From NCBI RefSeq assembly GCF_002775205.1, contig NC_036459.1, forward strand, positions 1,220,492-1,284,491: a stretch of 64,000 nucleotides of DNA, read 5' to 3'. The DNA is from Xiphophorus maculatus (taxonomy: Eukaryota > Chordata > Actinopteri > Cyprinodontiformes > Poeciliidae). The translations under genes were made by a program, and so were the position numbers. Shown here piece after piece: positions 1 through 64,000 of this stretch. Positions within the stretch are counted from its first letter, which is position 1. Every line of letters starts with the position of its first letter. The notes beneath the pieces were generated by a model. The model had not been told where the DNA came from and ran no database searches. It was given only the letters and a program-made list of their open reading frames with translations.

Positions 1-2302
1 TATCTTGTCAACTACAGGAGTGATAATCATCGGAGCAGAGTTTCTGCCATTGCAGTTACTACTTGTATTAATATACAGCAGGAGATTTTTTTTGAAGGAG
101 CATTTTTTGTATGAATAGATCAGATCTGCTGTATTTACATTATAGAAGGAGACGAGACCCTTGTCATAATCCACAAAGATTCCCACCTTCTGAAGACGGG
201 ACTTCAGAGGGAGTACGACTGAAGGCTTTGCCAAAGCTTCATAAACCTTGTCTTTTAACCATATAGTCCAGAAGCCATTATTGGGGCTGAGGCAGATTTT
301 CCCTTTCCGGTTGATGGACTCGTGGGCTATCCCAACAGACCAATCAGTTTTCCCTTCAACCTGAACCTCAATGTAGAACTTTCCTGAGGAAAATGTCTCC
401 TTTCCTACTACACTGGCACATGTGTCAAACCTCTGGGAGGTCATTGGGAGATCTTTGGTCACATTAGTGTCGTAAACTTGTTTCCCATCACTGGAGAGGA
501 CAAGATCGCGATGCGCCGTATCCGGATCCAAGGTTACGTCCACTGCAAACTCACGGAGTTTTTCCAACTCGGCTTCTTTTTCTCCAATGCCTTCTGTCAC
601 AAAACGTAGATGCCGAGGGTTGAGATCTGAAACAAAGCAAGGCATCCATGAAGTAGCTCTTCCATCTGGACAAACAACTCTAGTTTTTACATATCAGAAT
701 TAGTGCTGCAATATATTTTGTTTAATTTTACCAATGACTCTTTCAAGACCTGTTGTCATGGAAGTGGAGCTATGCAACAGGCTACCCAAAGGACACCCAA
801 CTGATCAGGGGAGAACTTTGGGAACTAACGTCCAACAAAATGGACGAAACCTAAACGACAGAGACTAACCATACCATCATTCTTTACTGAAAATGTAACG
901 AGAACAAGATAAAACGTCACCATATTTTTTGTTGCGGTGACTGCTATCTCATGAGCATTAGCCAGTTGCCATCGTTGTAACTTAACCCTCGGTCTTAATG
1001 TGACGCTCAGGAGGATCGCACCAGATGTCACGGTCGGACAGCGGGAAAGCGTGGGATTGTCCAGTCAAGCTGATCTCAAAACCACACACAAAAAGAACTT
1101 GTAAAAGCGCATGCTGGGTTATTGTGTCCCCACCGGACCGCGCACAGGGTAAATTGATGCGCAACGGTTAAGAAGATGCCTTAAGTAGCCTTAAATCATC
1201 TGTTTGGCAGCATTTTGGCTTTTCAGTAGGAATGATAAATGGCAACAAAGTGAGAAAGACGAACAATATCTGAGCACTTCAAGTTGTTGAGAGGCTGATG
1301 GAGGCAGAAAGCATTAATAAAACAACTGATCGCTGGTGTCTAGGGGTTCGCTGAGCTACTTCACAATCGCATGCTATCAGTAGCAACTAGGAAATGGTAA
1401 ATGTTGTACTGAAGACCATGTATGGTTGAAGCACTGTCCCAAGGTCTGAAGAGGTGAATGAAATCAGACAAGAGCTTCAGGTGAAAATGAAAATGCAGAA
1501 TAAAGGCCATTTTGCAGCATAAATCTTTTAAAGTTTTCTTGAAAGTATTTCATTTTGTTCTTGTTAACTTAATATCACCTCTCGTCTCGTCTTATGAGAT
1601 TTAGGTATCGTTTCACCCCTCAAAATGACACCCACATAACTATGCAACCCAGTTAGATGGAGACAGAAGAGCTCAAGTCTGCTTGAAGACAACATGTATG
1701 TGCGGCACATTAATCTCGAAAAAAAATATTTTTTAAACTACAAGAAACTAAACATTTACGTGTCAAAGCAAAGTAAAATTTTTCAGTGTGATGGGATTTC
1801 TTCTCTACAGTAGCTCTAAGTAAGAAATCTGTACTTAGATTAAATAGTGCGTCCATCAGTCTGAGCACAGGAGTTCCACTAGGGTGTGTGTTTGGTATCT
1901 TATTATTCCACTCACACAACTGTGCTGGCAAATTTAGCACACATTTGTGAGACTAAACGTCAATGAAACATTTAATACACATGGTTCCACATTTCTATTG
2001 TCAGAATTGTTTTATTTTCCCTTACCTTGTTCTTCACAGAATCTTTTTAACTGTTCCACCAGGTTGTTCTGTCCAATCGCCTGTAAAATATTGATTGCTG
2101 CCTGCTTAGCCCCAGGGCCTTTGTATTGGCGTAGCATCAGATCAACCGTCTCCCATCTTTCTGCCCCCTCCAGCTCATCTTCTGGGATGCCTTTTTGACC
2201 TTTCAAGATGTCATCCTGCTTCAAAAACCATTTAAATTGTTCAAAGTCATCCTGCTTCAAGTTCTTGAGAGTATTTAGGAGCTCCACAGAAAGTTTTTCC
2301 AT
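1..2302 (-). CDS. PYD-PRY/SPRY (B30.2) protein, partial (runs off left edge)
   Basis: Two minus-strand exons are visible: 2026-2302 (ATG at 2302) and 1-626, which continues past the window edge. Exon 1 encodes a pyrin death-fold domain (residues 1-92, starting MEKLSVELLNTLKNL, with the FEQFKWFLK helix). It ends in phase 1 (CAAG then GTAAGG). The acceptor (TTTGTTTCAG) before 626 supplies AT, giving an in-frame Asp. Exon 2 encodes a short Glu-rich linker and then PRY-SPRY: LDPDTAH at 125-131, FSSGKFYIEV, DWSVGIA, FWTIWLKD and VGIFVDYDKG. 301 codons are visible. No RING, B-box or long coiled coil is seen, and none of the minus-strand frames in the 1.4-kb intron looks like one. Another acceptor lies just 5' of the ATG, so a 5' UTR exon is likely upstream. 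By family, PYDs bind other PYDs in inflammasome-type complexes and B30.2 is a ligand-binding module; the function here is inference. Confidence 0.85.
627..2025. other. Intron of the partial PYD-SPRY gene
   Basis: A 1.4-kb intron between the pyrin and B30.2 exons. It holds a plus-strand hAT-like relic (listed separately). The other open frames here show no recognisable domain and are treated as noise. Confidence 0.7.
1181..1400 (+). mobile_element. Degenerate hAT transposase relic (BED-finger start)
   Basis: The plus-strand frame from 1196 reads SSVWQHFGFSVGMINGNK, which resembles the opening of the BED zinc finger of hAT transposases (Val/Ile-Trp-x-His/Tyr-Phe-Gly-Phe). The zinc-binding Cys and His residues that should follow are not intact. 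About 100 bases on, another frame reads TTDRWCLGVR, like the hAT Thr-Asp-x-Trp motif, and then meets a stop. It is a non-coding fossil; the family call rests on short motifs. Confidence 0.4.
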
Positions 2303-3205
2303 GCTGTCACTTTTGGGGAACTTCTGGAAATATGGAGACAGAAAAATATTTAGTTAAAATAAATGTCTTTAAATGAGATCCAACAAATATACTCCAAACA
2401 AGATTGTGCTTACTTCTGCAAATCAAGGTTGATTTTTACAGGATAAAACCTGTTTCCATGTCATGTACAAAGGCTAAATACACAACTCTAATTCTCAACG
2501 CAGAACACCAAATGAAAGTTTCCATTTTGCTTTGTTGATTGAATTCATGTCTCCAAATCAATGCAACCGATTGATATATTTCTTTCACTTTGTTTTGTTT
2601 TACTGCCTGACTTACCTTCATGGAAATATTAGTTTAAAAACTCTTTATTCTGTAAATGTTTCTGGTTATATAATTAGCCCAGCTTTGTTTTAGGTGTTTT
2701 CTGTTACAGCGACAGAACTAACAGTCAAAAATCTGTTTTTTAATTGTGTAAAACTGTTTTTAAAGTGCTTTAAAGAGCCTGGAACATCTCTGCGTTATTT
2801 TTACAGAGAGGCGTTTATCAAACAGAAAGCAAACCTCGTTCTTTGCTTTGCTAAACATGTTAGTTTCTGTTCTTGTGCCGAGTATTTCTATATTTTCTGC
2901 TACTGAATCAAGCGTAGAAGGAAAACTCACCCATCTCAGTCCAACCCGGCTGTTTAAATACAGCTGAATGTTTCTGTCCGCTAACGGTGTAACAGTTTCA
3001 GTCCTGCTTCAGTCTGACTTCCTGTAGACGTCAGTGTCTCTTATCAGCTCCTATGCTTCCAGAGGAGGAGCGTACTCTTCAAACTGAAAGCAGCTTCAGC
3101 AAACGTGCAGACAGTAAAACACCCATCATCAATCATAAATCTGCTCCTGTTGAAGCTTTAAAGGGGATCAATTATGCTTTCTTTTTAACAGGTTAGGATA
3201 TCTGT

Positions 3206-3240
3206 CCTGTTAAAGATAGAGATATCCTTTCTTTAACAGG
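3206..3240. repeat. 11-bp inverted repeat (hairpin)
   Basis: CCTGTTAAAGA at 3206-3216 is followed after 13 bases by its exact reverse complement TCTTTAACAGG at 3230-3240. The surrounding 3190-3290 repeats GGATATCT- and GTTAAAGGATA-like words on both strands, as in a small decayed palindromic element. Confidence 0.6.
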
Positions 3241-3432
3241 ATATCTCTGTCAAAAAGATATCTTTGTTAAAGGATAGCTCTTTAGTAAACACTTATGACG
3301 TGTTAACTGCTGCGATTTTCATGTTGATTTGAAGGGATCACTGGTGAGAGTAGAACAGCGTCAATACTTTGGTATATTTTTATTAGAATAACAGTCGAAA
3401 TGAAGTTGAACGCAAAAGAAATGATGAAAAAT

Positions 3433-3508
3433 TGGAGGATGCGGGCATCGATCCCACTACCTTTTGCATGCAAATGCAACAGCTACAGTAGCATATGAAA
3501 GTAAGTCC
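3433..3508 (-). pseudogene. tRNA-Ala(TGC)-like relic
   Basis: The minus strand reads as a degenerate alanine tRNA. It has an anticodon loop TTTGCAT between partly pairing TTGC and GCAA arms, then AGGTA, then a T-arm with GTGGG and CCCGC around ATCGATG, and a 3' end ATCCTCCA. This is the pattern of the vertebrate tRNA-Ala class with a GGGATCGATGCCC T-arm. The D-arm half is recognisable but degraded, and the anticodon loop is one base too long. TTTTT follows within about ten bases. Most likely a tRNA pseudogene or the head of a tRNA-derived SINE. Confidence 0.6.
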
Positions 3509-3570
3509 AACCAGCCAATCACTGAGCGCTATTGTACCAAAGTAAATAATCTTACCTCTTTAGCTGCCTT

Positions 3571-3602
3571 GTATATATATGTATATATATATATATATAT
3601 AT
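3571..3602. repeat. AT-rich (TA)n microsatellite
   Basis: A short run of alternating TA with two TG interruptions. Confidence 0.8.
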
Positions 3603-5044
3603 TCAATTTATATTACTAAATACCATTATAATACTTCTATTGTATTATAATACACCTTTGTTTATAAATGGAAATGTGTTCTGTGAATAAATGCTGTTCA
3701 CAGAATCTGCTTAATTGTGCTGCTCATCACATGAACTTTGACCCCTATTGAACTTTATGACTACTCTTTACGATTTCAATCTGACTGGCTTAACACAAGT
3801 GTAGTTACATTGAGGTATTAAGATGTCATTACTATATACTGTAGATGTATATTGTCACTTTGACTTTATTTATACATCTACAGTCTGAACTTTAACTTGT
3901 CACATAACTATAATCAGAATGAAAACTGCACAACGGTTTTGATTTATTACTCCTTTTTCATATCAATCGCATCAATTCAACAAACTTTATACACGTTGTG
4001 AAAAGAAAAACATTGTCTAGATCCCACCTCTTATTTAATAAGATGCAGAGATTTTCATTGGGATGATCAGGATGGACGGGATTAGAAGTGAACAGATTGG
4101 CGAGAGGAAAGAGACGGTTTGGAAATGTTCTTAGAAAAAGAGATGGATAGGATGAGATTCAGAAAACCCGGAGGGAAAACAGCGAAAATAGCGGATGTTG
4201 CCATCTGGTGGCAGAAAGATGGTACTACAATAAACCTGTGGCCCTTTCTCAAATGTTTTGCATACAAATAATTACAATAGCTGAATTACAATTATGTTTT
4301 CAATTTAACTATTTGCAGGCCTTACTGGCGTTTAGCTCTTAATTTAAACATATGTATCATCTGTGGGACATATAAAGTTATATTTTATATATTTATTTTC
4401 AAACTGTTTCAAAAATACACGCCTAGTAAATATTTGTGAAAATATTGACAGACATATCTAGAATAAGATCTGACCCAGTGATATCCAAAAAGAACAAACC
4501 CTTATTTATTAATGATGGTAACAATAACAGAGAAACGTAATGTTGTGTATAATTAAAAAAGGACTTGGTTTTATTACAACCTGAACGTCTTGTCTACATA
4601 ATTTGTCTGTTTACCTGAAAATAGTTTATCTCGTCTCCTGGCAATATCTACAATACAATCATGACAATTACAGCTCAAATTGTTTTAAAAACAGGAAAAT
4701 TATTATAGTATTAAAGAGCGAACGTGTTTGTAATAATGTGATGTTATTAAATGAAACCAGTAATTATTCTAGCTTCTATTGTAACTCGTTTTTTTATTAG
4801 TGACTGAGCTAAATGAGTGACGTAGCGTTCAAACTCCCACACTGACGCCTGAAACTAAATGTTGACTGACAGAGTTTGAATTTTATCACAGCGCAAAACA
4901 AAGTTTCAACAGGAATATTAAACCTCTGACAGTAAAACATGGAGAAGTTGTGTGTAAAATGGAACATTTTTAATTATTTTGATTTTATGATGCAAGTTTT
5001 ACACAAACACCCACTAGATAAAGTATCGTATAAAGTGTTAGGAC

Positions 5045-5540
5045 CACACTCTGAAAATAAAAATATTACATGAATAAAAGCATAAAATTATGACTTTGTT
5101 CTTGTATTATTTCAACCCTGTCAAAATATTATAATTTTATTCTTGTATTAATATGACTTTATTCTTGAAATATTACTTTATTGTTATATAATAACTACAA
5201 CTATACTCATTATTTTGACTTTATTCTAATATTATTTTGACTTTATTTTCCACAATATTATAACTTTATTTTCATTATTTCAACTTCTCATCATTTTGAC
5301 TTTATTCTTAAAATATTACTTTAGTGTCATAATTATGACTTTATTTTCATAATATTCTGACTTTATTCTCGTATTATTTTGATTTTATTTTTAGAATTTT
5401 TTACTTTATTCTTAAAATATTTTTTATTCTCATATTATTTCTATTTTATTTTTCAAATATGACTTTGTTGTCATATTAGTGCAACTTTAATCTTGTATTA
5501 AATCTCATGCGACTTTATTTTCGTAATATTATGACTTTAA
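5045..5540. repeat. Degenerate GACTTTATTCT/TAATATT array
   Basis: About 500 bases of imperfect head-to-tail units built from GACTTTATTCT and TAATATTAT words, roughly 20-30 bases apart. The same word family recurs at 25765-26360, 34270-34440, 54900-54990 and 57640-57730, so it is a dispersed low-complexity repeat. It lies just beyond the stop of the second pyrin-domain gene, probably past its 3' end. Confidence 0.7.
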
Positions 5541-5594
5541 ACTCCGCCGTACAAATGGAATCATAAAAAAACAACCAGTTGAATTGCAGATGCT

Positions 5595-7261
5595 TTAATT
5601 CATGGAGTTGGATGGCGGTGACTTGATGATCAGAGGTTTGGCGTTCAAGCCGCCGTGATAAACGCCGGGGCTGAAGAACGGATAAAGTTTCTCCGTGAAG
5701 GAGCAGTCTGAGTATCGGTGGATCTCTTCTGCAGAATCAACGTTGTGGAAAATGATGGAGCCCATCTTGTAATCCACAAAAACACCGACTTTGTTCAATG
5801 GAGTTTTTACATCCAGGTTCAAACCGGCCGCCTTGATCGTATCCCCGCTTCGTAATCCGATGGCCCAGTAGCCGCCGCCGGGGCTCGACGAGATCGACCC
5901 CTTCCTGCCAATCGACCCGTAGACGACGCCGACGTCCCAGGCCGTTTTTTCTCTCACCTCAGCCTCGAAATAAACTCTCCCAGAGGAGAAACTCTGCCTG
6001 CCCAAAACGTTGGCCGCAGTGTCGAACCGTTCCGGGTTATCGGGGAGATTCCGCTTCACGCCGCCACAGTGGACCCGCTTCCCGTCTGGAGATAAAACCA
6101 GGTTGGGATGCGCCGTGTCCGGATCCAGAGTCACATCGACAGCAAACTGCTGCATTCGGATCAGCTTGGCCTTGCTGAGGAACCTCTTCATTTCTCCGTC
6201 AAGCAATTCCTTCAGCTTGTTCACGGAGGCCATGACGGTTTCGCCGTAGGACGGCTGATGAACGGAGAACTCTGTGAGGTCGGAGGTTTCCACGTCCTGG
6301 AGGAACTGCAGGTTGGTATCCGTAAGGAGAAGACGATCCAGCTCCGCCTCGCTCTTCGTCAGCTCTGAGACTTCCTTCTCCAGCTTTCTGATGAGCTGCT
6401 CCGCTTGCTTTTGGAAAGTCTTCTGCTTCTCCTCGACGGCTTCGGTGAGATGGGACAGACTTTCCTGGACCGACTGGATTAAAACTCTGAAAGTCTGCAG
6501 ACTCTCTGCGGTCTGTCGCTCGGCAGACTTCCTGCTCAGCTCTGCTGAACGCTGGATCTCACAGATCTTCATCTTTCTCTCTTTTATTTTCAGCCTCGTT
6601 TCTGACTTCATTTCCCTCAGTCTGGACTTCTGTCTTTCACTTTCACATTGGGAAGGAACAGCAGTCAGGCCTGGATTGGAGCAAAAACAGAATCAGTTGG
6701 ACCACTCATATATTTCTGAGATTAAGTGATGGCTTCAAACTTAAATTGTAACGTTAATGTCAGAATTCTGAGAGGAAAGTAAAATTTCTCACATTAGAGT
6801 CAGAAATCTAAGATAAAATGATTCCTCACAAACCTAAATTCTCATTAAAGTCAGAATTTTGATATTTAATGATATACAAATTTAAATTATGAGATTTAAA
6901 TCAGAAATCTCAGATTAAAGTCAGAAATCTGAGATTGTCAGAATTTTGGGACATTATAACAATAACAGTTTTCATATTTACCGTCCCCTCTTTGCGCCGA
7001 TCTTGTGTTTGACAGATGTTGTGCCAGATCATTCCTGCTGATCTTCTCTAAAACCTGCAACGATCTCCTCACCGCCTCGGCCTCGCCGTACCTTTGGACC
7101 ATCAGGTCCACCGTGTCTGTCCGGTCCGCCTTCTCCAGCCGGGACACCGGGATGGACCGGGGGTCATTCCCATCAGCCTGAAGCAGCCACTTGAACTGTT
7201 TGAACTGGTCGCCTGTCAGGTCCTCCAGGGTCTTCCACAGATCCTCTTTAGCTGTCGCCAT
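5595..7261 (-). CDS. PYD-coiled-coil-PRY/SPRY (B30.2) protein
   Basis: Two minus-strand exons, 6982-7261 and 5595-6670, encode 451 aa. Exon 1 is a pyrin domain (residues 1-93; FKQFKWLLQ helix) and ends in phase 1 at GACG before GTAAAT. The acceptor CCAATCCAG supplies GC, making an in-frame Gly. Exon 2 begins LTAVPSQCESERQK, then a long charged coiled coil (about residues 114-260). That segment carries the SEAELDRLLLTDTNLQFLQ stretch typical of fish TRIM and NLR B30.2 proteins. PRY-SPRY follows from about 270: LDPDTAH 275-281, FSSGRVYFEAEV, WDVGVVYG, GYWAIGL, VGVFVDYKMG, LYPFFSPG. RING and B-box are absent. The layout is that of pyrin (MEFV/TRIM20) minus its B-box. An acceptor at 7287 shows that the 5' UTR is split. 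Likely a cytosolic innate sensor or adaptor, by family only. Confidence 0.9.
6740..6960. repeat. Degenerate AGTCAGAATTCTGAGATT array
   Basis: The intron of the second PYD gene (6671-6981) is largely made of imperfect AGTCAGAAATCTGAGATTAA units. The same words recur at 31480-31540, 49940-50250 and 50570-50960. Confidence 0.65.
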
Positions 7262-7472
7262 TGTTGTTTAGGAACCAGCTGAGACCCTGAAAACACAAAA
7301 AATACACAAAATACTAAATTACTGAAGCTTGTCTTTGATTTTTTTTTTTAAACTATCATAATTAAACAAATGTTCACTATAAACAATGAATTTAGTTTGG
7401 TTTAATCTGACAGCACCCAAAAACCCATGAATGTAAAACATTTGGATAAATTGGTATTAGTTTATTCTGAAG

Positions 7473-8362
7473 TTTGGGACCAAAGTCACAACATTTGTTA
7501 CATTTCCAGCTGCTGTGGTTCTTTCTCTCTGCTCTGAGTCAAACCAACCAAACCCTCTGAGCAACCTGTTCCCCTCCTGGCCTGTGGGGGCGCTGCACCA
7601 AGAACCACTGAAGGAAACGACACAATAAACCTCTGAAAACACTGAGTCACTTCCTTCTTCACAAAACATAAAATTGGAGTGGTGTCAGATTTTGGTGGTT
7701 CAAGGATTTCACTTTTGTCTTTGACTAAAGACCATGAGACATTTCTCCCGCTAGCGCTATGCTAGCACGTTTGTTGTGGTTGTATTTACCCAGAATTCCC
7801 TGCTCTGCAGACCACTTCCTGATTTTGGACCGGACTCCTGCGCCCCAAGGGAGCATTCCCACCAACCCTGTTCAGTCCGCTTTAATCCAACTGCAGTCCA
7901 TTTACCTAGAAGGTTCTGTTCATTTGGAGAGGTGTGAATGCTAATCAAACTCTAATAAGAACCAAAAAAGCTAGTTCTGGTACAAACCTCGGTCTCAGTA
8001 CAGATAAGTGAACCAGAGTTCGAATGCTTCTGGTTTGAAGCGGACCAAATGGACCGGAGACCGCTCCAGAAGCAGGAAGAGGACCACAGCGCAGGGCATT
8101 ATGGGTAAATGCAAGCAAAACAAATGTGCTAGCTTAGCACTGGCATGAGAAATGACTCATGGTTTTGAGACAAAAGAGAAATCCTACAACCGCTAAAATC
8201 TGACGCTAATCCATTTTGTTTCCATTTTGTGAAGAAGGAAGTTTTCATGTTTCCTTCAGTGGTTATTGGTGCAGCGCCCCCACAGGCCAGGAGGGGAACA
8301 GATTTTTCAAATGGTTTGGTTGATTTGACCAGAGAACCACAACAGCCCAAATTGTCAAGTTT
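7473..8362. mobile_element. MITE-like palindromic element with ~430-bp inverted arms (copy 1)
   Basis: The left arm (about 7473-7900) and the reverse complement of the right arm (about 7960-8362) align almost throughout. They share CTGTTCCCCTCCTGGCCTG, GGGGGCGCTGCACCA, CCACTGAAGGAAAC, CTTCCTTCTTCACAAAA, CATTTCTC, GCTAGCAC, TTTACCCA and CCTCTTCCTG-like words in the same order. There is no transposase frame. Long inverted arms, a short centre and a second copy at 35615-36075 indicate a non-autonomous DNA transposon. Exact ends and target-site duplications are not clear. It lies between the PYD gene and tspan8, possibly inside a 5' UTR intron of the PYD gene. Confidence 0.75.
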
Positions 8363-9445
8363 TATCAAGTCTGGTTTCCTGTGCGATTCCCCACTTGAGA
8401 GGGAAAGTCTCTACTGTGAATCTTAACTGGATTTCACTCATAGAGCCTCCACTGTAGCTGATCCATCTTTATTTTTATATGATGGTCATCATAGTTTTTA
8501 GCCTTCCAGCCACATAGCTGAAAGAAACGGAAACACATCTATTACATTTTGAAATTAACAAGATAAATACATTGTGAAATAATCAAACAGATTTCCACCC
8601 CTTTAAACTAATTATTCCAAAAGTATAATAAATAGCAAATATTTTATAGTAAAATTCAACACCAATAAATAAATTAGCATATTTATCAACATTTCTTAAA
8701 TATATTTTTAGTCAAAATTCTATTCAACATTTATTCATTTTTCACTTTCTGCCATAAACAATAAAGACCAAGTGATTTTTTTTAAATTACTCACTTGACT
8801 TGATTTGAATATTAAAACTGTTCAGTACAACAACCAATCAGAGTCCATGTTCTGCTCCAGTGAGACTCAGGACAGCAGCAGCAGCATTGTGGAGCTTACC
8901 GGCTGTCCTTCACAGTTTGTAGAAACTTTTGCACAGTTCTGAATTGCCAGCACTGTTTGCTCCTGTCCTTCAAACAGGAGTGACGGGTCAGTCACACCAA
9001 ACCTACCTGCGCTCTCTGGTTGAGTCCACCTGGTTCTCATCACTAACCAGCGGAGAAGCTGCAGAAAGGTGCAGCAGAGGGGAGTGGCTACCTGGCGCTT
9101 CGCCACGAATCAAACTGAATCTACCAGACTGTCAGGTCTAAGGCTGAAAGGTGAAAAAGACTTTTTGTTCACAAACGATTCATTTTTTCACTTCTGAGGC
9201 TTAAATAATTCAGTATCTCCAGTTTGTTTTATTCCATGCACTTTGTCACATCCTATTGCTGTGAAGAAGTAATAAGATGCTTTATTACATCCTGTTACTA
9301 ATTTTATGACAGAAGATTAGAATTTTATAGTTTTATCATTTTAATTATGACTTAATGTGCTGTAAACTCCTGCTTTCTTTTGCTATGTTTCTTTCTTTGG
9401 CTGCAGGTACCACAACATATTTCACTTTACTGTGTATAACTCTGC

Positions 9446-9470
9446 AATCTAATCTAATCTAATCTAATCT
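9446..9470. repeat. (AATCT)5 microsatellite
   Basis: Five perfect AATCT units. Confidence 0.9.
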
Positions 9471-10641
9471 ACACATTTACTGGCTCAGTGAACTGATCTC
9501 TGGGCCTCAAGTTGCAGAAAAACTACAAAAACTCTTTAATCAGCATTTACCTGATTTATTATTACAGTGATGTTTTTTGTTTAAGTCAAACTGCTGGACG
9601 GGTCAATAAACCGAGGAAGCAAAACGAAACCGAACCTTTGGACGGGAACTGAGCGACATCCTGATTTATCCCATCAGGACGGTTTTTATCTGCACTGGAA
9701 GCAGAAGTTATCATATCTGGACCATAAATTTTCCCAGAAATTATTGTAGGAAAGACACAGTTGTCATTTTGAGACCATTTTCCAACTAATAAAATACCAA
9801 TAACGGCATATTAATGCAAGTACAGCAACTAAAAAATCAATAAACTTTCATGTTTAAAGAATATTTAACACTGAAACTGGAAGACATTTCAAATATCCAA
9901 AATAAGTAAAAATAAAACTATAAATAAAATGTATTTTGAAGTGTCAACAAAACAAAAGTGAGCTTTTTTTTTTTAAAGAAAAGTTTGGACTTTTCTAAAA
10001 AATAAAAGTGTAACGTTTTTATAAAATAAGAGGCTATTACTTTCTCCTGTTGGATAGGATTGTTTTTTGTATATTAATAGATAAAATAATCAATGTGAAA
10101 CTGCTTTTTGTGTTTATTTGGGTTGTCTTTGTTTAAAATGAAATGTGTGTGAAGCATTTACGTGACAAAGAAGCAAAAGTAGAAAATAAAAGTGCAAACA
10201 AAGCGCTGTATTTTACTAAAAGCCTAATCTAGGCTACAAAACTTCTCCGTAATAAAACAGAAAATTATATTTATGTCAACTCTGAAACGGATTTTTTCAA
10301 AAAGTAACGTAGCAGTTTATCTTGTTAAATTTTTCACATTTCTGTTGATTCAAACCTGAAATTTTTAAAATGACATGAAGTAGAAAATAGGGGAAATACG
10401 TTCCCTTCACATTTCTATGGCACATTTACGCGGTTTATTTTCTTTTTTTACATTGGGGATTAGAGAACAAACAGCGACTGTGAAATTCACCAGAAAGCAG
10501 AAGTTCATCCGCAGGGATTATGGGATTATTCCTGCAATCCAATAAAGCAGAAGAATATAAATGTTTACTTACTAAAACGGGAGTCCAGACTCGGTTCTTC
10601 CTCGCATGTGCTTCCTCTTTTTCTGTCTGCTTCATGAATGA

Positions 10642-10651
10642 GCTATAAAAG
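10642..10651 (+). promoter_or_regulatory. Orphan TATA box (CTATAAAAGG)
   Basis: CTATAAAAGGGAGGG matches the core TATA consensus on the plus strand, with a TSS expected near 10672. No coding exon is recognisable downstream before tspan8 at 12572. The opposite strand nearby may hold a 5' UTR exon of the PYD gene, so this could be a bidirectional promoter or chance. Confidence 0.3.
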
Positions 10652-10819
10652 GGAGGGACATAAAACCCACTGGCTGTAATTCTTTAAAGCTGCCACTAGA
10701 TGGCGATGAAGTCTCATTTCTACAGTAACTATTTAGATGAGTAACTCTGGAAAAAATTTACTTTTAGGAGTATTTTTACTCCACAATAATTTTGTACATA
10801 CATTTTATATGTTGAAAAT

Positions 10820-11060
10820 AAGAAATCTGTTCAAAATTGATCAATTAAATTAATCTGTTCAGAATTGGGAATTGTTCAAAATAAGGAATCAGATTAGCAT
10901 CTTGGAATTTGTTCAAATATGAATCTTAGAATCCGTTCAGAATCTAGAACTGGATCAAACACATGAATCTGTTCAAAATAAGGAATCAGTTCAGAATCTT
11001 TAACGAGGTTAAACTCAGGAATCTTTCAAAGTCATGAATTTCTTTAAAAAATAAATTTGT
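10820..11060. repeat. Degenerate AATCTGTTCAGAATAAGG array
   Basis: Imperfect units of about 17-30 bases containing AATCTGTTCA, TCAAAATAAGGAATC and AGAATCTAGAACT. A second block of the same unit is at about 11990-12110. Confidence 0.65.
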
Positions 11061-12406
11061 TTTTAGTGTCTGGGAATAAGTTCAGATGAAATTAAAGTAT
11101 TTTTATAAAATCTATAATCAAATGAGAGCCGGGAATTTGTTCAGATTATTTGAATCTGTTCATCTTTGGAAATTAGTTGCACTTCAGTTTGAAAATGGCC
11201 TCATAACTCTTCACAGGTTGATCGTTTCTTCTCTGACGTCATTGCGGATATTTTCTCCAGATATTTTCTCTCTGCTTTTATTCTGGAGGAAATAATCTGA
11301 CAGGAAGATCAACTTTAATTCCCACATGAAAACAACTTAATTGGAACTACAATAAAAGTTTATTTAATTACAAAAATGACACAGATTGTGCATCAATGCA
11401 GAAGAGGAAGGAAAACTCTTAACTCTTGTGCACATATCAGGTTGTTAAATTGTTTTCATGCTTCAGATAACGGAAGCATTTTCCCACCACGCCTCCATCT
11501 GAGCCGCTGCGTTCTCCGATCCGTCCTCAACATTTCAGAGAAACGTTTCATCTGTTCACCTCAGGCTCGGCGAGATCTCATAACTCTAAACGCATCACAG
11601 CGCAGAAACGTCCTGAGCATCAGCTTCACAGACCAACTGAGAAATAAACTTCATTCATACCGACCCGGCCGGCCGGGTCCATTAACAAACTGGGAGGTTT
11701 TTCTGTGACAGAGTCCTCAAAGCGTCTTTCTGAGGTTCCTGCTGTTTATTTTTATCATTTTCACTGATTATAAGATCAAATCTTTGTGTTACTGTCTAGT
11801 GAAAATATCTGAGTACGCTCGAAATGAGACAAAACTAAGTAACTTTTCCTGAAGACAGGAGATTTATTTAAGTAAATAATTCCTTAGTTTTGATGAGAAA
11901 GTTTTAGTTTTTATAACATGAGAAAAATGTATTTTTATAAGTGAAATAATCTGCTAGTGGAACTAGAATGTTTTATTATAAATGATTCTGGAATCTGTTC
12001 AGAATGTAGAACTAGATTAGATTCAGGAATCTGTTCAAAATAAAGAATCTGTTCAGAATAAGGAATCGGTTCAAAATAAAGAATCTGTTCAGAATATAAA
12101 TTTTGAGATTAGTTCTGTTTACATAAATCCAGCTCCTATTTCTTTTTGAAAAGTTACTAATGAGTTAATTTAGTCTCATTTCAAGTGTATTAATATATTT
12201 GTACTAGAAACTAAACTTAAATTACCTGTTAAGGTTTTCTGTTTTTGCAGTGCGGATCGGGGGATTTGAATTTAAACGTCACATCAGAGCATTTATGTTG
12301 CTCTACCACTGAAAAACCCATTGAAATAAATCTGATTTATTTGAGTGTTTTTTGGTAAAACTTTAGTATTTTCTGCATCTTTAAGCTCTGTGAGCAGGAG
12401 GAGCGG

Positions 12407-12486
12407 CAGGGGGCGGAGCCTGCAGGGGGCGGAGCCTGCAGGGGGCGGAGCCTGCAGGGGGCGGAGCCTGTAGGGGGATATAGAAA
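12407..12486 (+). promoter_or_regulatory. tspan8 core promoter: four 16-bp GGGCGG units and TATA-like box
   Basis: Four perfect tandem copies of CAGGGGGCGGAGCCTG fill 12407-12470, each carrying a GGGGGCGGAG GC-box of Sp1/KLF type. TATAGAAA follows at 12479-12486. That predicts a start near 12510, about 60 bases before the ATG at 12572. The spacing fits a real core promoter; binding by Sp1/KLF is inferred from motif match only. Confidence 0.6.
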
Positions 12487-12571
12487 AGCAGCAGGAGGAA
12501 AAGCGTCCAGGTGATACCGGCTCTGCTCTGACTGCTTCTGCTGCTGCTGTGAGGAGCCTCAGACTGGAACC

Positions 12572-15500
12572 ATGGCGGTTAATAAGTGTGTCAAGAATCT
12601 GCTCTTCTTCTTCAACCTGCTGTTCTGGGTGAGTCTCACACATAAAAATCATCTTTTAGTTTAAATTGAGATTCTTTTTTTAGTTTTTCTACCTGCTCTG
12701 AGGTGGTTTTTGGTATTTAACATCTCAAATGAAGCTTTTTAAATCTGTTTCTGTTCTCGTCCTGATCACTTCATGTTGTTGTTTTTATGTATAAACTTTT
12801 GTAGAACAGGTGTTATTTATTTATTTTTGGCCTCGCCCTCAAACCAAACCAGCTGAGTTTCAGGGTGTGGCCAGGTTCTCCCAGAAACACTGGAGTCCAT
12901 TTAGAGCCGTTCCTGTTTCTGCAGAACCAGCTCGTCTCTCTCATTCAGCTGCATTTCCCCCTAAATGGACGCTAATGGACCAGGCAGGCGGTTCTGCTGC
13001 TAAACGAGATGACGCTCAGCTGAACATGGTCTCCTGGTACTTAACCACTTCCTGGAAAGTTTTATTCCTCATTCCACCATTCAAAGATGCACTTTTTAAA
13101 TGCTTGTTTTCTCCTAATAGATGCACAAAACTACATCTGCAGGTTTTGTTTTGATCAGAAAATGCCTCATAATCGCTACTTATACACTTTTTATTGCCTT
13201 GTTGCTGAAAATGTGCTACATAAATAAAATTACCTTTACTTGAGAACGGATGTGGCACTACATGCTGAAAGTGCTTCGCTACGGTTCAAATCCACAATCT
13301 TACCAGATATTTTTGGTCCAGTTTCTAGAGCAAACATGTTTGTATAAGTGAAAAGAAACAAACTAACTAAGAAGTAACATTTCAACAGGATAGGAGCTTG
13401 TTTTAAGTTAAAATGTTTTGTTTACCTGAAAGAAGCTTTCTGAAAAGTTATTTTTAAGTTACATTTATCTTATTTTGAGTGTGCCAAGACATTCACACTA
13501 AAAACAAAACAAAAATTTGCAGTTAAGATGTGGGTTGTTTGAACGTCCTTCTGAATTTATGATCTAAGCTTCACATTTTTTGAAAATTAAAAGATAGAAA
13601 TGAAATAATCTGTTGGAAAGGTCTTGTCTTTTGTTAAGAAGTGGAGTTTTAAGCCGTTTATTTAGTGTCTTCAGCCTGTTTTTGGTGAAAGCCGAGGAGT
13701 TTTGCTCGTAAACTGGGCCTGCTGGTTTAGTTTTGACACTCCTGGGAGTAATGGTGAACTATAACCAGTTCTGCACCTGTAAACTGGTGGAACTGGTTCT
13801 GAAGCTTCCTTTTTGCTGTCGCCCTCCAGCAGCCTTTCTCATAAAGTTTACGCCCTGGCAGGCGTGACTGGCTGCTTCCGGTGGACAAAACATTTTAACG
13901 TCTCCAGAAATGTTTGTAGAACTCGTCGTAAGGCTTCGCTGGACGTTTTGCTCCAGTTTGAGACGCTGCAACCAGAACAAACGGTGAAAGTTTTGAGCTG
14001 AAATTAAAGTCAAATTTATTCAAATGACTCGTGATGAACTTGTTACTAAATATATTTGGAACTAAACTATAGACACAAAAAGCAATATTTTTATTATAAA
14101 ACTAAAGCACAAATCCAGTTCTGTTGCTCTGACCTTTGACCTGAGGCCTTGTCAGTCACTGCAGGCAGTTTTGATAATTATATTGATGCAAATTCACTCT
14201 GGTTTGCAAATGTTGCACTTGCAATTTTCACCAGTCAACGCAACTTTTGTGGACGTCGATCACCAACATTTTCAATCTCCTCCTAATTAAACTTCCTGTT
14301 TCAAGACGGGGCTTTTTTGTTTTTGTTTTTTTAGATGTTTTGTAGGATTTACTTCTATTGTTCCTACAGTTTATTTTAACTTGAACAACCAACATGAACT
14401 TCTTTAAAGATAACAACACGATTTTATTTTGATCATTTTTAACCAGTGAAAACGTAAAAAAGACAAAACTGATACAGGAATAGATGAAATATAATGAAAT
14501 TTCTGCCAAAGCAGAGGACATAAAGTGTAGGTGGAAGCTTTTATTATAAATAAACTGCTTTATTTATTTTAAACCTACAGCAGAAACTTTCCTGCATATT
14601 CATATAAAATCAAAGGTGCTTGAGTTTTAAACGGTTAAGTTTATAATTTAAACTTTTTATTAATGAAATGGTTTTGCCTAACTAAAAGTGCTTAAGTGTT
14701 TGAATTTTAGATATTCATTCCTAAAATCTCTTATTTTTCCTGGCAGTTATGTGCAGATATTTAACTCATTTGTTTTGTCAGTGCAGCTTTTATCTGTGGT
14801 TCTTCCCGTCCTCCTGAAACGCCTCCAGATCGATGCTAACTGGATCTCGACCCACTCGGCCATGTTGGACACCATGTTTTCACAGAATGATGGAAATGTT
14901 GAGGCGGCTCCTTTATTTACTCTGAAACCAGTTTGAGTTAATCTGGCTGAACTGGACCTGCGTCTGTTTTTCACCTCTGAGTTGAGCAGAAATCCCGGCT
15001 CTGTTCTGATCCAGTTCAGAACGTAAAAACATTTGGATTCAGACAGGAGATACGTTTTGTATTTTATATGTGAAACTACGGCCAGACTGAATGAAATCGT
15101 GACTTTTTTTTTTCCTGCTTTGACATTTGAGAGCAGAAACGATTATGATCTGCAGTCGGGAGAAAAAACAAACAAAACCTCTTTAATGCAAACAGCCGAG
15201 TGTTTCTGAAAACTCTGCAGGGATCCAATTCTGCAACGTTTCCACTTCAACAAACACCAGATTTTATTTGTACACATAATTCAATCTTAGAAAAGATGTG
15301 AAGAAAAAATTAAAATACAGCAGCTATCAAGCTGGGTCGACTTCTGATGACTTGAATGTGTTCATGTTTTAATCATTTTAATATCTGCAAATTTAATCCT
15401 TTTAATATCTGCAAATTTAAACATTTTAATATCTGCAAATTTAATCATTTTAATATCTGCAAATTTAATCCTTATGAATAGAAAACGACCTCATTTCCCA

Positions 15501-18500
15501 GAAAATCATTTTTTATAAGATTTAAATGTGAAAGTTTACCAGAATATCAAACATTTGATGAAAACACACTTTAATGGATTAAAAATTACTTCAAATATGA
15601 ATGAAATTTTTAAAATATAAAGGGGAAAAATCTAGATTAAAGATGCAATGTGGCTAACATTTCTAATTTATCAGGACTGCAATCACTGTCTGTTTTTTCC
15701 CTCCAAAGGCAACATGACTCTGTAACTTGAGTTAAATCAGATTTTTAACATAATAATAATAATAATGTTTTGCAGAAGTAAAGAGCTTCTAAGAAATGTT
15801 AAAAATACAAAATTACTCAGTTAAATGCTATAATTTTTAAGCATAAATACTAAATTAACTAAGTTCTTATGTACGAACAATGAAAATATTATTTCCACTG
15901 CCACTTTTTTCATTTATTCCAAGATATTTCTTGTAAAAAATGAAAGATTTCCTTTTAAAAAAAAAAACCAAACAGATTTGCTCAATAAACTGGACAAATA
16001 CTTTTTTGTAGTTTTTCCTGATTTAGTTTAAACCTTCATTTTCTTCCTTTTTGGCAGATTTGCTGAGAATTATTGTGGTTTTAGTTTGGTTCTTGTATTT
16101 GATCATTTTCTTGTTTAATTTGTGTCGAAACTGCAGAAAAGTTATTGACAGAAAACTGAACATCGTGACCAACTTGTGGTGCAGGAGCTCAAATTTCTCC
16201 AACAGTTTCAGGGTTTGACCTGGTGGTGGTTTCTGAAACTAATCTGGATCCAGACGCAGATTATGAGAACATGACTGAACACGTTGCTCAGAAGCCTGTT
16301 GCGAAAGACTGGTGGCCTGTGAGTCACTGCGGAGGGACGAAGACGCCCACGCAGCGAAACGCTCTGGATTATGAATGAACGCTTTTGTTTGAGATGAACG
16401 GATGAAAAGATTCTGAGAAGAAATGGACCTGGGACAAGAGACACATGAAACCAAAACACGACTAGGAATCCACTTTAATCCACAGAAAATAATCCAGATT
16501 TTCAGGATGTTTTCCGTTTAATCTTAAGGAAAACATCCTTTAATCTCAGTCTTTTCTCATTTAATCTCAGTCTTTTCTCATTTAATCTTGGTCTTTCATA
16601 TGGAAGTAGAATTCATGTTTTACAAGATTTGTAGATTATAATATGGATTAGTTTTACCTGATCTCAGTTTAACATGCGATTTCTAAAATTAAGAAGTAAT
16701 CTAATGCTAATGTCATGACAGGACCTCCAGTTTATTGTAATCCATATTATCTAAATTTAGAATTTTAATAAGCGATTGTGAGAATCTGTGTTGACTGGAT
16801 TCTGGATCTTAATTTGCTGTTTTTATGTTGCAAATCTGAGATTTAAATCTGACTTTAACTATAATCATATTCATTATATTGTTTTTGTCCCAAATGTAAT
16901 CCAGGTAATTCTTGTCTTTAGGGGCTGAATTATGTTCTTAGTGGTGAACTGGTAATCCAGAAATTATCCTGACCAAACAGTCTAATCCATGTTAAAAACA
17001 AATTCATTCAGATTATTCCCTAAATATACTTAATCCAGATTTATTCCTGGCAGTCCTGAAGCTTCATATCATAGTAAATATTGTTGGTTTCTTTACAGTT
17101 GAAGTTCGACTTTTACACTGTTAATCTGGATTAATTGTAATATTCCTAATTCTAGTGGAACATTCATGTTTTTGTAGTTTTATATATAAAAAAGCCTGAA
17201 GTTTAAATCCTCCTTCTTGCTTTTCCTCAGCGGCCGTGTTTGTTTGTTGATTCAGTGAGGTTGCTATGTCCCTCTGCAGGTTTGGTTCTTGTTGTTTCTG
17301 TGCGTTTGCGTCACAGTAATCCGGTCGAGTTTTCTAGAAAGAGCTCTGGAATGACTTCTTTCTTTGTTTAGAGTAAACATCTGCTGCTTTGCTTCTGGGT
17401 TTCTGTCCAGTCAGAAAGTTTCAGCTGAAACTAAACATCATTTTTACAGTTTTTGGTGTCGAACTGGGATTTGAATGTTTCCTCAGACGGGACGACGGTG
17501 GTTTTTCCCCCGGCTGTCGACCAGCAGCTCGTTCTGTTTGTAGATAAACCGGATCAGTTTTGACTCCCTGCGGTTTTTTTCCAACAACTAAAACTCAGCA
17601 TTTGGTTTTTCCCACCTCAAAAAAAATAAAAAAATACTGGGGGATATTTAGATGAATGTTTTTAGTTGTACTTTAATGTTTTTTTAACTTCTTTTCATCT
17701 GTTAACTGGACTACAATGCAGGATTAATGACTCAACTGTAACTGATAGAAAGTCCTCCTTGGATGACCTTTCACCTCCAGAACCGGTTTGCTGAGTTGGC
17801 CTTTATATCTGCAGGCGTTTCCTGCTGAAAGGCAGAAAAGATGCTGAAGCTCATCTGATGAAGGTGTTTCTTTATCTCCAACAGAGAAGTGCTGTTTTGT
17901 GTTTAAATGAAGATAAAGAAGCACCTTGATGCTTTAAATGAAGTTGTTGCAATTTTATTCAGTAAAAGTTTTTCTAATGAAAATTAACCTGCGGCTTGAA
18001 AAAACCCAGAAATTGAACAGAACTAGTATTTAAGACTAAAAATGTATTTGCATCGTCTACATTAAAACTAAAGGACTGAAAGTATTTCAATTTATTTAAA
18101 AAAATGCAGTGATTTACTCTGTATTGTTTTTTATTCTGTAAGGTATAACAAGGTATCATCTGCATAACGAATGCTTCAGATAAACAGGAAGGTTTTTGTG
18201 GGATTTAAGTAACAAAATGTTTTTTTATATGTAAAGTTGGAAATGTTTACTTTAATAAAACCCTTCTCACTTTTAATTCTGACTAGAACAAAGTTTTAAG
18301 TACAGCTCATAGTACTTTATCATACTTCTAATCAATTATTTATTTTATTCAACTTTATTTGGCCAGCAGTTGATGGTGGTTGTACTGGATTTACTGGTTA
18401 ATTAAGCGCAGCGGAGTGTGGGAATCCTGTCTATCCAGTGAACAGGTTTGGGTCGGGCGCTGCTGTTTGGATCATGTCTTCCTGTTTTTGTAGTTTGTCT

Positions 18501-21500
18501 ATTCAGAGGTTTAGAAGTGATTTATCAATAACCTCACCCTCTTAACACTTTCAAGGATTTATTATGATGTGGAACAGAAAATCCTGATACATTATTACAA
18601 ATGTATAAGAATTTTATTTTTGTCTTATTCTTTTAAATGAACATTTTAAGCAGACCAGCTGACTGCAGTAACTGTAGCGATTTAAAGGCGGATTTCCTGT
18701 TTGTCCAGCCGCCTCACCAGCCATCTCCATCAGTCAGACTGGCTGCCTGGTTTGTTTTTCTGCTCTCCTCCTCAGATTAAATATTTATGGCGTAAAATCA
18801 CTCGCAGCACCATGTTTATGGTGGTTTGTGTGAGAGCTGAATAATGCATGTTGGAGTCACACCCACTGAGCAGCTGGAAACGCTCCGTGACCCGAGAGGT
18901 TTGGATTTCAAAAGTTTGAAATCGACACCCAACCCGATTGTTGGGTTGGGCGTCCGACCCAACCGATAACCTGCTGACTTAATTTCTTTATTTGTAACTA
19001 ATGGATTCAAATTCCAACATGGCTGCCTTCCAAATACAACTATCCGCAAGAAAATCCATCTGATGTTTCACACATTGATCTGTGAAACTGATTGGACTAT
19101 AATGTGAAATGCATTAGCTTGTGTTGCTAATAGTGGTTAGCATAATTGTTGAACGTAATAGTTGGTACAGGAAGTTCTTACCGTTTCACCTAATTTATCA
19201 TCCCTGATGTATGGAAGCATTTAACTGCCAGAGTTTGAGTAGATGTTTTGGGTTGGTAACTGATCTGTTGCTAAATGTCTGGTGTGCCTCCTATTGACCC
19301 TTTGCAACTTCGTCACATAATCGTTCGAGGCGCCATGATGGACGTTGGAAGTGAACGGAGCGACTGAAATTTTCCAAAGTTGTTTTTGTCAGTTCATTAA
19401 TGGATTTTACTTGTTTGAGTCGAGCTAATTTGTCTGTGAACGCAACACACCTGGTTGGAGCTCATAGACGGAGATATTCACTAAAGTTTGAAACGGCTAG
19501 AAACCGACAACCACCTCCTAATTTGTTGATCAAATTACAAACTTTCAATAAATTCACACCACATGACTTTTATAATTGTGTAATAAACTGTGTCTCCCCT
19601 TAAAGGTTCCTTGCTCTGAACAACCTGCAGCAAACAAACTAATGTTGAATCTTTTTCTTTCTCTCTTGTTCCTCTTCAGGTCTGCGGTTGCGTCATCCTT
19701 GGAGTTGGGATTTACCTGAAAGTCACCAAAGGTGGAAACAAGGTGAGACTCCGTTTATATTGAGAATCAATGCATCATCTTCCTCTCTGCATGCTGGGGG
19801 AAATAAACATTTCAAGTCATTTTCATTCAACTGGAAGTTTTCATTTTTTATTTCTTTCCATGACTTGACCAGTTCTGAAGCTGCTGGATCCCATCTCAAT
19901 GCCTGATTAATTCCCACCTCCTCCTTTCCAGATTACAGATCAATATCTTCCTAGTTTCGACCTCATGATCGCGATTGGGGTGATCATCATGGTGATCGGC
20001 TTCCTGGGCTGCTGCGGCGCCTACAAAGAGAGCCGCTGCATGCTGCTGGTGGTAAGAATCCGTTAGCATCAACTTCCAGGTCATTTTCATGCAACGACGG
20101 GTTGATTTAACTGCAGGTCAGTAACTGATCTGAGGTATTTTTTTTAACCGCCTCAATAGATCTTGTCAAAACATCACCAGACCAGCAAACTTCTAGTGAA
20201 CAGCAGAACACTGAACACATCATGTATTTATTTATTTTAATTAGGAGTTGCAGTCAATTGAATAAATTGACTTGCGAGAAAAAAATAAAAAGTACTTGCC
20301 TGAAATGTAGACGGACCAAGAATGCTAAATTATGTTTAATCTGACGCTTGATGACACAACAGTCAAGCTTCAAACCTCAGGACGTTTTGCAGATTTTGAT
20401 GTAACTGGGGTGAAAACATTTTTACAGACAAGGACTCGTCTTTAAAACATTCACCAGTTATGAAACAAATAAACATTACGTTTTGTTAAATGCCATCAAG
20501 CGAATATCAAATGTTAATAAATGTTCCAGTTGCTGGTAATAAAAATAAACTCTAATCAGGTGAGTTTTTAGCTTCAACTTAAAGGAACTCTGTTTTTCTG
20601 CAGTTTTCTGGATGTTGTTCCAGATTTGTGGCACATAGAAGCTGAAACACTGGAATCGTTCCTCGGGTGATAGAAGGCTGATTTTGTAACTGTCTTTATG
20701 TGACTCTGAAGGTTCAGACTTCAGCCTGATCTCTAGTCTCCAGCTGTAATAACTGAAGCTGCGTGACTCTAGATCTGTAACTCTAGATCGTTCCTCTTTT
20801 AAATAAGAACTTCAGTTTTGTTTCTGTTCAGCTGGAGAAAGTTATTGATTTGTTTTTAATAATCTGTTCTGTGCTTGTACGGGTTCAGATTCAGCTTGTT
20901 GTAACCTGAGCTAGTAGGAGTGTGTAGACTTTAAATGGGGTCCCAGGATCGAACCTTGGGGAACCCCACATGTGACTGCATGAGTATTTACCTAAAGAAA
21001 AGGGATTTTATGCCAATAGGTTTAATTGGGACTGATAATGCTGACAATTATTCCCTCCAACAGCGCCACCTGTTGGACACACAAACAAACCTGCCTGCTG
21101 TTTGCACGTTAAAATGTGCAGCTACTATTTTAATGTCATTATGAAAGCTGTGCACAGGATGATGTGTGAAACAAAGTGTAAGAAATGTACCAATAAAGAC
21201 ATTTTGGATTCTGATGAAGAAATGAACTGCATTCGTTTTGTTCCATCTCTGCAGTTCTTCATCTTCCTGCTCCTCATCTTCGTCCTGCTGCTGGCAGCTG
21301 GCATCGTGGCAGCCGTCGGGGGGAACACAGTAAGATGGATGGATCGTCCCCTACTCCTTAATATTTTTATTGTTTGGAGTTTGAAGGACTAAACTTTGTT
21401 TCTGTGTAGGTGAAGGACTGGCTGAAGAAGAGACTGGAGGAATTCACCCCAATTTCATCCCAGAATCCAGAAGTGATTGCCGACATGGAGAAACTGCAGC

Positions 21501-22833
21501 GTGAGGTATTTATGCAACAAACTTTATAAATCTGATGTCTGAAGGACCAAAGTTTCATCTCTCTTGTGCTTCACTGTAACGTTCCCGGCTTATTTCTGTA
21601 AAATAGGCCATTGCATCACTTTTAGTCCCTTCACCAGCTGACGACAAAATGTTTTTCTTTAATAACAGGATTATATTTGGCTCTTCCATGCAGAGTTGGA
21701 CGTTTCACTATTAAGTTAAATGAGTGAAACTAATTCTTGCTTTTTTGTTTGCAGCTCATGTGTTGTGGACTCATGAATGGACCGTCAGACTGGACCAAAA
21801 TCCCAGATTCCTGCAAGTGCAACACCACTACTCCAGCTAACGGGTGCAACAATGGAAACTATAAGGATGTAAGATGACGAGATGTGAAGAAATGATGCAC
21901 TAATCTTTGAAAATTGTTTAATTTTAAGAGCTTTCTCAGCTCATGTTGTGATGAACGCGTCTTGTCCTCGTCCCGCAGCCCTGCTACGACAAAATCATCA
22001 GCTACATGAAGGACAACATGGTGGTGGCGTTGGGCATAGCTTTCGCAGTCGCCGCCATTCTGGTAAAAATGCACACACTGAGCTCTAAAGATGTCAAACA
22101 CTTAATCTCACTTAAACCATAAATATCTAACAGCAGACAGCACAATTATTCACACCACCTGCTGGTGATACTTGGTACTGCCCCAGAATCAGGTGATCTC
22201 TTCGACTTGGTCCATGTTTTTTACAGAAGAGCATTAGGGCCATTGGTTTAAAATAAAAAAATAATATATATATATACATTTTTGCTTTAAAAATTCTGAC
22301 TATTGTTTTTGCACAGAATTTGGATTTTTTCGCCTTAGAATTCTGAGATTTTCTTGGATTTGATCTCAAAATTAGTCAGATTATTATTTTTGTCAGTTGC
22401 TCTATTTCTTTTACGTTGACAATTTCCCGGCGTTTGACACTCCATCCTGATATTTTAAAGTGAAAATAACATTTTATATATTTTTTGCTGAAACTGTTTA
22501 AAATAATTTATTTAGGTTTTAATGTGAATTTTGTGCATTTTGTTTAGTTTGGTATTATGTTCCCTAAAACCGTCCCTCTGCTAGCCTCCTTCGGTCGAAC
22601 GACTCTTGGGCAGTTGTATCGGATTGATGCCAAAAGAAGTTGTTTGTATTTATTTTATTCATTTATTTTATGCTTCTAGACGCCTACAGACCTAAAAAAT
22701 CTCTTGGCCTGTCTATTTTAGTATTTCTATGTTTGTTAACTTGGTACATTTGTCTCTGCAGCTCTTCGGCATGGTCTTCTCCATGATGCTCTACTGTCAG
22801 ATTGGGAGGAAAAGCGCCGTCGACACCGCCTGA
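12572..22833 (+). CDS. tspan8: Tetraspanin-8
   Basis: Eight exons, all phase 0 with GT-AG borders: 12572-12628, 19680-19742, 19932-20051, 21255-21329, 21410-21505, 21755-21868, 21979-22062, 22762-22833. They encode 226 aa, a normal tetraspanin length. TM1 is about 10-32. TM2 (about 49-70) ends in the family GCCGA with Cys67-Cys68. TM3 is about 78-103. The large loop (about 106-187) carries Cys-Cys-Gly at 140-142, PDSC ending at Cys157, then Cys159, Cys168 and Cys177, six cysteines in all, plus an N-glycosylation sequon at Asn160. TM4 runs into [13 protein letters not shown], close to the TSPAN8 C-terminus, which is why I name it. Intron 1 is 7 kb. Tetraspanins organise membrane microdomains with integrins and other partners. 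Confidence 0.93.
12629..19679. other. tspan8 intron 1
   Basis: A 7-kb AT-rich intron. It contains a perfect-period 24-bp repeat (15376-15471) and a direct repeat of CTCAGTCTTTTCTCATTTAAT words near 16540-16590. The open frames in it carry no domain I recognise. Confidence 0.7.
15376..15471. repeat. 24-bp tandem repeat, four copies
   Basis: Four units of TTTTAATATCTGCAAATTTA plus four variable bases (ATCC, AACA, ATCA, ATCC), period exactly 24, inside tspan8 intron 1. Confidence 0.9.
20550..20990. repeat. Probable interspersed repeat in tspan8 intron 3
   Basis: A stretch with words such as CAGTTTTCTGGATGTTGTTC, CAGATTTGTGGCACATAGAA and GGGGAACCCCACATGTGA. I associate these with a repeat common in cyprinodont-type fish genomes. 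Recognition is from memory of word patterns; no second copy is in this window. Confidence 0.3.
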
Positions 22834-23375
22834 GTCACCTGAGTCGCCTCCAATCAGCCAGTTCCTTCCTACCCAACAACAGAACTAATGCAGTTTATTC
22901 TGAGCTTTTATTGTGAAGGAGCATATTACTATTAATGCCAGTATACATATCGGTTTCAGGACCAGGAAAGATAAAAAAAAAATGGTGGTTTGATTTGCTC
23001 AATATTTTTTATTTTTGTGTGAAACTAAGCTGTTATGTGAAATTCTTAACATTCATCAGTATAGAACTGTTTGAGTTTTATTTAAATAGCTGCCTCAATA
23101 GTTGTTATTGATAACACTTCAGCAAAACCAAAGTTAATTGGATTTGAATGTTTTTTTTTTGTTTTTTTTAACTGGGCAGCACCAGGCTTCCATATATTGT
23201 TGCATGTGAATGGTTATTTCTCAGGAACTTGTACAGTTCTTTATTTACTTTTAAAATCTATACTGGCTTGTTTTTGATTGTTTTCATCCATCTAACCATG
23301 TAACATAAAATGTCAGTTTTCTATTCAAGAGAAATAAAGCTTCATTCAAATAAAGCCAGACTGGATGCATTTCAT
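22834..23375 (+). terminator. tspan8 3' UTR and poly(A) signals
   Basis: After the TGA at 22831-22833, AATAAA occurs at 23333-23338 and again at 23349-23354, so the transcript probably ends near 23375. Confidence 0.65.
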
Positions 23376-23881
23376 TTGGATTGTATTGGTCGTTGAACTG
23401 TAATTGACAAACTGTAGAATTGGGGGAAACTGTGAAACGCTTATTCTCTATTTTATTTATTTTAGTTTGTTTTTTTTTTTTGGCAGAAATTCACTTTAGC
23501 AAATTAAATGCAGGTGAGTTTATTGAAATTTTTCTTTTGACATCATTTTTCTTCCACATGTCATAAATTGTTAAATGTGACTTTCAGAATGTGTAGTCTA
23601 GATTAACTTTTTTTTTGTCTTTTTGCAGAATTGTCTCCTTAAATGTTTTAAAAGAAGTCTTTAATGTATTTTGCTTTTACATTATTATATTTATATAGTT
23701 TTAAAAAAATGCCTGGCATTAAAATTGTCCAATTTTTTAAAAATGTTGAATCAGACTTGATGCTTATTTACTCGGTACTTAAACCTTTTCACAATATTTT
23801 TACTCATGAAGTAGTTTTTGGGCGTGCAGGGTTCTTTCCTCTATTTTTTATTTTATTTTTTGTACTCGAGCCGCCTCTCGT

Positions 23882-24160
23882 CAGATCCTCTCAAATTAAG
23901 ATTTTATTAACAGACCCCCATGTTTGTAGCAACCGGAAGGACCTCTGCAGTAAACCGGAAGTCTGGTGTTTCTCTGCTAGTTGTGAAGAACCGACAAAAT
24001 GGAAGCCGTCACCTTGGAAACCAGGATCGGGTTCTTTGTATCCGATTAGCCGAATGCTAACACCTGTTTACAGTCACTGCTCACGTATCTTTGCTAAATC
24101 TCAGAAGGAAAACATCCAAGGGGATCCAAACGACTTCGTACTGAAAGTATTTGGCCCATC
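23882..24160. repeat. Duplicated segment, copy 1 (pair with 27035-27300)
   Basis: It shares ordered blocks with 27035-27300: CAGACCCC, TGTAGCAACC versus TATAGCAACC, ACCTCTG-AGTAAA, GTCTGGT, TTTCTCT, GGAAACCAGGA and AAGGGG. Copy 1 leads directly into the exon-1 relic. Confidence 0.55.
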
Positions 24161-24161
24161 G

Positions 24162-24208
24162 TGGCTCGCGGCTGGAAATGGAGGACTCTCTGACGTCATG
24201 CTGCTGGT
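24162..24208 (+). pseudogene. Decayed copy of gene B first exon
   Basis: The sequence CATCGTGGCTCGCGGCTGGA, later GGAGGACTCTC, then TGCTGCTG with donor GTAAGCTAACTGCTAAC, matches gene B exon 1 in order (CATCATGGCTCGCTGCTGGA, AGAGGACTCTC, TGCTGCTG with GTAAGCTAAATGCTAAC). ATG has become GTG, internal bases are deleted and the frame closes, so it cannot start a protein. The intact donor marks it as a duplicated exon and not chance. Confidence 0.65.
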
Positions 24209-25764
24209 AAGCTAACTGCTAACAACTTCGTTATAAAAGCGACGGAGACTTTATTCACAGTGTTGGATTACGACGGAGCTAAATCGGGACGACATTTGTT
24301 CAAAAATATATTTGAAATGGCAAAAAAAATAATAATATTTGAAACGTAAATTATTTTTGAAACTGAAAAGAAAAATTATGGCGCCAATTCAACTCCATAG
24401 TTACACAAATTTGTATGGAGCGTGAAGAGTGTCAAATTAGTTTTCATGTTGGTAACTATTGCATTATCTTAAATAATTTTGCTAGATATTAAAATATGCT
24501 CCATTAAAATTGACGGCGGCTTTTAAACGTTAATTCCATTGTCCATTTATCTTTATACTTTATTTAGTTTTCTGCCTTTTGTTGATTCAATTGGGATTTT
24601 TATTTTTTACAGAATTTTACACATCATTACATTTGTCAGCTTTTATCAGTTTTTGTATTTTATTCTTTTGCTGTCAGTGAAGGAAAACTGACATTATGTC
24701 CTCATTAGAGGACAAATGTGCCTGTGTGTCACATTATTTTTGAACCCCAGGAAAAGCTGATCTTAAATTATTTAAATGTTCCCAGATACTCGGAGCGACT
24801 TAAAAGTTGAGTATAAATCTCAAAAACGTTTCAGTTATTAAATAAAAAGTCACATCAAAGTAAAGGTAAGATTTTCAAATGTTATTTACAGGTATGTGAA
24901 ATTAGTTAGTAATTAGTTTAATTACAATTAAAAACCTAAATTTCAGAAATCCACTGGTTTCCCTACCGTAACTCCTTATATTCGTCTGATTATAAGGGTG
25001 TATGAGTCTAATTTAATACAAGCAGAGCTAGCATTAAATTTGTGTTCTGCCTCTGCTAGTATTTGATAAGCTCTGCACTGTAGACAAAGCAATGTGTTCA
25101 TTATAAGCTACAAGTATTTTTTCTCTGTGTGGATATAAAATGTTAGTTTCAGTAAGTGTAGTAGCCAAATGTGACCAGCAGGTGGCACGCTAGTAACAAG
25201 CACGGCGCTCCTAAATGCCTGAAGAAATAAGTGTCTGTAGCTCATTTATTTATAGAATATTCTCCTTTTTCTGAGTTTTAAAAGCAACATATTTATCTAT
25301 TCAGCTCATTGGAAAATGGAGCCGAGGCTGGATTAGTTTTAAGACTGAAGCCACAAAGTTTGAAGGACACATTTGAGAATTTGGAGAACTTTAACGTGAC
25401 TTTATAAGGATTTTATTCCTTGTAAATGTAGCTTTTCTTTCTGCAGCTCTCTGGCTCGGCTTCATTCATTTTCCTTCATTTCGGGTAGATGTGCACCAAA
25501 GAATTATCCTAACGCGACAACAGATGGAAGCAGCTTTTATTGTGAAAACCCCAATTTTTAGAGCTTAATTACTTAACTTTATTTATTTAGTTTTTATGTT
25601 TAGATTTTAAAGGCTTCCACATGTTGTGTACAGTTGAGCTTTTATTAATTTACTTTTTTTAATATTTTGGCTAGATTTGGTTTAATATCGTCATCCGTCT
25701 AAATTGTCACACGAGTCACAACTTGATTCAATCTTATTTTCCATTTAAGATTTAAAATTTAAAA

Positions 25765-26360
25765 TTAGTCATCATGACTTTATTTTTGCCTTATTTCAAC
25801 TTTATTCTCCTACAACTTCTTGTTATACTGTTTTTAAAAAAAATCTTATTACTTCTTGTAATTTTGGACTTTATTCTAGTAACTTTTTTAGTTTATCTTG
25901 GTATAAAATATACAAATGGGACAACTTCTCGTATTAAACTTTATTCTTGTTTGACTTCTCATGTGACTTTATTCTCATAACATGACTTCTCATAAAATAT
26001 TACCAGAATAAAGTCGTAATATGACAGTCAATATTTCAAGAATAGTCATTATTTTATTTCTGCATTATTTAAACTTTATTTTTGTACGATTTCTCGTAAT
26101 GTTACGACTTCTTCTACGAGATTATTCTTGTTATGACTTCTCGTAAAGTTGAAATATTACAGGAATAAAGTCGTAATTTGAGAAAAAGGTCAATATTTCG
26201 AGAATAGTCATATTATTCTTGAATGACTTTTCTTAATCTTTCATAAAAATTTTCTTAGCAAGGATTATTACAAGAATTAAGTCCTACTAATAGTACAACT
26301 TATCGCATTATTTAAACTTTATTCTACTAACAGTATAATTTTATTCTTGCGATTTTTCTT
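25765..26360. repeat. Degenerate GACTTTATTCT array
   Basis: Imperfect units of GACTTTATTCTCGTAA, ACTTCTCGTAA and AGAATAAAGTCGTAAT on both strands, the same word family as 5045-5540. Confidence 0.65.
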
Positions 26361-26624
26361 TTTTTTTTACGTGGATCTAATATTTTGTCGTAGTTTGTCT
26401 CCCCCTACAGGCTGAAATCTTCTTTTTTTTCCTGTAGTGTTTATTTGAGCGTTTAATTTTAAACATTCTCATTCATGGTTTGTGTTTTGCTTTAAAACGT
26501 CGAACGAGACGAATGCTGGTGCTGACATTGGCAGGCTGGACCTGAAGTGGAGCAGCTGTGATGGTGTTTATGTCTGACCCGATGGATGGACGCGCTTTGT
26601 TTTACCGTTTTGAACAGCTGACGT

Positions 26625-26626
<2 letters not shown>

Positions 26627-26705
<79 letters not shown>
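26627..26705. repeat. (GT)n microsatellite, ~39 units
   Basis: An uninterrupted GT run in the intergenic region before gene B. Confidence 0.95.
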
Positions 26706-26711
<6 letters not shown>

Positions 26712-27034
26712 CTTTGGAAACAAGCAGCAACATTAATGTCTGCAACACGCAGTCGGCCTCTCCCCCTCTGGTTATTTTTAGTCTAAAGTCAACACAGCCC
26801 GGCTCTTAATGACCGCAGGATTCCTCTCTGCTTCACTCTGCTGCTTTGCTACATTATTCACCCTAAAAACAAACTGATTATTGGTGTATTTGGTCATAAA
26901 GTTAAACAAAACTGGACCACTGACGGAGTTTTCAGCTTTCAGCTTCGCTCAACATTAGCTAGGCGTCTGGTTATTGTATTGCCCTCCTTCAATTTGGATC
27001 GCTGCTATTCTTTGTCATAAAACTATAAAAAGTG

Positions 27035-27300
27035 GTGTCAGGTCCTCCCAAACAAGGGTTTTGTTTCTGCAGACAGACCCCACTGCTGTATTTTATTTAT
27101 AGCAACCAGCACAACCTCTGGAGTAAATGGGACGTCTGGTTTTTCTCTCCGACACACTTAAACCGAGGAGATGGGAGCCATCACCTGGGAAACCAGGAGC
27201 CGGATCGTTGAATGTGTCAGATTAGCTTAACACAAATATCCATCCATGGTTGATTCCCGCATATACTGGCAAAAGGTCAAGGGGTTAAAGTGTTTGGATC
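27035..27300. repeat. Duplicated segment, copy 2
   Basis: Partner of 23882-24160, sharing the same ordered word blocks. It lies about 1.3 kb before gene B exon 1, where copy 1 abuts its exon-1 relic, so later insertion or deletion separates the pair. Confidence 0.55.
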
Positions 27301-28452
27301 GTCACAAGTTGGAGAAATCTAGGCTTTAGAGCTGAATACCTTGTCCAGAATAGATGAAATTCCTCAAAAACGTTTCAAAACTAATGAAAATTAAAAGTTC
27401 AGCGTGTGAAAAAGAAAATGGAGGCTTGGAGAGTTTGATGTTGGAGGCAGATTTAGATCGTGTGGCGGTTTAATCTGGGTTCTGGATGTCTGCTTTTCAA
27501 TGGAGCAGCTGAATCCAAAGCTTTTTGGCAGGCAGAATGAAGTTGTGCCTTTAGCTCTTTATACACCAAGGATTGGGTGAAAACAGCTAGCATATGGTCT
27601 GAAAACACAGCATCAGCATCGTATCCATAGTTACATTCCCACTGCAGGTTCCCCCCCCAACTCCGATTTCTTCACTCCAAAAAATCAGATTTGTGTCTCG
27701 TCCACATGTGGAACTAAATCATTGCATTTTATTCGACTTTTACGCCATTGATGTGAAACATTTTATTCTGCACCAGAAGAAGATGAATGCAATAAATCTG
27801 GACAAAAACAATGGCTGAAAATTATAATTATTAACATTCTGAACTTTAGCATATCACTCTTAGCTGTGACTAAGAGTGCTAGCTCTAGCTCTGACTCTAC
27901 AGAAACTCCACAACACAGGTTTCCTCTAAAGGTAAGATGTTTCTCTGCACATTTGGCACTGAGCAAATGAGGTTGATTGACAGCGCTAAGCCCCGCCTCC
28001 TGACTCTGTTTGGTGCATGTCTTCAGACAGAAATAGTAGTTGGAGAATCTTGGTTTTTGTTTTCACAGATTCTCTGACTCACTTCATGGCAACAGAGTAA
28101 ATAAATACATAAACGTATTTTTGTAAAGGTTACATCCTGCAGCTTTAATGTTTTATGCGTTTCGGACACAAACACAATAGCAGGAAAGCGGCTAATTGGT
28201 GAGAACAACAACATTAGCATCATGACTGGTGATAATGATCCTGCTACAGTTTCAGATTTTTCAGGAGTCCAGTTGTTGTTGATATGTTTTAGATAATCAG
28301 ATCTATTGTCGTCATTTAGAGCCGCCATCTTTAATCACTTCTGTCAATTAACCTCCTCCTTTCTCTCCTCCACTCAGCTGGTATTCCAAACTTGGTCATG
28401 TTCTTCTTTCTGCAGCCAAACACTCCCGAGCTTTAAACAACATTCACACACG

Positions 28453-28555
<103 letters not shown>

Positions 28556-28641
28556 CTTCTCTCTGGCTCTCTCTCTCTTGTCCACACACACTTGGCTCTT
28601 TGCTCTTTCCTCTCCAGCTCGGCTCTCAGACGGCCGTCATC

Positions 28642-31600
28642 ATGGCTCGCTGCTGGAGTTACTTAAGAGGACTCTCCATCTGCGTCACTGTGCTGCTGCT
28701 GGTAAGCTAAATGCTAACGGCTAACAACTCCATGTAAAGTTTCCATCTGTAACGTCAGATTAACCAAACGCAAAAATCTAAATGTTAATTTTGGTGAATA
28801 TATAATTATCATCCTAAAACGTTTTCAGAGTAGAAATCACTTTGTTTTTCTTTTGGCTTTAAATGCATCATTAATTATTACATCATCAATATATTTTACT
28901 TACTCTTTTTGTATGGATGTTTAATTCAGATTTTTGTGTTTATTTAAGTGTGTATTTTTTTAAATGAAGAAATGAAACAACACATTTAATCAGCTTTCAC
29001 CAATTTACTTTATTTTAATATTGAGCCACATTTTTATTACAATAAACGAAGTGAAAAGCTATAAAAAATTAAAGAGAAATACAGTCAGGCTATTTCTGCT
29101 TTATATACAGTTCATTTTAAAATTAATTTAAATATTTAATATTTTTTCTAGTTACAAACCCAAAGTTTAAGATTTTGTGACAAAACAAAATAGTTGATAA
29201 TTATAATGTTTACAGAAGGTTTTGACCAATTTTCATTGAAAAGTAACGTTTTGAATATTCTTGAGCTTGACTCTAGACTTTGACTAGACCAACATCCATC
29301 CCACCATCTAACAGGTTTTCTTCCAGGATTTTCCTGAATTTATCTCCATCCAACTTTTACCAGCTTCCTCATCCCTCCTAAAGGATAAAAGCCCACAGCA
29401 TGATGGTGCCAACGCCATGTTTTACCATGAAGAAGACGTGTGTAAGCTGATGTACAGTTTGCATTGGTCTGTCATGTTAAATCCCTTCTTTATCATAACA
29501 GAACAAAGTAATTTCCTCTTGTTTATCCCTTGCAAATATAATAACATCTAGTGCACAATATTATAGTTTCTTTATTTTTGCTTGTTTTTAACCTCATCCC
29601 TGGGTGTTTTCATTTAGATTATAGCTCTTTCTTAAGTAGATTTTCTTTATCTCATGAAATACTTGTTTCACTAGGTTGTCAAGCAAATTCTGGAGTTCCT
29701 CAGGGAATGATTTTAGGACCTCCTCCCATCTAAATTGTTTTTGTAGAAACTGGCAAATATGTATTTAAAGCCAAACTATTTAAATTGTTTAAAAAAAAGT
29801 CTATAAGAAAAAATTCAGATGTAATTAATGTCAGGAGTTAAATCAGTAATGAAACAGGAAAATCACCAGTTTTGCAGATGATACTGTGTTTTCTTTAACA
29901 CGTTTTCAGATTTTTCCTGCAGAAATTAAAACTCCTTTAAGTGTCACAGTAAAACCTTCATGTTGTTTATATTTTTTCTTATTTTTACCTGACATTTGTG
30001 ACGTCATTAAATCAGCCAACCTCATGCAAGAAGATCCAACGTTTACCAGCTCTGTGTTGGTCGGAGTACAAATTTTAGAAATCTGTTATAAATAAAATGA
30101 AATAAAAACTTATCCATGTTTACAGCTGTGCTTATTCTGATCAATCTAATATATTTTTACTGTTATGGTTTTGAATGTACGGGTATGCCTGAACATGTTT
30201 GTGTCATTAGCGTTTGTTTTTGCTCATTTCCTCTTATCGTCTTCCTGCCGACTGTTTCCTCATTTCGTTCGTTTTCCATAAAATTCTCACCTTTTTGTTT
30301 CCACCTCGTGTATTTTACGACATTTCTTCACTTTTATCTCAGCATGTTGCCAAATCTCGCCTGCCGGCTGCTTGTCCACTATCATTACTGCAGCAGGAAC
30401 ACCGTGTGTGATTACATTGGCTTCTGTGGCTATTTTTATTTTAATTTCTATCGTTTGGAGTCACTTTTTCCTGCTTCCTGTTCCTGTTGCTGAGCTGCTT
30501 ATCGGCTGATTGCAGTGATTATGTTGAATGTTCCTTTTCAACTTGGCCGTAAAGCTCATGAGACTTTCACTCCCAGGCTTAGGATTTTACTGTTGAGGCT
30601 CATTTTCTGATTAGGTTCAGGTTAACCTAACCGCCTTGTTTCATTTTTCATGTTTTAATTTGGTTTCCAACTGGATTTGAGGAGCTGTTGGTGTTTGTAT
30701 CACATTGTGTTTGCATACCTTTATATCTATTTTAAGTCTGTTGTTGCCAAAGCAGTGAGGAATGAATCTGCAGGGACTCATTCAGTCATTCATGTCTAAA
30801 ACCAAATGTAGCTGAAACCAGAACTGACTTTTTAATGTTTACCTAGATAAACTTTTCTCTTTTTTAATTTTGGTTAAGATTACTTCCAGTTGCTGAATAG
30901 ATTTTATACATGTCCCTAAATCTTTTTTGGTGCAATTGCATCCAAACTCAATGTTTTAGGTTTCCTTTGAGAGCTTTTCACAATCGTTTGCTGGACGTGT
31001 GTTTTCCAGGCGTTGGCCGAAGAAATGACTTTTTATGTCCTAAAGCTGTTTTGTGACCAACTTCATGGTCTTCTGGGACTTATTGTCCGTTTTTGTCCCC
31101 AAGCTTTGACTTCCTGGTTGACGTTTTTAAATGTTGCTTCAACTTTCCAAAATTAAGGTCTTTCTAATAATGTCTGCTTGTCGCTCCTGCAGCAAAACGC
31201 TGCAAGTCTCTGAAGTTGTACTCATGTAAAAATATCGCCACGTTTTTTTTACTCAAGTAAAAGTAAAACGTAGCCGTCCAAGAAATTACTCTAGTAAGAG
31301 TAAAAAGTATTCAGGTACTGAGTAGCTGATCAAAACATCAAATATTTAAAAATGGCATCAATAAATGGAACAAAGTATAAAGTTATATTCAGAATTTCGG
31401 TATTCTAAGTAGCAAAATTTCAGAAATAAATTTTTTATCAGAATTTATACTTTTATTTCAAAATTTTAACTTTTCTCTGATTTTTTTTTTTCTCAAAAGA
31501 TTAAAGTCAAAATTCTGAGATTAAATTCAGGATTCTTTCTTTTTTTTTAAAGTTTTATGGTGATTAGTGGTTCTAATCCTGTTCTGCAGATTATTCTGGC

Positions 31601-34600
31601 GTTTAGCAGAAACGTGGACGTTTCCTTTTCTCTCTGAAACAGTTTGATAAAACTGCAGCTGGGAGTCGCTGAGCCTCCAGCGGTCCCAGCTGATGGGGCC
31701 CCGCCGTTAGGCTCCGCCCCCTTCGGAAAGCGCCTTGACTCCTCTCTCTGGCTCTGCAGGTGTCTGGTGTTGTGATGATCGGTGTTGGATTCTCATCAAT
31801 TGAAGGAAACGTACCTGTTGCCGAGGTAACCATGCTGACACTTAAACACAACCTCACATTTTATGGCTTTTTTCTGCAATATTTGTGAATTTTATTGACT
31901 ATTTTATATAAATCTCGCCTCAGTTGATCAAATGAAAGAATGAAATCTAGCTTTTGATTTTTCCCTGGGTTTGTATTGAAAACATTAGAGCTAAAATTTG
32001 TTTATTTTAATGTTTTTCTGGACCAAATCAGGAAAAAATGACTTGCTAATCTGAACATTTAAGATGTCCAGTGTTTTGTTTTTACTTGTTTAGCCCTGCT
32101 TCTTTTTTCCTTTCACTCAACTTTCCATAAATATGCTTGAATACATCCAATTTCTGTGACTTACTCTTCATTTGGAGTCTCTTTGTAATTGGTAATTGGG
32201 GCCATAATTGTTTTCAAAATAATTTTTACTTGTTTTACATAACATCCTAATTTTCTAAGTTTTATATTTTTAATATTCTTAAGCCAAAATCATCAAAGTT
32301 ACTGAAATAAAATTTCCGGGTTGGTAAAATGAATCTCTCTCATATGAAGCTAACATTACCTGTATAGTTAATTCTGCCAGTGACTGTTTTTCTTTTTTAA
32401 TCTGTTTCAGTTGTTCGACCAGTTATCGATTAGCGACGACGGTGTTTTGGCTCTGCAGGTGTTCGGCCCGATCACAGTGGTTCTGTCTGTTCTGGGCATC
32501 AGTGCTGCGGTTTCAAACCACAAACTTTTGCTGCTGCTGGTAACTTAAAATATATAGTTTTAGTTGTTTTGTTTTCAACATCCACATTGTTTGGGTTATT
32601 TTTAAATATGTTTATTTTAAATATTGATTTCCAATTATTCTTCCAGCTGTTTTTAATGATATTTTCTTAGCATTTCTTTCATTAAAAATAATTATTTTAA
32701 CTTAATAATTTGATCTTCTGCAGTTTTCTGCTCTGATTTTTGTGGAGTTTGTGGCTCTGATGATCGTCGCTTCTCCGTTGGTTCACGTTGAAGCCGAGGT
32801 AACGTCTTTTCTGAGTCACTGCTGCCCCCTGCAGGGCTGCACAGGTCATTACAGTAATTTCATTTAAATTTGCATTTTAACTAAATAATCAGTTTAATAT
32901 TCAACATGTGTTCTTGTTTAGCAGATTATTGTCTAGTCTTGCAGTTTCTTCTCAGTTTGTTCACATTTATCTGGCTTTCCGGTTCCTCTCTTTGACAAGG
33001 TGTTTGCTGGTTCTGGTTCTGGTTCTGGTTCTGCAGGTGAACTTCGCTGTGGAGGACATTTTCCTGAACGTTACTCCTCTTCACAGAGCTGAGCTCTTCA
33101 TCCAGACGGAGCTGCAGAAACTCCAGACCTCAGTGAGCCACATTACTAACCAGAAATTCAGGCTTCAGTGTTTCTGTTAACTTTCATTTTTAAAGTTTAT
33201 TTTTATTTTTTCCCATTTTTCTTTAACGCATTTTTTTACTTTTATTTAATTAATTTTTTTATTTTTAAATTATTTATTTCATTATTATAATTTTTTTAAA
33301 GTATTTTATTTTTTAGCAAGTTACTCTTTCGTTTTAAGTTTTTAATATTTTTTTAAACAATTGTTAATTTTTTAATTTAAATGATTATTTTGTGTATTTT
33401 TATTTAATTTATGTTTTATTTTCAGTACTATTTTAGAAATGTAATTGCGAGTTTGCTTCCTGCTGCAACCTTTTTTTCCTGATACTGATTAGCAGTAAAA
33501 ATCATCTTCATTTCTCTGCGGTGAATATTTTGTTTCCAAGGATTCCTGCTGCGGTTTACGAAGTTTTGAGGATTGGGGGAATCACCTTCCTGACTCCTGC
33601 TCATGCTCGCCCCCTGCTGGCCTGAGGTTAGATCAGCAGCAACAATAAATTATGTGACAAATTTTAGGTTTTGGAGGAATTTTTAAATTAATTTATTCCT
33701 TAGATAAAATAAATTAAATACAGTTTATGGCATTTTGTGTAATGTATTTTTTCTCTTACCCATATAGTTTTAATACTGATTATGATGCATGAAAATAGAA
33801 ATAGAAACTAGAAGTTGAAAAATGCATTTTTATTTGGAACCAATCATGCTGAAGGAAGACAAACTTCTTTATTTAGTTCAACAGAAAAGCTAAAGGAAAA
33901 ACCTCCCAGCAAACTGACCTGGTAGTTATGATGTTTGCATAAAGCAGAAAGTTTTATGAAAGAATAAATCTATTAAAATGTCCAGGGACTCAGGAGAGTT
34001 TTGGCAAAACAGAAAATTGACATAAACACAACAAAAGTTAGAAATGTATTTTTTACTTTGCTATTCTTTTATTCAATAGTCTCACAGAGTCAGAAATAAT
34101 TAACTGTTTTAATTAGCAGGGTATACAGAGCACAGCATAACCCTAACTCTAACACAAGTTCATCACATGTAAGTAAATGCTGCCCCCTGCAGGCCACAGG
34201 CTGAATAAAGCATTTACTGCAGAACCGGGAAGGTTTCTCTCAAGACAATTAGGACCAAACTAAGGAAAAAATAACTATAATAATACTTGGACAATAAAGT
34301 CGTACAAGAATAAAACTAAGAGGATAAAATCTGAATATTTTCAAAAGAATAAAGTTAGAATTTTACGAGACTAAAGTCATAACATTACGTTGTCTCGTAG
34401 TATTAATACTTTATTCTCGTAGATATATATTTTATTTTCTTATCACATCCCTAACTCACTAACTGTTTCCTCCCCATTCCTCAGCGCTCAGACCAGTAAC
34501 TCCAGCTCACTGGGATCCTGTGTGATGACTGGAACAAACCCTCATCCTTCAGATAAACTCTGGGTTCACTCTGAGGTATCGCCGCTTCATTTACTCACAG

Positions 34601-35138
34601 ACTGTTGATGTTCTGTCCCTCCTTCCCTCTGGATCAGTTTTTTCTGTCGCTCAGCCCTGCGGTCCCATCCTGAAGAGCTACCTGGGATTCCCCATCAAAC
34701 TCCGGATCGGAATAATCTCCGCCTTCGCCACCATCACGGTAAACCTGCAGCTTCTAGTTTCTTCCTATTATTATTTTCACCGTCTTATGGAGCTAAAAAA
34801 CTGAAAATATGACATTCAAAATGTCACAAAGTGAAACTGGATTCTGTCTGATGGTCTTATACATTTAGATAAATATCTACGTTTGGAAATTTGTTTTACA
34901 AAAAGAGGATGGGAAATTATTTTACAATTTTAAAAAACAAATTGATTCCAACCTAATGACAAGAAAAAAACAGATGTAAAACCATAATTCTGGTTCTTTT
35001 ACTGTCATTTTGTGAAATTTAATGCAAATATTTCTGGAGAAAAAGTGAAAAATTGTTAAAAATTGAAAACTGATGAAAATGTTGCATATTTCTAAAAATA
35101 TCTACATTATGATGATTCATCAGTCATTTCTTGAGGTT

Positions 35139-35204
<66 letters not shown>

Positions 35205-35331
35205 GTAGATAACCGCCATCATTCTGTGCCTGGTTCTGGGTCTGGAGGATCTCTGGAAGAAGCCTCCGGTCGAGACGACGGTCGACGACTTTAACAGAGT
35301 CAAATACCAACCCAAACCTTCCCTCTCCTGA
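28642..35331 (+). CDS. Divergent tetraspanin (tetraspanin-8/CD63-like), gene B
   Basis: Nine exons: 28642-28701, 31760-31825, 32411-32539, 32724-32798, 33037-33132, 33541-33626, 34485-34575, 34655-34738, 35209-35331; 269 aa. The loop motif Cys-Cys-Gly is at 145-147, then LPDSC (Cys162), Cys164, Cys183 and Cys203, six cysteines in the large loop, with sequons at Asn121 and Asn176. TM2 ends VLGISAAVSNHK and lacks the usual Cys-Cys after it. Intron 6 is phase 2 (AG joined to C gives Ser171), unlike all other introns in the array. The cytosolic tail is long (about 28 aa) and ends VKYQPKPSLS. The acceptor of exon 9 is a TG microsatellite. Exon 3 could instead start at 32459, but 32411 fits family length better. 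Membrane scaffold role by family. Confidence 0.87.
29270..29445. mobile_element. Fish DNA-transposon-like repeat fragment
   Basis: It contains CCACAGCATGATGGTGCCAA followed by CGCCATGTTTTACC, preceded by ACCAGCTTCCTCATCCCTCC. These words are typical of a very common teleost interspersed repeat that I recall as DNA-transposon related. No coding potential remains. Confidence 0.45.
31215..31330. repeat. Teleost ACTCAAGTAAAAGTA interspersed repeat
   Basis: TTTACTCAAGTAAAAGTAAA, then ATTACTCTAGTAAGAGTAAA, then AAGTATTCAGGTACTGAGTA: a familiar fish repeat. A related stretch with GTAGTGGAGTAGAAAGTAGA is at about 43310-43375. Confidence 0.55.
33009..33033. repeat. (GGTTCT)4 repeat at gene B exon 5 acceptor
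   Basis: Four GGTTCT units run directly into CTGCAG at the 3' splice site of exon 5 (33037), so the tract before the exon is a hexanucleotide repeat. Confidence 0.85.
34270..34440. repeat. Degenerate AATAAAGTCGTA array in gene B intron 6
   Basis: Units such as AATAAAGTCGTACAAGAATA and TTAATACTTTATTCTCGTAG, the same dispersed family as 5045-5540. Confidence 0.6.
35142..35203. repeat. (GT)31 microsatellite at gene B exon 9 acceptor
   Basis: A perfect GT run of 62 bases, followed by only TGTAG before exon 9 starts at 35209. It replaces the polypyrimidine tract. Confidence 0.95.
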
Positions 35332-35614
35332 CCTCTGACCCCTGAGCCAAACAGGACGAACACTGATGCTAACATGTAGCCTTTAAGTGGAGCTAGAGAG
35401 AACAACACAGGAAGAGCTGTGAGGTTATGGACTCAGAACCAGAAACGGGTCATTTGGACTTTTTGTAGTTTCCACCATCATAGCTTTTAATTTTAGTTTT
35501 TCACAGATTTATGTGTTTAAACACACAACTGAGAGCACAAGTTAGAATTTTCTCTGTAATGTAGATTCACTCTCCCACTGATGTTGGGTAGAGTCTCTCT
35601 GATAGTCCAATGGA

Positions 35615-36075
35615 TTCGGTTCGATTTGGGACCAAAGTTGTAACATTTGTTATGTTTTCAGCTGCTGTTTCTCTTTTACAAACCAACCAATAAACCTGTT
35701 CCCCTCCTCGCCTGTAGGGGCGCTGCAGGAAGACCCATTGAAGGAAACGCATGAAATCCACTGCGTGCAACTTCCTTCTTCACAAAATGAAAACAAAACT
35801 GGAGTAGTGTCAGATTTTAGAGGTTGTAGGATTTTTCTTTAGTCTTTTACAAAAGACTACGAGACATTTCTCCCACTAGCGCTAGGCTAGCATGTCTGTT
35901 TTGGTGTATTTACCCAGAATTCCCTGCACTGTAGCAACCTCTTCCTGCTTTTGGAGCAGTCTCCGGTCCACTTGACGTTCACATTTGCATCCAAACCGCA
36001 TCAAAGTTAACTGTTTTGTTCAGTTTCACATTCACTTCTCTCCAAACAAACCAAACTTTATGGGACTTTGGATTT
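35615..36075. mobile_element. MITE-like element, copy 2 (single arm plus centre)
   Basis: It matches the left arm of the 7473-8362 element in order: GGGACCAAAG, ACATTTGTTA, CAGCTGCTG, CTGTTCCCCTCC, GGGGCGCTGCA, TTGAAGGAAACG, AACTTCCTTCTTCACAAAA, GAGACATTTCTCCC, CTAGCGCTA, TTTACCCAGAATTCCCTGC and CTTCCTGCTTTTGGAGC. The reverse arm is missing, so this copy is truncated. It begins about 280 bases after gene B's stop and contains AATAAA at 35689-35694, which could serve as a poly(A) signal. Confidence 0.75.
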
Positions 36076-36444
36076 CCCTTCTCCTTCGAAGAACTGGAAG
36101 AGTTTATTCAAATCATTTGGTTTCCAGATGTTTGGTTACCAAAATTTCTTAAAGTATGAACCTTTAGGAATAGTTCGTGCATTTCTGATAACTGCACTGC
36201 AAAACCACCAAATGTTACCAAGTTTTTGTCTAGTTTTTAAAAGTCCAAATTGATAACTACATTTATGAAAACATAAAGTTCTAATTAGAACAATTTGCAC
36301 ATAAGATTCATTTTCTTTAATCACACAAATTTCTGTTGTGTTTTTTTGTTGTTTTCTTGGGAAATCTGGTCCTAAAGGGGCTGAAGAGACTCTGGATCAG
36401 GATTCCTGCTTTTAATGATGATAATTGTATAAATGGGAGCCAGT

Positions 36445-36770
36445 GTTGAAAAACTGCTTAACCTTAAAATGTCTCTATGTTTGCAGAATATGTTTTAAAA
36501 TTTAATATATAGAAAAAAATGCTGTCTTCTTTTCTGAAGTGTGCTTTGTAAATAAAATGAACTTAAAGTTAAATCAGTGATTTTTCTGCAGTTACATCTA
36601 AATGCCACAAGGTGGAAGCAGCGACTGATAAATGGGAATTTTTCAAATCTGAACTTTTTTTCTTAATTTTAATGATTAAATAAAAAAGAAACAACACGTA
36701 TGTAAAATTATATTTAAAGTAATAATTAACTCCTAACCTTCAGTCAGTTTTGATCGAATGAAGGGAGAAA
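36445..36770. repeat. Duplicated downstream block (matches 42855-43145)
   Basis: Shared order: AAAACTGCT, CCTTAAAATGT, TGTTTGCAGAAT, AATAAAA, TTTTTCTG-AGT-ACATCT, CCACAAGGTGG-AGCAG and CTAACCTTCAGTCAGTT. The partner lies just after gene C's stop, so this block looks like the 3' end of a C-type gene whose body is gone, or a 3' end shared by B and C. Confidence 0.65.
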
Positions 36771-37809
36771 AACATCAATAAAGCATCAATAAAACACACG
36801 TTTTATGTTCAGGAAACAAAAACATCAAAACACGTCAAATATGTTGGCCAATGTTCCATTAATTACAGTTAAAAGGCAACTCTAACCACGTTGGTGTTTA
36901 TTTATCACGCCATCGCCCAGTTCACCCGCAGGCTTCTCGGAGCACCTGGGGGTTTGCAGCTGAGTGGAGCCGCATGCAGTGTAATCTGGGGTTAACCACA
37001 TCACTCTGCATCAGATTGCTCTAATTCTGCAGTTCTCTAGAACTACAAAAATCAAACTGGTGAACAATGCAGAATATTGTGCTGACAAACTGAACTTTTT
37101 TTGTTTTAGGACAGTCAGGATTACCAACATGTTTTCTAAATGTCAGAATAATGAGAGACTAATCACTGAAAGTATTAATCTGGGAATCCCAGATGATGAT
37201 GTCGTATCTTCGCAAGCATCTGACAGGAAGTGACACGTTAAGAAAAAGAAGCTTTGTACCTTTAGACTCCAGTTGAACCTTAAAATCTACGTTAGCTCGT
37301 CTGAATAACGTTGTTAAACTGGACCATGAAGGACAGTAAAACTTTCACCCAGAACCCGTGTTCACCTGGACAGGGAGGAGCATATGAAAGAGACGACCAG
37401 ATGCATGTTATTAATGTTATAACTGAACCTAAACACGCCAAATTCCACAGCACATCTAAATGTTACAGTTGTCATAGTCAAGCTAGCATAACTGACCAAA
37501 CTTCCTCTCCTCAGCTATTTTTGTTTTTTAATTAAAACATTTTTCTGACTTCGTTATCTGAGTTTTTTAAGTTTTCTCCAGCTTTCGTGGTTTTTGTTTG
37601 ACAGTTGTCAGACAGGAAGTGGGTAATCAGAGGGGGCAAAGGTCAACAGGCTGGGACTCAAACCTTCTACTAAGACCTCTGTATATGAGCCGTGGACGAT
37701 TATATTTCTGAAATCTGACTTCTATAATTGCTCTTTAGTGTAAAACCTTTCTCCATGAAACTGATTATGTTTGTTCTTCTCTTCTCTGTACTTTTCTCTT
37801 CTTGATGAA

Positions 37810-38798
37810 ATTTCCCTTTTAGCTGCTGCCACTAAATGGGGTCACTGGTTTTGCTACCAGCATGACTTGCAGAAATAATCTGACTTGATCAGCAGCAAGA
37901 AATGTTTTTGAGCCAGTCGCTGTCTCTCTTCATCTCCACCTGTTAGCAGATTTTTTATTTTTTTGTTGCTGGTGTGGAAACCACATTCAGACAGACGTTA
38001 ACATTTTGTTAACATTTCCTCTTTAAACAGCCAAACTGTTGTAGATTTTGCTCTTTACAGCTTTAAACCACTAAAGAAAACATTTAGAAGCAGCTTAACA
38101 TATTTTTTATTATATTCTGTAACTTTGCCAAAAAAAATACGTACATTTAGAGAACAAATGTTTTTATTTAGCCAAAACATTTAATAAAAACAAATGTTTT
38201 TATTTAGCCAATATTTATTTATTGGCTAAATAAAGTCTGTTAAAAACAAACTGTTTGGGTTTTCAGTGTTTCACCTGTAATAACAAATTATCAGCATTTC
38301 TGAAAGGAAAATTTTAGATACTTTTAAACCTACAACTCCCAACCTTCACAACAAAACAACCAACCAAACTGTCAGAAACAAAAACAGTTTAGTTTTTTAG
38401 GTAGTTAGGCATGTTAAAATTAAAATAATCAAACAAATGTAAATTCTCATCTGAGCTTCTAAAATGTATTTGATGTTGGTGTCAGTCTAACATTTTTATC
38501 TCGTCTATTAATGTGTCCAAAATGATTTTGTCCGTCTTGCCAGTTGTTGTGTATTATTGTTAAAAATATTTCTTTAATTTTGCTTGAAAAAGTTTTGAAG
38601 TGTGGAAATGAAATCCTCAAATGAAAGAGGTCGTTCACTGCTCTAGTTTATGTTTTATTTTGACACTTCCTCTTGCTGATCATTGGTCGGTTTCACTGAT
38701 TGGCTGCAGAATTGCTCTTTATGTGACTCACTCACCTTCGTCTCTGCACAGTTCAGTTCTCTCCGTCTCTGCGGTCTAGTCAAAGTAAGACAGAAAGT
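37810..38798. repeat. Duplicated upstream block (matches 60280-61111)
   Basis: It shares with the region before gene E, in order: GTCACTGGTTTTG, GCAGAAATAAT, ATCAGCAGC, CCACATTCAGACAGACG, TTTGCTCTTTACAGCTTTAAACC versus TTTGCTCTTTGCAGCTTTAAACC, AGAAAACATTTAGAAGCAGC, GAGAACAAATGTTT, TGGCTGCAGA-TTGCT and CTAGTCAAAGTAA-ACAGAAAGTATGG. This shows that C and E were copied with at least 0.8 kb of upstream DNA. Confidence 0.8.
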
Positions 38799-41700
38799 AT
38801 GGAAAAAAATAACTGCTGTCTGAAGAATGGTTTTGTATTTTTCAGCTGTGTTTTTGGGGTGAGTAAAATACCTTTGATTTAAATTAATTGATTATTTTTG
38901 CTAAAGTTTATATAATGTTCATTAAGAAGAAACACTTTGAGGCCAGCAGGTAAAAATAACCAGAATTTTGCTTTTCATGGCAAAAATGCTAGAAAGAAGA
39001 GGCAGAAATAAAAATATCAAAATATCCATTTACTATTATTTTGATGTCTACGTACTGATATTTATGTTAGATTATTTTATGATGCCTGAAAAGCAGAGAG
39101 ACAGTCCTGGCCTTTCTGTCGATTTGTTTAGTGTAAGAATTTATTTATTTTAAACTGAGTTCATGTATTGAAATATGTATAATTTTTCAACATCAGCAGT
39201 TTTGTCCAGATTTTTGAGGTGTTTGAGTCACTTATTTTTCATATAATAAATGTTTTATGTCCAGCATCGTTCAGTTTGTGTCGCCCTCTAGTGTTTAATG
39301 CAGAAACTACACAATTTCTTATGCAAAAACGAAACATAAGAAATTACCTTTTTTAAACTAATTTATTTAAAAACCTGCCTTATGTGGATCAAATATGTGA
39401 CTCACCAAGTAAAATTATTACGTTCTAAAATATTGAATTATATCTAACACATGATGATTTCTTTAATATTCACAATTTTATTTTTGGAAATGTGATTTTT
39501 TTAAAATAATTTCTTTGATTTTCCTTGTTTTTGTTGACTAAATCTATGCATAACTTCTTCTTTAGGTTTTTGGGATTCTCTTTATTTGCCTGTTATACAG
39601 AACTGGAACCGGGAAACTGGTAAAACACACAACAAGCTTCACTGTTAAATCTTCACATTTAAAGTCCTAACAGTCACTGTTTCAGAAGAATATTTACTAC
39701 TTGAGGAGATAATTCATATTTTTAAATGAGATCCTGTGAGTATTTGTGTTCAGTATGTAACCTGCTGTCCATAAATGTTTGTATCCTTTATGTCTACACA
39801 TTTGTTTGACTGCAAACCTTCAGAAAAGTTAATTTAAATCGTCTCTTCAGACTCACTTTAGTCCAGACTTTATCACACTGGTCTGCAAACTTTAATAGAG
39901 CAGAAAAGGATTTTTTGTTTCTGTCAAAGCAACTCGTGTATTTTTTTCTTTAATTGTGCTTCTAAATTACCGATAAACATAAAATGTTATTAAGGCAAAC
40001 ACTTATAGTACATAGCAACTTCTTTTTTGATTTCCATGTGTTTGACATCATTGAAAAGCTTAGAAAAAACTCAGAACGCCACAAATAGACTTGATAATGA
40101 CAATAAGTGACGATAAGAGACTAATAATTTCATTTCCGGTTGTATATATTGAGATGTTGTGTTATTGTGGGGTAATTACGTGAGTGTTTGTGAAATTTAA
40201 GGTCCTGATGAAGTTTGAGAAACGCTGCTTTAGTCCAGCGATTTAAAGTTTCTCTGATGAACTAGAACATCTAATAGTTTTTGGTGCAGTTAAACTTCTA
40301 CTTTGAATGAAGGCCAATGATGCCAAGATCAACTGATGGGAAGATACTGACTTCTAATCTGGCGCCACATAACCTGGTTGCAGAATTGGATGGACGGATG
40401 TTCATCATGTTATGTAACAATCAGCTTCAGCTGTAAGTTTTGTGTTTTTGCTCTCACTGATCAGATGGAAGAACTGAACGCCCCCATGATGACGCGGCTC
40501 TGGGTGTTTGCCATCGGCCTTGTCCTGATCTCCATTTTTGGCAGATGTGCAACATGGACCAAGAGTAAATGCTGCTTCATAGCTGTATGTGCACCAGTTC
40601 AAGTATTTCATTCAAATAAAAAACAAATGTAAAATTAATTTGATTGTTTTCTGTGCAGTTTGCAGTGATCAACGGCGTCGGAATGGTCGTCATGATCGTC
40701 TTTGGGATTAATGTTGCTGTTTTAAAAAGCCAGGTAATTTACTGCCTGCTTTGTTTGCTGCAGGAAAGATAAAGTTATTGTGGCAGATCAGTCTGGGGAG
40801 CAGGCATTGAGCTGAAACCAGACGTTTAATAAAAAGACAATAAAACACATTAAATATTATATAAAAAAGAGTTTTAAATGTAAAAGTCGTGAAATGAATA
40901 CACAGTCTCCCATGATTCCAGTTAATGAAGCTGCAATGACTAAACTTAAATTTAATTTTTCTGTTCTGGATTTCCTGATTTATGTTTGTGTGAATTTACT
41001 TTTCACACAAAGAAAATTGGCTAAAATAATTTTATCCTTCTTTTCTGTTTAGGTCATGGAAAAAGGTCAAAGTGCTGAATTTGCCAAGGAGATCCTGAAA
41101 AACGACGCAAAAAAAGAATTGCTAAAAACCCGGCAAGAACATGTAAGACCAAAGGGCTCCCCCTGGTGGTGTTTTAAAGGAGGCACACAAACATTTTTAA
41201 TTAAAGGCGTGATGGATGCTACTTCTTCTGGACAAATAATTATATAAAAGTGAAAGCATCTGTTACGGTTTTGTCTCGTGTTTCAGCTTCACTGTTGTGG
41301 ATGGACTGGAGTCCAGGACTGGGGTTCAGACATCCCTGACTCTTGTCACTGTATAGACTGCAAACCTTCACATGAATGTAAACCCAGCCCACAGGTGAGC
41401 TTAAAAAGGTTTAACAATTATCATGTAAAAAAATCTTATCTGCAAATCTTTGAAATAGTTTTTTTCTGACAGGGATCCACCAGGCCATCACACGTCTACT
41501 CCAAGGTATTCAGTCAAACACCCGACTAATTTAGCTTCACCTTTCTGTCACATCTCCAGCCTGCAATCCGTAACTTTCTCCCCACTTTCTCTTCTGCAGC
41601 CGTGTGGAGAAATCATTGGAGCTGATGTTGAACATGTGGCAAATATTGTTCTCGGCATCTTTTTTGGATTTGCTGTAGCTGCTGTAAGTTTCTCATATTC

Positions 41701-42698
41701 TCTTGTTTTAAACTGTTAAATGATGTGGAACAAGTCAAAAGTAAAATATGACCAGATAAAAAAATATCACAGCTACTGGAAAAACGTACATAAAAATGGA
41801 GGCAGAGCAGGAGTTCATCTGACAGATTGGACTGTGAAAATAAACTCAGACCATCAGGATCTGAGAACGTCTTCATCTGTTTGATTCCCCTGGATTAAAA
41901 AATAAAAGACTTTCAGAACAAACTTCTATGACTATCTACATATTGTATGAAAATACCCAAGTAAAAATACAGATTTCCAGAAACAGTCTGTATTACAGCA
42001 TATCTGAAGAAGCTTCTGACTGAAGACACTCTGCCTTCCCATAAAGAGGATGTTCAGGGTTTTCCATAATTTTCTTGATTTTATATAAAGTTCTTTGCAT
42101 CATCGTCTCCAGAGGTTCCACAGTTTCTCCCAGGACTGAACCAGCCTTCTTTATCAGGTTGTTGAGCCTCTTTTAGTCCCTGGTTCTGCTGCTGTTGCCC
42201 CGACAGATGATGGCAGAAGAGATGACGTTCAACAACAGACTTAGAGAAGATGTAGCTCCATGAGGCTGGCAGAGAGCGATCCGATCCGTAGCCTCAGCCT
42301 GTAGGGCAGCTTCAGCTTCCTGTGGCCACTTTCTCAGTCTTTCCTTTACAGGTTGTCTCTGAATAAGGTCGTTAAGTTATGAGCAGAGAAAAACACGGTT
42401 TATAACATACTGTCATCCATTTACCGTTGTTAAAAACTTGGGTTTTTAACAGGTATGAAGCCTGAATGTTTCTTTAAGCAGAGGCGTTTTAGCAGGACGA
42501 CAGAAACGTGAAAATCAAGAGCAGAAAACTTCTGTTTAGCACATCGTATTGTGAGAATAGAAACTTCCTTTTTCTGATCACTTGTTTATCTACTTGCTCT
42601 TTCAGATGATGAGTTTGATCATCGCCATCAAAATGATTACGCAGTTCAGTCGTCATGACAACGTCGGAGAGCCAGATATTGAAATGAGGGTTTATTAA
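38799..42698 (+). CDS. Tetraspanin (tetraspanin-8/CD63-like), gene C
   Basis: Nine phase-0 exons: 38799-38858, 39566-39619, 40465-40584, 40659-40733, 41053-41142, 41287-41394, 41473-41505, 41600-41683, 42606-42698; 238 aa. TM1 spans exons 1-2; TM2 lies in exon 3. After TM2 the usual Cys-Cys-Gly is replaced by SIFGRCATWTKSKCC. The large loop has Cys-Cys-Gly at 136-138, DWGSDIPDSC (Cys153), Cys155, Cys158, Cys164 and Cys182, seven cysteines and therefore one unpaired. Exon 7 is a 33-bp mini-exon (GSTRPSHVYSK) shared with D. TM4 is in exons 8-9 and the tail reads SRHDNVGEPDIEMRVY. The start is set by MEKNNCCLK, equivalent to MGKINGCLK in D and E. Intron 8 carries a LINE relic. Likely a plasma-membrane or endosomal scaffold. 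Confidence 0.9.
42000..42290 (-). mobile_element. LINE (non-LTR) reverse transcriptase 3' fragment
   Basis: In gene C intron 8 the minus strand reads a degenerate C-terminal segment, for example LLLNVISSAIICRGNSS, a stop, then KRLNNLIKKAGSVLG, and later KKIMENPEHPLYGKAECLQS. The Leu-Asn-x-Leu-Ile-x-Lys-Ala-Gly-Ser-Val and Asn-x-x-His-Pro-Leu pattern is typical of the C-terminal region of fish Rex/CR1/L2-like LINE proteins. It is broken by stops. A small related remnant is at 54990-55070. Confidence 0.6.
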
Positions 42699-42854
42699 AG
42701 TTTTTAATTTTTTTAGGGTTTTGTGCCAGGGTGCAAGAATATTATTCTCACTTTTTCTTTGTTTTGGTAAAAACTTTGACATGAAAATGCTTTGCAAACC
42801 AAACATGTCACTGTGTTTTATTCTGATTTAATTTCATTCCTAAATGTTTGTTGG

Positions 42855-43145
42855 AAAAACTGCTGAGCCTTAAAATGTTCCTGTTCTGTTTGCAGAATCT
42901 TAAAAAAAATACAAAGTTCAATATAAAGAAAAAAAAACTATTTTCTTAACGATTTATAAATAAAACGAATTTAATTTATCCTTAAATCTGTTTTTCTGTA
43001 GTAACATCTGGTTACCACAAGGTGGCAGCAGTAAAATCTTAATTTTCTTAATTTCTGTCACAACATTGAAATGAAACAAAACAAAATGCTCCATTTACAG
43101 TAATTTCTAACCTTCAGTCAGTTCCTCAAACTTCACTGATCGCTG
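42855..43145. repeat. Gene C 3' block shared with 36445-36770
   Basis: Partner of the block downstream of gene B, in the same orientation and order of shared words, containing AATAAA at 42959-42964. Confidence 0.65.
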
Positions 43146-43430
43146 CAGGGAAACTTTTCTGTCCAAATATAATAGAATCAAAATCATTTTCTGAAATCAT
43201 TTTTAAACATGGACCAGAGCTTTGAGCAAACTTTGTTTTTTAACAGTTCAACGAAAAGGTCATTGATTACTTTCAAACAAACACAATGAATGTAACACAT
43301 CATAGAAACGTAGTGGAGTAGAAAGTAGATACTTAATGTAAAATGTAAAGGAGTAAAAGTCAAAAGCAGCCATGATTACATCTAGTTAGTGATTTATTAT
43401 TCTTTCTGCCTTCCCACCTGACAGGCCTCA

Positions 43431-43432
<2 letters not shown>

Positions 43433-43494
<62 letters not shown>
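43433..43494. repeat. (TA)31 microsatellite
   Basis: A perfect alternating TA run of 62 bases. Confidence 0.95.
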
Positions 43495-43498
<4 letters not shown>

Positions 43499-45253
43499 CT
43501 TTTCTTTGACCAGTTGAGATTAAAACCTCTCATAAAGGCCAAAAGGCAACAAATAAAACTAAAATCAACAAATGGTTAAACAGAAGAGAAAAGCTTAAAA
43601 AGGATTCGTTCTTCATTAGTTCTTATGTAATTAAACTGGTTTTGATGGTTTATTGATTTCTGGTAAAACTTTAGATTAAAGCAGGGAAAAACATCTGAAC
43701 CCAATCGGTTTCCTGCTCTTCCTCCTGAGCTTCAGTTTAATTTTCCCCCTGATTTCACGCGTCCAAGTTGAATTTATCTGATATTCTGCAACTATCAGAT
43801 GAAGAATGACAGGATTTCCTGTCAGACTGGACTCTGAAAGATAAAGTAATCGTGACATTTTCCCTTGAACTTGTTGCTATGTTCACTTGAACCAGGAAAA
43901 CTCAGTAAGGTTTGTGTTCGGAGACTTTTATTAATGTTTTTAAGTTATTAGTGTTTAGCACATAGGCAGAAGTATGCCGACCACTTCTAGATTTTTCCCC
44001 AGCTCTTCCAAACAAGCCAACCTTGTTCAGCAGTTTTTGTGTTGAACTTTAACCTTTAACGTTGGAGTTTGAGAAGGAGCCGTCGGTTGTTTCTGAGTCT
44101 GACTTTTAACTAAACCTGTCAGGACTTCCAGTCTGATCAGGAACAAAACAGATTTTATTAACACTAAACATCATCAGTGCAGCAGTAACTACAGAAAACT
44201 GCAACACAAATCTTAAATATTTTATGCATTTAAAGCACATTAATATAGGAAACAAATATAGTTGTGAGAGAATCTGCCATCCTTATCATGGAAATGCAGT
44301 TATGCATCCGCACTATAAAAACTAATTCATGATCATCCTGCTTTGGTGCAAAGAAAAATGTTTGACTTCTGTTGCATGTAGGACATTAAATAATTCATAC
44401 TTTTTAACCTATTAGTTAAAGTTTTGTTTTAATTTAAAGTTAGAAAATAGTCAGAACAAACTGGAAAGAGACAATTCATGGCTCTCATGAGATTCTGTAT
44501 TTATTTTATGCCTTTTTGCTCATATTGCTGCAAAACCTGGTTGTAAGGTAATTGGAGACGTATACCTTCTTGATTTTTACACCTTCAGTTTCTGAACATT
44601 TGAGGAATGCTTAATATTAAATATATATATATTTTTCTGCAGCTGCTTTCCATCTCACTACATTTACTTTTCACGCTGAATGAGTTAAACTATAGATTAA
44701 CTTTGGCTTTCTTCCTCCCACACATGAACAAAAAGAAAACGTCTTTGCAAACCACCATGAGAACATTTCCAGACATGCATGGAGGTTTACATTGTTCTGT
44801 TTAATCCCATAAAATCACGACATTCCAGTCCCTGTTTCTGCCTGTTGCACACAAAAACTCTCTGAAGCAAACCTGTCATCAGTAAGAACAACAATCATTA
44901 AAGCAGTTTTTGTTAATGCAGCCGCCATTAACTCTCCATTGGTTGACAAGATCTTCTCACAGATTTTAGGGTGTGGTTGTCAAAGCAGAACAAACTGTAA
45001 AGAAGTAAAATGTCAGAAGCTTTGAATTACCCACAAAGGGAGGAAGGAAGATTAACCAAGAAATGTACTTATGAAGTATCCATTCAAGAAAATACTCAAA
45101 TAAGAATAAAAAGTATTTAGTAAAATGGTAATGAGGACATAAATTTGGAGTGAATTTTTAAAATGCCACAAAAACAAAAACAATTCGACAGGTTTTGAGC
45201 GAATCAACCAGGTTATTAAAAGCTTAATTATATCAGATGTTGACGCTACGCAT

Positions 45254-45322
45254 GGCTACAGTAAACAGGAAGTAGTGGCTGCAGTAAACAGGAAGTAGCG
45301 GCTGCAGTAAACAGGAAGTAGC
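45254..45322. repeat. 23-bp tandem repeat, three copies
   Basis: Three near-perfect units of GGCTGCAGTAAACAGGAAGT plus AGC (first unit GGCTACAG...AGT). The ACAGGAAGT core matches an ETS-type site. Confidence 0.9.
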
Positions 45323-45774
45323 GGCTGCACGTTAGCATGAACCACACGTCTTAGATCAATAGACAGACTTCCCCTCTGAGCTTCAGGCTTGGACTTCAGA
45401 GTTTCATGCCTCTGGTAAGGCACAGAGCCACCAGTGGATGGGAGGATTTACTACCTCAGAACTTATCAAGGAAATGTTTCCATCTCCCCTTTACTGCATT
45501 ATTTCTTTTTAAGAAAAGCCAAAACTCGCCTCAAGTAAACTGAAAAACGTTTCTGGAAGTTAAAATTCAGGAAGTTACTTCAAATTGTGCCATTTCCATC
45601 AGTAAAAACAAAGATCTACCTTATCTGATTTTAAATTACTGACTATTATTTAATGCGAGATGCACTAGCCTATTATCTTTGAAAAGCATTAGTGGAGCCT
45701 CCTGCACAATCAACGAGAATGTAAGAAGTGGTTTCTGGATGGCAAGTCAACAAAAACACTTGTCTTTTCCAGCA

Positions 45775-45985
45775 GCCATTGTACAGAGCATACAGCAGTA
45801 AAACCAGCCGACCAAATGTGCTGGAGCTCAGCTTGGGTTGCTAGGTAACAGGTGGAACTCTGCTGAGGTTGCTAGGTAACGGATCAGTGTGACTCAACAA
45901 CCAGGAAGTTTTTGAAACCGCTCATTTTCCAGATACCAAAAAACCTGTTGGGTTGTTTTTAGAAGCAGCAGAGAAACAAATGGAA
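45775..45985 (+). repeat. Dispersed repeat with GTTGCTAGG core, copy 1
   Basis: It contains AAAACCAGCCGACCAAATGT, two GGTTGCTAGGTAAC boxes, then AAGTTTTTGAAACCGCTCAT, TTTTCCAGATACCAAAA and AGAAGCAGCAGA. The last blocks recur after the minisatellite at 52853-52980, and the first part recurs inverted at 47190-47330. Confidence 0.6.
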
Positions 45986-47189
45986 AAAAATGCAAAAGGT
46001 GAATTTTGAATCCTAGATTTGCTTTCAGCAGCTTTAAAAACCCTGCAAAGCGACTTTTACTGCTGGCCGTTCACCTGCTTGTAATGTGTTGTTGCTTATT
46101 ATCCTTCACTGTTGTGTTTTTTTTTTTTCTCAATAGTCACTGTTTCCCAGAATGCAATGCAGGTGTCGCCAATGTATCCGTAAAAAGGGAGGCAACATTT
46201 CCAGTCGGTTTTTGGTTGCTTCATTAGGATTGTCTGTGTGAGGATTTTTGTGCGAACTCTTTGTACATGAGCCGTTCTCATTCTCTCCCTGCTGGTTTTA
46301 CATCGAAGCTCTGAAGTTCTTTCTGTTACCAACCAAGGATTTTTCCGTTTCTACCTCTTGTTAGTTCCTGTAATATATTCTTTCGTTGTTTGGATTCGGT
46401 TCTATTGTGTAACAGTGATGCATTTCATAACTGTATGGGGAGCCGAAGAGAAAAAACTGGCAGATATTGTAATTTTTCCTATTTGTGTGAAGCTTTGGAG
46501 GAGGATGTTGGAGGGCTGGTGCATTACATGCCCATACACTTCTGGACAGAATCCAGAACCCGGTTTCTGGTTTCATTTCTTGCAGCAGCTGGATTCAATT
46601 TTAATCAGCTGCAATCATGCAAAGGTTTCATCTTCTCACGGTCTGCTCTCCTAAATGGCTCAGTAATCTACCAACAAAAGAAACAACTTGCAACAAGAAG
46701 AAGTAAAAAAAAACTTATCAGACATTTCTGAGTGGAAGCCATCTTGTTTGGAGAAACTGTAAACTGGCTCCACCCGCTCTGTCCAATCTGACAAATCAAT
46801 CTGATCCTTGACGTCAGTCAAAAACATTTAAACAGCGATGAATCACATCCCCAGGTCGTAAATAAAAGCTATGATCTGCAAAGCAATTTATTCCCATTAA
46901 ACTACTGATAAAAATGTTGCAAGTTGAGGACGGTGGGGTAATAGGATGTTGAGCAACTTCTGGCAACAAAAGGAAAAGTGTGTGGCCGTTACTCACTGCT
47001 GTTACCTGTAAGCAGGAATCAGCTTATGTGTTTAAAACCTCAACTTTACAAACGGTTTCACAAATTTGCTTACAATTTAGGGGGATCTGGATTTCAAAAT
47101 TCACTTTTTGGACACTTTTGTACTTTGTGTTTCTGTTGGTTCTAAAAACACCTGAAGCATCTGGCCGTTTTTTCAGTTAATATAAGTTA

Positions 47190-47330
47190 ATGTTTCAAAA
47201 ACCTCCTTATTTAAGTCACATTCTCTGGTCTCTTGGCCGTTACCTAGCAACCCCAATGGAACTCTGCCCGTCGCCTAGCAACCCAGGCCGAGCCAGAACA
47301 TTTGGTCAGCTAGTTTTACCTTGTGCAAGT
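47190..47330 (-). repeat. Dispersed repeat with GTTGCTAGG core, inverted copy
   Basis: The reverse complement reads AAAACTAGCTGACCAAATGT, then GGGTTGCTAGGCGACGGGCA, GAGTTCCATTGGGGTTGCTA, GGTAACGG and later GGAGGTTTTTGAAA: the same order as 45775-45985 and 52139-52990. Confidence 0.6.
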
Positions 47331-49663
47331 TTTTATACTTCCATCTGGGTTTCTACTACTTCAAAAAGCAGCTGAAGCGTTTAAAGACCAGACGTCTTTT
47401 GGACATAAATTAATGTTTGTTGGTTTTTGGGAAAGTCTTAAATTTTCAAACTCAGGAATTTCATTGGAATTTTTCTAGAAAATTTTTGAGATTAATCTTA
47501 AAATTGAAATTATTCTCTAGCAAATTTTTCATCTCTTCAAAATCAGGAAATTTCAAAACGTCGAAAGTTTTAAACTTTTTCTCAAAAATGTCTTAATCTC
47601 AGATTCTGTTTTTTCTCTTTTGGTGGAAGGTTGTCTGTCTGTCTGTCTGCATAACCCTGACACGCCATCGCATCTTCACAAGTTCAGACTTGAAGCTCTA
47701 CTTTGTCTGTGAAGCTGCTTTCTAACATTTATCTGCGGTTGAGATCAACTCTCATTTGTGATAAACTGAAACTCAAGCTAAAACGAAACCTGAGCCGCTG
47801 CAGACGTTACGTTTCTGTTTGCTGTGAAAGGTTTTCAGTTAGTTGGTGGGTTTTGGCATCAGGGATCAGATTACTGGAAAAATTCTCTCTGAATGTTCAC
47901 CAAGTATCACTTTCGCTGCAGCTCTGAGCTGCAGGCTGGCAGCCAAACGCCGTCAGTCGAGTTCTGTCTAAACGGAGTCCAAATGTGTAGGCAGGCCTTT
48001 CCGGTGCGTCACTATTTAGATTTAATCTTTCTGTTTAGCAAACTAAAAGCTAACAGGCCCCAAAAGCCTCATCTGGACTCAGTTTGGTTTGAACTTATTC
48101 TATTAAAACACGGAAGGAAAAAGCTGATTTCTCAGACAGCTGCATCGTGCAACAGAACAGAATCCCTCTTGTCACTGGACAAATATATTCATAGAAATAA
48201 AATCTAATTAAAAGTTTGTAGCTCTTTGATGTTTTAATCTTTTCACACCTCAAAACATTTTGAAATCTTTGTCCATCATTATGGAAAAACATAAAATCTT
48301 ACTGAGTGTTTTTGGTTTAGTTTAGTGAAAATGTCTGAGTTCATGTGAAATAAGACAAAACTAACTTACAAGTAACTTTTCAGCAAGATACAGGAGTTTA
48401 AGGACAATTATTCCTTAATATAGATTAAAAATGTACCAGTTCTACTGTCAGATTATTATAATATGGTAAAAATATCTTGTTATAAGTGAAACAATCTGCA
48501 TTTTCTTAACAATATTAAGGATTTATTGACTTAAAACAAGCTTCTATATCATGCATAAAAGTTACTTGTAAGTAATTGTTTTTATTTCCAGTGAACTAAA
48601 ATATTTGCACTAAAAAACTAGATCACAAATGCTGAGTAAAACTTAGTTGAATTGAGGTTAAAATTAGCATAAAATAATGACAATTGTTTTTAGGGACTGA
48701 TTTAAAAACTGCTTGTTATGATCTGTAGATGTTTGGATTTTTAAGTTGATTTATGTTCAGTTTAGTTTATTTTTTTACTGATCATTTCTCTTGCTATCTC
48801 AGTTTATTCCTTGCGTCAGTTCATTTAGTTTATCGTTTGTGTTTTTCCATTAGTTTATTTAGTGTTTCTTTCTGTTTACTCTTTTTATTCCCTTATTTGC
48901 TCCAACCTGCTGCTTCCCTCCACCTGTCATTAGCTCCTCTGACTATTTGGTCCTTTTCTCTCCCTCCTCTGTTTATTTAAGCTCTCCAGATTTGTTTTTA
49001 TTCAAGTGATTTAGATGGTATTTCTGAAACCACATGGTCTATTTTTTTCTTCTGCTGACTGACTGTACATAGTGGGATTTGGGTTTACTTGGAAATTTGT
49101 AGTTCCCAGTGCTGAGGTTTCCTGTAAACCACTGGGATGTCGGGGTTAGAAAAGTTCAGCAAACTACAGTAAATAAAACATGATTGTTGAGGCTGTTTGT
49201 TTACAGAGTGATGTTTTGTAAAATTACGCAGTCAAAAATGAACAGCAATAATAAGAGAAAATTTGTTTTTTTCAAAGTCATATTTTTACCATATTATTCA
49301 TAAATGTCACATAAACATTTCAAGCAGAAATTATCTCTTATTTCCGAACTCCAGGGTTTATCTGCCTGGAAAAGAACCATGTGGCTAAATCAGATTCAGA
49401 CGAATTACCCTCTGAACCCTAACTCAGAGAGAGATTTATGTTCGCCTTGATGCACGATGAAGATTATTTGACTTTCCAGCAAAACCCAAAGTTTGGACTG
49501 TTTTGCATTTTGTGTTGATCCAACACAGCAGTAAACAAAACTTACATTTCTTTATCTTATTATCTAAAGAAATTCTCAGTAATTTATAGTTCCTCCTTTC
49601 CTCACATCTGCTCCCTGATGTCTCTGTTAGCGGGTTAACGACATGAGCGTGGATGGAGATGAG

Positions 49664-49664
<1 letters not shown>

Positions 49665-49694
<30 letters not shown>

Positions 49695-49695
49695 T

Positions 49696-49756
<61 letters not shown>
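49665..49756. repeat. (CAG)~30 trinucleotide tract
   Basis: About 30 AGC/CAG units with a single CTG interruption at about 49694-49696. No splice-supported reading frame uses it as a Gln or Leu tract. Confidence 0.95.
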
Positions 49757-49759
<3 letters not shown>

Positions 49760-49939
49760 TAATAAACTGGATTTTATGTCAGCTGATGAAAACCAGACAT
49801 GGCAGCTTCTCTCCCACATTGTTATGTAAACCTGAAGGTCTCTGGTAGAATTACATAGCATTCAGCCATGCATATATGGAGTTAAATTCCTGCCAAAACT
49901 TTGCAAACAAATAAAAAAATGTCTGGTGTGTGCTTCAAA

Positions 49940-50250
49940 AAAGTCAGAATTCTGATTTTTAAATTCAGAATGCTGAGAAAAAGAAACTAAATTCTTAATC
50001 AAAACTTTGATTTTAAGGTCAGAATTATTTCGTTAGTCAAAATTGTTAGTTTATAATCAGAGTTATGAGGAAAAAAAGTCAGAATTCTGAGATTCCTGAG
50101 TTTAAATTTGAATTCTGTGGGAAAAAAGGAACAAATTCTGAGTTTAAAGTGAGAGTTCTGAAAAGAAATCTGAGAAAAAGTTTGATTTTTGAGAAAAAAA
50201 TGAAAAATTCTGAGAACAAAGTACAAAATCTGATCAGTCAGAATTTGGGG
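49940..50250. repeat. Degenerate AGTCAGAATTCTGAG array
   Basis: Imperfect units of AAAAAGTCAGAATTCTGAG and similar words; a second block of the same type is at 50570-50960. Confidence 0.65.
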
Positions 50251-50430
50251 AAATTATATTGATATTATATTTTTAGATTAATTACATTTGTTATAACATT
50301 GACAGTCCTATTCCCTTTGTACCCTGTAGCCTAGAACCTAGGCAACAGGGTACAAAGTCATTCTAGCTGCTAGGAGATGACAAAATGACAGAACAGAGAG
50401 GAAAAGGTGGTTTCCTGATCGCTGACTAAC

Positions 50431-50512
50431 TCCTTTCCTGGCCGTTTTCATGGCCGGTTTCCTGGCCGGTTTCCTGGCCCGTTTCCTGGCCGGTTTCCTG
50501 GCCGGTTTCCAG
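50431..50512. repeat. 12-bp TTTCCTGGCCGG tandem repeat
   Basis: About six imperfect units of TTTCCTGGCCGG (variants CATGGCCGG and CTGGCCCG). Confidence 0.85.
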
Positions 50513-52138
50513 TCTACGCTCTGATGCAAACAGAGTCCTGAGGACGAAAAGCATCATACAAAAAATCCTCCACGATTTCTGACTTTAAAGTCAGAATTCT
50601 GGGGAAAAAATCTGAATTTTTATAAAAATGTCAGACTTTTGATTTTTTTAAAAAGTCAGAATTATGAGATTTCTGATTTGAAAACAAAATTCTGAAAAAA
50701 TTAAAATTTTTTGAAAAATGTCAATTTTAAGAAAAGTTAGAATTCTGAGAAAAACTTTCGTTTTAAGAAAAATGTCAGAATTTTGATAAAAATGTCGGTA
50801 TGAGAAAAAAGTCAGAATCGTGACATTTCTGAGTTTAAAGTGAGAATTTTGAGAAAAATTTAATTTTGAGTTAAAATGTCTGACTTACAGTATGAAATTA
50901 ATGGCAAAATTGTGAGGAAAAATAATGATTTTATTTAGCAAAAAATCTGAATTTTGATGAACAAGACAGAGTTTTTTCAGAGAAAAAATGTTTATTTTTA
51001 AATTCTGTTTTTAGATGAATCACGTTTATTAAGTCGTTGATGACGGCAGCTCGGTTTAAAAAGGCTGGATGATTTCCCTTCTGTTGGAAAGCATCCAGTG
51101 AGCTGGACGGTGTTTGTCTCTCCTCCACAGCTGAAGCTCATGAAGGCTCTTCAGCTCGAGTCGTTTCCTGTAACAGACGCCACATTGTTTGGCTCAGCTA
51201 GTAAACAATCTCACATTGTGCCTTGTTTTGCTCCTCAGATTGCTGGTGCTGGAAGTAAATATTCAGAAATGAGGAAAACCTGAAAAAATCAAGATGTTTC
51301 AAAGAATGGAGAGACAGAGAAGCTAAACAAAACCCAGAAAACCACATTTCTGGACGCAAAGTTTTAACTACAGAAGTCGGAGTTGCACTGCAGCTCTCCT
51401 CCAATCAGATTCACCTCCAGGATTTACGTCTGTCGCTAGGCAACACAGCTCTTCAGCTCCTCCAAAGGTTTTCTACTAAGTTCAGGTCTGGAGATTGATG
51501 AAGCTACTTCAGGAGCCGCTCCTTAGCAGTCCTGACTGCGTTGCGTAATTCACGCACTTGTTTTTAAGTTACTCTGCCTCTGGTTGTAGAGTTCAGAACC
51601 AGAAGGTTGTGGCTAAATGTGGGAACAACATAATCCACAACAGTCTAAGAAAAGTGTTGCTTGTAAACTCCATTTAACTTTAATTGCTTTCACGTCTTGC
51701 TTCTATACTTCTATTTTTTCCAAGCATTTTGATTTTCTTTCCCTTTTTTCAATAAGTCACCTATTGTTCTTCATTGAACATGTTAGCATAGGCCTATGAG
51801 CTCAATAAAACATTTTCATTACATTTTTTACACAAAATCAATCTTAGATAATGGGATTTTAGTCAGTTCAGTAGGTAACCACCTACTACCACCCCCACAC
51901 AGCCACACTGTTCTGCACTTTGCACTGTCACATCATCTGTACTTTGCCATAATTGGACCTGCTGCTACTTCTTTGGTGTGGTTGAGTGCCTTTAGTTAAT
52001 TTAGTTGTATATATTGTTATTATTATTATTGTGTGTTTGCTTATTTATACTGTATATATTTGACCTTTTGCACGGGAGCTGCAATGGAAATTTCGTTGAA
52101 TTCTGTTCAATGACAATAAATGCTATCTATCTATCTAA

Positions 52139-52853
52139 CAGACAGTTCCGCTCGGGTTGCTAGGTAACGGACAGAGTTCCGTTGGGGTTGCTAGGTAACG
52201 GGCAGAGTTCTGCTCGGGTTGCTAGGTGACGGACAGAGTTCCGTTGGGGTTGCTAGGTGATGGACAGAGTTCTGCTCGGGTTGCTAGGTGTTGGACAGAG
52301 TTCCGTTGGGGTTGCTAGGTGATGGACAGGGTTCTGCTCAGGTTGCTAGGTGACGGACAGAATTCCGTTGGGGTTGCTAGGTGACGGACAGAGTTCCGTT
52401 GGGGTTGCTAGGTGACGGACAGGGTTCTGCTCGGGTTGCTAGGTGACGGACAGAGTTCTGTTGGGGTTGCTAGGTGACGGACAGAGTTCTGCTCGGGTTG
52501 CTAGGTGGTGGACGGAAGTTGGGGTTGCTAGGTGATGGACAGGGTTCTGCTCAGGTTGCTAGGTGACGGACAGAATTCCGTTGGGGTTGCTAGGTGACGG
52601 ACAGAGTTCCGTTGGGGTTGCTAGGTGACGGACAGAGTTCTGCTCGGGTTGCTAGGTGGTGGACAGAGTTCCGTAGGGGTTGCTAGGTGATGGACAGGGT
52701 TCTGCTCAGGTTGCTAGGTGACGGACAGAATTCCGTTGGGGTTGCTAGGTGATGGACAGAGTTCTGCTCGGGTTGCTAGGTGATGGATAGAGTTCTGTTA
52801 GGGTTGCTAAGTGATGGACAGAGTTCTGTTGGGGTTGCTAGGTTACCGGCAGT
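52139..52853 (+). repeat. 31-bp GGTTGCTAGGTGACGG minisatellite, ~23 copies
   Basis: Unit GGTTGCTAGGTGACGGACAG plus AGTTCCGTTGG or AGTTCTGCTCG. The two endings often alternate, giving a 62-bp higher-order period. The core GTTGCTAGGTAAC is a near palindrome. The array ends 475 bases before gene D's ATG and lies inside a dispersed repeat whose flanks recur at 45775-45985. Confidence 0.9.
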
Positions 52854-53328
52854 ACTTACTGATTTGTGACTTTACATTCTGGAGGTTTTTGAAATGACTC
52901 ATTTTCCAGACACCAAAACTTTTTATCAATAACTAGATTGCTGATGATTTTATTGTTTTTAGAAGCAGCAGAAACCCACACAGAGATTTTCCAGCCTTTT
53001 TTCCTGCACTGGTTTACAATATTTAGTGTGTCTGTGTTATTTTAACATTTCTGCAAACAAACTTTTTAATTCAGCTTATTTTCAAGCTGTTTAAATGCTA
53101 AAGACAATCAAGAACCAAACTGTTTGTGCAGCTTTCTGTTTCATTTTCTGTTGCTTTGCTGAGTCTTGATGGGTTCGTACCTAAGCCTTAGAGCCGCTTG
53201 TGCTGATTGGCTGCTGTATTTCCACCCAGACACTCAGACTCTCTGCAGGAGCGTTTGAACGTCACACCCAAACTGCATCTGATCAACCGCTCTGCTTCTC
53301 CTCTTCAGTGTCGAAGTGAACAGAAAAG

Positions 53329-53870
53329 ATGGGGAAAATAAACGGATGCCTCAAGTGCCTTTTTATCTTCTTTAATGTGCTGTTTCTAGTAAGTAAAAGT
53401 TATTTTAAAAATTTTTTTCATGTTTTTGCATCTCTAAAATCTTAATTTTTAGTAATAATTAAGTTTTAATAAAATGTGTTGATCAACAAGAAGAATCAGG
53501 TTTTTTTTTAAAAATAACACAAAAAGACAAAAAAGTTGTTTTTGCTCTTTTATTTTTATTTTGCAGTTTTAGGCTTCTTTGAACTTTTGCTGTATTATTA
53601 GTCATAAAATGTATTATCAGTCATTTTATATTAATTATCCTGCATTGGAAAAATATGAAAGATTTTGGATTTCTGGAGTATGGAAAATGTACAAATTGTT
53701 CTTGATTCACCTTTCAAACTTATATGTTTCTGTAAAACTTGTAATTTGTTAAATTAGATCTTAGTTGCAATTTAATTATTACAGTTAAAAGTTACATAGG
53801 ATGAACAAAGTACATGATGTTCTGATGTGTAAAATGTCCACTTTGTGTCCAGTAAGCAGTGACTTCCAGT

Positions 53871-53950
<80 letters not shown>

Positions 53951-56900
53951 AGGAGGGGGTGTGTGCGTGGGTGTGTGTGGGTTGGGGGTCCTGTTACTCT
54001 CCGCCCATCAACCCTCCTGTTGTTTTCTCTCTCTAACGGTATTTTAATGCTTCCCGTTGAAGACTTTATGTTCTTTCGGTTTCCTTTCGGATGAAACGGA
54101 GAAAAAAGAAAGAAAGAAAAAGTTTGGAGTTTGAGAAATCTTGGAGAAAAGTTTCAGAAAGTTTTTTGGTGCAAGAATAAAACACAAAAACTTAAAAAGT
54201 GAATTTATAAAGTTTTTTGTAACTTTTTTTTTGTTTCTTTGATTAATTATATTTCTCCCCCGCGCCTTTTTAATTTTTTTTTTCATCCTCCGTTCCCGGC
54301 ATTTTTCTGAAGCTGCGTCATTTCACACAGTCGCCCATTTTCTGCTCTCTGCCGCCCTCTCGTGTCCTGCAGCCAAAATTACAGCAGAATTTATTACGCC
54401 TAAAATAAACTATTAATCCCCTAAAACCAGGATTCTTCACTTTTTTTGTTCTAATAATTTATTAATAAAATAAATGAAAAGATGAAAAATATGTTTAATT
54501 TATAATTTTGTCATCAAATGAAACTTTTTTTGTCTCCCTTTCATATGAGGAACTTTTTGTGAATTTCAAATGAAGCAAAAATTGTTTAATTTGTGTTCAG
54601 TTGAGTTTTTCTTTCTATCCCAGATCATCGGATGTGTGCTGATATACGTGGCAGTGCAGGCCACTGCTATTTCTATCCAGGTAAACTATGAAAATATCAT
54701 ACAATTTAAATTATTTAGAGTAAAAGTCTCAAATATATACTTCCTGTTTTGATATGGTAAAAAAAAAAGAACCAAGTAGTTGCATCTAATCCTGTGCATT
54801 AATGTAATGACAAGCAACCTGGAGCTAGACACTCCAAACCAACAGGGGGCGCTCCAGAGCGCAATGTGTTTCACACAACTACAATTGACAATTGTCATAT
54901 TATAAAAATAAAGTAGCAATAATACAGAACAAAGTTGTAATATTACAAGAATAAACCAAAATGTTGTGACTTTATTCTCTTATTATCCTGGCTATGGGCA
55001 GAAGAAACCTCCTGTAGCAGTCTGTGTTACAGTGAATCTGAAGAAGCCTCTTACTGAAGACAGTCTGATGTCAGTTTTTTTATTTGTTTTAGTTTTATAT
55101 TTAGTTTCTAGTGGACTTTGGTTCACTGTGGTTGTTTTTAAATCTCTTTTTGACTCGAACTGAACTGGATACTTTGAAGAAACTGTGATTAATCGTTTAA
55201 AGTTTTGCTGTGACTCGTTTCTTTGCTTCCCAAACGATCAGATGTCGACATTCGGAGGCCCGGGCGTGGGCTGGATCTGGGTCATCACCCTCGGCGTCTT
55301 CGGCATCTCCGCTCTGGGAATCTTCGCCGCCTGCTCAGAGAAGGAGCTTTTCCTCAAAATCGTACGTAGAAAAGTCTGAATCCTACAGAAAGATGAGATG
55401 AGGAGTCAGCAGAGCGCGACCTGAACTTGTTTTGTGCAGTTTGCAGGTTTCATGGGGATTGGGATGATCATCATGCTGATCTTTGGGACTGTTGTGGCTG
55501 TTTTGAGAAACTCGGTAACCTGCTATAAACCCCTGGTTCATTATGAACTTCAGTTTGGTTTTATGCTAACAGAGTTTTGATTTTTATCTTTTAGCTGAAA
55601 CAAAACTTTGACAGTAAAGCCAAAGAATATGTCGAGCCTCTCATGAAAGACGAAGAGTCGCGGCAAAAGCTGGAGGAATTCCAACTGACAGTAAGACTGG
55701 ACTCTGAATCCGTCCTCATGCTCTGGATGTCTGACGTTTTGTGCAGAAGCCTCCAGTAAGGCGTGTGTGTTTGCAGTTCCAGTGCTGCGGCGTGGTGAGC
55801 GCCGAGGACTGGGGCAGAAAAATCCCAGCCTCCTGTCAATGCAGCAACACCAACGGACTCTTCAGACCCTGTAAATCCAAACCTGCGGTACGTCGGGCGG
55901 GAAACGTGTTCAGGGCCATACAGAGGCATTTTATTTTATTTTATTATTTCATCAGCTTTATCTTATTTATTTATAATTATTTTATAATACTTAATATTTT
56001 TTAAAAAACATTTTTAATAGAATTTTATTTACTTATTTTTACATGAATCTCATTTTTAATTCTGGCCTTTTATTAATTTATTGAAACAATTTTTATTATT
56101 CACAATGACTTTAACCAAGAGGAGTGTTTTCTCTAAACATGAAGGCCTTTTGTTCTACTTTATTTAAACGTTTTAATTGGTTTTATTTTATTTTTTATAA
56201 ATTTATATTTTACTTATTGATTTTATTATTAATTAATTATTTTTTATTTATTACATGAATTTCTTAATTCTGGGATTTTAACCATTTTTAAAATTTGTCC
56301 TTTTAATTCACACAAGTGCAATGATGTTAAATAGCAATATTTTTTAATGAATATATTTTTCATTTTATTTTTATTATTGATATTTTTCATCAGATTTCTT
56401 ACAGTTTTTAGAAAATGCTGAAATCTGTATTTTCATGGTGTTTCTGGTTTCTGTGTGAATCTTCTGAACGTCGTCTTGTTGTTTTCCTGCAGGGATCTTC
56501 AGGACCGGATCTGATCCACTCTGAGGTATTAATTCAGATGATCAACAACGTTCTGCTCATGTTGGGCCAATTCGGGCCTCTGAACATAAATTTCCGCCTA
56601 AAAATCTCAGAAATTTTCTAGAAAAAATTTTGTTTTTGCAATGATGCCAGTTTGCTAGACAAACATTTGAGATTTTCTGTAAAGAACTTGAAACATTTCT
56701 AGGAAAACGTGAAAATTTTGAGTTTTTAAAGTCACAAATTTGCTAGAAAAATTTTTTGGAAAACTTTTGTTTCAAAATTGCAAATTTTTTACGAAAAACT
56801 TGGAATTTTTCAAGAAATGGAACCTGGTAATTTTCTAGAAAACACTTGGTAATTTTCTAGAAAAAAAATGAAATTCTGAGATTTAAATATTACAAAATAG

Positions 56901-58729
56901 TTTGAAAAAAAAATCAGAAATTTTCTAGGACAGAATTGGAAATGTCTGAAAAATGGCTAATTTGCTAGAAAAAAACGGAGAAAGTTTCTAGAATCGAACT
57001 GGGAAATTCTTGGCAGTTTCAAAAGTTGCAAAATTTTTTTACTTCTGAAACCAAAATTTTCTTTCTGAAAAAATTCTGAGATTAATCAGATATTTCTCTT
57101 CACCAACTTTTGACTTTTTAAACTGAAAGATTTTCTTGCTTCTTCTAATAGTAGAAAATGTTCAACTTTCCAAAGTTTGCACAAGTTTTTCTAGAAAATG
57201 TGAAATTTACCTAAAATGTCTGTTTTCTAACCAAATTTCCACCTTTTCAAACTGAGGAAATTCCTTATTTTTCATAGAAATTTTCAGACTTTTTTTTACT
57301 CCTGTTTTTTCTGTCTGAACGGCTCTGATATCCTGTCGAATGTTTAAATCTTATTGTTTTATTTCCGCCTCTCTCCTCTGCAGTCCTGCAGCGGCAGCAT
57401 CTTTTACTTAGTGGACATTGTATTCAAGGTCTGCCTGGGCTTCCTGTTTGGATTCGCTGTCACTGCAGTGAGTCCCACTGATGGTTTCATTTATAAAATG
57501 ATTTCTTGCCAGCATGTGGTTGTGCAGCAGAAACTATAAAACAACTGCAGATGCAGTTTCCTGCCAACAAGCGGCAGAGTTTCACAATTTATTGTGATTT
57601 AAACAGGTTTTTAAAAAGTACAAATAGAGGATGAGGACTCGGCCAAGAAAGATCAATAAATAAAGTTAAGAGAATAAAGTCATAAAATGATGATATTACC
57701 AGAATAATGTCATAATGTTGGTAAAAAGAAAAAAAAGGAAATATTTAATCTTTAAAAGCATCAGATTATGAATATCAGACTGTGTCCTGATCACTGATGG
57801 TTTGTTTTTTTAAATAATTTTGATTAAAATCACTAATTTTGTTGAAGTAAGTTAGAAATACCTGCAAGGAATTTTGTGACGTGACTCCGCAGGAAGATGT
57901 TTAATAATAAGAAGGAAAAGCAGCTTCAGAACCAGAAAATAAAAACTCTTCATGAGGTAAATATTCAGGTTTTTAATCATTTTGACCTTAAGTTGATAAG
58001 TAAGTTTAACAGAGTTTAAAAGTAAAGTTGTTTACAGCTAAACTATGCTAAGCTAAACAGGCTAAACGTGAGCAGAAAAATAAGGCCGTTTTCTCAGGAC
58101 GGCCACCAGGAGGCGCTGTGGCCTCTGAAAAACGAAACAATTGAATCCCTTAAATTTTTCATCACAATTTTTGTTTCCTGTTGTTCAATCAATTTCAAAA
58201 ATAAAACGTGAGTTAAAATAATTGATTTAAATGTTATTTCTGACGCCAGCAAAGCAGCAAAAAATGGAAAAGTTGACAAGAAAACAACCAAAGAAAAAAA
58301 CCTGAGAACAATGTTAATAAAATAATATTTGATGTGATTAGCATAAAATATTACATATTTTCTTATAATCAAAAGAGGATTGTGTTGAAAATTGTATTAT
58401 CTGGTAACAAAGTTATAATAATCTGATAGTAACATTTAATTTATGTTAATTAGATGTAATATATATGAAACGGTGAATAAAAACATTCTCAAAGTTGATG
58501 TTTCTTTACATATTAGGGGTTAATACTCATTGGGGGCATTAAAAACAAATTTATTGCTTATTTTTGGTGCAGAATCGAAACATGTGACCTAATTATTTAA
58601 GTATGTTTTAATTTCTGAGTTTGTTTGTCCTTCCAGCTGTTGGGCCTGCTGATCTCCATCCTGATGATCCATCAGGTCAGACGTCACGACGGCATGGGAG
58701 GGCCGTCCATCGCCATGAAGGGCTACTGA
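53329..58729 (+). CDS. Tetraspanin (tetraspanin-8/CD63-like), gene D
   Basis: Nine phase-0 exons: 53329-53388, 54624-54680, 55242-55361, 55440-55514, 55595-55690, 55777-55887, 56493-56525, 57384-57467, 58637-58729; 242 aa. It opens MGKINGCLKCLFIFFNVLF, a classic tetraspanin N-terminus with likely palmitoylated Cys. TM2 is in exon 3 and ends ALGIFAACSEKELFLKI, without Cys-Cys-Gly. TM3 is in exon 4. The large loop has Cys-Cys-Gly at 139-141, DWGRKIPASC (Cys156), Cys158, Cys168 and Cys186, six cysteines. Exon 7 is the 33-bp mini-exon GSSGPDLIHSE. The tail is RRHDGMGGPSIAMKGY. GATTGGCTG, an inverted CCAAT box, lies about 130 bases before the ATG and is also seen before gene C. AATAAA occurs at 59293-59298 and 59532-59537. 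Confidence 0.92.
53389..54623. other. Gene D intron 1
   Basis: 1.2 kb with a (TG)n tract at 53874-53949 and a GAAA-rich patch near 54100-54120. No exon-like sequence is seen. Confidence 0.7.
53874..53949. repeat. (TG)38 microsatellite in gene D intron 1
   Basis: A 76-base perfect TG run followed by G-rich GGAGGAGGGGGTGTG. Confidence 0.95.
56590..57290. repeat. Degenerate AATTTTCTAGAAAA array in gene D intron 7
   Basis: Most of intron 7 (56526-57383) is built from imperfect TTTTCTAGAAAA palindromic words spaced about 25-40 bases apart. A shorter block with the same word is at 47440-47600. Confidence 0.65.
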
Positions 58730-61111
58730 AGCTAACCTGACCGTTAGCCTCTGAAATGTAACCCGGGACTCAGAGTCGGTTTTTATCATTTAACTCATCC
58801 TGAGAGGAAACGTTTCCTCTTTGTTTGTATCACTGATTTTTGTATGAACATTTATTTTTTTACATCTTTATGTTTTGTTGCTGAATTGTATTAATCTGTG
58901 AAATGCAGAAAAAATCTGAATATTTCCATCATCATCCGCAGCTGGGAGATGAAAACATTTAAATTCAAGAATTATTTAGAGAAACTACGACCGTGGGATT
59001 AATGTTTTATGCATTTTGGGGCCTGAAACTTGCAAACAACTTTTTATAAGTTGGCAAAACAATCACTAAAGCAGATTATATAAAATCTTCAGTCATTTTG
59101 ATGGAATAATTTTTACAACATAATGACTTTAAAAGTACCAGTAACATTTTTACATCTATTTTCTTATTAGTTTGTTGGAAATAATGTATTTTTTTATTAT
59201 TTTCTTACATCATTTTTCAGAAATTTCTACAAAATCTATCCACCCTTTTTGCAAAATTTGTATTTTTCTTTACTTTAAAACCTAAAAATCTAAATAAAGT
59301 GGTGGTTGTTAAAAAATGACAACAAATTTCCAACAGTAAAAATGAAATATTATTTTTATTTTAAAATCATTTGTGGCCTTTTGGGTCGTTTTGCTGGATG
59401 TTCACCTGATAAAAACGAGACAAATCTGTTTAAGCTTTAAAGTTTTACTAATTATGTAAATGGATGTTTTAAACTCCTTATGAAACCAAACATTTCCACT
59501 ATATTCTGTAAAAGTATTGCACTTTTTTAAAAATAAAAGCAACATTTCCACAAGTTTACTTGATATTGTGTTGAATCTAAATATTTATGACTTCTTAAAT
59601 GAAAACATCAGTTTTTCAAAATTATTGTGGTTTCTTATGTAAGAGATTCACACAAAGAAAAAATGTTTTCATTGCTTCTTAAAGTTCTTTTCAGATCATA
59701 TTCCTCTGAGTTTTGTGAATAAATATGCGTATGATTGCATCTATATGTGAAAAATAAATAACAAATCAGAGTTGTATTTATTACATAGAGCCAAACAATA
59801 TTAATTTACTTAATTTATTGTTTTAGGTTCTCATTTATCTGGAGAGGCATCAAACAAACAAGCATGAATATCATAAAAATAATTGGAAGAAAAGCATTTA
59901 TTGATCATAAATTATCAGAAACTGAAGTTATTTTCCTTCACTATGATTTTATATTGATTGGCTTCTGGAAACTTGAGTTTATTTTGTAATTGTATTGTAG
60001 AAAGTCCAACGTCTCTGTGCTGTAATTCTGCATAAATGATCCAGAGGGAGCAGATGCTAAACCTCACACATAAAAATTATTCAATAATTCAATCTAATCT
60101 CTCAGTTATTCAAACAAAACAGATTCAGTAAAACTAAGAAGTAAATTTTAGATTCATCCCTGAGTAGATTAGTCAGTTATTGCTTTATTTTGAGCCATGA
60201 AAAGGGAAATAATTCATATTATTCATGTTAATGGGTGAAAAAGTAATTTCTCATGAACATTTGACTTTTCGTACTTCTTCCCTGGAAGCTACCATAACTT
60301 TAGGTCACTGGTTTTGTTACGGCCATAATAAATAATAACTAAGTGCAGAAATAATGTGACTGCATCAGCAGCCAGAGAGGTTTTGGGGTCGGTGTCGCTC
60401 TCTGTGTCTCCAAATGTTTGCTTTTGATGCTGATGTGAATCCACATTCAGACAGACGGTCATGTGCAGAACTTCACATTTCACTGTTTGGAGAAAGAAAT
60501 TCATTTTCATTTTGCTCTTTGCAGCTTTAAACCCTTTGAGAAAACATTTAGAAGCAGCACATCATATATTTTATTATATTTTAGAGCTTTACCAATATAA
60601 AAGAAGAATATTTGGAGAACAAATGTTTATAGGTTGTGTGAACTGACCTTTGAACTTGTACTTTTATTCTTATAAAGTCTCTTTGCTCAGAGCAAAAGGC
60701 CAATTTATTTAGCTAAATCTTTATAAAGATTAACATCAATTGTCAAAATACCAGAAAACACATCAAAAATACATGATTTATTGCTTCAATGCAAATTAAA
60801 ATAAAGAATATATTGAATATTAAGAAGGTTAAAAGATTACAGTTCTGACATTTGAATTTTCAATAAAAAATAAAACAATGAACCTGAAAAATATGTTTTT
60901 GTAATAGAAAAACAAAAATAGCAAGAGGTTAAACAGCAGAGAAAGATAAAAAAAATCATTTTTTTATGCTTCCTGTTGCTGCTTCCTCATTTCACTGACT
61001 GGCTGCAGATTTGCTTTAAAAGCCGAAACGTTTCTCTGCAGACGCTTTAAACTCAACATCACTTCTGTTCTCTCTGCCTTTCAACTGTCTAGTCAAAGTA
61101 AAACAGAAAGT
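58730..61111. other. Gene D 3' UTR and intergenic region to gene E
   Basis: 2.4 kb. The first 0.8 kb is probably D's 3' UTR, with AATAAA at 59293 and 59532. From about 60280 it is the block duplicated before gene C. CTTTAAAAG near 61014-61022 is a TATA-like box about 90 bases before E's ATG. No other gene is seen. Confidence 0.65.
60280..61111. repeat. Duplicated upstream block of gene E
   Basis: Partner of 37810-38798; see that entry for shared words. It runs up to the E start codon. Confidence 0.8.
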
Positions 61112-63229
61112 ATGGGGAAAATTAACGGATGCCTGAAAGTTTTGTTCATCATCTTCAATTCTTTGTTTACAGTAAGTAAAATAATTTTGTAAGTAATTGA
61201 TCATATTTGTGAGGAAATGTTCTTTCCAAAGTTAATTAAAGTTTTTATAATGTTTCTTAACGTGAGAAACTTTGTGAGGCCAGCAGGTAAAATATTTAAA
61301 ATAATTTTTAAAATGCTTAAAAAGCAGTAACTGGAAATAAAACTAGTAAACTGTTTACTTGTGGTTATTTTGTTTAGTTAATAATTACATGTTAATATTT
61401 CTAAGAAATTTATTTGTTTTTAATGTAAATTCATTTTATACTGTTACTGTAGATTCTAGATCAAATTAATCATTTCTGTCCACTTTAATCATTAAACTGT
61501 TAATTTAATCTTGACTGCAGTTAAAGGTGATTAACATTAATTTTACATTAATTAAATCTTTTTATGTCCGGTATCCTCTGGTTGAGGTTTTAGTTTTATT
61601 TTGCTCTCTAGTGTTTTAATGCAGAAATTACAAATATGTGAGAAAACATTCATTTTAAAAGTATTTATTTAAGAATCCACCATAAAATGATCCATTTATG
61701 CTCTGAGATGTGAAATCAGCTTATTTGGACCTGATGTGGATCAAATCCTGCGTCCTGCGTTCACTCATAGAGACTATTATGATCTTTATGTGAACATCTT
61801 TCAGTGTTTTTATGATATAAATAACAGGAATGTATTTGTTGAATAAACCTTTCCTCTTTTCTTCAGTGTTTTGGGGCCTTGATGATGTACGGTTTAGGAC
61901 GCATCGCGGCCAACGGATACCAGGTAAAACAAACACAACTCTGGTTAAAAATGATTTCAGAAGGGAACCAGGTATAGTATCTGTTCACAGAGAGAGAAAT
62001 AGATGTGGGTGATGTTCTGTAACAATCAGTTTGCTGTCTCGTTTGTTTTTGCTGTTTTGGATCAGATGGGAGGAACGGGCAGCCTGAACATGATCACAGG
62101 TTGGATTTTTGCCGTTGGCGTTGTTGGAATCTCCTTGCTTGGGAGCCACGGAGCGCGCACTGAGAATAAATGCTGCCTCACGGCTGTACGTACAGCATGA
62201 TTCACACAACACAAAGCTAAATTAAAATAAATGATTTACAGTTTATATTGTTTTCTGTGCAGTTTGCAGTTTTCATGGGGATCGGATTGGTTCTCATGCT
62301 AATCTTTGGAGTCGCTGCCATTGTTTTAAAAAAACAGGTAATTACTAAAAAGTTCATGTGGTGCAGAAAATGGACAGAGTTCAAACGGGTCGTCTGAGAT
62401 GCTGCAGGTTCTGTTGGTTGAGCATCAGCGGTGTCTGCTCAACCAACTGAACCACTGCAGAACCACTGCAGAACCACTGCAGAACCCCTGCTCCTGCCCC
62501 TGCTCCTGCTCCTGCCCCTGCTCCTCCTGCTCCTACTCCTCCTCCTCCTCCCCCTGCCCCTGCCCCTGCTCCTGCCCCTGCTCCTCCTGCTCCTACTCCT
62601 CCTCCTCCTCCCCCTGCCCCTGCCCCTGCTCCTGCCCCTGCTCCTCCTGCTCCTACTCCTCCTCCTCCTCCCCCTGCCCCTGCCCCTGCCCCTGCAGTGG
62701 TTCTGCAAACTGCGGTTTGGTTAACTCAGACCACAGTAAACAGTCTGACAGCTGCAGGCCACACTGTTTGGTGCATCCAATCACTAAATAACGATGAAAT
62801 TAGTCTCTTTGTTTCTGTCAAGTGTCAGAACACAAAACGTTGATTATTAGGAACACCCTCACTAAAGCACTCCACACCAAAGCAATGCAGATATCTCCGG
62901 TAATGACAACAGTTCTTGCTCTGGATTCACAACCTGCAACCTATAACTTAATAACTCACCTTCTGTTCTTCAGTATTGCCGTGAAGCTGAGGGGAAATGT
63001 GAAGCCGAGTTTCTCTTCAACATTAGCATTGGGGTCAATTTTGGATTTGCTTTCGTTGCTGTAAGTTTTGGTCATATTCTTTTACCACCATCATCTTTTT
63101 GTTCTCCTGTCTCTTCTAACCAACTTGTTCTTCCAGATGATGGGTTTGATCATTTCCACTAACATGATTAATCAGATCAGTCGTCACGACAACGCCGCAG
63201 TGCCAGCTATTGCAATGAGGACTTATTGA
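61112..63229 (+). CDS. Tetraspanin with missing large loop, gene E (possible pseudogene)
   Basis: Six clean phase-0 exons: 61112-61171, 61867-61923, 62066-62185, 62263-62337, 62974-63060, 63137-63229. Joined directly they give 163 aa. Exons 1-4 encode MGKINGCLK, TM1, TM2 (followed by SHGARTENKCC) and TM3 ending IVLKKQ. The last two encode YCREAEGKCEAEF, TM4 and the tail SRHDNAAVPAIAMRTY. These equal exons 1-4, 8 and 9 of C and D. The three loop exons that should lie at 62338-62973 are not intact. That span holds a C-rich minisatellite and a relic of the Cys-Cys-Gly exon. Either the gene is decaying or it makes a four-pass protein with a loop of about a dozen residues. Flanking splice sites and all six exons show no stop or frameshift. 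AATAAA is at 63598-63603 and 63756-63761. Confidence 0.75.
62481..62697. repeat. C-rich 60-bp minisatellite in gene E
   Basis: Units starting at 62521, 62581 and 62641 are near identical over 60 bases (CTCCTCCTGCTCCTACTCCT, then C/CT runs and CCCCTGCCCCTGCCCCTG). They are preceded by CTCCTGCCCCTG words and by (ACCACTGCAGA)3 at about 62451-62485. The minus strand has repeated GGGGCAGGGGCAGGGG followed by GGGGG, a G-quadruplex pattern. The 60-base period is a multiple of three and open in several frames. Confidence 0.9.
62709..62792 (+). pseudogene. Relic of gene E large-loop (Cys-Cys-Gly) exon
   Basis: One frame reads ANCGLVNSDHSKQ, then SDSCRPHC and LVHPITK before a stop. It lines up with the loop exon of D (QCCGVVSAEDWG, PASCQC) and of tspan8 ([18 protein letters not shown]). 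The first Cys of Cys-Cys-Gly is Asn, the Trp after Asp is His, and the acceptor AG that should precede it is missing: the nearest CAG, at 62695-62697, is out of phase. A weak donor GTGCAT starts at about 62774. Confidence 0.6.
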
Positions 63230-64000
63230 CCAATCAAGAACCTCCGAGTCTTGATGGGTTTTATGGAATGATGGAAGAATATTGTTCAGGTTTTCATGCT
63301 ATTTGTTTTGCCTTTGCATTGGTAAAAATGTTGCCACATAAAAATGTTTTGCTAAAACTGATCCCACATTTTCTCATGTTGTTACCGTAAATGTTGTGTT
63401 TTATTCTGATTGTTTGTGATCAGTTTTCAACGTTTCACACAAGCTTCATGTTCCCACAGCTGCTCTCAGTTTTCCTTCCCTTTTTCTCCTACATTTTGAT
63501 TTTGATTTTGGGTTTAGATGAAACTTTAAAACTCACCACAGGTTGAGGCTGCAAACATTTAACACATCCTGTCAAAAACAGTTACATAAAGTTTTCTAAT
63601 AAAACAAACCTCCACCTACTTACTTAATGTCTTTTTTTTCTTTTAATCTACTTTACTAAATTTGTAACAAAATCTATAAATTAAATTACTATGGGCATTT
63701 GTCCATAGTTTTCTTTCTATTTTGTTCCTTTGTGTTTCTGGTCTTTATTATTGCCAATAAAGGTTTTACTCTGAATCATTCCTTTGTGTTTCATTTCTTA
63801 CTTATTTCTTGTCTTCTTCCCTCTGTGACATTTGTTTTATGCTGTTGTATAAATGTGAGACTTTTTAAATTTTTCATCTGTAAATCATTTTGAGTCTTAG
63901 CTGAACTCCCAGTTGGTTGTTGATTAGTTTCCTTCTCAGGTTTTCTGTTCGTTACTCAGCCTTAGATTAGACTCACCTGGATCCAGTCTGGATCTCCAGC
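63230..64000. other. Gene E 3' UTR and downstream
   Basis: The 3' UTR probably ends after AATAAA at 63598 or 63756. Sequence to the window edge shows no exon I recognise. Confidence 0.6.

What the first reader, a model, noticed from the sequence alone, without database searches (positions are those of the whole stretch)
62338..62973. Gene E: a tetraspanin whose large extracellular loop has been lost while the rest stays intact
Seen: exons 1-4 and the last two exons match C and D exon for exon, with clean splice sites and open frames. The three loop exons are absent or broken. Known: all introns in this subfamily are phase 0, so joining exon 4 to the TM4 exon keeps the frame. Inference: the gene either just lost function or makes a four-pass protein with a minimal second loop, which would lack the part that binds tetraspanin partners. 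Intact flanking exons argue against long neutral decay.
Basis: partly seen in the sequence, partly recalled or inferred. Interest (0 to 1): 0.8.

Follow-up and report, generated by a model that had tools for sequence, protein, structure and literature searches.

The report
Fish tetraspanin gene missing its loop
In a row of duplicated fish membrane-protein genes, one copy lost in a single DNA deletion the three coding pieces that make the large outer loop, yet the rest stays readable and in frame, so it may still make a four-pass protein without the part that normally grips partner proteins.

Summary
Gene E keeps exons 1-4, 8 and 9 with ten GT/AG splice sites, all phase 0, open for 163 residues. 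Loop exons 5-7 are deleted, not broken. The proof is an intact sister, gene F, 9.6 kb beyond the window: E 62338-62437 and 62697-62916 match the front of F intron 4, and 62935-62973 the end of F intron 7. One deletion of about 1.08 kb removed exons 5-7; the minisatellite lies in the intron 4 part, away from the joint. The product would be a four-pass protein with a second loop of about 15-20 residues and no CCG motif. E was neutral for at most about a quarter of the time since its split from F. Outside exon 8 E changes like F (41 v 39 changes); in the loop stub it is 14 v 1. That favours early loop loss with the rest kept by selection, but dN/dS does not exclude neutrality. Closest precedent: human CD53 isoform 2, made by splicing (PMC6773723, passages). 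No RNA or other fish was available.

The parts
61112..61171 (+). gene E exon 1 (start codon, first half of TM1)
   Evidence: 60 nt, donor gtaagt; 48/60 identical to F
61867..61923 (+). gene E exon 2
   Evidence: 57 nt, ttcttcag/gtaaaa; the least conserved exon (33/57 with F); not recognised by C or D above shuffles
62066..62185 (+). gene E exon 3 (small loop end, TM2, inner loop)
   Evidence: 79/120 identical to F
62263..62337 (+). gene E exon 4 (TM3)
   Evidence: donor gtaatt; 64/75 identical to F
62338..62973 (+). hybrid intron: front of intron 4 joined to the end of intron 7, exons 5-7 deleted
   Evidence: 62338-62437 = F 1295494-1295588, 62697-62916 = F 1295579-1295783, 62935-62973 = F 1296865-1296901 of contig C17
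62493..62695 (+). CT-rich minisatellite, 60-bp unit x 3.4, inside the intron 4 part; not at the deletion joint
   Evidence: a repeat type found at many places in the genome (63 matches listed, 1 of them the locus itself; a lower bound)
62917..62934 (+). deletion joint (about 1.08 kb of F-equivalent sequence missing, F 1295784-1296864)
   Evidence: exact base not resolvable at this divergence
62974..63060 (+). gene E exon 8: loop stub (62974-63012) and TM4 start
   Evidence: stub 14 E-specific against 1 F-specific change of 36 sites; one added codon, put at the second Cys by the aligner
63137..63229 (+). gene E exon 9 (TM4 end, C-tail, stop)
   Evidence: 81/93 identical to F
38799..42698 (+). 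gene C, paralog with all nine exons
53329..58729 (+). gene D, paralog with all nine exons

Best explanation
E is a tandem sister of the intact gene F in an array of at least seven TSPAN8-like tetraspanin genes (A-G). One deletion of about 1.08 kb, from within intron 4 to near the end of intron 7, took out exons 5, 6 and 7, that is nearly the whole large extracellular loop. Because the flanking introns are phase 0 and the exon 4 donor and exon 8 acceptor survived, exon 4 should splice straight to exon 8, giving a 163-residue four-pass protein whose second outer loop is only about 15-20 residues, with no CCG motif. Shown: anatomy, homology, the deletion, the open frame. Inferred: the splice itself; that the loss came early on the E branch and the protein has been made and selected since, because outside exon 8 E changes at the pace of its intact sister while the loop stub (the end of the lost loop) runs free. 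Likely action, by analogy with CD53 isoform 2: it reaches membranes and enters tetraspanin assemblies without bringing a loop-bound partner. Probability of the anatomy about 0.95, of the maintained protein about 0.5.
For: Homology of both arms of the hybrid intron to F introns 4 and 7: 74/92, 152/183 and 31/36 identical; 0 of 273, 276 and 284 native control windows, and none of 200 shuffles each, score as high. Intact frame and ten splice sites; P(intact) 0.0445 if 25% of the E branch was neutral, 0 of 4000 trials if all of it was. E-specific against F-specific nucleotide changes (C as reference): 41 v 39 of 399 sites in exons 1-4 and 9, 7 v 3 of 48 in the TM4 part of exon 8, 14 v 1 of 36 in the stub; Fisher p 0.003 for stub against exons 1-4 and 9. 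Amino-acid changes at sites where E and F differ: E 21, F 20. Under a shared E/F clock, exon 8 carries the excess dN/dS: E 1.46 v F 0.22 (lnL -358.12, -362.70 if equal); other exons 0.61 v 0.49 (-1598.12, -1598.34 if equal). Four hydrophobic segments remain. CD53 isoform 2, with its loop deleted by splicing, reaches the plasma membrane, less efficiently (PMC6773723, passages).
Against: Over all six exons dN/dS of E is 0.77 (clock) or 0.56 (no clock) and 1.0 is not rejected (lnL -1963.85 v -1964.39; -1963.07 v -1964.39); for F under the clock it is 0.41 and 1.0 is rejected (-1968.49), though not without the clock (-1963.32). Outside exon 8 too, 1.0 is not rejected for E (-1598.12 v -1599.51), and without the clock the exon 8 fit is uninformative (E 0.65, F at its bound). 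Changes polarised by C = D show no third-position excess in E (9, 12, 11; F 10, 5, 7), and E has 9 unique departures from residues shared by the other three against 5 in F. Fits made before F was known (C, D, E, with or without A) put E at 1 or above without a clock. The stub was marked off after I had seen the alignment, is 36 sites, and changes faster than the neutral rate (14 seen, 7.6 expected), so something other than relaxation may add to it. The codon data barely resolve E/F/C (lnL -1963.07, -1963.38, -1963.17). No RNA, no second species.
Confidence: 0.5

Rival explanations
1. E is a freshly dead copy. It was an ordinary tetraspanin until the deletion removed its partner-binding loop; it is now a young pseudogene that has not yet gathered stops.
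For: Loss of the loop would be expected to remove the main binding function (PMC7228769 passages: chimeras without the CD81 loop do not export CD19). Up to about a quarter of the E branch could be neutral without a visible lesion. dN/dS of E does not reject 1. Tandem arrays turn genes over (recalled, established knowledge).
Against: Recent death does not explain why only the loop stub is fast (14 v 1) while exons 1-4 and 9 match F (41 v 39). Not decisive: the stub could have been fast before the deletion.
Confidence: 0.36
2. The deletion is an assembly error or is confined to the sequenced individual (a copy-number variant); the species has an intact gene E.
For: A repeat array lies in the same intron, and only one assembly was seen.
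Against: The joint is in non-repeat sequence outside the array; the assembly is 704 Mb in 101 contigs with contig C17 of 20.6 Mb, and the window has no N. A search with the exon 4-8-9 protein found only E and one exon of F at E <= 0.001, but that search also missed C and D, so it is weak evidence against a second, intact E elsewhere. The stub pattern suggests an old loss.
Confidence: 0.08
3. E uses a new, cryptic loop exon from the hybrid intron, for example 62408-62770, 363 nt, open and phase 0, which would put a Cys/Ser-rich repeat-coded loop in place of the old one.
For: Three phase-0 open candidate exons of 9-400 nt exist above the score floor used.
Against: Their splice sites score -1.0 to -3.5, against medians of 4.7 (acceptors) and 2.3 (donors) for the modelled sites of genes A-E on a recalled consensus matrix; the weakest real sites reach -2.6 and -1.5, so this is not an exclusion. 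The array is open in several frames by composition alone. No Pfam match for the ORF 62342-62791 that contains the example.
Confidence: 0.04

Closest known systems
Human CD53 isoform 2 (splice form lacking exons 6-7; PMC6773723)
   Same: Nearly the whole large extracellular loop is missing and the four transmembrane segments are kept; the tagged protein reaches the plasma membrane, less efficiently than full CD53 (passages).
   Different: There it is a minor splice form (5% of the conventional form in natural killer cells) of a gene that keeps its loop exons; in E the exons are gone from the DNA, so the loopless form would be the expected product. CD53 is another tetraspanin lineage (recalled).
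TSPAN8 / TSPAN8-like tetraspanins (pattern CCG--[DN][WY]--PxxCxC--C--GC; PMC2965184 passages)
   Same: The CCG exons of paralogs A, B, C, D and F show the first part of this pattern, CCG to CxC, and E shares the exon layout of C, D and F.
   Different: E has no CCG exon and none of the loop cysteines except those in the exon 8 stub.
Tandem-array pseudogenes with internal deletions
   Same: A tandem copy with a multi-exon deletion (recalled as a common kind).
   Different: No stop, frameshift or broken splice site was found in what remains, and the deletion itself keeps the frame.

Membership tests
Tetraspanin (Pfam PF00335) | Profile match above the curated cut-off | tested here: met
   36.8 bits against 32.1, but only residues 8-106, profile 1-105 of 225 (TM1-TM3); C 88.1 and D 97.5 bits over nearly the whole profile
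Tetraspanin (Pfam PF00335) | Four transmembrane segments | tested here: met
   four 19-residue segments with mean hydropathy 1.94-2.82; topology itself not measured
Tetraspanin (Pfam PF00335) | Large extracellular loop with CCG motif | tested here: not met
   no CCG exon between exons 4 and 8; the region is intron 4 joined to intron 7
Tetraspanin (Pfam PF00335) | Descent from a tetraspanin gene (exon layout, phases, introns) | tested here: met
   exon-by-exon match to C, D and F; intron homology to C and F
Pseudogene | Stops, frameshifts or broken splice sites in what remains | tested here: not met
   none in six exons and ten splice sites
Pseudogene | Neutral evolution (dN/dS = 1) | tested here: inconclusive
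   E 0.77 (clock) or 0.56 (no clock); 1.0 not rejected; outside exon 8 0.61 v F 0.49, 1.0 not rejected
Pseudogene | No transcript or protein | not testable with these tools
   no RNA data on hand

The most novel reading that the evidence does not exclude
A long-maintained 'mini-tetraspanin': a gene that lost its large extracellular loop early, by one frame-keeping deletion, and has since been held by selection as a four-pass protein with a hairpin loop of about 15-20 residues carrying two cysteines (Cys-x6-Cys, the second apparently gained in E) that might form a cap of its own. It would act inside tetraspanin assemblies as a partner-less filler or competitor.
Probability: 0.42. Interest if true: 0.6.

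Novelty: new variant of a known kind. Interest (0 to 1): 0.42.

Why it matters
The large loop is held to contain most of the sites by which tetraspanins bind partners (PMC7228769 passages; [quoted passage not shown] A gene that natural selection kept after deleting the loop would be a natural test of what the rest does by itself, with an intact sister (F) nearby for comparison. If E is instead freshly dead, it is an ordinary step in the turnover of a tandem array, but a clean, fully mapped one.

Tried and rejected
Exon 5 and exon 6 'remnants'. A TSPAN8-type (gene A) exon 6 peptide scored 45 at 62711-62758, 0 of 200 shuffles, the best match to that query in the window outside the paralogs' own CCG exons, and C exon 5 scored 30 near 62366 (3 of 200). 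A profile of the four paralog CCG exons gave the fragment only E 1.3, and its ORF did not appear in the whole-window profile list. F then showed that this DNA is intron 4: I take both as chance. A match of C intron 4/exon 5 to 62765-62908 was no better than native windows (125 of 316 reached its score), nor was one to gene B (160 of 316).

Minisatellite as the agent that destroyed the exons: rejected, the array lies inside the intron 4 part, away from the joint.

dN/dS with C, D and A only gave contradictory values for E (0.52 with a shared C/E clock, 4.4 without); superseded by the fits with F, whose unfavourable results are given in the Against line.

Viral and prokaryote collections: no relative confirmed (494 pattern matches, none confirmed; 112, none confirmed); an exact 46-base pattern from the hybrid intron had no match in viral contigs. 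Rfam at gathering thresholds: none in 53000-64000. PDB by sequence: none for E at E <= 1.

Papers: 8 searches listed no paper that I recognised from title and abstract as describing a tetraspanin gene lacking the loop exons in the genome; I saw passages only of PMC7228769, PMC2965184, PMC6773723 and PMC6895871, nothing more of the rest than the listings.

Full report
What is there. The window is C17:1220492-1284491 of a 704 Mb genome in 101 contigs, which I take to be a teleost fish (inference from the genes; no species name was available). It holds five tandem tetraspanin genes on the + strand, A (12572-22833, its first exon assigned by motif only), B (about 31760-35331, first exon not found), C (38799-42698), D (53329-58729) and E (61112-63229), and two more lie beyond it: F (C17:1294117-1298253), 9.6 kb past the window's end, and G (about C17:1315723-1320686, seven exons modelled). 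A matches CD53, CD9 and CD81 best among solved structures, and its loop begins like the TSPAN8 cysteine pattern given in PMC2965184; the name TSPAN8 is my reading.

Gene E. Six exons are intact: 60, 57, 120, 75, 87 and 93 nt, ag/GT bounded, phase 0, open from ATG to stop, 163 residues.

What happened to the loop exons. Searched with C and D, the CCG exon was absent as protein (26 and 24 against 77 between C and D), but the test had no power for exons 5 and 7, which C and D hardly recognise in each other. Gene F solved this. It is intact over nine exons and close to E: 130 of 486 coding sites differ, against 162 of 483 for F/C and 181 of 483 for E/C (counts summed). E 62338-62437 aligns to the start of F intron 4 (74/92 identical), E 62697-62916 to the next stretch of F intron 4 (152/183), and E 62935-62973 to the last bases of F intron 7 (31/36). 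No native control window scored as high (0 of 273, 276 and 284), nor any of 200 shuffles each. So F-equivalent 1295784-1296864, 1,081 bp with exons 5, 6 and 7, is missing in E as one piece. F exons 5-7 score 73, 145 and 32 (protein) in C but 22, 26 and 21 in E.

The repeat array. The 60-bp CT-rich minisatellite (62493-62695) lies inside the intron 4 part. It is of a kind found on many chromosomes of this genome: 63 matches to the 636-bp query were listed, 1 being the locus itself, and the other 62 fall within query positions 147-358, the array and a few bases before it. That search scored 40 of 58 candidates and did not report even the homologous intron of F, so it does not show that the rest of the hybrid intron is single copy. 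The deletion joint lies about 220 bp downstream of the array in ordinary sequence, so a collapsed array would not hide the exons.

Has the rest been kept? From 1118 aligned noncoding E/F sites (identity 0.679, distance 0.419, 22 frameshift-type gaps of 32) I took the neutral E branch as half of that, 0.210 substitutions per site. Simulated, the start, frame and ten splice sites of E survive with probability 0.29, 0.082, 0.0445, 0.0025 and 0.0000 (4000 trials each) if 10, 20, 25, 50 and 100% of the branch were neutral. E is unlikely to have been dead for more than about a quarter of the time since it parted from F.

Was the loop lost early or late? With C as reference, E has 41 and F 39 own changes over 399 sites of exons 1-4 and 9, 7 and 3 over the 48 sites of the TM4 part of exon 8, but 14 against 1 over the 36 sites of the loop stub in exon 8 (Fisher p 0.003 for stub against exons 1-4 and 9). 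Codon fits under a shared clock agree: E and F are alike outside exon 8 (0.61, 0.49) and differ in exon 8 (1.46, 0.22; twice the lnL difference 9.2). Free drift of just the piece that belonged to the lost loop, with the rest kept, is what an early loss with a still-selected protein predicts. Weak points: I chose the stub after seeing the alignment; its pace exceeds even the neutral expectation (14 against 7.6, P 0.023); without the clock the exon 8 fit says nothing (E 0.65, F at its bound); over all exons the dN/dS of E is 0.77 with the clock and 0.56 without, and 1.0 is not rejected either way, nor outside exon 8, while E exceeds F under the clock at twice the lnL difference of 4.5; changes polarised by C = D show no third-position excess in E; the order of the E/F/C splits is barely resolved by codons and rests on the intron 4 homology and distances.

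What it would do. The product keeps four hydrophobic segments, and the stretch between the third and fourth shrinks from about 100 residues in C and D to 20. Pfam still recognises it, through TM1-TM3 only. CD53 isoform 2, whose loop is removed by splicing, still reaches the plasma membrane though less well, and its authors propose assemblies lacking a partner (PMC6773723 passages); CD81 needs its loop to export CD19 (PMC7228769 passages). E would be the genomic, permanent version of that isoform. Whether it is transcribed is unknown.

Verdict. Observation confirmed, with the mechanism established as one frame-keeping deletion. E is a tetraspanin gene by descent whose predicted product fails the CCG/large-loop criterion. 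Maintained loopless protein about 0.5, freshly dead copy about 0.36, assembly or private deletion about 0.08, new cryptic loop exon about 0.04.

Noticed in passing
window 33541-33626 and 34485-34575 (gene B): Gene B reads best with an 86-nt CCG exon and a 91-nt next exon, that is a phase-2 intron, unlike the phase-0 introns of C, D, E and F. Its first exon was not found.
   Followed up: partly
window 2012-2353, 5595-6692, 6938-7267, - strand: Two PYRIN-domain ORFs and a TRIM coiled-coil/PRY/SPRY ORF lie upstream of the tetraspanin array, looking like fish innate-immunity genes.
   Followed up: no
window 60499-60588 against C about 38035-38123: The DNA upstream of E and C shares a block of 49 and 48 matches per 60 alignment columns, above their introns 1 and 3 (0.59 identity): a possible common promoter or enhancer.
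   Followed up: no
L006-L008 (C17:1294117-1320686): The array runs on past the window with F (intact, nine exons) and G, which keeps a CCG exon; exon 5 of G was not located and its exon 8 not modelled.
   Followed up: partly
window 62493-62695: The CT-rich minisatellite type occurs on many chromosomes of this genome (63 matches listed, a lower bound).
   Followed up: no
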